From NCBI GenBank assembly GCA_029204225.1, contig CM055098.1, forward strand, positions 884,501 through 948,500: 64,000 nucleotides of DNA, given 5' to 3'. Positions 1 to 64,000 of this stretch are shown one piece after another. The position numbers and the translations under genes were made by a program. Position 1 is the first letter of the stretch. Each line of letters starts with the position of its first letter. The notes below the pieces were generated by a model. That model did not search any database, had not been told where the DNA came from, and was given only the letters and a program-made list of their open reading frames with translations. The stretch is from Diphasiastrum complanatum. Its lineage: Eukaryota; Streptophyta; Lycopodiopsida; Lycopodiales; Lycopodiaceae.

Positions 1-241
1 CAAGCACGCATGCGCACCATCATCATCCACCGCAACAACTTTTTTCAGAAGATTATCTTAGAATATAACTTGATGTTTATTACAATAGTTGTATATGTAC
101 TAGACATCGGGATCCATTCATGAGCCCAAAACAAGTTGAGAGTGCACATTTTGAAATGTTTTATAGGAAGAAGTGGAATTCGTTCACAATCAATCAACCA
201 AATCATATATTTGTTATTCCAAAATGAAAAGGAAAAAAAAG
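1..241. repeat. Direct repeat, left copy
   Basis: This stretch reappears at 4753-4985 in the same orientation with scattered substitutions. Shared blocks include the CATCATCATCCACC start, the AGAAGATTATCTTA block and the TTGTTATTCCAAAATGAAAAGG end. The left copy has about 20 extra bases near 160-180. Similarity stops in the A-rich tract at the right end. The copy may begin before the window. It could be the long terminal repeat of a non-coding element or a segmental duplication; no coding content is seen. Confidence 0.75.
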
Positions 242-800
242 TGGGCGGGACTAAACTCTACCCATCAAACTATTTGATAACCTTGCTCAAACTTAAAAGA
301 AAACAGTCTCAAGGCCGCAAGGCCAAATGGAAAAAAACAAAAAACAAACAAACAAACTATTAACTCCCTAGTTATGGTGCGATATGTAGCAATTACTTTC
401 CTTCCTAAGGTGAGATAACACGTATATGAATTTTTTAGTCGGTCTTCAGGTAAGACAAAAGGTTGATGATGCAATTTGGATAATACTTTATTGCCTTGCC
501 AATTGCCTACACTTGCAAAGAAGATTATGACCGAGAAATGCCAATGCCATGTGAAAGATTCAACTAGTTTGATCATTTTGTCAATATTTCCATATTTGGC
601 ATATTGAGGCCAAAACTTGTTTTAGACTTAGAGATTGACTTTTCAAAGTTCATTAGTCTAAATTTCATTTGAATAAACACTTTTTGAAAGTGTGGGAAAG
701 TTTGGAGGCGAGTTTTAGGAGATTCAAATTTGAATAGTTGGGTACATTGAATCTAGACCCAAAAGTAGTAGGGTTAGCATTTTGCAGGGAAAGCCAAGTG
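242..800. other. No gene recognised
   Basis: AT-rich sequence with only short chance reading frames on either strand. No protein family, tRNA or repeat was recognised. Confidence 0.5.
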
Positions 801-1200
801 GCCAAATAGGGTCTGGACCTATTATAAATGGATGTAGCTCGTGGAGAGAGTGATCTTCTCTCTTCTCTATCTCATTTTATGCTTATACATGGTTCTCTTG
901 GGTTCTACTATCCATTGGTGCACTATATTGGTGATTGCATGCAATTTTATGTGTAGAATGATCCATAATTGCTATTTTCGGTTTCACACGTGTGAATGAT
1001 AGTAGCTTGCTGGTTTTGTACGGACAGTAACAGTACATTATCATTTCATTCAAGTTTGATCAAGTTCTATTAGTGTTTGCATCTCATTTTGTGTGTAGAT
1101 GCTGATTTTTCTACATTGGTGTGATTGGTAGTGTATTTATCTTTCTAACCAAAGATCTTTCAAGTTGATTGGATCTTAAGGATCTGAAAACTTTCACATG
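801..1200 (+). promoter_or_regulatory. LTR-like promoter region with TATA box and CACACGTGTG
   Basis: A TATAAAT box lies at 823-829, followed by a pyrimidine-rich CTTCTCTCTTCTC leader. A perfect 14-bp palindrome TTCACACGTGTGAA lies at 983-996. The same palindrome occurs several times in the solo LTR at 18263-19125, so this is probably an old LTR remnant of a related copia family. The edges cannot be fixed and no primer-binding site follows. Confidence 0.4.
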
Positions 1201-2460
1201 CCACTTATTAGAATAAATAATTTGACAAAGAGAAACATACCCTTGTAAAGGCTATATCTTTCACATTGTAAAACCACATCGCCAATCATATTTTGTATCA
1301 CAAAGTGATCAGATATGGCCCTAAGAATATTTATTGGTACAATAGAGATTGATTTGTACTATCAACCAAGCATGATTGTATGTTCCCAAATGTGTTGCTT
1401 TGTCTCACTAGATATAAACATTTGATTAATAAAGTTGGTTTTAAAATGTCAAATCTCTTATTTGAACAAGCCCTTGTATCAATTCCTTTTGATTTCTAAG
1501 ATCATGTTGATTGAAAAAAATACTTGAGGTGCAATATACACTATAAACTTACTAGCATATAGATAGTGTCTCTCCAAGTTCCAAATGCATGGATCACTAC
1601 AAATGATTCCTTCTCTTGAGTTGTAGAATGCAACTAAGGCTGAATAGATTTACTGCATTAAAACAACATTGGCCTATCATTTTGCAAAAGAGCTACTCAT
1701 ATTTCATTATTACTTGAATGAGTTCTCACAACAAAATGCTGATCTGGATCTACAATTTGTAACATGAGAGTCGATGAAATAATTAAATTTTTGAGTTTCT
1801 CAAAACATTAATCTAATTCCTCATTCCATGTGATAGGTGGACAAGGTTTTCTAATTTTATTCATTTTACTCTTTAATAAATTTCTGGTAGGTGCCTCAAT
1901 CATAGCATAGGACTCAATAAACCTACGAAACAAAATAATGAGTCTTAAAAAGATTTAAGCTATATTGTCAAATTATACATAAAATTGGTCATTCCTCGTC
2001 TACTCCAATTCTATAATCTTCATCAATTTTCATCTTTCTTAGGGTGATTTGGACCAAGATAAATAACTTCATGCTTAAAAAATCACATTTAAACTTCTTT
2101 AGCATAAAGCTTCTCTCACTTGAGAATTAGCAAAATAGTTTTAATATGACCTACTTGTTTCTCTTAGTTTTTGTATGAGTATATCATCTAAAAATAGTAC
2201 TACACAGTTTCTCAAATATGGACCAGATCAATCATTCAATGTAATTAGAGCATTAAATTTTGTGAACTCAAAAGATTACATTAGGAGTTTATAATGAACA
2301 AATTGTGAACTTGCTAAAGCTCTAAACTCTATAAATCTACACCATGAGAAATAAAAAAGAATGCAATCATTAGTAAATTTCAAGAGGTATGTCCATCAAA
2401 ATTACCTCTTGGTTTGCCTGATATATGAGAGGGAGAAATTTTTTTTAATTTTTTAATAGA
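1201..2460. other. No gene recognised
   Basis: AT-rich sequence without a reading frame longer than chance and without a recognisable repeat. Confidence 0.5.
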
Positions 2461-2468
2461 ATGAGAGG

Positions 2469-2522
2469 TTGTGTGTGTGTGTGCATGTGCATGTGTGTGT
2501 GTGTGTGTGACACGCATACACA

Positions 2523-2557
<35 letters not shown>
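2469..2557. repeat. (TG)n-(CA)n foldback microsatellite
   Basis: An interrupted (TG)n run (2469 to about 2509) is followed directly by an interrupted (CA)n run (about 2510-2557). Because CA is the reverse complement of TG, the two halves can pair into one hairpin. The short minus-strand reading frame across it is only translated repeat. Confidence 0.85.
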
Positions 2558-2559
<2 letters not shown>

Positions 2560-2739
2560 GAGGATGAATTTTTTGTTGGTATAAAATATTTCTATATTGA
2601 TTTTTTCATTGTGCATATGTATTGTATAAGTGAATAGACTGAAATTATAAGTGAATAGTGCTTTCTTTGCGAAGTTAGCTTAGGCATGCACTCTCCCCTC
2701 CCCTCTCTCAACCCTTTCGCTTAGTCTCTTGGGTATGTG

Positions 2740-3390
2740 AACATACACATGAAATCCAAATACTCACAACTCATCCATCCTAGGCTTCTTACCATTGAAC
2801 GTCTCTTTGGGTGTGCTATTAGGTGGGCTTCTGTTTTGCAAGAACACACTAGTTTTAATGGCTTTGTCCCAAAAAGAATCAACGATGCCCATATGTGCCA
2901 TCATTTCCTTAGTAGCCTCGACAATGGTAAAATTCTGTCTCTTAGCTACTCCATTATGTTGAGGTGTATCACTTTGTGCAAACTGTTGTTTAATGCCATG
3001 CTCATTGCAAAATTCAATAAAAGCTATGGATCGATACTCACCACCACGATCAAATCTAAGTATTTTGATCTTAGCACCTGATTGGTTTTCCACTAATGCT
3101 TTGAAGCTTTTGAAACATTCAAATGCGTTAGACTTCGCTCTAATCTCGTGTAGATCCAAGTCTTCCCTAAGTAATCATCAATGAAGGTCAAGAAATAAAA
3201 TACTCCACCAATGGACATTACCTTCATTGGCCCACATAGATCATAGTGCACCAGTAGCACCCGTTTTGCCCTTGTTGCCCCCTCTTTGTTGAACTTTTTC
3301 ATGTATAACTTGCCCGGTATGCACCCCTTGCAAATGGACTCTTCCTTGTCATCCAAACTAGGTAGGTCTGTTACCATCTTGAGATTTCAA
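2740..3390 (-). pseudogene. Ty1/copia integrase fragment
   Basis: Two overlapping minus-strand frames carry the core of a copia integrase. Visible in order are CKGCIPGKLY from the zinc region, HYDLCGPMKV, TFIDDYLGKTWIY with the first catalytic Asp, LRFDRGGEYRS with the second Asp, and DTPQHNGVAKRQNFTIVE, where the usual Glu of the E-R-K-N block reads Lys. A frameshift splits it near 3100-3160. Neither gag nor reverse transcriptase is attached, so this is a dead scrap. Confidence 0.85.
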
Positions 3391-4195
3391 AGTAGCCTTA
3401 AGCTCTTGAAGTTCAAATGTTGTTAGAAGATATATGTGAAGATTCTTCTAACGGATTCCAGATACTAAAAGAGGCTAATGAATCAAGCAACGGAGTCGAG
3501 CCACCAAACTATGTTAAAGAGCGGCGACAAATCACCGAGAAAGAGTTCTAGAATCCATATGTACCAGGAACACCAATGCTAGAGAAGTCGACAAGTCGCG
3601 GACCAGCCAATGAGAAGAAACAAAGCCTAGTGCCTCACCACCAACATATTTTATGGGGACAGGAATAAAAGCATGGCCGAGTCAACATCAAGATTTAGAT
3701 CTACCTGTAATGCAATGTCACACCCGTAGAAGGTGAAATGTACTCGTAAATTTATGGCGCGAGAAATAAAAGTAGATCAATGTTCTATTGGGCATAAAAT
3801 GAGAAAAGGACCCAAATACTTAAAATGCAATTTGGTTTAAAACTTTTTATAAAGTCAAGTTCTTATGGCACATGGTTTTTGGGTGAACCAAAACCCTAAT
3901 TCTAGCTTTGTCTATAAAGAGGGATGTGACACCATTTTGTAATCACTTTTCCTTGAGAAGAATAGAGATTAATGATCATTTTGTGGGTTTTGAAATTTCC
4001 TCAAAGTGATATGGCCTTAACATCTTTATGAAACATGCCAAATAATAATATATCCCAAATGTAGGCTCTCCAGGTCCACTATATAGTTTTTAGTTCTTGG
4101 CTACATTTGGCATTTGCCAAAAGCAATCTACCACTACTAAGAGTATTCATTGTTCTCACTCTTTTTTTTAAGATTTTTTTAGCATCTCTTTGTTG
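3391..4195. other. No gene; possible LTR promoter remnant
   Basis: No coding sequence was recognised. GTCTATAAAGAGG near 3910 is a plausible TATA box followed by a typical LTR-like leader (GTGACACC...). Nothing more specific can be supported. Confidence 0.35.
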
Positions 4196-4409
4196 GCCTA
4201 AATTTTCCCTTTCCCATTGCCAACTTGCATCTATTTCCTATCATAAATTGATGTGCAAAGCTAAATCGCTTTCAAGTTAAAACCATTGATTTCTTGCTAC
4301 TCTCAAAATTAGCCTATATTTTTCATTTCCAATTGTCAACTTGCACTATTTCCTATCATAAATTGCTACGCAAAGCTAAATCCCTTTCAAGTTAAAACCA
4401 TTGATTTGA
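4196..4409. repeat. Imperfect tandem duplication, about 110-bp unit, two copies
   Basis: The block containing TTTCCTATCATAAATTG and TTTCAAGTTAAAACCATTG occurs at about 4196-4294 and again at about 4312-4408, with a few substitutions and one 2-base difference. Confidence 0.75.
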
Positions 4410-4752
4410 AATCAATCAATTGGTTGATGGACTTTGTCGATTCTTCATGTGCATTGGTTGTAGTTTGTGATAGAAGGAAGAGTATGTGTTGTCGCTACTA
4501 GCTCCAACAAGCCAACATGATGGAATTTTTGCCTCTTCAGAAATACTTGGCAAAAAAATTTAGTTCACTTTTTAAGACATTACTTGGCATAATTTTACTC
4601 CTCTTTTAATTTAAACAACATGCCATGGGATTTGTTACTTAAAGGGCATCATGTAGATAATTCTCATAAGGTCTCAACATAAACCTACTCACAATGACAT
4701 GTGTACATAAAAAATCAACAATCGTAGCGTCGAGAATCATACGTTGTGTTAC

Positions 4753-4985
4753 ACAAGAACGCATGCGCCCATCATGCGCACCATCATCATCCACCACAAC
4801 TTTTTTTAGAAGATTATCTTAGGATATAACTTGATGTTTATTATAATAGACAAATATGTACCAGACATCGAGATCCATTCATGAGCCTGAAACAAGTTGA
4901 GAGTGCACATTTGGATATGTTTTCATTACAAACAATCAACCAAATCATACATTTGTTATTCCAAAATGAAAAGGAAAAAAAAAAA
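4753..4985. repeat. Direct repeat, right copy
   Basis: Partner of the repeat at 1-241, same orientation, about 4.75 kb apart. This copy carries a small internal duplication of the GCGC-CATCATGCGCACC start and lacks about 20 bases present in the left copy. Both end in the same poly-A tract. Confidence 0.75.
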
Positions 4986-5522
4986 AGTTATTGACAAAAA
5001 TAAATCTATCCCTAAGTTGAAATTTCATGTTGGCCTCAAAATTGCCAAGATAAATTTCCACATATAATACTTTTTAAAGTAGACAACTCAAAAAAATATT
5101 GTAAAAAATCATGACATTATACACTCAAATATGATACTTCTAGTTTTTGTGATTTTTATTAGAACTATAGGGATCTACATATCTATATCTATAAACATCA
5201 AAATTTACTTATTTTTTACAAACATGTTTTTTTAATCGTATAGGATTTTTAAGAGTGGACAAATATTGAAGTTTCATCAGTACCCCCCAAAAAATTCACA
5301 CCCAATTTTCTACGCATGCGAGAAATGTATGAGGAGAGCTCCCAAGAAATACAAAAAAGGTCTATCCATCTTTGCCAAATTAGCAAAGTGTTACATTTTC
5401 ATATACTCTATTGCTGAGATTGAAATGTATGAAGTTATTGACAAAAGTTATACGACATAAACATTTAATCCATGACCTTTTATGGTAGTTCTTGTACATA
5501 AAATTTTAGGTAGTTTTGAACA
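4986..5522. other. No recognised gene
   Basis: AT-rich sequence. A 64-codon plus-strand frame at 5266-5460 with several Cys and Lys residues resembles nothing I know and has no supporting context. Confidence 0.4.
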
Positions 5523-6200
5523 ATGTTGGAGGCTCTCGAAGAGATTAGGTACGGAATAGGAAACAGAGCCCCAACATAGAGAACTTGAACAAGAACTTTA
5601 CCAAACTACAACATCAACATTGACTTAGATCGAATGGATGAATGTCTGGTAAGTGTCAAAGACAACCATGAAGGGAGCAAAACAAATAGTAATCTGAAAC
5701 AACCATGCTTCCTTCAAGATTAGACATTCCGAATTGAGTGAGCATCAATCGAGAAAGAAAGTTATCAGAAAGCATTTGTAGTGGAATACACATAAGAAAA
5801 TAGAGAATATGGATTAAGCTTATTGTGAATACAATGATCAGATCATGATCCTATGCCCAAGAATGGTTCACAGTAGTGACGCACTATGTGTAGTGACCTT
5901 ACTTAGCTAGCTATAGATTGAATAACTATTTCTATTCCTTGAATAGCTTTCACTCTCTTGGATATCTCTGATTCTAAGAAATTAGATAATTAAAACACAA
6001 TGGAGTTCGCAAAGGAACTCTGATTCACTCTTCTCCACTTGTTCTCATGTAATCAACTTACATATATACATATTTATGCTCGTGAATTGCCGTTATGAAT
6101 ATACACATGAAAATAGCTACAAGATTGTGCTGGCAATGAGCGTGAAACAATGCAGTTACTAAAAGGTACTAAAGTGAACTGTATCGTGGTCTGCGTTGTA
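5523..6200 (-). repeat. Candidate 3' LTR of copia element at 6.4-8.7 kb
   Basis: It begins TGTTGGAGGC on the plus strand and lies directly downstream of the minus-strand pol. It shares the motif GTCAAAGACAACCATG with LTRs near 31.8-32.7 kb and 62.4-62.9 kb. The right boundary and target-site duplication could not be fixed. Confidence 0.4.
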
Positions 6201-6414
6201 CAGGGAAGTGTGGGAAGTCGTGGACCTTGAACTCGAAGATCTTGAATTTGAACGAGGTCGAAGAAGAAGATGCAAAACTCAAAGACCTTGAACTCGAAGA
6301 GTTCGACGTCAAATCCTGCTTCTGCTCCAGTTAATTGATTGCACAGATGTTTGACTTCAGAGAGTAAGGCTGCAGATTATTTTCTTTACTGCAGAGGTGG
6401 CTGCGACATATTTT

Positions 6415-7470
6415 GATTCTATGGAGGACAAGGAAATGCATTTATGCTTTCGACTATTCCAGAAAATGGGTCCTCCTACTAGAAAGCAAAAATGTTATGC
6501 CATGGTCTAGTGTAGACCATGGCATACATGATCGATCCGACTATCGATTGATAGGGGTAGTTCCACATCTGTTTCTTCTCTACATTAGTTTTTGGGCACA
6601 TATCCTTTGACAGTTTGAATCGTGGGTCCATAGGCGAGTCTATTGACTTGTAGTTTTCCATGTCATACCTGTAGAGTACACTGGTTAGATACATCGATCA
6701 TTTTGAATTCCTTCGCCAAAAGTGTCTTCGTCTCATAAAGCAACTGATTCGAATTGTTGATGATCAGTGAGTCATCAACATATAGAGCTATTATGACATA
6801 GCTTGAGCCTTTGTGTTTGAGATATACATTAGAGTCAACAGAATTTGGGATGAAGTCATGCTACAACAAGAATTGATTGATTCTATTGAACCAGGCCCTT
6901 GAAGTTTGATTTAGCCCATAGAGATCTCTTTGCAGCTTACATACCTTATGTTCTTGGATTTGAAGGACTTAACCTTTAGGTTGATAGATGTAGATGTCTT
7001 CTTGTATATATCCATTCAGAAAGGCTGTCTGAACATCTATCTGGTGAACTTCTAGATCTTCGACAGCTGCGAATGCAAATAAAGATCAAATCGACTGAAG
7101 CTTTATGACTGGACTGTATGTCTCAATGTAGTCAATTCCATATGTTTGTTCGTAACCTTTGATGACTAGTCGAGCTCTGCATCTTGTTGTCGAACCATCT
7201 GGACTGAGCTTTAACTTGAAGATCCACTTGGTATCGATGATCTTTGCTTCTGTAGGAGCTTCGACAAGATGTCAGGTCTTGTTCTTCATCAATGAATTGT
7301 ACTCATCATGCATGGCAATTGTCCGCATTTGAAGTCAACAATGCCTCTGTTACTGAAGTAGGTTCTGACATTGCTGATGAATGCTTGAGGGGTGAAATGA
7401 TCAGGTTCTTGTCAATGTCAAGCAGATCTTCGAACAATAGTCGGTTGCTGAGATGATGATTCTCCTTGTT
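6415..7470 (-). pseudogene. Ty1/copia reverse transcriptase/RNase H part (broken)
   Basis: Minus-strand remnant of the reverse transcriptase half of a copia pol. The C-terminal part at 6479-6694 includes SIDSPMDPRFKLSKD and YQSIVGSIMYAM. Further upstream the catalytic IALYVDDSLIINN block is readable at about 6755-6800, and so are the VFQTAFLNG-type and YGIDYIETYSPV-type blocks near 7000-7140. Many stops and frameshifts interrupt it, and RNase H is deleted after the SIM(Y) block. It continues the integrase at 7628-8045. Confidence 0.8.
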
Positions 7471-8690
7471 GTGTGACAGGGGTATCTTTGATGTTTGTCA
7501 GGACAGTCGCAGGTTGAGGCATGTCGATGGTGATGGGAGTTGTTGGGACAAATTCTTGGATTTGCTGCTTCTGCTTGAAGTCAAAGAATTTGTCTTCGAG
7601 GAAGACGACATCTAGACTAACTGAGATTCAGCTTGACTCGACATCAAAAATTTGATATGCTTTGTGTGATGTCGAGTATCCAATGAAGATACTCCTACAG
7701 CTGACAAGGTCAAGCTTGTTTCTTAGATCAGAGAGAATGTGTACATAACAAAGACAGCCAAACACTCGAGGGTACTTTAGCCATAGATAGCTTTGAAAGG
7801 ATTCTTTGAGTTGAATGCTTTGGTACTCAAATACTTTTGCAGATAGCAAGCTATTGAAATAGCTCAGCCAAAAACCCTTGGTGAGCTGAGCATTTGACAT
7901 TATTGATCGTGTTGCATTTAGCGATGTTCGGTTCTTCCTTTCGGCTACTCCATTTTGTTGTGGTCTGTAGCTGGTGGTGAACTGATGATGAATGCCAAAT
8001 GATGCCAGATAATCGAACATTTCGTTGACAGAAACTCTCCACCACTATCTATACACAGGGTCTTGACTATTGACCAGTCTGTGTCTCAGCAAACTATTTG
8101 AAGTTGATTAGCTCTAGTGGCTTGTATTTTTGGAAATCTTGATCTAGGTTGTTTGCCTAGTAGGCACATCTCACAAACATGTCGAATGTCAGTGGAGACA
8201 GCATTAAAGTTTAAATCCTTGACCATACTATTATAATGCATATACAAGATTGATCTCATGTTTAAGTGTCCTAATCTTTGATGCCATAATTGGGTATTTG
8301 AAGTACTCACATTAGTAGAAAGTGCATATTTGTGACCCAAAATGTACAAATTACCTTCTATGTTTGTAGAGAGGATTTCTTTATCGTTCTTGTCCAAAAT
8401 GGTACATTGCTTTGAATTGAACAAGGCTTTGCAGCCCTGATCGGTGAGCTTGCTAACTGACAATAAATTTTTGGTCAATTTGGGTACATAAAGTACATCC
8501 TTGAGCAAGGTCAATTTACCATTTGGAAGGTAGAGGCATATAGATACTTTGCCTTCAATCTGCAGTGTACTTGAGCCACTAAAGTAGACATACTTTGATT
8601 CTGTTGGTGTGAGGTCTTCGAATAAGGACTTGCATGAAGTCATGTGCTGAGAAGCACCAGAATCGATATCCCAATCACAAATCTACAGCT
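7471..8690 (-). pseudogene. Ty1/copia protease-integrase part (truncated)
   Basis: At the right edge the aspartic-protease start DIDSGASQHM is readable (8640-8680), followed by the protease body, LYVPKLTKNLLSVSKL, the HHCC zinc region LWHQRLGHLN...CEMCLLGKQPRS, and after a frameshift the end of the integrase core QQNGVAERKNRTSLNATRS and the VFGCLCYVH region. The gag half is missing because the element stops abruptly at the protease. It is the 5' neighbour of the reverse transcriptase remnant at 6415-7470. Confidence 0.85.
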
Positions 8691-9149
8691 AACTTTTGAT
8701 TGCCAACTCAATATAATCCATTCATCAGAACAACAATATACACATAAACAATACTATCATTCATGCATACACAACAAAAAAATTGATAGAAAGATCTATT
8801 GCTTTATAAATCTCTTTTTTGGATAAGTGTTTACAGTCTACCACTTGTCAGCGTGATAGTTTTTGTTTTCTATTCTATAGCTATATCAGCTTCTCTTCTA
8901 TCTCTCTCTCTCCTTCTCTCTCTCTCTCTAATTTCTCCTCCGCTGCGCTACATTTGCATAAGCTTATATTCTATCTTTACATCTTCTTCTAAGCTTTTCT
9001 TGTAAAACTAATAGCCGCGTTTTAGCACCTGATTAGTTACGGTTATATGATTTTATTGTACTTGCGGATTGTGGCCGCCTTTATGGGATCTGATTCGTCC
9101 CACATGGAGGTATCCAGGGATGAAAAAAAGTGAAGTTCATATACTTGAA
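8691..9149. other. CT-rich non-coding sequence between two copia elements
   Basis: No gene is visible. A TTTATAAATC box near 8803 is followed by long CTCTCT runs at 8900-8935, which resembles a plant LTR or gene promoter leader, but no ORF follows. The short frames here are not convincing. Confidence 0.4.
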
Positions 9150-9422
9150 ATTTGCTTTGCACAGGAACACACATCATGCTACACAGTAACACAGACCGAA
9201 AACACTCTCCATAGCAAGCTCACATAGCAACTATATTTCTCAAAATGAAATTACACTGTACATATAGATGTTCACTCAGGAAACCCATGCATGACCCAGG
9301 TTGCCGTTGGCGGGACGCGTGTCCCATCGACTTGCCTCATCGACTTGTCCCAACTGATCCTTATCCACTGATAGGACCACAGTACAGTAACACAGTGATT
9401 CTAACTTTAATTCTAACTCTCT
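9150..9422 (-). repeat. LTR A (3' LTR) of copia element I
   Basis: It closely matches LTR B (14927-15212) and LTR C (16093-16378): TTTGCTTTGCACAGGAACAC, GTAACACAGAC, CTCAAAATGAAATTACACTG and CCCATGCATGACCCAGG are shared. It lies just downstream of the gag-pol stop at 9472. The first bases on the minus strand (TGTTGGAAAA in B and C) are altered here to a purine run. The right edge is uncertain by a few bases. Confidence 0.85.
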
Positions 9423-9471
9423 CCCTTAAAGTAGAGTCACTTTTTATACAGTCGTATACATAGTTTTAAAG

Positions 9472-10743
9472 TCAACAAACTTTAAGTACAGAAAGCTTTG
9501 ATCTAAATTTATCAAACTTTTCTCCAGTAAGTGGCTTAGTGAAAATATCAGCTAGTTGTTCTTCTATGCTACAATGAACAACATGAATTTCACGACTCAG
9601 CAGCCTCTCATGTATGAAGTGATACTGAATCTCAATGTGTTTAGTTCTTGCATGGAACACTAGATTCTTTGCTAGCTGAATGCCACTCTGACTATCGCTA
9701 TGTAAAGTCGTGGGATTTTTTTGCTTCATGCCAATTTCTTCCAAGATTTGTCTCAACCATATAGCTTCTTGTGCAGCACTACACATTGCCTTATACTCTG
9801 CTTCTGTGGTGGAAAGAGCAATTGTACTTTGCTTCTTACTAGACCAGGAAAAGCAACTACCACAAAACTGGAATATATATCCTGTGGTGGATCTACGATC
9901 GTCATAGTCACCTCCCCAATCCGCATCCACATAGCCACACAACTTAGGTAAACTATCATGCTTCCTATAAATCAAGCCATACTCTGAAGTGCCTTTCACA
10001 TAATGCAAAATGCGTTTAGCTGCCTTCCAATGCGTTTCCGTAGGTGCTGCCATAAACTGACTTACAGTACCAACAGCATAGCATATATCTGGTCTAGTCA
10101 TGGTAAGGTAAATCAAGCTCCCTACTAACTGTCTATATAGCATAGCATCAAATGACTGTGACTCATCAAGCTTAGAAAGCTTTTTACCTGGTTCAATAGG
10201 AGTGTTTACTGGTTTGCAATCCTGCAACCTAAACATGTGCATCAACTCTTTGACATACTTCACCTGTGTTAAACCCACTTCATGTCCTTTTTGCCACACT
10301 TCTACTCCAAGGCAGTAGTAATGCATCAGGCTGAGATCTGTCATCTCAAATTGTTCCATGAGGTCTTTCTTGATCATGTCTATCATCTCTTGATTATTTT
10401 CCGTAATAATCAAGTCATCAACATAAAGAGCAATCAAAGAAACCATACCATCAAAGCATAATACATATAGATTTGGATCAGAATGTGTTCTCACCATCCC
10501 CTTTGAATGAAAGTAGGCATCAATCCTGCTATACCACGCACATGGTGCTTGTTTAAGACCATAAAGTGCTTTCTTCAAGCGACATACTTTATTTTCCTGT
10601 CCTTTTGTTACAAAGCCTTTAGGTTGATTCATGAACACTTCTTCTTCTAACTCACCATTTAGAAAAGCAGATTTCACATCCATCTGATGCAAAGGCCAAC
10701 CAAATGTGAAGCTAAAGAAATAAGTAGACGTAGAGTATTCCAC
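9472..10743 (-). pseudogene. Element I reverse transcriptase-RNase H
   Basis: A 423-codon frame covers the second half of copia pol. In order it shows HQMDVKSAFLNGELEEEVFM, GLKQAPCAWYSRID, the catalytic ALYVDDLIITENN, VGSLIYLTMTRPDICYAV, then RNase H with YVDADWGGDYDDRRSTTGY, ALSTTEAEYKAM and the C-terminal EEQLADIFTKPL. It would copy the element's RNA into DNA in cytoplasmic particles. The first codons belong to a shifted frame: the true continuation with the frame at 10674-12518 is lost by a frameshift near 10700-10740. Confidence 0.95.
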
Positions 10744-12518
10744 TTACAAGCTGGCGCAAAGGTCTCCTCATAGTCGATGCCTTTATTTTGTGCGTACCCT
10801 TTGATCACCAATTTTGCTTTGTGCTTTGCTATACTTCCATCTGCATGGTACTTAGTCTTGTATACCCATTTGCAACCAATGGGTTTCTTGCCAACTAGTG
10901 GTTCTACTAAGTCCCATGTGCTATGCTTAGCAATTGACTCCATCTCCTCTCCCATGGCCTTGACCCAAATGTCATCATCCTTCGCTTCACCATAAGTCGA
11001 AGGTTCTTTTCTTTGAATAATGCTAGATAAGAGAGCATAATTTGCTTCATACCTTAAAGGTAGTATCTTCTCTCTTGTTGATCTTCGTAGCTCTCCCTGG
11101 TTAGATGATCCTGGAAAGTCATCTATGTCGCGGCTCTCCATCAATCTCTCAAACCACTTAGGGAGCTTTCTGTCAGGTGATCGGCTTCCTGGTGAAAATG
11201 TATCCCACGGTACATCCTTCTCCTTGCGTTTGTCACCTGCAACTTCAATCCTTCTTGCACCAAAAGGTTTGTCCCTACCTCTCCAACCTATTTCTTGAGG
11301 TTGAGTAGTAGTATCTTGAGATGTATCCTCATGTTCATCACTCGGAAGGTCAATGAATGGATCATCATCAGGTGGTATCCTCACTATACCATCTTTTCCA
11401 CTGGATGTATCTATCTTCTCAGCATCCTCGTCTTCATACATATTGGATTCATCAAAGATAACATCACGACTTACATGGATTTTGTTTTCCACTGGATCAA
11501 AACATCTATAGCCCTTCACACGATCATCATATCCTAGGAATATGCACTTGATAGCTTTTACATCAAGTCTATGTCTCTCTTCCTTAGGAACATGTACAAA
11601 GGTTTTACATCCAAAGATTCGCAAGTGGTTCACCTTTGGCTTCTTTTTCGTGAATGCTTCCTCAGGTGTTATCTTTGGTATGGCAATGGTAGGACTTCTT
11701 TTTTGAAGATAGACTGCCATGCTACATGCTTCTGACCAAAAATCTTTCGGTAGTTTCATCTCAGCTAGCATAGATCTGGCACTTTCCACAATCGTACGAT
11801 TTTTGCGCTCAACTACACCATTGAGAGCAGGAGTATGAGCTTGCGTAAATTGTCTTTTAATCCCACATTGATCACAAAGATCATTGAAGTCATTAGACTT
11901 ATACTCACCTCCACTATCTGATCTTAGGACTTTGATCTTCCTACCTGTCTGATTTTCAACCAATGTTTTGAAGCTCTTGAAGTTATCAAATGCATCTGAT
12001 TTCTTCTTCAAGAAGTAGATCCACGTCTTACATGACATATCATCAATAAAGGTCATGAAATAGAAGGCTTTACCTAAGGACATGGTCCTCATAGGCCCGC
12101 ATAAATCTGTGTGGATTAGATTCAAGATGTTCTTTGCTCTTGCAAAACCCTCTTTATTGAACTTCTCTCGATGCTGCTTCCCATATACACAAGATTCGCA
12201 CATCGATTTCAAGTGATCATCTATGGTGGGCAATCTTATTATCATCTCCAATTTTCTCATCAAACTGAGGCTTCCCAAGTTCAAGTGACCAAGCCTCTTA
12301 TGCCACAACTCAGTTTGTGAAGGAATGGACGATACAAGTCCATGTTGCCCCTTGATTGTAGCATTCAACCTGTACAATTTTGTATTGGGCTCTCTTATTC
12401 CATCTGCAATAACTTTGAACTTTTGGTTTGCATCCTTCACAAAGCAACGATCATGGGCAAATTCTACTTTCAACTTTTGATCAGTAATGACTCCAACAAA
12501 AAGTAGATTTTTCTTCAA
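10674..12518 (-). pseudogene. Element I integrase and reverse transcriptase N-part
   Basis: The zinc region LWHKRLGHLNLGSL...CESCVYGKQHR is followed by the catalytic core: IHTDLCGPM and TFIDDMSCKTWIYF, LRSDSGGEYKS, NGVVERKNRTIVESAR. Next come the C-terminal block KCIFLGYDDRVKGYRCFDP, a charged linker, and the start of reverse transcriptase, KPIGCKWVYKTKYHADGSI. All three DDE catalytic residues are present. It is in the same frame as gag-protease and separated from it only by one TAA near 12530. Its 3' end runs out of frame after LISLASH. Confidence 0.95.
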
Positions 12519-12527
12519 ACCTGGTAC

Positions 12528-13616
12528 TTAAAGTACCTCCCTGATCATCCTGCTTTTTCCATCAAGTAGTTGGATTAAAACGGTGCCTATCCCCTTGATC
12601 ATGCACACCTCACCATTTGCTTGTGAAACAAATGTTCCATTATCCAACACCTTCAAACTACTGAACCAATTCTTGTTACCTGTCACGTGTCTTGTGGCTC
12701 CTGAGTCAATATACCATGCTTGATCATCTTGATTACATGACAATGCAGATATGAAGATGCTAGAGTCTTCAATCTCACCCTCATCGACAAGGTTACCTAC
12801 TTGTTTTGGTTTTCCCTTGCCTTGTTCCGCCAGGAATTTGCGACATTCACTCTTCCAATGGCCCTTTTTACCACAATGGAAGCACTTGCCTTTCTTCTTA
12901 GTTTTACTGGAAGATCCCTCATCCTCCTGAGACTTGGCAAATTGCTGCTTAGACTTTTTCTTGCATTTGCCCTTGCCTTGTTTTTGGCGTGTCGCAAGTG
13001 CCTGATCGTCAGTATTTTGATGTCTAGCTTTCACCATTTCTCGTCGTTGCTCTTCCTGCATTAAGATTCCTGTGAGCTCGTCAAAGGTTGGAAATCTTTC
13101 TCTTGATACTATTCCGCTCATAAACATCTGATAGGATTCTGCAATGCTGCATAATGCATTGTGCACCAGCTCCACATCATGTATGCACTCACCAATAGAA
13201 TGCAGTTCATCTCTCATTGTCTTGATTCTGGTCATGTACGTCTGAATGTGCTCTCCTTGCTCCATGTGGGCACTATTCAGCTTTGACTTCAGAAACATGA
13301 TTCTTGATGGATTTGATGTCTCGAACTGCTCCTTTAGCACATCCCATGCCTGTCTGGGTGTAATAGCATCACAAATGTGGGTAATGATGTGATCCTTCAT
13401 TGACAAGTTAATGAAGGTCAAAGCTTTCTTCATCTTTTTGTCGAACACTTTGATGTCTGTTTCATTTGGCGGCCTTCTCTCATCACCTGTGATGACTTCC
13501 CACACGTCTTTCTCCATCAATATGTTTTTCATTTTGAATTTCCACACTGCATAGTTGGAAATCCCATCCAATTTGCTACTTTCACTCAAAATGGACTCTC
13601 CCATGTTTGCCATCAC
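12528..13616 (-). CDS. Element I gag and aspartic protease
   Basis: A 362-codon frame opens with an ATG and contains the copia gag domain (LDGISNYAVWKFKMKNILM, AWDVLKEQFET), a Lys-rich stretch and one CX2CX4HX4C zinc knuckle (CFHCGKKGHWKSEC). The aspartic protease active site is AWYIDSGATRHVTG. Gag would form the particle and bind RNA, and the protease would mature the polyprotein. The frame ends in one TAA between protease and integrase, the only stop in this half. Confidence 0.9.
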   Translation of the reverse strand: MMANMGESILSESSKLDGISNYAVWKFKMKNILMEKDVWEVITGDERRPPNETDIKVFDKKMKKALTFINLSMKDHIITHICDAITPRQAWDVLKEQFETSNPSRIMFLKSKLNSAHMEQGEHIQTYMTRIKTMRDELHSIGECIHDVELVHNALCSIAESYQMFMSGIVSRERFPTFDELTGILMQEEQRREMVKARHQNTDDQALATRQKQGKGKCKKKSKQQFAKSQEDEGSSSKTKKKGKCFHCGKKGHWKSECRKFLAEQGKGKPKQVGNLVDEGEIEDSSIFISALSCNQDDQAWYIDSGATRHVTGNKNWFSSLKVLDNGTFVSQANGEVCMIKGIGTVLIQLLDGKSRMIREVL

Positions 13617-14914
13617 AAAACTACTTGAAACTTCTGCCTTAGGCTAAGAACAGTATGTCGAGGCCAACAGTGATGTCAGAAGTTGAAAATAATGATCTGC
13701 ACTTTTTTTCTTACTAGGCCACTCGTCGCTTTTCCACCAATTTGAAAGCCAAATCAACGTCGCCTTCCGAAATGCACTCAGTCGTCAACTCCCAACAACA
13801 TGCCCAGTGGAATGGTGAAATCACTTTTGGCATACTTTGAACACGTTCTCCACTGCAATCACTCTATTCTGCTGTACCGTACTTGCAGGTACAGTCCGGG
13901 TGCCCTTCATTTGGAGGTTATAGCCTTTCGTTTGGGTCAAAACGGGCAAAGGACCCAAAAATAGGGACTTTTCTAGTTTTTGAATTGTTTCTTCACAATG
14001 AAGAAACTTCACTCTTCACTTGTGAAGGGACCCAACTCAACTTTCAGTATGAAAATTTTTAATGAAGTTGAAGGCTAGAATGCACTTCACTTCTTCAGGG
14101 CCCTGTTCAAATCTCATCCAATGCCTGAACCAAATCTTGTGGTCCAAATTTCTTTCCCATCACAGGTTCTGGACCGTCGATTCATTTGACACCTCATCCA
14201 AAGGTCCTAACTACATCTAGGAATTGAAGCATGCTCCTACAGTCGCTATGGTCTTCAAGACACTATGTTGACTATTGCGTTGGGTGCGCGAATAGCCCGC
14301 GACCTCCCTGCCTGTGGCCGCGCCTCCCTTCTCTGAAAAATGTCAGATCAAACTCTCTTGTAGATCATTTTGAGCACGATCTGAGGCCTGGAGCAGGATT
14401 GCCCTACTGAATCCAAGACTGTAGAGTGTTCAGTCAGGAAATTCCGTGGAGAAACGGTGATTTTAGCTCAACTTGACAAAGTGGCTTTTTTCACTTTTTT
14501 TACCGCAAATCTGCTAGGTTAACTATCTGGAGACAAATCTCTGACATAAACCTCAGAATCTCTCCATGGCTAGTTGACAATGTGATTAGATTCATTCCTG
14601 TCCTTACGGCATCCAAAACGGTGCGCAAACAACGAAGAAATCACCAGTTATGTATAAAAACCGTAACCCCAAGCCCGGTTTCAATTTTCATCTGGCTTCG
14701 AAATTGTCAATTTTTCACCAAATTTTTCCTTGTCTGATGCTATGCACAGGCTAATAATCCCTCTGCTGAGCTTAGCAAGCCTCTATAAATTAGACATCGT
14801 GCACCAGTGCTTCTCTTTCTGTCTTCAACCCGCCGTTAACCCCGAACTCTCAAAAGATAGTTCTCCCAAAGCTCTCTTCAATGACGACACTGTACTATGT
14901 ACACTCCCTGTACG
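13617..14914 (-). other. Untranslated leader of copia element I
   Basis: About 1.3 kb lies between primer-binding site and gag ATG. No conserved protein is encoded. The outer half (14276-14914) is repeated at 15485-16080 in the mini-internal region. A segment of about 42 bp with CTCTATAAATTAG (about 14784-14826) is present here and missing in the other copy. Confidence 0.75.
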
Positions 14915-14926
14915 GCTCTGATACCA
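14915..14926 (-). other. Primer-binding site, tRNA-iMet type
   Basis: GCTCTGATACCA on the plus strand is TGGTATCAGAGC on the minus strand. This is the standard plant Ty1/copia primer site, complementary to the 3' end of initiator methionine tRNA. It abuts LTR B. Confidence 0.9.
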
Positions 14927-15212
14927 ACTTAGCATTTGCTTTGCACAGGAACACAGATCATGCTACACAGTAACACAGACAGAAAACACTCTCCATATCA
15001 AGCTCACATAGCAACTATATTTCTCAAAATGAAATTACACTGTACATATAGATGTTCACTCAGGAAACCCATGCATGACCCAGGTTGCCGTTGGCGGGAC
15101 GCACGTTCCGTCGACTTGCCTCGTGGCGAGGCCAACTGATCCTTATCCACTGATAGACCCACAATACAATAACATAGTGATTCTAACTTTAATTCTAACT
15201 CATTTTCCAACA
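14927..15212 (-). repeat. LTR B
   Basis: A 286-bp LTR shared by element I (as 5' LTR) and the mini-internal unit to its right. On the minus strand it begins TGTTGGAAAATGAG after a purine run (AAGAGGGAG) and ends next to the primer site. Its length equals that of LTR C. The minus-strand 3' end lacks an obvious CA directly before the primer site. Confidence 0.9.
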
Positions 15213-15464
15213 CTCCCTCTTGAATTAAAGATTCCTTCAGCCGACTTCCATCTTTGTCTTGTGTTTTTTGAATAGTTGTTTTGCAAGGGGCTTGGTCAGA
15301 ACATTTGTTGTCATTTATGTGGTCTTCACATACTCAATCTGAATTTCCTGTTTTTGCACAATATCTCTAATATGCTGGTATTTGAGTGGAATGTGCTTGG
15401 TCCTGGAATGGAAGACAGGGTCTTGGAATGTGCTTGGTCCTGGAATGGAAGACTGATCGGGTGA
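15213..15464 (-). pseudogene. Copia pol 3' remnant in mini-internal unit
   Basis: It matches 16379-16590, the pol end of element II, including the ACKPL-type end (LTKPLAKQLF), the stop and the polypurine tract. A 36-bp segment with TGGAATGTGCTTGGTCCTGG is duplicated in tandem at about 15386-15460. Only the pol tail survives. Confidence 0.8.
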
Positions 15465-16080
15465 ATAGTACACTAAGTTATCTATTGCATTGGGCGCGCG
15501 AACAGCCCGCGACCACCCTGTCTGAAGCCGCGCCTCTCTTCTTTGAAAAATATCAGATTAAACTCTCCTGTGGATCGTTTTGAGCATGATTTGAGGCCTG
15601 GAGCAGGGTTGACCTACTGAATCCATGACTGCAGAGTGTTCAGTCAGGAAATTCCATGGAGAAATGGTGATTTTAGCTCAACTTGACAAAGTGGCTTTTT
15701 TCACCTTTTTATCGCAAATCTGGTAGGTTAACTGTCTGGAGACAAATATCTGACATAAACCTCATAATCTCTCCATGGCTGGTTGACAATGTGATTAGCT
15801 TCCTTCCTGTCCTTACGGCATCCAAAACGGTGCGCAAACAATGAAGAAATCACCAGTTATGTATAAAAACCGTAACCCCAAGCCCGGTTTCAATTTTCAG
15901 TTGGCTTCGAAATTGTCAATTTTTCACCAAAATTTTCCTTGTCTGATGCTATGCACAGGCTAATAATCCCTCTGCTGAGCTTAGCAAGCTTCAACCCGCC
16001 GTTAACCCCGACCTCTCAAAAGACAGTTCTCCCGAAGCTCTCTTCAACGGCGACACTGTACTGTGTACACTCCCTGTACG
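15465..16080 (-). other. Leader copy in mini-internal unit
   Basis: A near copy of the element I leader (14276-14914), here joined directly to a pol tail. All of gag, protease, integrase and reverse transcriptase is missing. With LTRs B and C on both sides it is a 1.17-kb internally deleted unit. Confidence 0.8.
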
Positions 16081-16092
16081 GCTCTAATACCA
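16081..16092 (-). other. Mutated primer-binding site
   Basis: GCTCTAATACCA on the plus strand differs at one base from the tRNA-iMet primer site at 14915-14926 and has the same position next to its LTR. Confidence 0.85.
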
Positions 16093-16378
16093 ACTTAGCA
16101 TTTGCTTTGCACAGGAACACAAATCATGCTACACAGTAACACAGACAGAAAACACTCTACATAGCAAGCTCACATAGCAACTATATTTCTCAAAATGAAA
16201 TTACACTGTACATATAGATGTTCACTCAGGCAACCCATGCATGACCCAGGTTGCTGTTGGCGGGACGCGTGTCCCGTCGACTTGCCTCGTGGCGAGGCCA
16301 ACTGATTTTTATCCACTGATAGACCCACAGTACAATAACACAGTGATTCTAACTTTAATTCTAACTCATTTTCCAACA
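16093..16378 (-). repeat. LTR C
   Basis: A 286-bp copy of the same LTR. It serves as 3' LTR of element II (pol to its right) and as 5' LTR of the mini-internal unit to its left. Confidence 0.9.
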
Positions 16379-18257
16379 CTCCCTCTTGAATTGAAGATTC
16401 CTTCAGCCGACTTCCATCTTTGTCTTGTGTTTTTTGAATAGTTGTTTTGCAAGGGGCTTGGTCAGAACATCTGCTGTCATTTATGTGGTCTTCACATACT
16501 CAATCTGAATTTCCTGTTTCTGCACAATATCTCTAACATGATGGTATTTGAGTGGAGTGGAAGACAGGGTCTTGAGTCATGGAGATTGCGCTGGTATTAT
16601 CCACATACATGACAGTAGGTTCTGCTCATTGCTCTCCTAGCTCATTCAACAGTTGTCTCAGCCACACGATCTCGTTTGCATTCTTTGAAACAGCTACATA
16701 TTTTGCTTTGCAAGAGGATTGTGTGACAAGAGTCTACTTTTTGCAAATCCAGCTTACTGGCCCTCCACATATCATGAAACATCCGCTAGTGATAGATTTG
16801 TTGTCATCCTTTGAGCTTGCCCAACTGGCGTCCCTATATGCCTTCAAAGTCGATTCATCTAACTTGGAATAGACAATGCCAAAATCCATGGTCTGCTTGA
16901 GACATCTTAAGATTCTCTTAGCTAGTTCCCAATGGTACTTTCCTGGATTGTTAGAAAATTGTGCTAAAGCATAAACAAGAAAGGCCAAATCTGGTCGAGT
17001 GCATGTAGTCAGGTACATTAGAGCTCCGATCAAATTTTGAAAAGGTATATTATTCATTTCGAATTCTTCCTGCTCAGTCCTTGGACAGTCTTCTTTAGAA
17101 AGTTTTACTCCAAGTGCCATAGGAGTTTCCTTTCCTCTGCATTGAACCAACATTGCATAGTCTGCTAGAATTTTACAGGCATAACTATCCTAAGAAAGTT
17201 TTATAATTCTTTTTGTTTTATTCCTAGCGATTTCTATTCCTAGGAATTTCTTAGCCTCACCAAGGTCTGTTATTTCGAACTCTCATCCTATAAGATCCTC
17301 GGTTTCTTTTATCATCTCTAAGTCATCACCAAACATTAGAGTGTCATCAACAAATACAGCTAAGATTAAAAAACTGTTAACTTCAATCTTAATAAAGACA
17401 TCATTGTCTGAAACTAATCTTCTAAAACCAATAGACATTAAAAATTCAGACATTCTCTTATGCCAAGCTCTTGCGGCTTGCTTTAACCCATAAATGCACT
17501 TCTTCAGTTTACAGCACAGATTAGGAAATTCTTGGTTGTGGAAGCCTTCTGGCTGTCTCATGTAAATTTCTTCATCGAGAAATCCATGAAGGAATGCAGT
17601 CTTGGTATCAATATGATGGACAAATAAGGAATGTGAAACAACTAAAACAAATAGGAGGCGAATGGTAGACTGTTTTACCATAGAGGAAAATGTCTCTTGG
17701 TAGTCTATTCCATATTTTTTGAGAATACCCCTTGGCTACCAATCTGGCCTTGTATCGCTCAACACTCCCATCTGGTTTCAACTTTTTTTTGTAGACCCAT
17801 GTGCAGTCCACAATTTTTCTTCCTTCTGGTGGTTGCTCCAGTGTCCACGCTTCATTTTTATGCATTGAGTCGATTTCTTCTTGCATTGCCTTCCTCCATT
17901 CTTCTGATTCCTAACGTGTAATTGCTTTTGAGTAAGGTTCGAGTTCCATTGTCATCAGACATCGATTCTCATCGTAGCTATTTGCTGCAACTTTCTCAAT
18001 AGCCTTCTGTCAGAGCGTCTTAGCTCAACTAGATTCTTTGGTTGTTCAAATTGTACTGGTTGTTGTGGGGACTGCAGCTCATGTCGCCCAATCTCTTGTT
18101 GATCCTTTTGACCACGCGGATCTACAGAAGCTTGCTCTCCCTCTTCAGTCCAGTCAGAGATCTAAGGAGTCAGATCAAAGAATTGATAACCAGTTTGGTC
18201 TACATTTTCCTGGAATGTTTGCTAATCAAACTTGACATTTTTGCTTACTTGCACCTT
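16379..18257 (-). pseudogene. Copia element II reverse transcriptase-RNase H (broken)
   Basis: Minus-strand pol second half in three offset frames. At 17608-17886 are EAWTLEQPPEGRKIVDCTWV and [12 protein letters not shown]. At 17283-17681 are HHIDTKTAFLHGFLDEEIYM, GLKQAARAWHKRM and the catalytic LAVFVDDTLMFGDD. At 16734-17153 are IGALMYLTTCTRPDLAFLV and the RNase H start. The pol tail LTKPLAKQ near 16440 runs into the polypurine tract and LTR C. Several stops and frameshifts make it inactive. Confidence 0.9.
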
Positions 18258-18262
18258 ATTGG
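18258..18262. repeat. Target-site duplication, left (ATTGG)
   Basis: ATTGG here is repeated at 19126-19130, exactly flanking the TG...CA solo LTR. Confidence 0.85.
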
Positions 18263-19125
18263 TGATAAATTTTACAATTTTTAGGACAATAATGATTGTA
18301 CTTTACAATCATAGAGAGTTATTGGTTGCTTAATCAATGAATCTATCAAGTTCTACACATTAGATCTTGATCTAGATTCACTACACTTGGATTTAAGCAA
18401 GAACAATGGATCAACACATCATTTTTTAGTGAAGGAGGCTTCACACGTGTGGAGTATTGTCCACAGTATGGCCTACACCTGAAACAACAAGTACAATGAT
18501 ACTAGATAGCAATCATACATAAAAATCACAAGACAAATGACTAGAAACCTCACAAAAGTGTAGAGTGCAAAAGTCTCATCAATCTTCTTAGCAAAATGAT
18601 GATCCTTTTATGGATCAAGTACATCCATGAGTCTGGTACAGTCCAGCAGGTCTTCACACGTGTGAAGAGTGCCATATCACTCAGATCTATCCATTTGATC
18701 CATCCTTGATCCTTATCCAATAGTTGACCTTCTAGAATATGGCTAAAATCCAAAAAAGCTAGTCTCCTAAAATATAGGAATATTCTCTACAAAATAGGAT
18801 CTAAGGAAAATGGTCAACTCTTATCTTCTAGTACTCTATACACACGTGTGAACATCCACTTGTCATGTGGGAGAATTTACTCATGCACATGCAAGGAAAA
18901 GCTAATTTGTAGGTGACTAGTCAACTTGACTAAAAATTAGCCATATCATGTTCACACTAACTAGAATGATAAAAAATCAATTTAGATATATACAAACATG
19001 AAAAGTACATCCTTTCACACGTGAGAACAGACTCCACACGTGTGAAATCAGATCATCAACATCTTCTAATGTTTGATCAATATTTACATGAACCAATGTC
19101 AAGTGAGAACTGACAATTTTCAACA
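18263..19125 (-). mobile_element. Solo LTR nested in element II
   Basis: The 863-bp insertion starts TGATAAATTTTAC and ends TTTTCAACA on the plus strand (TGTTGAAAATTG...AAATTTATCA on the minus strand). It is flanked by the 5-bp direct repeat ATTGG and interrupts element II between integrase and reverse transcriptase. No internal coding sequence or primer site remains, as expected after LTR-LTR recombination. It holds four exact CACACGTGTG palindromes (18442, 18655, 18841, 19035) and one near copy (19016). Orientation is inferred from neighbours only. Confidence 0.9.
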
Positions 19126-19130
19126 ATTGG
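19126..19130. repeat. Target-site duplication, right (ATTGG)
   Basis: Partner of 18258-18262. It is also the point where element II coding sequence resumes (GYRLYDPETN on the minus strand). Confidence 0.85.
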
Positions 19131-20165
19131 TTTCTGGATCATACAACCTGTAGCCAGGTGAATTGATTGCATATCCCATGAATATCATGGGTCTTGATTT
19201 TTCATCAAGCTTGGACCTCTTTTCCTAAGGCACATGCATGTATGCCCTGCAACCAAACACTCTGATATGCGACAGGTTGGGTTTGTCACCAGTCCATGCT
19301 TCATAGGGTGTGGCATCGCTTACAAAAGCTATCATGCTTCTATTCAGTAGATAGATGGTTGTTAGTATAGCTTTTGTCCAAACTTTCTTTGATAGCTTTG
19401 CATGTGCCATCATGCACCTTGTTGTTTCCATCAAGGTCCGATTCTTTCTTTCTGCTATCCCGTTGTGTTGTGGTGTGTAAGGCACAGTATATTGTCTTTC
19501 AGTTCCTTCATGTTGGCAGAAGTTCTTGAATTCTGTATTGGTGTATTCTCCACCATTATCAGATCTCAGAACTTTAATTTTTTTTCTTGTTTGTGTTTCA
19601 GCTAAACTTTTGAACTATCTAAAAAGTGTAAACACATCAAACTTTTTCTTCAAGAAGTAGACAAATGTCATGTGTGTGTAATCATCAATAAATGTAACAA
19701 AGTACTGTGATCCAGATATAGATGGAACCTTCATAGGCCCACATAGATCGCTATGTATCAGCCCAAGAACCTCCTTCGCTTGTACTCCTTCAAATTTAAA
19801 TGGTTCACAGTGTTGCTTGCCCTTCAAACATGATTCACACAGACTGATTTTTCTGTCAGTCACGTCCATGCCTTCTGCCAACTGTAGAGTGTGCTGATGC
19901 TACAATGACACATCCTCTTGGGCCATAGTTCATTCTTGTTTTCTTCATCTGAAGTAACAAGAACCTGATCAGTAGGATTTTGGACACTTGTTCAATACAA
20001 GTTGCCCTTTCTTTCAACTGTCATTAGGCTCCCGTTGGTATCACATGTTGAAATTGAAACATAATCCATCTTGACTTTAGGCTTGCTACAAACATTGTAC
20101 CATGCAAGTATGTTGTTCCATAAATGCAAATGCCAAGTTTGGCCTAGATAGAACTCGAGCTATAT
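19131..20165 (-). pseudogene. Copia element II protease-integrase part
   Basis: Minus-strand frames carry a damaged zinc region (ELWPKRMCHCSIST, where His and Gly are mutated, then CESCLKGKQHCEPF), the core IHSDLCGPMKVP and TFIDDYTHMTFVYF, PQHNGIAERKNRTLMETTR, and VFGCRAYMHVP. The piece between the second catalytic block and QHNG is shifted near 19500-19610. Protease survives only as a scrap near 20050. The element is cut at about 20165, where the plus-strand LTR begins. Confidence 0.85.
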
Positions 20166-20168
20166 GGA

Positions 20169-20843
20169 TTTGTCATATCTAGTTTGATCATTACAACTTG
20201 CATATAGATTGTAGACTTAGAAATAGCAAAAATATGCTTGTAGAAACTCGTGGCATTTCACATGCATTAATTGTAAGTGATCCATAGTGACATGAAAGGC
20301 ATGCACAAAGTGAAATGGACACATGCATGATGATTTGTGCAATTTTAGTTAGAACTAGGACACTTGGTAAAAGTAGGTAGAGATACATGCATGAGATGTG
20401 ACAAATGTCACATAGACTCTAGTTTTCACTTCAGATGTCATTGAAAGGTGGATGGATGTGGTTCTACCTCAAGCTACCTCAATCTCCATAAATATTTGAA
20501 GCTCTTCTCATATTTTTTTATGAAGAACCAAAGCTTTGTAGCTAGCTATCTCATGCCATTTTGGATCCACACCATTTTTGCTTGATATCTCTCTCTCTCT
20601 TTCTCTCTCTAACTCGTGTTGAGGCTAATTCTAAGACACTAATTTCTTGTACTTTTGCTCATTTATGATTCATTGCTATCATTCTCTGATGCTTAGCATG
20701 CTACATTGTGGTTAAGCCATAACTTCTGTACTAGATCTTGCTATTCAATCTAGAATCAGGTTATTGTGCTAATCATAAAGCTTAATTAGATCTATTATAC
20801 TTGTGGATCATCCCCACATGTGTGAATTCTAAAAATTTTGTCA
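20169..20843 (+). repeat. 5' LTR of plus-strand copia element III
   Basis: It ends TTTTGTCA directly before a primer-binding site and contains a CTCTCTCTCTTTCTCTCTC leader (20588-20610) and CCCACATGTGTGAA near 20816, a one-base variant of the palindrome in the 18-19 kb solo LTR. The left edge (TGTCATATC) is a guess from the break in element II. Confidence 0.55.
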
Positions 20844-20855
20844 TGGTATCAGAGC
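20844..20855 (+). other. Primer-binding site, tRNA-iMet type
   Basis: TGGTATCAGAGC directly after the LTR, on the plus strand, the standard plant copia primer site. Confidence 0.9.
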
Positions 20856-21606
20856 CAAATTGAGCTTTGCATGCTAACATCTATTATTGTACAAGAATCT
20901 AAATCAAGCAAAAAAAACAGTTATACACTTTTTCTCACATTTCTCTGAAGTGTGTTTGGATCAAATCATATTGGAACTGATTTTTTAGGTCTGAAAAGTG
21001 GTAGTACGGAATTCTGGAATTCCGCAGTGTGAAAATCAGAGATTTTCAGTCCCTTCTATCTCCTTGCTTGTAGATCCAAAGATAGTGGCGTTATAGCTTG
21101 ATGGAAAGCTTATGATGTGTACTTTCCATAGAAATCGAAACCAAATCAATTTGATGTGTCTATCAAGAGTTATAAGCTCTTAAAGAGGGTAGAGAGAGGT
21201 CCAAAATCCGAGTGACCACATTTTGATTTGATTCAATCTTGCTTTGTTCTAAGTCCATTGTTTTGAGCATCCTACACAAGAAACTGAAGATTAAGACTAG
21301 GTTTGAAGCAATTGAACACCCTTTGAGCCTTCTATGTATCAATAGTGTTTTCTTTTGAAGCATTTCACACATGCCAAAAGTAGGATTCAAACTTGCTAAA
21401 GTGTCTCAATCCACTTTGTGTGTCTGATCTAGATAATCTTGTTTTGTGGAATATTTGAGATCCATCTCACATACAGTTGCAAGTTTTTTACATAAGAAAG
21501 TAGCATATTTTTGAAAATACCTATAGTGAAAGAGAGCAACAACATTAAGTCTGATTGGGACAAGCTCAAACATATTGCAGTCCAATAACTAAGAAGTCTT
21601 CACATA
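20856..21606 (+). other. Leader of copia element III
   Basis: Non-coding sequence between primer site and gag ATG. The minus-strand frame at 21163-21390 is not credible. Confidence 0.6.
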
Positions 21607-22556
21607 ATGACACCTCTAGAAGGATATCTTCTAGAAGCAATTGAAAGACTAAATACTTCTAATTACTCAATTTGGAAGTTCAAAATGGAGTCTATTTTGA
21701 TACTCCAGGATGTTATGGACATTGTGCTTGGTGTTGAGGAGGAGCCTCAAGCAAAGGCTAAAATTCCTAAGTATAGGAAGAGAGCTAGAATGACTCTACA
21801 TCTCATTAAGATGAATGTATCTAATAAAATTTTGAGAGAGATAGGATCTTGCACTACAGCCAAAGTTGCTTGGGATGCACTTAAGTCCATCTATGAAGCA
21901 AAAAATACTTCTAGAATACTCACTCTTAGGAATCAGATTTTTCAAAGTTTCCAAAGAAGTGAGGAGAGTGCATCAAACTTTGTTCTGAGAGTTAAAGATT
22001 TACATTGAGAGCTTTCATGTGTTGGTGTTACTATTAACCAAGATGAGCTAGTTCAATTCATTCTAAATGGCTTGAAAGATGGCTATGATAACTTGTTTAG
22101 TCCTTTGCCATTAAGGAGGAGTTGCCTAATCTAGAAACTCTCCAAGGAATTCTTATTTCTGAAAAAGCTAGGCAAAGCTATAAACTTTCTAGGATGAACA
22201 AACTCGGGCATGGTGGAAGTGACAAAGCCCTCTTTGTCAAGGACAAGCATAAAGGAAGAAGTAAGAACCAGTTTTCTCAAGCATCCAACAAAGACAGCGC
22301 CAAGGATCGAGACAAAGATGGTGAAAAGGATGATTCATCTCATCCTTCTACTTCAAAGACCAAGAAGAAGAAAGTGAAGTGTTTCTTCTGTGGAAAAAAG
22401 GGGCACTATGCCTCTAATTGCTTTAAGAAGAAAAACCAACTCAAACAAGCAAATCTCTCCAAAGAGATTGAAGAAGATTTTGTTGCAAGTGATGGAGAAG
22501 GATCACTCATGGTGTCCAGTTTTTCTTCATCACCTTTTAAGAAAGATGGAGCTTGA
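21607..22556 (+). pseudogene. Copia element III gag
   Basis: The first part (21607-22008) shows ERLNTSNYSIWKFKMESIL and AWDALKSIYEAKNTSRIL of the copia gag domain and ends in a TGA. After a frameshift the second part (22122-22556) has LQGILISEKAR, a Lys/Asp-rich linker and the zinc knuckle CFFCGKKGHYASNC. A further TGA lies at the start of protease, where a Trp or similar residue is expected before YIDSGASSHMC. Confidence 0.9.
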
Positions 22557-23831
22557 TACATAGATAGTGGAGCTTCTTCACATATGTGTTGTTCAAAGGA
22601 GTCTTTTGACTCAATTGTACCTTACAAAGGACTTAAGAGATCTATTTACACTGCTAATGATCATGAGTGCTCTATAGAAGAAATTGGCAACATTTCATTG
22701 AAACTTGCTTCTTAAAAAATTCTTGCACTTTCTAATGTTCTTTTCATTCCAAAATTTACAAAAAACTTAATTAGTGTGGGAAAGTTGCTTGATAATGGTT
22801 GTGATGTAAAGTTCAACTCCAATACTTGTTTTATCAAGAGAGAAGATGAGATCCTTGCTGAGGGAACTAGATGTTGTGGAATTTTTAAGTTGAATTCTTA
22901 TGAGAATGCAAACCTTTGTGAAGTTGCTTTGTTATCTAAGGAGGAGCTGTGGCATAGAAGGTTGGGACATCCTAACTTTACATCTATGTCTTCTATGGTT
23001 AAGAAGGAGAAGGCTATTGGTCTTCCAAAATCTCTTTCTATAGATTTCAAGCCTTGTGAGGCTTGTGCCATTGCAAAGTCACACAGAAAGCCATATCAGA
23101 AGTCTTTTATAAAGACTACTTATCCATTGGAACTCATACATTCAGATGTACATTTTTCCTCTTCTAAAATTGGTGGTGCAACATGTTTTGTCACCTTTAT
23201 TGATGACTTTACTATATACACTTGGTTGTATCTACTTTCTTCAAAGGCTATGGTTTTTGATCACTTCCTTATCTTCAAAGCTTATGTAGAAAAACAGTTT
23301 TCTTGCAAAGTTAAAGCTTTAAGATGCGATGGAGGAGGTGAATATATCTCCAACAAGTTTTATAATTATTGTGAAGGTGAAGGAATAAAGAGAGAATTTT
23401 CTTGTGCCTATTCTCCATAACAAAATGGAATAGCTGAGAGCAAAAACAGATCTTTATGTGAATGTGCTAAAGCAATTCGAGTAGCAGCTTCTTTGCCTAT
23501 TGAATATTGGGGTGAAGCTATAAATTGTGCAAACTATTTGTGCAATACATTACCTCACAATGCTCTTGCTGGAAAAACACCTTTTGAAGTCTTGTTTCAG
23601 AAGAAACCTAAGGCAGATCAACTTAGAGTTTTTGGTTGTACTTGCTTTGTTAATATGCCCTTGGAAACAAGGAAAAGAGATCATCCTAATTTTAATAAAG
23701 GGATCATGGTTGGATATGCATCCAACAAGAAAGCTTACAGAATCTATGTTCCCTCTACCTCAACTACAATTGAGAGTAGAGATGTGATATTCCATGAAGA
23801 TCAAAAATACATTCTTGAGAAGGCCAAGTAA
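22557..23831 (+). pseudogene. Copia element III protease-integrase, truncated
   Basis: After YIDSGASSHMC (about 22560-22590, protease) the integrase follows: LWHRRLGHPNFTS...CEACAIAKSHRKPY, ELIHSDVHFSS, TFIDDFTIYTWLYL, LRCDGGGEYIS. A TAA replaces Gln just before QNGIAESKNRSL (about 23420), and then come VFGCTCFVNMP and VGYASNKKAYRIYVP. Homology ends near 23831 with no reverse transcriptase. It is the same lineage as the minus-strand fragment at 46.1-47.7 kb (shared GGKTPFEML/AGKTPFEVL and VGYAS(T/N)KKAY). Confidence 0.9.
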
Positions 23832-24286
23832 CTTGAAATAAATTAGGCTTACAAACTTAATTAGGATAAGCAAACATTAGGACTACAAACTGATAGGATG
23901 CCAAATCTTTAACATTTGTAAGCCTATCAGTAAGCATAATTAGATTGAAAAATGAGACAGTAAGCCTTTTTCAGATATGGGAGAATTAAGCAGTTCACTT
24001 AGCAATCAACCTTGTATCCAATAGCTTTTCATCATGTATTCACAAGCTCTTTCATTATTGCCATAAAAATGTAGCTTCCATGGGGTCACATAGTTACTCA
24101 GGTCAACAATCTAATGGACTTCATGTTTTCTTGTTGTTGCAGTCAAAGCTTTTGCTTGGCTATCTTAATATACTACTTGTGTGACCAACCAGTATCGCCT
24201 ATCAGCATTGGAGGCATGTGTACTGGAAATTATGAAGCCCGCAGTTGGCAAGGCAGCTGCCGATATAAAGACATCTATGACTAAAT
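23832..24286. other. Intergenic, downstream of the PPR gene
   Basis: AT-rich sequence with no gene. It includes the expected 3' untranslated region of the minus-strand PPR gene. Confidence 0.5.
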
Positions 24287-27054
24287 TCACCAGTAATCTC
24301 CACAAGAACAAACTCCATCCATAAAGTGGTGAAATCGGTTTGCATCCCTCACAACAACCACACGTTCAACAATCTTGGAAATGAATTTTGTAACCTGATG
24401 ACAATCGTCACAAACTCTCAGATTCTTTATAATGTGGATTGGTGTCCCGTGAGGAGTACTGAGAAGACCAAAAGCTATGGCCAACTTCTCACTGTGGTTG
24501 CCAATCTCTTCACCATCAACTAGCATAGACTGGTGATTCGGAACGTATCCGGCTGCCTTCATCAACAAAACCAATTTTTTTACCGTCAAGTGTATCTTGC
24601 CTATTGCTGGATGAGATTTATCTTCTGATATAAAAGTATGCACAACTCCATTGACCTCAATCTGGCTGCGGCCTGGCTCCTTCTGTATACCTCTAACACG
24701 CATAGATTCTCTCACCTTTTCAACAAAATCAGTTTTGCCACTGGCAGCATATATGTTTGATAGCTGGACATAAGCTGGAGCAAAGTTGGGGTCTAACAAA
24801 GAACATGTTTTAGAACTTTCTCTGCCACCTCAACATCATGATATGTTTGGCATGCTCCAAGTAAAGCCATCCATAATGTGACGGTAGGTTGGACTGGCAT
24901 GCTGGTAATCATATCAACTGCATCCTTGAGTTGCCCAGCACGACTAAGAAGATCGATCATACAGCCGTAATGCTCCACTGTGAATATAAAAGTCTGAATT
25001 CGATTCAAGGAGTCAAAATAATGCAAGCCCTGATTTATCAACCCTGCATGACTACAAGCAGAGAAGAGACATGTTAAATTCAGATTCGCAAACTCCGCAC
25101 CTTCATGTTGCATTTGACCAAAAAGTTGGAGAGCTTCAAGGCCATGACCATGTAGGGCATATCCAGCCACCATTGCACTCCAGATAATTATATCTCTTGA
25201 CGGTATTCTATCAAAGACTTTACGTGCATCTTGTAAACTTCCGCATTTACTATACATGTCCACAAGGGCACTCGCCACAAAAACGTTGGATTCAAATTGG
25301 CTTTCAAGGACTAGGGAATGCACCCAACTACCTTGTTTCAGCGACAACAGGCTGGCACAAGCATTCAAAAGGCCAACAAAAGTAACCTCATTTGGCTCTA
25401 TGCCTTCAGTTTGCATCTGCTGAAATAACTCGAGCGCCTCCTTACCTAGATCTTTCTTGAGACAACCTGAAATCATAGAATTCCATAAAATCAAATCTTT
25501 GGCAGGGATGTTATCAAAAAATTTACGAGCCTCCTGTATGCACCCATGTTCTGCATATATGTCAACAAGCGCACTAGCTAAGAACACGCTTGATTCAAAT
25601 CCACATTCAAGGATTTGGGCATGAACCCGCTTGACTTGTTCTAGGGAATAGAGAGTAGCACATGCACTTAAAAGGCCTGTGAAGGTAACTTCATTTGGCT
25701 GCAAGCAAGCTTCTGGAATCTGCTCAAATAATTCAAAAGCCTCATTTACATGCCCATCCTTTGCATACCCTGCTATCATTGCATTCCAAGCGACTAGATC
25801 TTTTCTGGGCATTTTGTCAAAAACAGTGCGGGCATCTGCAATGCTCCCACATTTTGCATACATGTCAACAAGAGCACTCCCCAGAAACACATTGCTCCCA
25901 AATCCTCTCTTGCAGATCTCATCATGAATGTGTTTTCCCTCCTTGAGGGTTGAGAGGTTAGCACATGAATTCAGCAGGCCCACATATGTATACTCATTAG
26001 CTTTTGTGCCTTCCTTTTGCATCTGTTGATATAGTTCTAGGGCCTCTCGACTCCACCCATCCCTCACATATGCCATGATCATTGAAGTCCATGGTACCAC
26101 AGTCCTCACAGGCATCTTATCAAAAACTTTCCTTGCGTCATTTATGCTCCCACATTTGGCATACATGTCAATGAGTGTGCTTGCCACAAAGATATTTGAC
26201 ACGAATCCATCTAGGAGAATCTGAGAATGGACCTCTTTTCCTTTTTTCAGATCTGATAAGCTTGCACATGCATTCAAAACACCAACATATGTCACTTCAT
26301 TGGGCTTCAATCCTTCACACTGCATTTTCTCAAACAGCTCAAGTCCCTTTTCACCTTGCCCACCCTTCGCATACCCCCCGATCATTGCATTCCATGATAC
26401 CACATTCCTGCTGCTCATTTGATCAAAGACTTCACGGGCATGAATCAAACATCCACACTTCGAATACATGTCCACAAGTGTGTTTCCCACAATGGCATGA
26501 GACCCCAGCCCCTGCTTGATAATTTGAGCATGGACTTCCTTACCTTGCTCCAAAGAAGGCAGGGTAGAACATGCTTTCAAAACCCCAACGTAAGTAAACT
26601 CATTTGGTGTTATGCCTTGTCGCTGCATTTGAGAAAAAACCTCCAAAGCCTTTTCAGGTCTTCCACTCTTGGCATACGCCAATATCATTGAGCTCCATGT
26701 TCGTACATCTCGATCACGAAGCTCATCAAAAACTTCCTGGGCATCCCGAACGCATCCACATTTGATATAAAACTCCACAAGGTGGAACCCTAATTGTAGA
26801 TCCTGTTTCAATCCCTGGTCGATTATAAGTGAGTGAACAAAACTGCCACATGCCAAAGTTTTCAATTTGGAACAAGCTTTCAACGCAGAAGCATACGAGT
26901 TACAGCTAGCTTTCTCATCTAATGCTTCCAAACAAGCCAAGAGGTACATTGCCTCCTTTTGAAGTCCTTTTTTACACAGAAGGTGGATGCTCTCACTTAC
27001 GCCAGAAATGTCAGAATCCCTGCATGTTTTGTCAAATTTGTTAGACTGATCCAT
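24287..27054 (-). CDS. PPR protein with E and DYW domains (one frameshift)
   Basis: Two abutting minus-strand frames make one PLS-class PPR protein of about 920 residues without introns. The 753-codon N-part (24793-27054) is built from PPR repeats in roughly six PLS triplets of about 100 residues, each with a VVSWNAMIGGYAK- and a LVDMYAKCG-type block. The C-part (24287-24799) has the E motifs, a PG box (PGRSQIEV), HSEKLAIAFG (zinc-binding His and catalytic Glu), CDDCHQVTKFIS (CXXCH zinc ligands) and ends in D-Y-W. Known proteins of this type bind organellar RNA and convert C to U. A one-base deletion in a short T run near 24797 breaks the frame just before LLDPNFAP. This may be a real lesion or a sequence error. 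No upstream in-frame ATG exists, and a stop precedes the start within about 100 bases. No clear targeting peptide is visible. Confidence 0.93.
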
Positions 27055-27159
27055 TTCATAGCAGAAAAGGAGATCTTGCTGTGATCCAATCCTGTGTGAA
27101 ATGTGGACACAAGCTACTTTCCGATGAAGCGGCGGCGGCGAAGCTGCATGTTACTGGGT

Positions 27160-27680
27160 TTAGCGACAGCTTCTATAAATGAACGCACAAATTTGTAAGG
27201 ACATCCCATTCGCAAAGGGCCAGCACAAAATACCTGCTAATGTTCGGGCCTATATTTGAGGCGATTTTGCTGACTGACATCGCCTTCCTCGTAGCCGCTA
27301 GTTTTGCAATGTTTTGCAAGCGGATTGAAATAACTGCAACAAAACCAGAAAATAGAGTTTCAGAAACAGCCAACTCTGTTGCCTATACGTTTTAAGAACA
27401 CGGCTGTATGTATTAAATTCAAATGCAGGTATTGCGAAATGCACAGAAGCAACTAATGGGTCAGAGGAAAAATACACACTACCATGAACAAAGAGAAGAT
27501 GAGAAAGCAAACAGGGTTATGCTTACCTCCTGCAGGCTTCTTCTTTGGAACAAATGGGAGCGAAGTTGGTACTTTTGCAACCGTTGTGGAGAATGCAGGA
27601 GTAGGATATGAGAGGAGCATCCAGCGCCTGTACAGTTGAGATAGGGTGTTCCATCGCCATGACAGTGTGATAGCCGACAT
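27160..27680 (-). CDS. Candidate small three-exon gene, product unknown
   Basis: Exon 1 (27527-27680) begins MSAITLSWRWNTLSQLYRRW, basic and free of acidic residues like an organelle presequence, and ends at a GGAG|GTAAGC donor. Exon 2 (27234-27333) follows a TTTTGTTGCAG acceptor and stays open through KLAATRKAMSVSKIASNIG to an AG|GTATTT donor. Exon 3 begins after TTTATAG and reaches a stop within four codons, giving about 89 residues. AAACCCTAAA lies just upstream. The three exons stay in one frame across two GT-AG introns (193 and 61 nt). I do not recognise the protein. It could instead be a spliced leader of the PPR gene, whose ATG lies 105 bases downstream. A second ATG (27708) opens a different frame. 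Confidence 0.35.
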
Positions 27681-27747
27681 GGATCGCAGAATTCATACCA
27701 GAAAGCATTTTAGGGTTTCAGATTTGGCTTAGATTTCCAAAGCAATA

Positions 27748-28838
27748 ATGAACATGTGCTTCTTTTGTTGTGAATTGGAGATGATGAAACAAGGGCATTA
27801 CAAACAGGGGCCTTCCAATCATCCTCAAAAAGACTCCAAAAATCAGTGCCCACCTCAAAAAAGACTCAAAAAATCAGCATTCAATCCAAAAATCAATCAT
27901 CCTCACCTCACCTCACCTAGAAAGGAGATTTAGGAGAGGTCAAAACTTTACACTTCCAATTCTACCCCATTGTGTCTCAATTTCTAGGCAAAGCTTCTCC
28001 TCTTAAATCTCCAAATCACCTTGTTCTAAAAAGCCATCTTTGTGTTTCTATTTATCAACAATTTGATTGCCCTATCAATGCAAATGGACATATCAAATGT
28101 CGTGCTATGATTGTAGGTGCAAGGCCAATTATTTATACTCGCTATTTATACTTTCTCTATAGTGGAAAAATGAAATCCCAGTTGGGTCAAATAGTTTATC
28201 ACCACCAATGCATTATTGCTCATGTTGAGATAACATGCATATTATATGAACTATTAAAAAGTGTAGTCATGTTCCAAGTCACTATCAAATGATACAACGC
28301 GATTAAAGACATATTTCAAGCACTAATTGTGAAAATTGTCAACATTTCCTATTTATTTTAGTATATATTTCATATTGAAGAAGCCAAAATTGGCTATTTT
28401 AGACTAATGGTGTCCTGAAATTGGGTCCTAAGTTCTAGAGAGAGGAGAGAGAGTCATCTCACTCACCTATATTAAACTGAAATTCGTGGAGAACAGGTTG
28501 GAGAAACTTATTGTATTGTTGAGAGAGATCAATAGATCATTGTCACCTCCATTGAGAGCATTGCTTTGTGTATTGTCTTCAAGCTTTTGTGTATGATCCT
28601 AAGAGGTTTCCAAAAGTGGTAGGTTGTTGTTGGGAGCCCTGTTTGCTGCTATTTTTGGCTACCATCAGTACCTTTTATTAGTTTCTTTTGTCTCTTGAAT
28701 GCTTTGTCAAGTTCATGTGTATCAAAGGTAGCATTAGGATGCTTTGCCATTTCTAGCTTTTGTAGCTTCTTGTGCAAAGATCTTAGCCAAGTATTTTGGG
28801 AGTTTGGATCCATTCAAGATCCACTTTTTTCACACTAA
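27748..28838. other. No clear gene; LTR-like stretch at 28380-28660
   Basis: Repeats of AAAAAGACTC/CCTCAC are seen at 27820-27920. At 28430-28660 a GAGAGAGGAGAGAGAG leader followed by TTGAGAGAGATC and GGGAGCCCTG is typical of plant LTR 5' ends, but no primer site was found. The plus-strand frame at 27972-28292 is unsupported. Confidence 0.35.
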
Positions 28839-29010
28839 TTGAAGTACTTTTTTATAAAACCCCCAAATTGCAATAAAGCATTTCACATATATGCAGATGA
28901 TTCACAATTTGCAGTGGACAACCTTTTGGCACAACTCGATGATAAAATGGCTATAACCACCCACTTTACCCACAAAAATCAGGTATTCTATGATAGAATA
29001 GGAGGCATTA
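28839..29010 (+). pseudogene. Ty3/gypsy RNase H scrap
   Basis: The reading frame starting KPPNCNKAFHIYADDSQFAV and continuing NLLAQLDDKMAITTHFTHK resembles the start of the gypsy RNase H domain (family form: F-H-I-Y-A-D-A-S-x-F-A-V-G). The family's usual Asp-Ala-Ser reads Asp-Asp-Ser. It is short and isolated, plus strand. Confidence 0.65.
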
Positions 29011-29045
29011 AGCAGGGTGCTCATTGTTATATATTTTTGACAATT

Positions 29046-29123
29046 TTTATTGGATGTACAATTTGTTGTTTGTATGGATCAATTTCTATTGGATGTACAA
29101 TTTGTTGTTTATATGGATCATCG
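29046..29123. repeat. 39-bp tandem repeat, two copies
   Basis: TATTGGATGTACAATTTGTT begins both copies, at 29046 or so and 39 bases later. They differ by one or two bases. Confidence 0.8.
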
Positions 29124-29279
29124 GCCTTTACAATAAATCTTTAATAAGCCATAGATAGCTTATCATGTTACTGGAATTTGATATCAGTATCAACATTTGA
29201 CCTGGCCATTTACATACTATGGCATATCAACTATCAAAAATTTGAATAAGAAAAGGAAGAGGTGTTGGTAGGATGAATC

Positions 29280-29600
29280 CCCTCATTATGTAATTAGTTT
29301 TTTGAGATCAATACGAGATTGTGAGTCAATATTGTTTTCTCTTTATACTCGAGGCTCTTACTTGCTTTCTCTCTGTACCCGAGAGCAAGGACTTTTGGTA
29401 CTTACTTTTTTCATGCAAGAGTCTCCACAAGTGTGAAAGTACTTGAATGATAGTTTTATGCATGTAGATTAGTGCTCTTGCCATAGAATTGAGTGTTTGA
29501 TCTTGATTATCAATCTACACTTGATTTAGGTGCAATCACAAATCCTTAGGAGATCAAATCACACTTTGTGGCATTCCCACACATGTGAAAATTTCACATT
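29280..29600. repeat. LTR-like remnant
   Basis: Has CTTGCTTTCTCTCTG pyrimidine runs and two one-base variants of the CACACGTGTG palindrome (CACAAGTGTGAA near 29413 and CACACATGTGAA near 29578), suggesting an LTR of the 18-19 kb solo-LTR family. The edges are not defined. Confidence 0.35.
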
Positions 29601-29609
29601 TTAGCTTTG

Positions 29610-30160
29610 GCCTCTTCTATTGTATAATCTATAGCTACAATAATGTAAATATGACCTTGTGATAAGGCAAAAGAAAATTTTCCAATAAAATCAAGTCCTC
29701 GTCATTATGATTGAATCCGTTCTATAGGAATTGATGGAAAATCCATTGGAGGAATTGTCACCCTTCTTGTTGACAAATATCACATTTCTTATAAAATTTT
29801 GACACATCCTTCTAGATAGATGGCCACCAATATTTAGATTGTAAATATTTTGTTTTGTTGTATCAATGCAAAATGTCCTTGGGCCAATTTAGCTTGAGCA
29901 ATTTCAATGATCAAAAATATCTTTAGTTTGTTCAGACAAGGTCGTCATATATTATCATAATTTATTTTGTATAGCTCGCCATTTATGATTTGATAGTTAT
30001 GTGCCTTGAATATAAATTGGCACTTTTGGATAATCTTATAAGATGATAGAAATCTTTCATGGGATAATAAATGAAGAACTTCATCATAAAAGAATTTATG
30101 AAGTAAATTTAGAAGACATAAAAGTGCATTCGTGAACTCGAGGTAGTCCATGCTCAATTC
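29610..30160 (-). pseudogene. Ty3/gypsy integrase scrap
   Basis: Minus-strand pieces in several frames: FKAHNYQIINGELYKINYDN (N-terminal block), KYWWPS...KKCDICQQEG (zinc region) and LDFIGKFSFALSQGHIYIIV (start of the catalytic core). Frameshifts and stops separate all pieces. No reverse transcriptase is attached. Confidence 0.8.
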
Positions 30161-30529
30161 CTATTGGACCCCTTTTCTACCACATCTCCATGTGGTTGGA
30201 TGAGTGACTTAACACTCCTCTAATTTGATTGGACCATATACATGAAAATTTCACTTCTGATTGGACCCTTGACCTCATGCCAACACTTTGGAATTGGTCA
30301 CTCATCAAACCTAAACTGACACTTGTAAGGAGCCTAACTAGCTCGAGCTACATCACAAAACACTTTTGGCCTAATCATTGAAAAACTTGTGTACTTGACT
30401 ATTTTGCCTCCTAAGCCAAAAATGGCCCTATTTCCTACTAACATGTGGATGGACACGCTGTAATATTGATAGACCCCCTAACTCAACATAGATAGCTTTT
30501 TCTATTTTGTCACACTCCTAAAAAGTCAT

Positions 30530-31800
30530 CTATTCTAAATAAGCATTGATCTATGCTTGATGAAGGAACTCTTGAGTAGTGGCTTGGTGAGTAGATCGGC
30601 AATACAAGAAGATGAATCAATATGCTCCAAGTAGATCTCTCCTCCAAAAAGCCTCTCTCACAAAATGATGTGCTACTTCGATGTGCTTGCTCCTTGCATG
30701 AAAAATTGGATTGTTGGCAAGGGCTTGGGCCAAGATGTTATCACATTTGATCAATGGGAAATCCTCTTCCTTGATACATTTAGGCTCCAATAGTAATCTC
30801 TTGATCCAAAACACTTATTTTGTTGTTGTAGTTAGTGCCTTATATTTGGCCTCACATGAAGAGAGAGAAATAGTATCTATTAGGCTCCAATAGTATCTTG
30901 ATATGAGATTTCCACCAAATAGATCTTCACTTCTATAGAGCAAACCATAATCATGAGATGTAGATATGTACCTTAGCACTCTCTTGGCCAACTTTCAATG
31001 ATGAATCTTGGGATCTTGCATAAATTGACTCAACTTGTGTGCACAATAGCTCAAGTTGGGCCTAGTGATAGTTAACCAAATTAAGGAGCCAATAAGACTC
31101 CTAAAAAGGGTGATGTCCTCGAAGGATCTTTCATATCCCTTACTAGGACCTTTTACAACGTGCTCCATTGGTGTATCAATGCTCTTACAATTCTTCCTAT
31201 TAAACTTTTTTCAACATTGATAGAGCATATCTAGATTGACATATAAAAGCATAAGTCAATGTCTAGGCCTAGAATATAATGGATCTTTCCTAGATCTTGC
31301 ATTTTAAACTCACCTCCAAGTGCAACTTTAGTCTCTTCAACCAATTTGATGCAACTTCCACAAAGGATAATGTCATCTACATAAATGAGAAGAATGACAA
31401 GATCACTAGCAACAAGCTTTAGATACATGGAAGGATCATAGTCACTTAAGATAAATCCTAGTGAGATAAGAAAAGAGTTGTGTCTAGCATACCATGATCT
31501 TGGTGCTTGTTTGAGTCCATAAAGACTTTTGAAAAGCAAGCAAACTTTGGACTCATCCTTGATGAATCCTTGAGGTTGCTCCAAGAAATCTCCTCCTCAA
31601 GATATCCATTTAGAAAAGGATTGGAGACATCGAATTGGAACACCTTCCATTTGAAATAGCAAGCAATAGATATGATGGTCCTTATTGTCACCATCTTTGC
31701 AACGGGTGCAAAGATCTCTTCATGATCAAGGCCTTGGATTTTAGCGAATCCTTTTGCACATAGCCTTGCTTTGTACTTGTTGATGTGGTACCATCATGAT
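30530..31800 (-). pseudogene. Ty1/copia reverse transcriptase-RNase H fragment
   Basis: Minus-strand pol second half: FQFDVSNPFLNGYLEEEI, KSLYGLKQAPRSWYARHNSF, LVILLIYVDDIILCGS (catalytic), MQDLGKIHYILGLDI, a decayed RNase H (NPIFHARSKHIEVAHHFVRE) and ADLLTKPLLKSSFIKH. It is closely related to the fragment at 46.1-46.8 kb. Multiple frameshifts are present. Confidence 0.88.
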
Positions 31801-31807
31801 TGTACTT

Positions 31808-32739
31808 TGTTGGAACAACAGGGTCTAGGCCACAGCGAAAATGAAGGCCATTATCCCAACAAATAAAAATAGTTACATAAAAATGATAATATAATAGGAT
31901 ATGGATTACTTAGAGAACAGAATGATAGAGCAGTTCTAATATGTGTTGATAATGAATATCAGCTTAGGTGTCTTGAACAACCATAAAAAATTGCTGAAGG
32001 ATTAGGCGTCTATGACAACCATGCAATTCTCTGATACTGATACTCATGACAGAGGAAGAAGAGTGAGAGTTTAATTAAACATTCAGCACGAATGCAATGT
32101 GATAGAACAATAGCGATTTTGTATAATAAATGTTGCAGTAAACAATGATGAGATCACAAGACAGTTGCGTTGAGTGCATGATCTTACTTACAAAAACAAG
32201 TAATAGCTATAGTTCAAAATACTTTTACTCTCTCTCTCTCTCTCTCTGATCTCTAACTCTGAGGAGTCAGATACTGAGTTTCTTCTCTACATTGATCTCT
32301 GACGATCATTCATTTGATGATCTGATGATTGATTGATTGATTCTGATCTTTTGTCATCTCTTCGTCCAGTTCCTTATGTAGCTGTTGGATGATCTTGTGT
32401 TATTCTAATTTTACAATTACAAGATCATTAACAACTATTTAGTTGATTTATAGGTCGGTTATTCAGTAGAGCGTGAAGACATAGACAGGTTGTAGAAAAT
32501 CCCATGTAAATCTACAATATGTTGTATTCTTCAAAAAAATGTTGCATTTCTTGAGTGCTTGGAATGTTAAGTAGAAGACTTTGTCGAAGTCTTCGCATTT
32601 TTTGCCTGTTAAAGATTGCATGTAATCATGCAGACTATTGCGAAAAACAATTCATTTCTATAGATTGTTTGAAGAGAGTGATTTCCTTAAGTGAATAGGA
32701 GAGTAATTAGGATGAGTAGGAGTAAGATTAACTCCAATA
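31808..32739 (-). repeat. 3' LTR of copia element at 32.8-34.3 kb
   Basis: The right edge lies next to the polypurine-like TAATGGGAAG on the minus strand, followed by TATTGGAGTT (TG mutated to TA). The left edge TGTTGGAACAAC is consistent with an LTR end. It contains GTCTATGACAACCATG, shared with other LTRs here, and a (CT)n run at 32227-32249. Confidence 0.6.
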
Positions 32740-32758
32740 CTTCCCATTAAGCTTACTA

Positions 32759-34281
32759 CTACAAATTTGAATTTAAATTGATATTTAACATACCTACCAA
32801 AGTAGAATGTTTTTCTTTTGACAATGGTTTTGTCAGAATATCAACCAACGTACTGTTTGTATGACAATAACTTAGTACAACATCTTTATTCTGAACTTTC
32901 TCTCTAAGAAAATGAAATTGAACTTCGATATGTTTAGTTTTTAGATGAGTTTGTGGGGTCACAGCTAGAGCTATATAGCTCTGATTGTCGCACTGGAGTA
33001 TAGTTGGACTGATCTGTGGAAAAGCAAAGATTTTGTTTCATATAATAACTGATTTGAATTGTTGATGATTAAAGAATCATCGACATGTAATGCTATTATG
33101 ACATAGCTTAACCCTTTATACTTGAGATACACATATGAGTCTACATAGCAAGAAGTAAATTGGTGCTGAAACAAGAAGTGATTAATTCTTTCATATTAGG
33201 CCCTAAGAGCTTGCTTGAGGCCATAAAGTGCCTTCTGCAATTTACATACCATATGTCCTTGGCCTTGGAGGACGTAACCTTATGGTTGATAAATGTAAAT
33301 ATCTTCTTGTATATATCCATGAAGGAATGTTGTCTGGACGTCCATCTGATGAATGTCTAGATCCTCTGCAACAACTATAGCTAGCAAGGTTCGAATAGAT
33401 TGATGTTTTACCACTGGACTGAAGGTGTCAATATAGTCTATTCCGTATACTTGCTCATATCCTTTAACCACCAATCGAGCTTTCCATTTGGATATTGATC
33501 CATCTGGCTTGAGCTTCAGTTTGAAGATCCACTTAGTGTCAATGAGTTTCGTACCTGCAGGAGGATTAACAAGACTCTAGGTCTTGTTCTTCATCAATGA
33601 GTTGTATTTAGTGTTCATGGCAGCTTTCCATTTGTCTGCATCTGACATTGACAATGCTTCTGCAACAAAGACAAGTTCATCATGATTGATAAACGCCTGA
33701 GGGACCATGATCAGGTTGTTGTCGTTGTCGTGTAGATCTTCGAACTGCAGGTTCTTGAATAGATGACTCTCCTGGGTGAATGACTGGGATATCTTCAAGT
33801 TGTGGTTGAACAATCATAGGTCTGGGCCTATCGACGGTGGAGTTGTTGGAACAAAATCCTGTATTTGTTGCTTCTGTTTAAAGTCATAAAACTTGTCTTC
33901 AAGGAATATGACATCTCGGCTGACTGATATCTGACATGTTTCAACATCATAAATGTGATATGTTTTATATGATGTTGAATAACCAATAAAAATATACTTA
34001 CAGCTTACTAGGTCTAGTTTTTCCTCAGATTAAATGGTATTTGTGCATAGCAGAGACATCCAAATACAGAAAGTTATTTCGGACTTGGTTTCAAAATTGT
34101 AGTAGGCTTCAAACGGAGTTTTAGAGTTGACTACCTTTGTGTTGGAATAATTTTGCAGATAGCAGGCTATAGATATTGCTTCACCCAAAATTTCTTGGGT
34201 GATTGAGCATTGGACATCATGGATCGTGTTGCTTCCAACAGTGTTCGATTCTTTCTTTTGGCCACTCCGTTTTGTTGTGGC
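32759..34281 (-). pseudogene. Ty1/copia pol with internal deletion
   Basis: From right to left on the minus strand: integrase end near 33900-34281 (KRKNRTLLEATRS-type block, truncated at the right by foreign sequence), the linker and reverse transcriptase start (33577-33813), YEQVYGIDYIDTFSPVVKHQ and HQMDVQTTFLHGYIQEDIYI (33280-33474), and VIIALHVDDSLIINNSNQLL (about 33060-33120). The sequence then jumps to the RNase H end HLKTKHIEVQFHFLREKVQN and LVDILTKPL. The middle of the reverse transcriptase and most of RNase H are deleted at about 33030. Confidence 0.9.
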
Positions 34282-34689
34282 ATTAGGGAAAACCTCAACT
34301 CAAAAAAGGCCCTATAAGGAACCCGAACTTAGTGAGAGAATGATTAGAAAGAGAAAATAAAAACGACAAGATTTGTTGTCATTTTTCTAGTTTTCGGTGT
34401 TGCCTGCTGTCTAACTGGTGTGGTTAACTCATTTTAACTCAAGCAAAATAAACGCGCTGCCTAAGCACACAGTCGACTGTCCATGCTACCAAGAAGTTTT
34501 TATTCATGCTCCCAAGAAGCCATATCAATAGCGGGAGGAGGAGAAGAGGATAATTTTTGGTTGAGCATGGTGTTCCCTCCAAAAATCTTTGAAAACATTT
34601 GAAAGGTAGATTATATAACATGCATGTTTAATGATTTACAAGCTTGTTTTGGTTTCGTGTGAATCATTTTTCTCGTTATATGATTTAGT

Positions 34690-35336
34690 TTGTTTGATTT
34701 TGAAATAATAGAAAAGTTTGATCTTCATATTATGCTCCCACTCGATTGTGCTCCAATTTATAAGAAAAACACCAAAGCTGGTCAGATTAATGAGACTTGT
34801 AAGAAAGAACTTAGAAAAAAAAATTGTAGAAATATTGATTTGTGGATAGTTGGATCAATCTATCCTAAAGATCCAAGTACAGGATGTTTTTTGGCTTTCA
34901 AACTATTGGCCAATTATTGAATTTTGTGTGTAATGGACATAGTGGATTGTTGGGATACTGTCAAAAGTTGAGTCAATACGGGATGTATGAAGGAATGAAG
35001 CGAACACAAGTATTGGAGTATTCGTTGATTCAAACAAACAGTGAGAAGGCAATACTTCAAGAAAATTTGCAAAAACAAATATACGAGAATATGACATTGA
35101 GCTCCAATATATTAGAATTGCAAATTATTGTTATTGATCTTCAAATATCCAATCAAGTTATGTTGAGAGACGTTGAGAATTTGAAAAGGGAAAGCTTGAG
35201 TGCTATTGTTGAAGGTGAAGTTCTTAGGAGAAAATTAAATATAAGAAAACGCAAACGACTTCCAAAAAAAGACATAGATGATCTGTCTTCAAGAAGTGGA
35301 AACAAGAAGAAAAGGATTCAAGCGTTCAAGTATTAA
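34690..35336 (+). pseudogene. Coiled-coil/basic protein, 5' part of transposase-like gene
   Basis: Two overlapping plus-strand frames. The first (34690-34914) has CKKELRKKNCRNIDLWIVGS. The second (34884-35336) begins MFFGFQTIGQLLNF, then from about residue 45 to 115 shows heptad-like Leu/Ile spacing (a probable coiled coil), and ends in two basic clusters (KRKRLPKK and GNKKKRIQ) that could be nuclear-localisation signals. An A-rich junction near 35336 (CAA|GTATTA) and TTTTTTTAAG at 35407 are possible splice sites leading to the next exon. No known family was recognised. I infer it belongs with the ORFs to 37.3 kb. Confidence 0.4.
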
Positions 35337-35430
35337 TTAAAAGAGCAAGGACACGCTTGCTAAGTTTTTATGTGCTTGTTTTTCTAATGTTTGCTATTTT
35401 TTTAAGATCGAGTTTATTATTTATTATGTC

Positions 35431-37310
35431 TTGCATATCAAGGCTTTGGTGGCGAGAGAACATTTTAAAGATTCTACGAGTATTGGAAAATCTTTGGGTT
35501 CCATATTGTCATCAAAAACTACAAAAGAATTGTTAAAGAATTCTCATTATGATAAGATTAAGAATGATATTGTTGCAGTGATTATAAAGAGCATTCGACA
35601 TGTCTTGGATGCAAGACTTATCCAAGGAGCATGTGATGATTCAAGAATTAGTCGTAAAGCATATACTCTATTGTTTAAAATTGTACAGGAAGCCTTTGCA
35701 CATGTGAAGATTCGAAAGCTATCTCTTCCTCGTCCATTTAGAGTAAAAAAAGCAAGATATTGTCTTAATGAGAGTATGACTATGCTTATAGGTGAACCAT
35801 TTCATATCAAGAAATTGTATACATGTGAGAGTGGAACATTGGAATACAATGAGTCCAACAATTTATTTTTGGATATTAACGAAGTAGTGGCATACATGAT
35901 TAAATATCACAAAATATTTGAAAGAGAAGTCCATGGAAAATTGATATTGGTTATTAAACTTGATGAGTCTAAAATTGTTAAGGGACAAAAATTGGAACAG
36001 GTAAGTATCACCTTTATGAACAGAGCATTGAACAATACTGAAAATGATGCAGCTGATTCATCATTTAGTGTTCAATCAAAGAATGAAATATGGTGGTTAG
36101 CAGCATTTCAGGTATATTTCAATTTTACTTATTATTGTATTTCATCACCTAAGTTTGCTAATGTCAATGTTCATAACTTTGTATGTGTTTGTTACTTTTC
36201 AGGTTTTAAAAGAAGACCATGCTATCTTGTCATGGATTTTTTCGACATCAAATTATGCGAAGATTATTGAAGAGCACATGGGTGGAAACAAAATATATGT
36301 GCCAAACTATGGCACATTTCAAATTTTATGGCATCTTGCAGGTGATTGAAAGACATTGAAATGTATGTATAATGTTTCGCATGGGGCAAATACCTTGTTT
36401 GTATTGTATGAAGAATTGTAAAGACTTGAATTTGACATGATCAAGAGTTGGTCCAACAAGAGATCAAGAGGATCCGAACTTTAGACCTGTGTTGGCAATT
36501 CCATTGATCGATGTTCACATATGCACATTGCATGCTAAGGTACGAGTTATTGAAAAATTGATTTACAGCCATATTTTATATGTTTGGAATACCAAACCTA
36601 AATCGGCCTCTAAAATTGCAATTGAGAGATTAGAGAAAGTACTTTCAAAAGCAGGTTTGCACAATGGAAATGTAAAAATAGAAAAAAGTGAAAAACTATC
36701 AGGTAAATCAGAGAACATTCCAAACAAGCCATCTGTTGGAGGTGCAAAAGCTAGAAGGTTTTTATCCAATCACACTGGAAAGTCTTCTACTGTGACATAC
36801 AATATTTGGAAAGACATTGTTGCAGCATCAAACGACTTTGAAGATAGGGGCAACACAAGATTAAAAAAAAGCTGCAGTGAGGCAAAATATCGACAATTTA
36901 ATTGGCATGTTGCGAAAAGAAAAGTTATCTGAAATCGACATTGCAAATTTACAGAAATATTGTGAGATATTTATCAAATCGGTAGCAGAATGTTGGGAAA
37001 AGGATTATGTTACACACTATATGGTAATTCAATATTTGTTTCTGTGCAAAAATCGTTCAACAACGTCATATATTTGATTTCTGATATACGTATTTTACTG
37101 GCTGCAGCATATTCTATTACTATCACACCACATTTTTTGCAAAAGAATATGGAAGTATGAGCATATGGTCTACGGAGAAATCACATTGGCAAGCAAGAGG
37201 AGCTTTTCATTGAGCAACCAACCATGGAGGATATAATTCAAAGAGATGTTATTATATCAATTATTTCAATGGTTTTATAGAAGAGCACATTTTAGATATC
37301 AAATCAAATA
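35431..37310 (+). pseudogene. Probable DNA-transposon transposase-like body, superfamily unknown
   Basis: A 227-codon open stretch from 35431 runs to an intron at 36112-36202 (TTTCAG|GTATAT ... TTTTCAG|GTTTTA), which joins IWWLAAFQ in frame to VLKEDHAILSWIFS. Further coding blocks follow with stops and shifts: LKCMYNVSHGANTLFVLYEE, then (36489-36932) IPLIDVHICTLHAKVRVIEK, a second likely intron (37024-37107), and FAKEYGSMSIWSTEKSHWQA plus ATNHGG near 37140-37215. Conserved-looking KLDE, DVH and EKSHW blocks are spaced as in an RNase H-fold transposase, but I cannot name the family. It is clearly decayed. Other reading: a host pseudogene. Confidence 0.5.
36112..36202 (+). other. Predicted intron (91 nt)
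   Basis: GT at 36112 after CATTTCAG and AG at 36201-36202 after a TTTGTTACTTTTC tract. Removing it keeps the frame (phase 0) between AAFQ and VLKEDH. Confidence 0.65.
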
Positions 37311-37402
37311 TTCAACAAATCTCATTTCATTCAAAAAGGAATTTCAACATCTGAGGAAAAACAGTTCAACTTCATCATCATAATAGGAAAACAATATAAA
37401 CA

Positions 37403-37561
37403 TTACATCTCCTCATCGGTATCAAAGGTCAGCTGAGCAATATGGTCATGAAGAAATTGTCTCCTCTCATATGGATCCAGATGCTCAATTGATCTTCTTT
37501 TGCTCAACTCTATGTAACTTGCGTACACTGCTAAAGCAGATGATCTTTTGGTCAAAAACAT
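37403..37561 (-). CDS. Small ORF, 52 residues, unknown
   Basis: Minus-strand ATG frame with a normal soluble-protein composition: SSALAVYASYIELSKRRSIE in the middle and FDTDEEM at the acidic C-terminus. A stop codon sits five codons upstream. It lies divergently from the H3-like gene, 345 bases from that ATG. It could be a final exon of a minus-strand gene or a remnant, and no function can be assigned. Confidence 0.25.
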   Translation of the reverse strand: MFLTKRSSALAVYASYIELSKRRSIEHLDPYERRQFLHDHIAQLTFDTDEEM

Positions 37562-37661
37562 AACCCAATATTTTTATAGCTATATCCCTCTTGACAAAAA
37601 TGATTTTGTATGTACTGTTAGGATATCTATGTCCATCACAAAAATAGGACAAAGCCATCTC

Positions 37662-37668
37662 TATATAA
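37662..37668 (+). promoter_or_regulatory. TATA box of the H3-like gene
   Basis: TATATAA in the context CATCTCTATATAAGTAGAG, 238 bases before the ATG at 37906. A 5' leader with CTCTCTCTCTGTCG follows. The spacing suits a plant RNA polymerase II promoter. Confidence 0.5.
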
Positions 37669-37905
37669 GTAGAGACCGCGATTAAAAATCATTTGCATAT
37701 CAGATTCATGAACTGCTGCTCTCTCTCTGTCGCTTAAACCCAATATTGGAGACACACAACAGTCTGGTTTCTTTTTGAGAGGTTTGGTCCCTACCCGCGC
37801 CCCTGCGATATTGCAAACTCTCTGTCTGATATCGAAGCCACACGAAAACTTGTATACAATTATTTCATCTATGATCTACTCGTGTGTCTGTGATATTGGA
37901 AAGAT

Positions 37906-38190
37906 ATGTCAAGGACTAAACAAACCGCGCGTCCACAATCTACTGTCCACAATCCACAATCTACTCAACCTACATCATCATTTCATCTTGCTGCTGCTAG
38001 ACCTCGTGCTAGGAGAACTAGTAGAAAACCTCGACCATGGCTCAGAGATATCAAGAGGTTACAGAAGTCCACCAACATGTTGATACCTAAAAGAAAATTA
38101 GTACTATCAGATGAGACCGAGCAGATGAAAGTTCAAGACAGGTCTACTTCTCACTCCTTGTCTAAATTTTTTACTAGATTACTCTTTTGA
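37906..38190 (+). CDS. Histone H3/CENH3-like N-terminal ORF
   Basis: After Met the ORF starts SRTKQTAR, identical to H3 residues 2-8 (ARTKQTARKS) except for Ser in place of Ala1, keeping Lys4. A Ser/Thr/Pro/Gln linker and an Arg-rich stretch (ARPRARRTSRKPRPW) follow. Then comes LRDIKRLQKSTNMLIP, matching the H3 alpha-N and alpha-1 start (LREIRRYQKSTELLI), with the LIP typical of centromeric H3. The histone-fold helices 2-3 are absent: after LIPKRKL it becomes acidic and unrelated (LSDETEQMKV). The frame ends at 38188-38190. One frameshift around 38140-38160 would carry it into the C48-like frame. It may be a truncated CENH3 copy, a gene-capture product or a histone-mimic domain of a transposon protein. 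Confidence 0.6.
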   Translation: MSRTKQTARPQSTVHNPQSTQPTSSFHLAAARPRARRTSRKPRPWLRDIKRLQKSTNMLIPKRKLVLSDETEQMKVQDRSTSHSLSKFFTRLLF

Positions 38191-39389
38191 TAATGACCAG
38201 TCTTTGGATATGCCCAGACGCACCACAGAGGATCTGGACAGATACATCACAAAATTAGTTGCTCTCTTTCTTAAAAGCCCTTCTCAATCAATAGAAACTG
38301 TATATAAAAATTTAGCTGTTCAATATCTAGTCGATTCCATGCTAACATTTTTTTATTCTGAACGATATATAATTTTTGACGAGTACATAGCTAAAAAAAA
38401 ATAGAGAAATTAGGTGGTCACTTTATATTTAATATATATTTGGCCTCATATATGGATTATTTTAATCCATTATAAATAATACATTATATGAATTATTTAT
38501 TGAATTCAATTGTACAAAAGCGATAGTGTTCCAGGTGTTTTTGTTTTTACTCAATTTTTTTTGACTTGCTTAAGGACGAGCATTCAGCTTCATCATGTTT
38601 ATGACCCATGCCAGGCGACACCGGAAGTTTTGTTGTACCATACTATCAAAAGTATGTATTCTTTTAATTGGATTGTATGTATGATGTTTTACTGTATGTA
38701 TTGTATGTTTTATTCGTATTTTTTTCATTTACATATCATTGACTATTTGGTTGTTTGCAGTCAGTTTGTACATATTATATCACTAAGAGTTGATGAAGCC
38801 GGTTTGTGCAATCCAAGGGTGCTGAGAATGAACTCTTTGAGATCAACACACCTCAATGTCGACATTGAGATGTACAAAAGCATGATTATATATTTTCCAA
38901 CGAAGGCCATGTGTGTAGCAAAGCAATAGAGATAATAGACGCACAGGTAACCAATTTTTCAGTTACTTTTTTCGTGATGCAAATTGCCATAAAAAAAATG
39001 TGAAACTAACATTCTCAATTTTGATGCTCGGTCCTCTCAGCAAGTTGACTCATTCAGTTGTGGCTAGTATGCCATTAAAAATGTAAAGTGCTTTATGGAG
39101 TGGTTCATTAGCCAAGGTGAAAATGTTGATATACGTCAAGTAATTTGGGTTTGGATGTACACTGATTTCATTTATATGATTTTTTATTTTTGTGTATTCG
39201 TCTAACTTATTTATTGTTGATGATTTGCAATTCACCTGTCCAAAATTCACAAAAAATGACACTTTTGAATTTCGACAAGAGATGATTAAGATTTGCCTCA
39301 CTAATGCAACATCGGTGACAATGGAACAAGAAGCTGGGGAGCTTGCACTTGAAAGGGCTGATGGAAAAGAAATTTATATAGAGAAATAG
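38140..39389 (+). pseudogene. Ulp1/C48-peptidase-like protein, several exons
   Basis: From about 38150 an open frame reads LDMPRRTTEDLDRYITKLVA and runs to 38404. After an AT-rich gap, 38510-38755 encodes GVFVFTQFFLTCLRTSIQLH. A GTATG...TTTGCAG intron is likely before LRVDEAGLCNPRVLRMNSLR (about 38790-38860). After another intron (38947-39040) the frame reads AQ|QVDSFSCG, one TAG (where Gln or similar is expected), then YAIKNVKCFMEWFISQGE. The C-terminus FTKNDTFEFRQEMIKICLTN ends at 39389. Q...D-S-x-S-C-G is the oxyanion Gln and nucleophile Cys of C48 (SUMO/Ulp1) peptidases. The usual D-S-L block reads N-S-L, and I could not identify the catalytic His. C48 domains occur in host SUMO proteases and in several plant DNA-transposon families. 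Confidence 0.55.
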
Positions 39390-39477
39390 ATAGATGGTCT
39401 TATTGAAAGGCCAATACAAAAATATATACTTCAAAAATTTACATTCAATGTGTACAAATGATGACCCTTTCGAGTCT

Positions 39478-39537
39478 TTTGATATTCGATTGTTGCTATT
39501 TCCATCATTTGATATTCTATTATTGCTATTTCCATCT
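39478..39537. repeat. 30-bp tandem repeat, two copies
   Basis: TTTGATATTC(G/T)ATT... repeated at 39478-39507 and 39508-39537 with three differences, 90 bases downstream of the C48-like stop. Confidence 0.85.
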
Positions 39538-40339
39538 TTAGAAAGATGTAATTGTATATTGTACATCTTCCATTACAATTTTCTTGAACCTGCATATGAA
39601 AACAATGGCATTACATTTTTCAATAAACAATGTGGTTTAAATTAAAAGGAGTCAAATGTTAACAGTCTAAAATTTAACAAGGAAAATTAAGCTCACCAAT
39701 ATTGTACATTTACTGATCCATCAAAGCTTTATTCTGTTTCGACAATTTCTATGCTTGACATTAAATTTGCATGGGATATGATCTTCTTGCCTTGCTTTGA
39801 TCTGCATTAACATTGCAAATAGTCTATCAATAAATCATTGTTAATAAATAACAAGATAATTGTCGTACTATACCAACAGGGTTAATATAGATTTTATAGT
39901 AAATAATGTTGTTCCCATAGAGGATAGCATTAGAAAGTTATGTTTTTGGTACAATTATGGCAAGTGGTTTCGAGTGTTATTCTGGTTGTCAATAGACATT
40001 AAAAAGTAACTAGTATCACTTATGTTTGGGATGGGCAATGTTAATAAATTCAGAACAACAATCTGGCCTCTATTGAATCGAACGAAGAGCATTCTACAGA
40101 TGAGATGTTATCAGAGTAGTACAGTGATACTACACTCTGGCTGATTAAGGTGTCAACAAAGAATCGAGAATTGTTCGATGTATTCGCGACTGTGCAGACA
40201 ATTAATTAGTCGCGTTCGCGAACTATTCATTTCTAGACAGAAGTCCTCAACAACTAAAGCCCAACTTAATGGTTAAAGAACACGAAGAGTTTAATACGTT
40301 AATAACTTATGTCAATGCCAATAAGGAAAACAGATCAGA
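39538..40339. other. No gene recognised
   Basis: AT-rich sequence without convincing frames. The right side borders the gypsy LTR. Confidence 0.5.
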
Positions 40340-41120
40340 GACTAAATTCTTCAGACAGGGACTGTCATCTCATATGTATACATACAGCTTTATTCAATTA
40401 TCGTGCTAGACTGTACCAAAGATAACCGTTATTCGAGTGCCAAAAAGAAAGTATTCGTGACAAACAAATAAGATGGTTTAAAGACAGTTCTTTAGAGCAT
40501 GCTTTACGGAAACACAGCAAACGACTGTAATGCACTAGAGCGTCTGTCTGATCAGAGAGTAATTCATGAAATGTGTTAGAGATTGTTAGCAAACTCAAGA
40601 TCACTAACACTCAGCAGTGCGGAGAACAGAGATAAGAGAGAATAACTCACATAACTCCATTCACTTCTTCAATCTCTTACATAAGCATAAACTCTTGTCT
40701 CTCGATGATCGAAACTAAAGTGTGAGATCAATATATGTTCTACGGGGCGAACAAACACACCTCTAAAACAACAGGTGCGTCGCTCCCTCAAAAGGGTCTA
40801 GTTAACGATTAGACTGAAAATACGTTCAACTATACCATAGGAGGTATACTTAACTATGAGTTAAAGTTACTCTAGTTTATCATGTCTTTTCGTATCTAGT
40901 CGTTTCGTATGGACAACCTAGTAAAGTTTGTCCAAGACAATGTCTTTTCCTTTTAAAGGTCTTGCCCTTAATTACAAGGCAAGTACTTAGGAGATATATT
41001 CCCAAAAAATGACTTAGGCCTCTTCATGATTTATATTTAACCAGCTCATATCTTCATTTTCGAGTATATCATGCCATATTTATGTTGATATTCAATATTT
41101 AACATTTTTGTGGCATCACA
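40340..41120 (-). repeat. Ty3/gypsy-type 3' LTR
   Basis: On the minus strand it starts TGTGATGCCACAAAAATG directly after the purine tract at 41123-41133. Its reverse complement matches 59390-60125 through many blocks, for example CATTACAGTCGTTTGCTGTG, GGAGCGACGCAC, AGGTGTGTTTGTT and AGTCCCTGTCT. The left end is placed where that similarity fades. A GACAGGGACTGTC hairpin lies at 40355-40367. Confidence 0.75.
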
Positions 41121-41122
41121 TA

Positions 41123-41133
41123 TCCCCTTCCTC
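41123..41133 (-). other. Polypurine tract
   Basis: GAGGAAGGGGA on the minus strand immediately before the LTR start, the expected plus-strand priming site of an LTR retrotransposon. It ties the upstream accessory ORF to this element. Confidence 0.7.
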
Positions 41134-41563
41134 AAATGTGAAACGTCCTCATGAACATATCATCTTCATTTCAAGGATTATTCGAGAAACATTCTTGTTC
41201 GTCAGATTTTCGTTGAGGCGAAAAGATATTTCTTCGTCTTAGAGAATATGTGTCTTGCTGTTTCTTTAATTGAATAGGTTGTTTTGAGTTGACCTTTGAA
41301 TTGTTAATGAAAACTGGAATCAAACTTCAAAACATCTTTAAGCTTCAAAATTTCAGCATCCCATAGAAACATCATCACAACAAAGACACGAATGAATATT
41401 CATGAATGATTCAGTTCTTCATATAGCTTATGAGCAAGCTCCAAGTTCTGTTGAGCTTCGATCAAGAGCAAGTCTTCTTTTGATTTTGTATAGCGGCCAA
41501 CTAGTAAGTTGCCGAATTCTTCTAACTTAACCGGGAGTAATGTTCCATCGAACAGCTCGTGGG

Positions 41564-43365
41564 TTACTTGGTATCTTCGTCTGAATCACTTCGTAGAGTG
41601 ATTTCTTTACAGTAATGAGCTGAAAATCTAATAAAATTGCTTTTAACATAAAGATTCTTAACAAAAGATAATGTCTTCGCCGCAAAGGTACCAAACTGCC
41701 AAAATGTATATGTACAAAATTGCTTATAACGGAATGAATTTCTTCTATCTTGCAAATTATGGAAAATCTCCGCAAAATATTCTGCAAGGTTTTGCTCCCA
41801 ATCCACATATACACCGAATAATTCCGGATAAGCCATATTTATATTTATCAGCAAATCTGCATCTTTGAATGCACCTAAATCTATAATAGCTTGTGGTTTG
41901 TACAGCTGAAACTGCGACTTTCGCTTCCAAAAATGTCGCTTATTATCTTCGTTCCTCAAAAATTGAAGTTCTTTGATTCGAATATATTCAAGAGCATACA
42001 TAGCCAAAGAGCCTATGTATAACTCTGCCGATCCGAAAGGTACGATTTAGAATTTACCCTAGATTATGCCCCAGCAAAGACATCCTTTCTGCTCGATAGA
42101 AAGTTGGGCCCATAGCCAGAGAAAGTCGTCCTCCTCCCACGGTCGCTTCTAATCGTCGAAGGCGATGCCTACTGCACCTGGTAGCATCATGTAATCCACA
42201 CGCCATTGCAACTCAATACTAAAAGTATGTGGACACCATTTCTAGAAGCGTTCAACAAATGCACAGATCTGTCAGCACATACTTTTGACTAATTTTGGTG
42301 CATTCGCTTTAGCTATGTAGATGTAGTTGCCAAATCTTGAGTTTGCAACTCAACAGTCAGCTTCTGATCTTCCATTTGTTGCTTTTGATTCGACAGCTCC
42401 TGTTCGAGCTGGTCAATCTTTGCGATAGCCTCCAAGAATTCTGGATGGTCTGAGGCTCCGGTGCAGGCAGACACAGCTTGGAGTTGCTGTGTAAGTTCAT
42501 CAATTCGTAGCAGGGCCTGAAGATAGTCATCATGTGCATCGGGCCCGCTACAAGATGGAATGGCATCACTAGAGAGCTCCTTCAGCTCTGCCAACTCTTC
42601 CTCGACAAGAGCCTTTGCATCCTCGATTGGTTGTAAGAACTCGACTCAAAAAATTTTGAGCATCTGGCCTTGGAGCTGGTTCAGCTTTGTGAGATCAACA
42701 CTGATTGACCCTGCAGTGGTGCTCAAGGACAGAGTAGCTTTTGTCTTTAATCTTGTCATTCGCTCCTCCTGTAGATGTTTTTAGAGCGCGACATTATGCT
42801 GATTTGCATCCAAAAGCTATTGCTTCAAATAATCATTTTGAGTCTGAAGATTGTCAGACTTGGCCTGAATCGTCTTATTGGTTTGCTTCAAAGAATCAAA
42901 TTCCTTTATTAAAGTCTGAGGCTGTATTTTGAGAGAACAATGTTGTTCGATCAGCTTCGTGTTGTCTGATTCGAGCTTTGCTTTCTCTGTCATGGATCGA
43001 AACCACTGGGGTTGTTCGTCTGGTTCTTCGTCATCTGGCACCGGTGCCCCAGTGTCGCCTTCAGCAACTATGCGTCCCTTGTCTGATGTATCAGACTGGA
43101 ATGCATCATCCTCAAAGGTGGATGCGCTCTGCTGCTTCTGAGATATGGAAGCAGATGCTAGCTGTGAAGAATTCGCAGCAGCAGCAGCAACTCCATCGGT
43201 TTCCATTGCCACAGCTTCACTCTCCATAGCAGTGGTGGATGCTACTTCGACTACTGGAGCAACATCAACTGGAACTGGAATAGGTACAAAAATAAGGCTG
43301 GAAAGATCAATTGGCTTGGGAGCCAACATCTTTCCCGTTAGTAGTATTTTTTCTGGCTCGGTCAA
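41564..43365 (-). pseudogene. Coiled-coil accessory ORF upstream of gypsy 3' LTR
   Basis: Minus-strand frames in order. At 42817-43365: a Pro/Val/Ala-rich region (FVPIPVPVDVAPVVEVAS), an acidic stretch (GAPVPDDEEPDEQP) and a coiled coil (SDNTKLIEQH...LQTQNDYLKQ). At 42313-42594: a second coiled-coil segment (EAIAKIDQLEQELSNQKQQ). Then a decayed linker with RVDYMMLPGAV, and at 41564-42007 a globular C-part (KPQAIIDLGAFKDADLLINI). No retroviral motif or membrane helix is visible. It sits where env-like or extra ORFs lie in some plant gypsy elements. The order N-part, low complexity, DDAF motif, coiled coil, globular C-part matches the ORF at 48.5-51.6 kb. Function unknown. Confidence 0.5.
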
Positions 43366-43407
43366 AATTTTAAAGGATAGTCTTTGAAACTGTGTTTGCG
43401 AAAGTGA

Positions 43408-43471
43408 CCAATTACCACAGTTCTTAACTCAGTTTAGTACAAAAATCCCTATATAAAACTGTGGTAATTGG
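43408..43471. repeat. 15-bp perfect inverted repeat
   Basis: CCAATTACCACAGTT (43408-43422) and AACTGTGGTAATTGG (43457-43471) can pair around a 34-base loop that holds CCCTATATAAA. It lies just upstream of the accessory ORF start. Confidence 0.85.
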
Positions 43472-43529
43472 CAAATAGTGAAACCCAGTCAAATATAGAG
43501 TTGACGTTTGTTTTGGAGCTGACTCAATC

Positions 43530-44090
43530 AAGATTTTAAATTCAAGCCCTCGGTTGAGATTTTATATATTGTGTTGGTTGAGATTTGATGTAGATTGTCT
43601 ATTGAGATCTGATATATAGTGTCGATTGAGATTTGATAGAAGACACTCGATCGAGATCGTGACAAATATCCTCGGTTGAGATTCGAACGAATGCCCTTGG
43701 TTGAGATTTGGATGAATGACCTCGGCCAAGATTTAAACAAATGACCTTGTTGAGATTTGGATGAAAGACCTCAATCGAGATTTGAACAAACGGCCTCAGT
43801 TGAGATTTGGATGAGTGACCTTGCTTGAGATTTGAACAAACAACCTCAGTTGAGATTTGGACGAAAGGCTTCAGCTGAGATTTGACAAAAGTCTCTGGTT
43901 GAGATTGTGGCGGACATCTCCGATCAAGATTTGATAGAAGTCTCCGGTCGAGATTTGACAAAAGTCTCCGATCGAGATTTGACAGAAGTCTTCGGTCGAG
44001 ATTTGACAGAAGTCTCCGGTCGAGATGTTAATGAAAATCTTGGTTGAGATCTGATCAATGAGTATCGGTTGAGATTTAAACTCAAGACAT
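43530..44090 (-). repeat. Minisatellite, mostly 24-bp units, about 20 copies
   Basis: Units of the type AGTCTCCGGTCGAGATTTGA (plus strand, then four more bases) repeat across 560 bp. They are most regular at 43900-44030, where the period is exactly 24. All three minus-strand frames stay open across much of the array, because 24 is divisible by 3 and no frame of the unit holds a stop. The resulting octapeptides (for example TGDFCQIS and KSRPETFV) explain several overlapping frames that are not genes. Looser GGTCGAGAC units continue to about 44245. Confidence 0.85.
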
Positions 44091-44099
44091 GGCAAAATA

Positions 44100-45480
44100 T
44101 TTTTGGTAGGGACTCAGTTGAGTTGTCATGTGGTTTCAATAGGAAATGAAACAAGGCTCGGTCCGGTCCAGACGTGAGTCGTGGAGCTCAACCAAGTAAG
44201 GATTGTGAAGTCTCGGTCGAAAACAGAGCTGTACATCGGTCGAGACCAAAGTGATGAGCTCTATGAGGATGCATATGTGAGCCTTCAGATAGATGGTTTG
44301 GCGATACAGATTGGAATGTTCACAGATTCCAGCCAGAACCTTAGGTGGTTTCCGCTCGTCTTCTTCTTAGGTGGTTTCCGCTCTGGAAACCAGGTGTTTC
44401 TGCCCATTTCTAGAACTCAGTTCTTTTCAGCTAGGTCCTCTAGTTTAAAACTATTTCTAGACAGATCGTTTGTCAGTATGTATTCCCAATTTTCCAGTGG
44501 GATGAAACAGTTTCGTTCACTCCCACTACATGCATGTACAAGCCATGTAACCAATCCTTGCTCAACATATTAGCGTTCTGAATTAGAGAGCAATCTACAA
44601 ATCTGTCTACTAAACTACTCTAAGAAATCAAGGAACAATACAACATCAAGAATAATCTACACAACAAAAACAAGAATCAAGAAAGCTAACTAGCTAACAA
44701 CATTCTAGCAACCCAAGAATCAAGAGATACACTCTCTTGATGCTTGCAATGCCCAAGAACAATCAAGGATAGGATTGTTAGTGAATATGCAAGGTCAGAT
44801 CCACAATCTCAGCCTATTTAGTTTACCTGGATGCTGAAAACTACAAAATCAAGAAACAAGAAAGCTAATCCACATCTACATTCCACATTGCAATAAAGAA
44901 AGCAGGGAATCTAACTAATCCACAACCACAAGAAAGAAATCAAAGCATGCTCATAGGAATTTCACTCAAGACAATAGCCATGAACAAGGAGCTTTTCAAT
45001 TGACAATAACTTGTGGAGGATCTTCTTCATTCATAAAGAGAAATGACAATACAATAAAAGCTCCCTCACAAGAGAGGGGGGCCCTTAAATAAGCAAGAGG
45101 GCTGCCCATGTGGAGCCTAAGTGGCAATTCCACTAATTTAGAAATTACAAGTGAAAATAGCCCTTCCACTAGAGATCACCATCAAAAGGTGGCTCACTCT
45201 AATTTAGTTAAGAGGCTACATCTATTTACATTTCCTAGGAATGTTACTAGCTCCTACATGGTCATTCCTTCTCTGGGATTCACCATGTAGGTTCATATGG
45301 AAATGATCTGTAATCCTAGCTAGTAATCCTCGGCTCTCATGCTCGGCTCTCAACTTCTCCTACTCTCCGCTGTGAAGATTTTAGCACGTGTGAACTTCAC
45401 CACACACCCTACAAGATCTTATTCAGGTGTTGTGATTGCACAAGATTGATCAAAGAACAGTATGCTTGAAAAATCTAAGG
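44100..45480 (-). other. Non-coding, probable LTR remnant at 44570-45480
   Basis: No gene. On the minus strand a CTTATTTAAGGGCC box near 45085 and an AAGAAGATCC leader recall LTR promoters. CACGTGTGAACTTCACC at 45385 is a half of the palindrome seen in the solo LTR. Boundaries are not visible. Confidence 0.3.
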
Positions 45481-45766
45481 CAAGAGCACAATGGCATACA
45501 TCTGATGAGAAATGAATGTCAGAAATAATTCTAATTGTTCAGCATGGAAAAAAGAGGCTGCTCTTGGGTAGAGAGAGAAAATTGTACATTGGAAAACTCG
45601 GGTAGAGAGAGAATGAGTCCAAAACACCAAAATCTCAATATTCACAATATGGCAAAACATGCCCAGCTTTTCCTACATGAGAGAGACTCGAATTCCTACA
45701 GTGGAGTTGCATGGAAAGTCCACTTAACTGAACTAATTCACCTACCATAGATCCACATGTGTAACT

Positions 45767-45932
45767 GCATGCATGTATGTTGCATGTACTGCATGTCAAC
45801 TCATAAAACTGCCTAGACATGTGTAGATCACATAAACTACTTTACATGTTGCATGCACTGATTGCATGTGGCTTGCATGAATACAGTAAAACTTTGCATG
45901 CTATCTAAACATCTGCATGTCATCATAATTGA
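45767..45932. promoter_or_regulatory. Cluster of GCATG / RY-type motifs
   Basis: Nine GCATG motifs lie in about 165 bases, including GCATGCATG at 45768. CATGCA is the RY element bound by B3-domain factors of the ABI3/FUS3 group in plants. The cluster lies downstream of the minus-strand copia pol, in its presumed LTR. Confidence 0.35.
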
Positions 45933-46089
45933 ACCTATCTAACTCAAATTCGAGCTACACTAGAAGGATATGTGCTCAATTCACACTCCTTTTATGTACA
46001 ACATGAAATATAGTGGAAATCATCATGGACATGACCCCAAACTCGAGATAGGAAGATAATATTTTAATAATATTCACAGTCCTTAAAAT

Positions 46090-46829
46090 CTATGTTCCTA
46101 TCAACATAGACTTTAAAATTAGGCCAAGGTTAGACCTCATCTTTATAAAGACATTCTTGAGTAGAGGTTTGGTGAGAAGATCTGCAACACAATCTGAAGA
46201 TGAAACATGCTCCAATGAGATCTCTCTTCCAATGATTTTTTCTCTCACAAAATGATGAGCCACTTCAATATGCTTGCTCCTTGCATGAAAGATCGGATTA
46301 TTTGCAAGAGCCTGAGCAGAAATGTTATCATTCTTGATAATTGGTAAATCTTCATCTGATAACACTTTAGATCCAAAAGTAGCCTTTTGATCCATAAAAT
46401 CTCCTTTGTTGTGGTTGTAAGAGATTCGTATTCAGCTTCACAGGATGATAAGGAAATAGTTGCCTGTTTCTTTGATAGCCAAGAAACCAAATTTCCTTCA
46501 AGAAATATAGTGTAAGCACTTGTGGATTTCCTATCCAACCTGTCTTTTGCAAAATCTGAATCTGAAAAGGCAATCAAAGTCAGATCTTCTCCTTTATAGA
46601 ATAGCCCATAATCCAAGGTAGAAGATATATACTTCAAGACTCTTTTAGCCAACTTCCAATGATATAACTTTGGATCCTGCATGTGTTGACTTAGCTTATG
46701 AACACAAAAGCTTAGATAAGGCCTAGTCACTGTTAACCAAATAAGTGAGCCAATAAGACTCCTATAAAGAGTGATGTCCTCAAAGGATTTTTCATCATCT
46801 TTAATAGGAACTTTTATAGTGTTCTCCAT
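46090..46829 (-). pseudogene. Ty1/copia RNase H and pol end
   Basis: Minus-strand frames contain LYRSLIGSLIWLTVTRPYLS, RVLKYISSTLDYGLFY, DSDFAKDRLDRKSTSAYTIF, SLSSCEAEYESL (RNase H) and HARSKHIEVAHHFVREKI, DCVADLLTKPL. A frameshift near 46300-46400 separates the last two parts. It is joined to integrase at 46.8-47.7 kb by deletion of the reverse transcriptase core. Confidence 0.9.
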
Positions 46830-47700
46830 AGGTGAATTTGCTCCTCCTCAAGCCTCGGCCTCACCTCTTCTTGAACAGCATCAAGATTGATAATTGATCT
46901 TGCATGAGTCTCTTTGATCTGTGCATCATCCAAGTTAAATTTCTGATCTTCATGGAAGATCACGTCTCTACTAACAACATTTTTGTCAGTAGAGGGCAAA
47001 TAAATCTTGTATGCTTTTTTAGTGGATGCATAACCTACAGAAATTCCTTTTACTGCACTAGGATCTTCCTTCTTCCTAGTTTTTAGAGGCACATGCACAA
47101 AGCATACACATCCAAAAATCCTAAGATGATCTACCTTAGGCTTTTTCTTATACAACATCTCAAATGGTGTCTTTCCTCCTATTGCAAGATTTGGAAGCCT
47201 ATTACAAATATAGTTTGCACATGCAACTGCCTCTCCCCAAAATTCTTTAGGCAGAGAAGCTTCCAGCCTAATGGCTTTTGCACATTCACACAAAGTTCTA
47301 TTTTTTCTCTCAGCAACTCCATTTTGCTAACGAGTATATGAACAAGAGAACTCTCTTTGAGTACCCTCTCTCTCACAAAGTTCTTTAAACTTATTGGAAG
47401 TGTATTCCCCTCCACTATCACTTCTTAAAGCTTTTAACTTGAAAGGAAACTACTTCTCTACATAAGCTTTAAAAGTAAGAAAAACATCATAAACCATGGC
47501 TTTTGAAGACAGCATATAGATCCAAGAATGTCTTGTATAATCATCTACAAAAGAGACAAAGCAGTTAGCTCCTCCTTTGCTCTTAGTTGATGAGAAATGA
47601 ACATCTGAGTGTATAAGTTCAAATGGTTGCTTTGTTTTGATACTTGATCTAGGAAAAGGCCTTCTATGTGACTTTGCCAGCACACAAGCTTCACAATGTA
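46814..47700 (-). pseudogene. Ty1/copia integrase, truncated
   Basis: Minus-strand LAKSHRRPFPRSSIKTKQPF, ELIHSDVHFSS, FVDDYTRHSWIYML and AERKNRTLCEC-type blocks, GGKTPFEMLYKKKPKVDHLR, VFGCVCFVHVPLKTRK, VGYASTKKAYKIYLP. A stop at about 47328 interrupts QNGVAERKN. The pol jumps from the linker after VRPRLEEEQ directly to MENTIKVPIK, so the reverse transcriptase is gone. The right end is cut at about 47700 in the zinc region. Confidence 0.9.
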
Positions 47701-47735
47701 GGGTCGAAGATCTCGTGTAGTATAGTCCTCCCGCC

Positions 47736-48505
47736 TGTCAACAAGGGTCAGATCACTGGATAGGTACCTAATTATGCATAGATGCTATTTTTAGTTAGTT
47801 TTCTACTTTCTCCCTTAACTCTACTCGCCACTAACACTACTCTCCATTAACTCTACTCCTCTACACTAACATTCATCATGATTGTAGGTGAAAGGAAGGG
47901 GATGATTAGAAAACATGGAGGGAAAAGAAGATAGAAGAGAGAGATAGAGGGAGGGTGGAGGTTAGCTCAAATGCACATTATACTTGCTACAGGAGAAACA
48001 TAAACTATTGAAACCAAAAAGCATGAACTTAAAAGCAATAGAAAACAACAAGAGCAATAGCAAGCATTGAATTGCAAATGAGGATGCTTCTCTTCCAAAA
48101 TTGGTAGAGTTTCCTCCTTCTCATTAAGCATGAAGATGGTGTACAAATGGTGCCTTTTTATAAAATGGGGAAGGCCCTCGCCCCTCAATCCTATTGCCTA
48201 TATTCACAATGATCCTATCCATTCATCTTGGACCCAACTTGATCCAAGGGTCCACAAAAAGTACATTGGTAATCACAAGATTCATGTGAGTCCCAATTTG
48301 GACCCAACTCTAAAAAATAATCTCTAAGTTTAAAAATGACTTTGGGCCTCTAGTTTTATTTTAATTCCAAGGCCCAAGTCAAGTTTATTTTATGTACAAC
48401 TTTACTTGCGTGCTCATTGGGCCATGGGCTTACGCGCACAGGATGCCATGCCCTCGCAACACATTTTATTGAATGATTTTATTTATTTACACTTTGTTGG
48501 AAATA
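47736..48505 (-). repeat. Candidate 3' LTR of the 48.5-57.6 kb gypsy element
   Basis: Lies directly downstream of the accessory ORF. A GGGGG run precedes TATTTCCAACAAAG on the minus strand (48506-48510), a possible polypurine tract. A TTTTATAAAAAGGC promoter box lies at about 48155-48168. The other end is placed at TGTCAACAAGGG. An alternative right end is 48461 (TGTTGCGAGGG). No target-site duplication was found. Confidence 0.45.
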
Positions 48506-51500
48506 CCCCCAATAGGACCCACGGCCTGAAGTAGTGCCGGTCCCTCGGCACTCTGCCGGTTTAGTAGAGTGTTTTCTTCTCCCGCCTTTGCTGGATGAGG
48601 TAGGTGGTGACGTCCTCCATAAAGTTGAGGCGGTCCAATTTCTTCATCTTTTGGCCCCTCGCAGCCAATCTTGGTCGACCCATGTTTGGAATCGGCGTGT
48701 CCATGGATCACCTTGAAGCGCAGCTCAGTAATAGACACAAGCTATTGGTAGCTGATCTTCGATTTTGTCTGAAGGTAGCACCTTATTAACATCAAAGAAT
48801 ATGGATGGGGGAAAATTGTCCCATTTAGTTTTGATCCCCATCAGATGTTCTAAGTCCCGGGTGTAAGTAGTTACCGCGCAGACTATGGGATCAGGACAAT
48901 TGATGTATTGGTTGGCGAATGCGGTGAGAGCCCTTATGGCGTCTACATCCGTAGTTCACCCATATTCTGACTGTATGACCGACCAATTGAAATTCTGAAG
49001 TGTGATCTTGTCCAGAGGCATGTCGCATTCTGTCCATTTGGATTTTCGTGGACATGGCAAGAAGTGCACGTTCACCCGTAATTGTTGTGGACTCGTCACA
49101 TAGGCCCTGATGGCCGCAGGGTCTCTTTCGAACAACTGCTGATGCCACTCTGGTTGTGGTTGGAGGGCGGGTAGTACTTGCAGTTCATTGCCCTTGATTG
49201 TCTGAGCAGAAAACGATATCTGCCAGCCGCCTCTTGATGACTCGTGGAGATACTTTGATAAAAATTCATTAATTTTCTCCTCCACGGACTTCGGTCTTCA
49301 GAAGGCCCGGCTGGCAGATATCGTACGCAAACCTTTGGATGATGTGGCTTGGCTTTGGCTGGTAGTTGTGCCTTGGCCCTAGTCTCGCATCTCAGCAGCC
49401 GTATCCGTCTGCCCTTGGTCTTGGCCTTCGGACCCTTGATCTTTTTGACATTCCCATGCTGCCTGCTGGCTCTGGTCTTGGCTTGTACTGGCTTGTGCAG
49501 CGTCAAAAGTAGGTGGCGGTGAAATTACCACGGGGGTGGGCTGGGCCTTCGTTTCCATGAATTTCTGGTAGGCCTTGAGGGATTGCTTGGCCTGGGTGAG
49601 CTCGTGCGTTGCGTTGTCCAATATTTGTTGAGCTCTATCTGGTAGCTGTTTAGGGTTTGGCTATAAACCTGCACTTGATGCCATAGAAAGCGGCCTTGAG
49701 TCCGGTGCAGGTTGAGCTAACCAGACGAGCTTTTCCTCTTGTAGTGCTTTGACCTCCATCCCCAGGCGCATATTCTCTGCTTCAAAAAGGGTAAGTTGCA
49801 CCTGAATGGGGGCAAGTTGTTGGGACGCTTCAACTTGAAGCTCCCGCACCTTTGTGGAGGCCTCAATCAGCGCTTTGGAGAGGCTTTGGATATATTTGTT
49901 GAGGCCCTCCTCCTTTTGCTGCAGCTTGGCAATCTCTTGGTGCCCTTCTTGTTCGTGTTGCTGAGCCAAAATTAGCTCTTGCTACAGCTTGGTGAGTTCT
50001 GCTTGCAACTGTGTATTACTCATCGCCAGGTGTAGTACCCTACTTTCCAGAATGGCTTTGGCTGCTACCGCATCCAGGATGTATTTTCCCAGAGGTTTGG
50101 TACATCATCGTTAGATCTATGGGGGCAGCCGGTACACTGGCACTGGCATGGGCTTTTGTTGTATCGGCCCCGATGACTTGTGGAGTACTGTCGTCATTGT
50201 CTTCTATCAGGTTCTCATTGGACCTGATGCCATCTGGGGTGGTACGATCAGCCCGATCTGGCAATGTGCAAACACTGTTTGGACAAATGCGTCATCAGGC
50301 AATGGTTGGTTGCCCTCGACAACCTTTGTTGGTGAAGCGGGTGGGGTTTGAGAAGCAACTGTGGAAACAAGAGTGAGGACAGTTTGTCCGAACGAGAGGA
50401 TGGGAGGAACAGAAGGAAACTAGAGGGTGGTGTGGAGTATGGAAGAAGGTGAGGATGGAGCAGAAAGCATCTAGCGTGGGGGTGAAAAATTGATGACTTG
50501 CATCCATGCCAGAGTGTCAGGAGACAATTGAGAATCAGAGCGATTGAATGGAATGGAAGCAACGGTGGCGACAGGAGTGATGGAAAATGCGATGGTGATG
50601 GATGGAGTAGTGGATACTGGAAGAGAAATAGGAGTGGTATCAACAGAAGAAACGGGGATGGAGACAGAAACAGATGTGGATGGAACAAGAAGAGAGATAG
50701 CGACAACAAAAATCGGAGTGGGGGGTTGCACGGAAGAAGAAGTGGTGGTTGTTGATGGGGTGATTAGTGCGATAGTGGAGGTACGTCTTCGGGTAGCAGG
50801 TGGAGATGTGGATGTAGAGGCAGCCACACATTCCTTTGTTAGCCGTTGTGTTAATAACTGCAGGTTGGGAGGAGGTGGAGGCTTGAGATGGCGGATAAAG
50901 GTTAGTATTTGGCACGAGGGTAGACAAAAGAGATGAGCGTTGGAAACCGCACACTTTCGCCTCGAGAAGTGCGCAGGCAAAGTTACACAACAAGAGGCCT
51001 GCTGCGATTTGCTCATGGTTGTTGGGTTTGATGGAGTTGGTTAGTTCTCAAATAAGAAAGCTATGCCAGTCGTATGGCACAATGGAGGGACCAGGGAATT
51101 CCATAAAGGATTCCACTATCTGACTTAGCAGCGTAGACTAGATTCTGTCCTTGCAAAATGTTGAAATAACCAGAAAGTTATTCAACAGATGCGCAACCGT
51201 TTGAATGATGGGTTCCGTGATAGCTTCTATCAAGTAACCATTGTTAGTCTGGATGGGGATTTCTGGTGTGGTTTGGATGACGAACAGTTTGATCAGAGCT
51301 TTGGCGTGGCGATGGGAAATGGGTTGACGATCACCAAACATAGTGCCAATGGTGACCATCGAGTCTTCATTAATTCTGACCTTGTATGTGGTACCTTGGT
51401 ATAGGAAGTGGAAGCGAGTCTTTTCCTCGTCCCAGGTGGCATAAGCATGAAGGGCGAGGCCCATGTTAATCTCAGAATGGAAGAGCGTCGGGTAAAATCC

Positions 51501-51644
51501 CATTGTCGCTAGAAGTGGACCGACTGTCTATAGCCATGGTTTGATCAGAGCGTCAGAGGGTAGAGGCCAAATCTGTGTGGCCTCGGGGATGTCATGCTGG
51601 ATCACCTGTTTAGCGCCAGAGTCTTCAGAGGATGAGGAGGCCAT
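48506..51644 (-). pseudogene. Accessory ORF downstream of gypsy pol (coiled-coil protein)
   Basis: Starts MASSSSEDSGAKQVIQHDIP at 51644 and continues in one frame to about 50990 with several stops. It includes MGFYPTLFHSEINMGLALHA and NFACALLEAKVCGFQRSSLL, an alpha-rich N-domain. Then comes a long Thr/Ser/Pro/Val-rich region (50250-50900), a DDAF motif near 50300, an acidic stretch (NLIEDNDDSTP), a strong coiled coil at 49661-50025 (QEIAKLQQKEEGLNKYIQSL), a Gln-rich linker, and a C-domain at 48560-49285. The C-domain includes QQLRVNVHFLPCPRKSKW, LTAFANQYINCPDPIV and WTRRFQTWVDQDWLRGAKR. Stops and shifts make this copy inactive. It follows pol in the same orientation but shows no envelope or transmembrane features. 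Function unknown. Confidence 0.5.
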
Positions 51645-52739
51645 ATTAGCAGTGATGATTAGCGGTCGAAAAAGTAGGAAAAATGGTGGATAATGGAAAA
51701 GGATGTGAAAACGGTAGAAAACTGAGAATAACGAGTGTTGGATGACAAGGAGTGTAGTTCAGAGCACTAATCAGTGTTTAGTATGATCAGATGACAGCTG
51801 GTAGGAAGTTTGGCTGCAAACGGAAAACTTGGTAATTTCAGAGTAAATTTCGGCAGAGCTTTGCTAGCAAAGGTGACAAATGACTCGAATTTAGCCCTTA
51901 TATAGCAGAATTTAGAGTGCGTCTTAGGTGAATTCCACTTTACCTTGCTTAGCTCCACCCAAATTTTGGTAGGCACCTTCTTCACAAAATTCTAAGACCT
52001 CAGAAAAGTCTGCGAGAGTTCAGAAGGTAATTTGACTACTATGCAAAGATTTTGCGAGGGTTCAGGCTGTCTGCCAGGTTTCAACTCTCGTAGGAAGTGA
52101 TCTCTCGCACAACTTGTTCCTGTGATTAAATTTTCAAGATCAGACCATGTAGGCAGGCTAATTTCACTATTTTGATTCCATTTAGGTACCTTGCGAGGGT
52201 TGGTAAGTTGATCTTGATGCTCTGTGAGGGTTCTGAAAATTCAGCTTCTGGGAACCCTCGCACACACTAAAAAATGGTGATTTCTCCATCAAGAACTCTT
52301 GCAGTGATTTTCATGGATGCATCTGGGTCAGATCTGGTGACTGTCCAAGTTTCAAGAGCTATCTCCCAGGGGAGCTCAAAAAATAAAATAAAAAAGCGCT
52401 CTTTTAGAGTGTTTTTTGATGAGATCTCGAGATTTTCTGATGTTTAACTTTTGTAAATTGGTAATCAGCTTCATGCAGGCTTGATCTGACTGTTGGTAGT
52501 TCTCTGAAAATTCAAATGGATACTTGGTAACAGATCCATCAGTCAATCTAATGATCTGCTTCCTTCTTGATCCTATCTGAATCTGGATCCTTCTTGGATT
52601 CTGATGGATTTTTCCGATCTTGCTAGATCTGGCTGAATCTTGACGGATCTAGCTTGATTTGGCTTGATCTTCTTAAATCTAGCGGTGATGCTTAGCAGAA
52701 TAGCTTTTTGTAACATGTCATCCCCAATCTGGATCTACC
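51645..52739 (-). other. Spacer between gypsy pol and accessory ORF
   Basis: No gene. TGCGAGGGTT-type motifs recur at 52010, 52048, 52190 and 52235, with the reverse form AACCCTCGCA at 52253. A GATCTGGCT/GAATCTTGA-type short-repeat stretch lies at 52550-52690. Confidence 0.6.
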
Positions 52740-53876
52740 TTACTGTGGTGGCCAGTACTTGTGCAACCAGCTACCGTTGATGGGTGTATCGAATGGTGTC
52801 CCATCTAGCTTTTCCAAATTCATGGCTCCATGATTAAGAATTTTTTTTATCCTATAAGGACCTTCGCCTGTGAGTTTTAACTTTCCCTTAATCGCCTTGG
52901 TTTTATACATCAGGACTAGATCTCCAGAGCAAAGATCCTTCTTTTGTAACCTACGATCATGCCATGCGTTGTGTCTTTTCTTTTTAGCTGCCAATGCATG
53001 CGCAGCTAGTAAGCGTGTTTCACAGAGTTTATGCAAAGCTTCGTGGCGTAGTTGTAGAGATTTGGACTCATTAAGCTGTTTCGTGGTGGAAATCCTTAAT
53101 GAAGGAACTAAAAACTCTACTGGCATTACAGCATCCTGACCATATACCAATTGAAAGGGTGTTTGATCAGTGCTTCCTTTATATGCTGTCCTGAATGCCC
53201 ATAGTGCAGCATGCAACTTATGTTCCCAATCCGATCTGCTAGCTTCAACTATTTTCATGAGCACGCTACACATGATCTTATTGGATGATTTTGCTTGCTC
53301 ATTACCACGAGGATAATAAGGCGTACTGGTTCTATGGATCACAAAGAATTCCTCTAACAGGACCTTGATGGTCTCGTTGATGAAATGGCTTTCGCGATCG
53401 ATGACTAGCTCTACCGGGCATCCAAAGCATATAATGATATTTTCATAAAGGAACTTGGCAGTGGTCCTAGCATCAGCTACTCTTACTGCCTTGGCTTCGA
53501 CCCATTTGGTGAGGTAGTCTGTGGCTACGATTATGTATCGAGCCTGGGAACTCCTTGCTGCAGGGTGAATTGGACCGATGTAATCCAATCCCCACTTTTC
53601 GAATGGTGCTTGGGCTAAGACCGGGTGTAGTAAGTCGTAATTCAATCTCGTTGGTCTCCTTGCCCTTTGGCACACATTGCACTTTTTCAAGTATTCCTCC
53701 GTATCCTTATGAATCGTAATGTCAGATGCAAAATGACCTCCACCCATGCGTTCATGTGAAAGCGAAACGATCTGGGTGGCCTCATGAGGAAGAATACATC
53801 GCCGAAGAAATCCATTTGGACCTCTTCGATACAACTGGTCGGCAATCAACTGATAAGGTCTAGCCTTTAAGATCAA
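52740..53876 (-). pseudogene. Ty3/gypsy integrase
   Basis: A 378-codon frame with the HHCC zinc region (SHERMGGGHFASDITIHKD ... KKCNVCQRARR), the catalytic core WGLDYIGPIH with first Asp, and VIDRESHF with second Asp, which replaces the more usual SD-Q/R-G-x-x-F. The third block reads GNEQAKSSNK, where the usual form is N-G-Q-A-E, so the catalytic Glu is Lys. The C-terminal part has TPFQLVYGQDAVMPVEFLVP and a GPYRIKKIL chromodomain-like or GPY/F module. It is uninterrupted but probably inactive. QLVYGQDAVMPVEF suggests the Tat/Athila side of plant gypsy elements (inference). Confidence 0.92.
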
Positions 53877-53882
53877 TTTCCG

Positions 53883-54850
53883 CTACTTTACCTTTGGTAA
53901 AGATTTGTCTGGTTGGCCCCGCATTAGATATTCAACAATGTTGGCCGCCCATTCTGGTACTGTGTCCACGTAAAATAAGATAGCATCTGCCAGCTCATCG
54001 TTGGGTTGGTATGCAATCTCCTTCCCTTTGATTCGTGACACATGATCTGCCATGTAATGTTGTTTTCCCTTGCAAACTACTATCCGAAAATCAAACTCCA
54101 ACAACAGAAGTAACTGATCCTTTCGGTGTTGTAAGTTTTATTAACGAGATAGAGCAAGGGTTGATTCTGTATAAAAAGCAAAATGTGTGGCCATCAAGTA
54201 GTGTCGAAATTTTTTAACCACATAGATCATTGCCAGTGCTTCCCTCTCTGTGGTTGAATAGTTCATTTCGGTATCACTGAGCTATCGGCTTGCAAATCGG
54301 ATTGGAAAATCCTTTTTGTGTTCACCTGGCTGGGTTAAGACTGCTCCAACTGCATACTTCGATGCATCCGTATGCACGTGAAACTCAATGGACCAATTGG
54401 GCGGGCGTAAGATTGGTGCTGAGACCAATGATCCTTAAGCTTCTGAAAAGCCTTTAGGGCTTTCTCGTTCCAATGTGGATCCGTTGTGAGTTTGTAAATT
54501 GGTCAGGCTAACTCTGCAAAATCAAGAATGAAGATCCTATAATAGTTAGCATGACCCATGAAAATGTAGACCTCGCGGATCGTCCCCGATGGTGGTAGAT
54601 CAACAATGATCTTGATCTTAGATAGATCTGTGGCGATCCCGTGTCTTCACACTATATGGCCGAGAATCAAGCCATGTGTCACCTAGAATTGACATTTTTC
54701 TGGATTCAAGGAGATCTGGTATTCACGGCATTTTTGTAACACCTTTTCCAAGTTGGATAAGTGTTCTGAATCTGGTCGATGCACGCACAGATTGTCCAAT
54801 AAAATCTCCAAAAATTTTTGCAAATAATCTTTGAATGCCATCTGCATGAC
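53883..54850 (-). pseudogene. Ty3/gypsy RT end and RNase H
   Basis: Minus-strand remnant with stops: MAFKDYLQKFLEILLDNLCV (where F/Y-x-D-D is expected, reading LLDN), SLNPEKCQF, DLPPSGTIREVYIFMGHANY, DPHWNEKALKAFQKLKDHWS, then RNase H scraps and MLEFDFRIVVCKGKQHYMAD HVSR, which marks the RNase H end. The second catalytic Asp of the polymerase is changed. Confidence 0.85.
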
Positions 54851-55366
54851 TCACTGGAAAGTGCTTGGGGCATTGGAAAGTCTGAATGGCATCACTTTAT
54901 AGGCATAGGTTCCCCATTCCGTGGCGAATGCTATTTTGTGTTGGTCCTGGGGGGCTATCTTCACCTGATTGTAGTCGTTGAATCCATCTACGAAACTGTA
55001 GGCTTCGGCGCCAGCTACCATGTTGAGGACACTTTCCGTAAATGGTAAAGGAAAATGGTCCTTTTTGGTGACTGCATTTAGCACCTTCAGATTCACACAA
55101 GTCCGCATTTTGTCGTTCTTCTTGGGTACTATAACTATCGATGATACCCATTCCGTGTACTCGATTTCATAGATGAAGTCTGCACCCATCAGCTTTTGCA
55201 AATCCTGCTTGATCAGCTCAGTATAATTCGGGTTGTAGCAGTAATAACGGCTTACCTTGGGGACTGCTCCGTCCACCGAGGGTATGGTGTGTTGGACTAC
55301 TGTTGGTGGAATGCCCTTCAGGTCACTATAACTCCATGCAAAACAGTCTTTATGTTCCACCAACAA
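54851..55366 (-). pseudogene. Ty3/gypsy reverse transcriptase N-part
   Basis: A 171-codon frame: HKDCFAWSYSDLKGIPPTVV, KQDLQKLMGADFIYEIEYTE, WVSSIVIVPKKNDKMRTCVN, NAVTKKDHFPLPF and AYSFVDGFNDYNQVKIAPQD (first catalytic Asp present), ending MPFRLSNAPSTFQ. The next codons continue in the damaged frame to the left. Confidence 0.92.
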
Positions 55367-55369
55367 TGA

Positions 55370-56391
55370 TCATAGTCTCTTGAACTGTGTGGGTGTTAGC
55401 TGCTCCTCCACATGCACTATCTTTTCTTCTTCACCTGGCTCAGCAAGGTTCATCGGTTGTATTCGCGCAGGTCCCTCGAAGACTTGTTTTGGTGGTGCTT
55501 GATTTTGATAGAGTTCTCTCTGGGCTTGCGGCATCATGATTACCACGTCGTCCAAGGTATAGTTCTTGAAAGTCTCAGGCATCTCGTGAACTAGCGCTCA
55601 TCGAGATTCCTCTTTCAGCATATTGATCTTAGCCCGACTGGTCATTTTTTGATTTTCTGTCACCTGTGTAGAAGATGACGCTGTATCTAATTCCAACTTG
55701 ATTGACTTCAAGGACTCCAATACTTTTTTTTTGTTCTTTTTTGTCATCTTGGTGGATTCGTCCTTGTTGTCTTTCATCGGGACTGCCGTGACATTCGCCT
55801 CATGGTTGCGAATATCCACATGCACTGTAGCTATTGCCTTATCAGGTAGATCACTCCAACGGATCACCTGGTTGTAGCAGTGCTTCAACTGATTCTTCTT
55901 ATTCACAAGTGCCTTGGGTGGATCAACCCTTGAGACTTTTGCCATGGCAGACTTTTGTGGTGGTTGAGCTGGTACTTTCCTGGTTCCGTAATGATCTGGG
56001 TCCATGTGGTGTAAGAACTGTTCATCAGTCAGCTCAATCTCTTTATTATAAGTTAGAGCATGTTGCCAAGGGACCAAATCATCATCCACTAGGTTCTCAA
56101 TAGGTTCTGCTGACAGCCATGCTACGTTTATCATATTCACCCCAAATGTGATGGGCGTGTCCATAGTGTAACACTTGGGTGAAGATGTACTAGGTTCTGG
56201 ATCTGATTCATATTGACATGCCTGATAGTCAATAGCTGCTAATGCATCCGTTCATATCACGACATCCGTCTCTGAATGATAGTGACTCCCTTTGGCTACC
56301 CTTGGGCAATCAATCGTGTGATCTGTCATGGATGATCCGTCATCAGCTTTGGGTGTAATAGGTTTCACCGCCCATGTGGTTGGATCAATCT
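55370..56391 (-). pseudogene. Gypsy protease-RT linker region
   Basis: Three minus-strand frames (55370-55582, 55598-56164 and 56252-56470) without a known domain. Visible features are Lys-rich KKNKKKVLESLKSIKLELDT and KVPAQPPQKSAMAK. It connects protease to reverse transcriptase in the same polyprotein. Several stops separate the parts. Confidence 0.6.
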
Positions 56392-57360
56392 TTACAGCCT
56401 GGTCTCTCTGTTCTTGAAGGTGAGTTTCTCCGTACCCCAATTGTGTACTACTTCCACAGTTCTCAACCATGGTCTTCCTAGTAAAACACGGTATGCAGAT
56501 GGAGATTTAGGTATATCCATGACTACAAAAGAATTCACAAACTGCATGCCTGCTATCTTTATAGGGATATCGGCAACTACACCTTTTGGTTTCACACAGG
56601 ATTGATCAGCTAGCTTGATGGCGAATCTTGCTGGCTTCAATCCTTGTAGACCCCATTTTTCGTACAAAGTAGTGGAGATCAAATTGAAACCCGATCCTCC
56701 ATCTACCAATGTTGCCTCGTCCTCGTATCTCTTGTGTTTGATTGGCAAAGTGATGTTGTGTTCCTCACTTTCCCATGCTGCTCCGATGTGGAGGACGTTA
56801 CTTGTTTCTTCATAGCCCTTACAATATATGGGCTCAAGCGCTACTGGATCATCATTCGCTTTGGCCCATTTAGCTATAAGGCTTTTCGCTTGTGGTGCAA
56901 TCCGCAGTAGTTCTCCGAGTGGTAAACTAACACGGCTTGACAGTAAAAGTGCGAGCCTTTCAGTGTGTGGTTCCTCAAGCTCCACCATGTGAAAAAGTGG
57001 TTCATGTTCCTGCAACCAATCATTCTGATCAGTGCGCAGTGGTGAGCCTATTTGTGGTTCCCGTTCGACGCCAATTGGAGGTTCCTCAAGATTATCTCTT
57101 TCTTGCTCTTTTTCCTCCGCTTGTGCTTTCTGTACCCAGTGTCTTATTTTTTGGTACTGTCTTCTTTCTTCCCTCACATTCGAATATGGTGCTGAAGTTG
57201 AGGTTTGGTGGTCAGTGACCGATGGTGGTGGTGAGGGAGCCACTTCCTTCCTCTTCTGCGCTCGCGTAACAACTAACGCAGGAGCGTGGAATTGTCGTCC
57301 TTCCAATGGCACCCCTGTTGGAACTGCTGGTTGTTGTATGGCAATGAAGTTTAGAGGTGC
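56392..57360 (-). pseudogene. Ty3/gypsy aspartic protease region
   Basis: A 306-codon frame that follows the zinc knuckles directly. The first two-thirds is charged linker (RREERRQYQKIRHWVQKAQ-like, Glu-rich). The protease has LVDGGSGFNLIST (active-site Asp as D-G-G-S instead of the common D-S/T-G), KLADQSCVKPKGVVADIPIK, and the conserved end YRVLLGRPWLRTVEVVHN. The frame upstream of MPLEGRQF is continuous with the knuckle frame. Confidence 0.88.
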
Positions 57361-57369
57361 ACTGGTTCC

Positions 57370-57554
57370 AGGTTTATATGGACAATTCTTGTAATAGTGT
57401 CCATAATCACATTCTCGACAGAAGGATGTATATTGTCCCTTGTAGGGACATTCTGCAATTCTGTGTCCTTCGTCGCATCCGTAGCAGCCGTAATTTCTTC
57501 CGCCTTGATGCTGAGTTTATAGGCCGCAACATATTCATTTATTGCAGGATCCAT
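57370..57554 (-). pseudogene. Gypsy gag C-end with two short-spaced zinc knuckles
   Basis: Minus-strand frame with CYGCDEGHRIAEC followed 11 residues later by CRECDYGHYYKNC. Both are C-X2-C-X3-H-X4-C, one residue shorter between second Cys and His than the usual gag knuckle. A TAA interrupts the frame upstream. Gag beyond about 57600 is lost, where copia sequence begins. Confidence 0.8.
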
Positions 57555-57659
57555 AAATGGTTCATATGGTCCGTATCACTGCTGCTGCTCAGGTTGAGGT
57601 GGCATTTGCTGTCTCTAGGACAATCTTCATTCGTTAGTACTATGCCAGGTACCATTGGA

Positions 57660-58641
57660 GTGTTCACTCCCTTACAATCTGTCATCTGAAAATCATCAAT
57701 GATTTTCTGGATGTATCTTCACTAGTGTAGATACAATCTTCCACCCTCAATATCTCTGTCAATGTGCAAGCCCAAGTAGCATTTTCCTTCACCTAGGTAT
57801 GATATTTCAAAGTGTCTTGAAATATCTTCATTCACCTGTGCAATCAGTGTGTCGTCAACGTAGACACCAATGATAATAGTTTCACCATCTACGACTTTCA
57901 CATAGACGTTATAGTCAGCCATTAAAGGTTGGAAGCCTAAGGATCTGAGTGCGTGATCCTTCTTCTTGTACCACTGCTTGGGATACTGTTTTAGTCCATA
58001 GATGCTCTTATGCATCCTGCAGGCATAGTCCGCAAATGACTTACAAGTAAAACCTAGTGGCTGGTCCATGTAGACTTTTGCGTTGAGATCTCCATGCAGG
58101 AATGCCGTCTTTTCATCTACAATATGGATCTTCGGATTGAAGGCTGCTGCATACGCGAACAATATGCATATAGAGGTATGCTTTTGACTATAGGAGGAAA
58201 CGTTTCAGTGTAGTCAATACCATACTTATGTGAAAAACCTTTTGCAACTAGTCTGGCTTTGTATTTGGATACATTGCCATCTAGTCCATATTTGTATTTG
58301 TAAATCCACTTACATTTGACATTCTTTCTGTCTGCTAGCACTGGTTCAAGAGTCCAGACTTTGTTCTTCTTCATGGAGTCCATCTTGTCTTCCATGGCCT
58401 TTATCCATTTGTCCTTTTCTAGACATTCAACAGCCTCTTGATAGGTTTGTGCTTCACCTCCAAATCCACAAAACTCTTCTTGAGTAGAAGCTGAACTGTC
58501 AGGTATAAACCTGAAAGTCTGTCTTCTCTCCCTTGTCGATCTTTTTGGAAATGGTGCATGGTCAGCAACTGCTTTGCCTTTGTCCTTCCTATTGACAATA
58601 GAACCACTATGTATTGCAGGTGTTCTGGAGACAGGCTGCAT
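57660..58641 (-). pseudogene. Ty1/copia reverse transcriptase fragment
   Basis: Minus strand: [39 protein letters not shown] and [20 protein letters not shown] (58117-58641), then after a shift [55 protein letters not shown] and YLGEGKCYLGLHIDRDIEGG (57722-58162). The catalytic Y-V-D-D is kept. It ends abruptly at the gypsy gag remnant on the left. Confidence 0.9.
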
Positions 58642-59095
58642 GTTTGCTGCTCATCATCTGAACTATCACTCGTTCATTCACAATCTGAACATCTTGATCT
58701 GGGTGTTCAGGGTCTACTCCCTCTATCGGTGTGGGCAAGTCGTAATACTGCTTGTTGAGAATATGGTAGCCGACTGGATCTTTGTCAGCCATCATTCTTT
58801 CTTCGTCAAACTTGACATCTCTGACAGTCATTACTTTGTTGCTCTCCAACATGTAGATCATATAGTATGATGAATGTACATCATAGCCTACCAAGAATCC
58901 TTGCTCCACCTCATCCAGTTTCTTTCTCTTCTTGTCTAGAATGTGTGCATATGCTACACATCTGAATATACGTACATGAGCCAGATTTGGCTTGTTATCC
59001 CACCACACCTCATGTGTGCCATTAGTACAGAGGCATGTATACACCTTGATCTGTCTTTTTCCAGACCTGCGAGTAAAATTTTTTATAACTCGCAC
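58607..59095 (-). pseudogene. Ty1/copia integrase C-part
   Basis: Minus strand, N-terminally truncated: EVWWDNKPNLAHVRIFRCVA, VGYDVHSSYYMIYMLESNKV and MTVRDVKFDEERMM mark the end of a copia integrase and the start of its linker. It runs straight into the reverse transcriptase fragment on its left. Confidence 0.85.
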
Positions 59096-59389
59096 CTGCT
59101 ATTACTTGCCAAGTTCTCCATTTAACTCGCCACTTTGATAGATTGCTTTGATCCTCAATTATGACAAGTAGGCAGCTCGGTGAGTTAAAAACCTATTACT
59201 CACATCTGTCATTACTCATCCTGTTTTACTCGCCAATAGTAAAAGTTAAAAAAAAAATTTGACAATCAGAATCCATCTATATTTGTAATACCACATATTT
59301 GAATAGTTATTCAAAAATGGCATTTTATACTTAGAAATGAGGATATGCGCTAGACAACTTTATACTTTGAAGAGGCCTTCACCATTTTT
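59096..59389. other. Non-coding with repeated ACTCGCC motifs
   Basis: AACTCGC(A/C)C and TTACTCGCCAA/TTACTTGCCAA motifs recur four or five times at 59080-59235. No coding sequence. Confidence 0.4.
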
Positions 59390-60125
<736 letters not shown>

Positions 60126-60169
60126 AACTGCTACTTACTTCTTGAAAAATAAATCTGACACTTTTAAAT

Positions 60170-60690
60170 TTTTCAAGCAGTTCAAGGCTTCCACAGAAAA
60201 TCAGACCCAGAGAAGCCATACGTTCTGATGGAGGAGGATAATTCATCTCCACCAAGTTCAAGGAATTTTGCAAAGATTCACCACAAGCTACTTTCCACAG
60301 TCCAATGGAATAGTAGAGAGGAAGAATTGAGCTCTCATTGAGAGTGCCATAAGCATGTTGGCCCATGCTTCCCTTCCAAAACGATTTTGGGCAGAAGCTG
60401 TCCCCACGGCTGCCTATTTACAAAATTGATCCATCATTAGAGCCCTGAATGGCAAGACACCATATGAGATGTGGACTGGATCAAAACCATCACTCAAACA
60501 TATTCAAGTTTCTGGTTGCATTGCCTATGCTCAAGTTCCTAAAGATCTGAGAGAAACTGGATGACAAGATGATGATCACCATTGCGTGCTCATCTTTTCT
60601 GATCCATTCAGCTCTCCTTGGCTCTCTCTTTGGAGGCTGCATTTCTGTGAGTTCGGTCACCGACCAAATGCCTTCACCTTTCAGAAGTGT
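60170..60690 (+). pseudogene. Ty1/copia integrase scrap
   Basis: Plus-strand remnant with stops: SDGGG...ISTKFKEFCK, SAISMLAHASLPKRFWAEAV, NGKTPYEMWTGSKPSLKHIQ. No flanking pol parts. The orientation is opposite to the LTR/gag piece on its right. Confidence 0.8.
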
Positions 60691-60757
60691 TTTGATTTTG
60701 AATTTCTATTCTCATCTGAATTGTTGTAGCCATATTGTGTTGTCTTAGAGAATCACT
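60674..60757 (-). pseudogene. Start of a copia gag, truncated
   Basis: An ATG at 60733 (minus) opens MATTIQMRIEIQNQNTSER just downstream of the primer site, then a stop. Only the first 19 residues or so remain. Confidence 0.35.
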
Positions 60758-60769
60758 GCTCTGATACCA
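60758..60769 (-). other. Primer-binding site, tRNA-iMet type
   Basis: GCTCTGATACCA on the plus strand, adjoining the LTR that begins at 60770. Confidence 0.9.
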
Positions 60770-61300
60770 TGTAGCAGAATTAACTTGTTTTTGTCCTTCT
60801 TGTTTCTTTTGCGTGGAAGTTTCAATTGTCTGCAGGATTCTATGCAAGCGACTACAAATCATAGATCAGAAGAATATTCAAGCAATCGAAAACAACGCAA
60901 AGGATGACATGGAAAAAATAGAGTAATTGTATTTCCATTTTTGTGTTTTTGAGTGAGTCATTCAGTGTCTCGCTTGTTGGCGGCCTGACGCTCCGCTTGG
61001 TAGCTATGTTTTGCTTGTTAGCATACTTTCATGCACAGCTCTCCTATCTCTCTCTACACACATTCCATCACCCCCTTGTGTGTTAATCAAAATGCGTATT
61101 TATCTCCATTATGTGGAGTTTACAAGATAGTTAATCAGAGAATTACAAGACAAGTTTATGTTAACCAACTAGTTAGTTATCCTTTGTTACCATTGTCTCT
61201 CGTAGCTGAGCGTGAAGTACAAGAATCCACGCTCGTCGAGCTGCTAGCTCTTAGCTCGAATCGTTTTCTTTCAGTTCAATTCTTTCTCCAGTGTGTTTCA
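60770..61300 (-). repeat. 5' LTR of a nested copia element
   Basis: Plus strand TGTAGCAGAATT ... GTGTGTTTCA, so TG...CA in both directions, 531 bp, directly next to a primer-binding site. It sits inside the protease-integrase part of the copia element to its right. The far end of the nested element is missing, so no target-site duplication could be confirmed. Confidence 0.65.
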
Positions 61301-62389
61301 TCATTTGGTTGAAGGGACGAAACATGAACACTTTTCTTTCGGCCTTTGAGGCATGTTTGACCTTCAACTCGGTCTACTTCACTTCGGTTTGGTTCAGCCT
61401 TCAAGATCTTTTTGTCCTTTGGGACATCTTTATTTTTCGAGATCTCTACGACAAAGTTGTAGGAGTTCACCATTTTTGACAAGAGAGTACATATAGATTT
61501 CTGATTCTAGTGCATGTAGTCAGTGTGGTATCCTCATCAAAGATTGTACACTGTTCAGAAGAGAAAGTAATAGTGTAGCCCTCATCAGTTATCTTAGAGA
61601 CTAATAACAGGTTCTTAGATAGTGGAGGTACGTGAAGAACATTTTGCGCGGAAATAGAAAGATCGTTGTTGAATACGATCTTGATTCTCCCTTTGCCTTC
61701 CATGTGGATGGTGCTTGAATCTCCGAGGTAGGTGAGTATAGGGCCAGTGACTTGTCTTTGACGGACATGTTGCTAGTCTTTCTCCGCATTTCTTCTTGAA
61801 GAAGGTGACCAATCACCTTTTGAAGAGTGAGGTCAAGTTGTGTGGAGATCATTACAACAAAGTGGTCTAGGACTTTGGTAAAGAGGAAAGCAAGGTCATA
61901 ACGGCATCATCATCTTGAATAGCACATCCTATAGCTGACAACTAATCCATTAAAGATTTAAAACTATTGATGTAAGAAGTGATGGTTGCATAATCAGACA
62001 TACTAAGTGTGAAGAACTTCCTTCTGAGATGTAACTTTGTAGTTTCATCATGAGTCTCCTACAGATTTGATAACAAGTCTAATGCTTCTTTGGAGAACTT
62101 GCACATGGTAATGTGAGATATTTGGGAGTCAGTTAGATTTAGCGTGATCACTACTAGGGCCTTCTGACCTTTGATCTTCCATGCCTTAGCTAATTGATGA
62201 TCAACACCTTCTAGCTTCGGGTCAACCCATCTACAACGTTCAAAGGTCTTTATCTATTAGCATTATCCGGAGTCTTAACTTCCAGATGTAGAAGTTAGAA
62301 CTGTTGAACTTGTCAATGATCCTAGCTTCGTTGGATGAAGAAGATGAGGAGTTACCAATAAGAGACATGCTGATAGTAATACAAATAGG
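61301..62389 (-). pseudogene. Ty1/copia gag-protease remnant
   Basis: Gag starts MSLIGNSSSSSSNEARIIDK at about 62389, then SSNFYIWKLRL; stops and one shift break it, after which AKAWKIKGQKALVVITLNLT and SMSDYATITSYINSFKSLMD are readable. The protease part at 61467-61703 shows FNNDLSISAQNVLHVPPLSK NLLLVSKI. It is cut at 61300 by the nested LTR. Confidence 0.85.
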
Positions 62390-62420
62390 ACAATCTTAAT
62401 CTATCGATTTATTGAGCTAT

Positions 62421-62432
62421 GCTCTGATACCA
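62421..62432 (-). other. Primer-binding site, tRNA-iMet type
   Basis: GCTCTGATACCA on the plus strand, 32 bases upstream of the gag ATG of the remnant at 61301-62389. Confidence 0.9.
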
Positions 62433-62435
62433 ATT

Positions 62436-62921
62436 TGTTGAAATGGGTAATGTGAACAAAGAAAGAGAGAAGGAAATAGTTGCGAAACAACTCTCCCGTT
62501 CTTATGGGTTTCTACTAGCAAACAACAGTCTTAAACGATTATGGTTGCAAAAATAGACTCACAGCTCAAGCGTTCTCATTTACAGGATCCTAAAAATCAA
62601 TTTACTCAAACAAATGAATGAGTACAGTCCACCGAAGAGATTAGAAGAGGTGTGGCATTACTGTAAATCAGATTCAGAACAAAGTTCAGTTTAGAATGTA
62701 AAATGATAGTGCTATGTGATAATGCAAGTTCCTCAAGCGTCAAGGACAACCATCGTCTGATCAGATACTAACAAGTCATAGACATCCGTGATATGATCAG
62801 AGTGAGTGAACAAGCATGAATAAGAAGTAAGAGTGTAATCAAATCACAACATCATATATCTACATTAAACACAGATGGTAGAACGTGTTGCTTCTATATT
62901 ACAATGAAAGCTTGAACAACA
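62436..62921 (-). repeat. 5' LTR of the gag-protease remnant
   Basis: Begins TGTTGAAATGGG three bases after the primer site. It contains GTCAAGGACAACCATC, the motif shared with the LTRs at 5.5 and 31.8 kb. The right end (AACAACA) is tentative; the LTR could extend beyond 63 kb. Confidence 0.55.
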
Positions 62922-63770
62922 CAATAATGGGTTACAGCCAGAATGGAGACATAACTTGGATGCTCGATATCATTCGCTCTGTTGGCAGAGCATCGTGGAG
63001 AATGCATAAGGAAAATGTATTTGTACACCGCATCCTTGCATCTAATTACAATAAATGTTTGTCATCTAACTACGTACTTTGTTGTACTCACGGAATAGTT
63101 GAACTACTATGATAGCTGTACAATAAATACATGGTCAGACGACTCGGGATTGCTGATGTGGACGAGGACGTCACATATTTTCTCTCACTTCGTATAATTC
63201 TTGAACTGGTTGGAGACGGTTCTCGTTGAAATAGACGACCTTCATTTTTTTTTTCTCACTTCGTATTTTTTTTGCGAAGACTTCCGAAGGTGTCGAAAAA
63301 ATCCGAAGGTGTTGAAAAACACTTCATTTGTTGAAGTGACCATTTTGTCACATTTTTGGGAAAATGCAAAAAAGCCGACAAAGAGTTTACTCTTCAGTCA
63401 CTAGTGGCTTTTGTGGATCTAGTACCTCGGGATTTTGGCATGGGCTTGAAACAATCAAGATCTACGTATCGAAGGAAATCTTTGTCCTCATATTCTCCCC
63501 TTCTTCCAAGGTGAACACCTAAAAAACTTCTATCTCTCTCTCTCACTACAGACTCCTTGCAGTGGCTCTTGGGGTATAGCCTATAGGCTCATCATGAATA
63601 GTGATACAGAGTCTTGATGGCCTTCACTAGATTTCTTTGTTGGTTCAACTAGTCGCTTGATCGGGATATCGTCTTCATCAAAAAATGGGTCCACGGTTTA
63701 TTACATCTGTTTGCGAATCATCACGTATGACAATTTTCCTTCAACGAAGTCATCTGACTCCTCGTCTTAA
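62922..63770. other. No gene recognised
   Basis: Mixed sequence. TTTCTCTCACTTCGTAT occurs twice (63180 and 63258), and CTCTCTCTCTCAC lies at 63533. Some of it may be LTR sequence of the element to the left. Confidence 0.4.
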
Positions 63771-64000
63771 TGGATTGTAGTGACAGAGCTTGAAACCATG
63801 GCTCTTTGGTAAGTAGTTTTTGTAATCCAAGTATCAGGATCGATCTTGACTACGGAATTGTGATTCCATAGAATTATACAGTTCTATCCCCAGTCATGAA
63901 GAGCTGGTGAGGTTCTAAGCCACGGTCTATCTAGTAGGACACTATAAGATTGGAGAGATTTGGACAAGTCCAAGACTACAAAATATAGCACGAAATGGAT
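63771..64000 (-). pseudogene. Ty3/gypsy protease end, runs off the window
   Basis: Minus strand: FVLYFVVLDLSKSLQSYSVL, LLDRPWLRTSPALHDWG, then a TAG and CIILWNHNSVVKIDPDTW. L-L-G-R-P-W-L is the conserved end of the gypsy aspartic protease and also occurs at 56.4 kb. The active-site part lies beyond 64000. Confidence 0.8.

Follow-up and report, generated by a model that had tools for sequence, protein, structure and literature searches.

The window, the 64,000-nt stretch of the Diphasiastrum complanatum genome analysed here, contains a damaged copy of a transposon gene that, in sister copies, encodes a full histone H3 fold and, continuing in frame, the initial portion of a C48/Ulp1-like (SUMO-protease-like) domain. 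The window copy is a dead copy of this accessory gene, carried by a DNA transposon of the terminal-inverted-repeat type. A possible fusion of a CENH3-like N-terminus to a Ulp1/C48-like protein, perhaps within a transposon, had been proposed from the window alone; the sister copies uphold the fusion and the transposon. The accompanying reading as an isolated captured exon or a tail mimic did not hold, since the whole histone fold is encoded and the window copy is truncated.

Structure of the element in the window

Homology to sister copies begins at 34281 and ends at 39859 (+), delimiting a family-A transposon remnant with its right end missing. Its identity to the 11 family-A copies that were fetched ranged from 83.2 to 89.4%, over alignments of 1573–5117 nt. 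The left terminal inverted repeat (CATTAGGG..GGCCC; 34281–34312, +) is the same as the end in L011, L012, L015 and L024, and its inverted partner lies at the right ends of L009, L010, L012, L014 and L018. It is followed by a decayed transposase gene of predicted RAG1/Transib fold (34714–37197, +), which contains stops and frameshifts and was recognised by tblastn with relatives P0001, P0002 and P0007 and by the modelled fold of relatives. By-eye comparison with ORFs of L014, L009 and L017 placed at 37403–37573 (−) a last-exon remnant of "ORF2", a minus-strand gene between the transposase and H3 genes in fuller copies; relative to L014, approximately 1.9 kb of a minus-strand gene was lost. A TATA box (TATATAA; 37662–37668, +) is located 244 nt 5′ of the ATG and recurs in family-A copies: of 11 such copies tested, the window copy included, 10 had it no more than 450 nt from the ATG, and 8 had it at −235 to −251.

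The H3-like ORF (37906–38190, +) comprises the tail, an alpha-N helix with LIP and a linker remnant. As originally noted, it starts with MSRTKQTAR and also carries LRDIKRLQKSTNMLIP. It was the best match in the six frames of the 64 kb to canonical H3 (35.0 bits, E = 1.8e-5), with a colinear alignment over residues 1–65 that starts at the initial Met and extends to where alpha-N ends; the rest of the window scored at most 23.5 bits with any of three H3/CENH3 queries. H3 was also the top family for this ORF in PDB (phmmer, best E = 3.6e-4, among the best 60 of 107 sequences with E up to 10), so that the similarity extends past the first eight residues. Pfam returned no match for this short, damaged ORF, and the H3 and C48 pieces of the window had no matches among protein sequences. 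Among all searches with window pieces (protein, Pfam and PDB), only the H3 match in PDB held; the damaged C48 pieces gave no C48 match in Pfam or PDB, and the C48 score reported below comes from composites of sister copies.

The missing helices and the frameshift at 38140–38160 that had been noted in the window are both real, and both are damage. Helices 1–3 are absent from the ORF because of a deletion of approximately 420 nt relative to L014 (junction at 38088–38092, +, aligned with L014 and others), which also removed most of the linker. The frame changes because 32 nt were lost at approximately 38137 (junction at 38136–38138, + strand), near the site noted. An intron joining the H3 and C48 frames at 38100–38240 was ruled out, the gap being this 32-nt deletion, as was an absence of helices 2–3 by design, these helices being present in other copies.

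Downstream, tblastn to exon 1 of L015 identified exon 1 of the C48-like domain, its N-terminal part, with more damage (38162–38652, +). The three remaining exons follow: exon 2 (..HIISLR..MNSL..; 38768–38923, +), from which the preceding HHW motif was lost; exon 3 (39038–39139, +), with QQVDSFSCG; and the last exon (39231–39386, +). The Q...DSFSCG motif noted earlier is present, as QVDSFSCG at 39041–39064, and is followed by a TAG (39065–39067) replacing the Trp of the SCGW found in most sister copies. The window copy is incapable of the function proposed below, as helices 1–3 and HHW are gone and a stop follows the Cys motif.

Elsewhere in the window, a pentatricopeptide-repeat gene (24290–27150, −) whose product has a DYW C-terminus was recognised by eye and shows the window to be land plant DNA, and several pieces of copia- and gypsy-type retrotransposons were seen by eye at 8089–23417 and 46248–59098.

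Copy number, families and selection

A search of the genome from which the window comes (1.74 Gb in 5176 contigs) gave 2952 first-look candidates, of which 150 were scored; all 150 matched. The copy number of at least 150 is a rough lower bound, because fragments, and near-identical duplicates located on small contigs, are included among the rows, and stops were present in many of these matches. Twenty loci were fetched, mostly picked for long open frames rather than as a random sample, and fell into families A (11), B (8) and C (1), with L019 and L021 near-identical. The joint structure recurs among them: H3-fold sequence was present in all 20, in some interrupted by stops or gaps, some C48-region sequence in 19 (none in L016 only) and C48 exon 2 in 17. 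Three further short loci consisted of one B-like copy and of L041 and L043, which represent family D, the fourth family of the H3 module and a more diverged one. Inverted repeats and transposase are tied to families A and B only; C and D carry the histone module. In the family-C locus L027 (4989–6554, 8939–8661), a second, inverted H3-fold fragment was observed nearby. Two extra minus-strand element genes, seen in A and B copies (L014 2637–4142, −; L026 7494–8318, −), had no match in Pfam, and the best PDB match of the second had E = 0.17.

Within family A, the H3 part had a median omega of 0.36 (28 pairs), and one B pair gave 0.40; between families its dN was 0.31–0.43, and dS exceeded the computable range. 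For C48 exon 1, omega between A and B was 0.22 (36 pairs), at a mean dS of 2.9, which is near saturation, and the medians within families were 0.57 (A) and 0.56 (B); within families the C48 part is less constrained than the H3 part. These ratios indicate, but do not prove, that purifying selection maintained the protein, synonymous sites being saturated between families. The pattern is consistent with long maintenance accompanied by many dead copies.

The histone H3 module

In sister copies, the histone fold is complete. Pfam Histone (PF00125) was detected in seven of seven loci (best E = 5.4e-25), and solved H3 structures in PDB matched at E ~2e-24 over 128 residues. The folds of families A, B and C are 61–68% identical to each other (A vs. 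B, 68%) and 40–51% identical to H3 and two CENH3 reference sequences. The module has the whole fold in common with canonical H3 and with plant CENH3; ARTKQTAR in the tail is a further likeness to H3, and LIP following alpha-N and the loop-1 Trp are likenesses to CENH3. It differs from both in having "RPW" for "RPGTVAL", in its protease-like fusion and in being mobile and multicopy. Pro after alpha-N, Trp in loop 1 and a longer loop 1 are features of CENH3; the first two were present in the A, B and C rows compared, with exceptions in L042 (Tyr for Trp), L041 (LIS) and L013 (LIL), and the longer loop 1 was absent in families A and B, with a 4-residue insertion in family C (L027). ARTKQ was kept in six of six rows of alignment A3, which spans three families, while the remaining tail diverges, and the tail start is variable in some copies (L013, L026 and the window copy). 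A small tree of H3, two CENH3 and eight element copies grouped the three references together against all eight copies with support of 100; the tree does not indicate whether the source was H3 or CENH3.

Two other origins were set aside. Two scans of viral contigs revealed no relative that could be confirmed, and a prokaryote scan with A3 returned seven loci in metagenome bins, matching query residues 1–129 (the H3 part), which were read as eukaryote contamination. Marseillevirus and bracovirus types encode their own histones and resemble the present case as parasite elements with a core histone of their own; we know of none fused to a SUMO protease.

The C48/Ulp1-like domain

In L015, L018, L019, L020 and L021, a single open frame encodes the H3 fold, a Pro/Arg-rich linker and the initial portion of the C48-like domain; in L018 this frame lacks the tail. 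Later exons, which carry the His, Asn and Cys motifs, were joined to the H3 frame by homology, as composites; splicing of the His and Cys exons onto this frame is indicated but not proved. Pfam C48 (PF02902) was detected in five of seven composites (best 1.7e-5), and a C48-like composite matched SENP2 at E = 1.7e-4.

The expected catalytic His, Gln and Cys, assigned by motif, were each kept in six of seven aligned rows across three families; in L020, His is replaced by Tyr and Gln by Arg, and in L027 (family C) Cys is replaced by Tyr. The expected catalytic Asp is Asn (MNSL) in all seven, leaving the full set of His, Asp, Gln and Cys incomplete. Because of this Asn and of the Tyr for His in L020 and for Cys in L027, the protease could be weak or inactive, or could be of a papain-like type (H-N-C).

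Transposon-borne Ulp1/C48 proteases are described for Mutator-like elements, Ginger1 and some Cryptons, a likeness to the present element; the domain lies at the end of the transposase in Ginger1 and in a separate protein in CryptonS (PMC2836005, PMC3212892). The main text of the Ginger paper does not contain the word "histone"; the Crypton paper uses it twice, both times for host deacetylase complexes (PMC2836005, PMC3212892). Relative to Ginger1 and Cryptons, as far as these texts go, the present element adds a histone module, and it is this module, rather than Ulp1, that we know from no other transposon. A limited literature search found no histone H3–SUMO-protease-like fusion in described mobile elements.

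Transposase and element ends

Among the protein matches listed, at least 49 were transposase relatives. Their modelled fold best matches RAG1/Transib and appears to have the core of that fold, although the model is modest (pLDDT 67, pTM 0.50; Foldseek query TM 0.22–0.35). The order D..D..CxxC..HxxxxH..E occurs among the invariant and nearly invariant positions, which presumably correspond to RAG1 residues; together with the predicted fold, it likens these proteins to RAG1, RAG-like proteins and Transib. No Pfam transposase signature, CACTA/CMC included, was detected in eight relatives at E up to 1, and no CACTA structure appeared among the fold matches listed. One relative, P0049 (Adiantum nelumboides), combines a DUF7794 domain with part of the transposase, perhaps as a gene-model fusion.

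The ends differ from those of Transib-type elements, which have CAC(A/T)GTG termini and a 5-bp target duplication. Families A and B have an upstream transposase and CATTA.. terminal inverted repeats, and no target-site duplication was found in L012, L014, L023 and L026, the four elements with both ends seen; L009 and L022 had no clear left end. The present element further differs from RAG1/Transib in its extra H3–C48 gene and two unknown genes.

Proposed function

The best explanation, which we consider fairly probable, is that the element encodes a nucleosome-tethered deSUMOylase. From an anatomy observed up to the deduced splicing, we infer binding, cleavage and purpose as follows. The H3 module would pair with host H4, as its fold similarity suggests, and the fusion protein would be incorporated in chromatin or retained at histone chaperones, so that the module would act as a tether bringing a SUMO/ubiquitin-like protease to chromatin. 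There the C48 part may remove SUMO from silencing, repair or centromere proteins, which could help the element to be expressed, to transpose or to insert safely, through silencing relief, repair control or targeting; cutting and joining would be carried out by the RAG1/Transib-like transposase. Counted against this explanation are the catalytic Asn, the residue losses in L020 and L027, the lack of a C48 match for the window pieces, the loose constraint on C48 exon 1, the saturated dS between families, the lack of target duplication in four elements, the variable tail start and the modest transposase model.

It is conceivable, if unlikely, that the element assembles nucleosomes of its own, in which H3–Ulp1 would replace H3 or CENH3 and create a local zone of deSUMOylation, possibly at centromeres or at copies of the element itself. 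The H3K4me3 tail signals to the RAG recombinase through RAG2, and the ARTKQ tail (the H3K4 region) may likewise signal to the RAG1-like transposase.

Pickup of host genes is known for plant transposons, and a host H3–Ulp1 (or H3) gene could have been taken up and copied as a passenger with no role in transposition, as the stops in many of the 150 matches would allow. The transposase lay upstream on the same strand in 12 of the 20 fetched loci (7 of 11 in A, 5 of 8 in B and 0 of 1 in C, with approximately 5 kb fetched), and the other eight, which had none inside the fetched stretch, would also suit a passenger. However, gene order and strand relative to the transposase are the same in A and B, two families with 68% identity between their H3 folds, intron positions judged by eye are shared, omega between families is low, although at saturated dS, and no host gene with the fusion was seen in a search that left host H3/CENH3 loci outside. 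Capture of a mere passenger appears quite unlikely.

Improbable, in our view, is a decoy without protease activity, whose ARTKQ tail and H3 fold would bind host readers or chaperones and whose C48 domain would only bind SUMO. The conservation of ARTKQ amid a diverging tail, the Asn in every aligned row and the higher within-family omega of the C48 exon (0.56–0.57) than of the H3 domain (0.36–0.40) would all agree with such a mimic, but the retention of His, Gln and Cys across three families argues against it. Finally, two separate genes, or chance adjacency of a pseudogene H3 exon in a repeat-rich region, might be read from the window alone, where the two parts are out of frame, but this is largely contradicted by the one open frame in five loci and the co-occurrence of both parts in 19 of 20, and we regard it as extremely improbable.

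If the tethered deSUMOylase explanation is true, a core histone fused to a SUMO protease and supplied by a transposon would be a direct route for a parasite to edit silencing chromatin. It raises the testable question of whether mobile elements write nucleosomes, beyond reading or evading them. The modelled transposase would place a RAG1/Transib fold in plants, and the natural CENH3-like fusion is a candidate chromatin-tethering tool.
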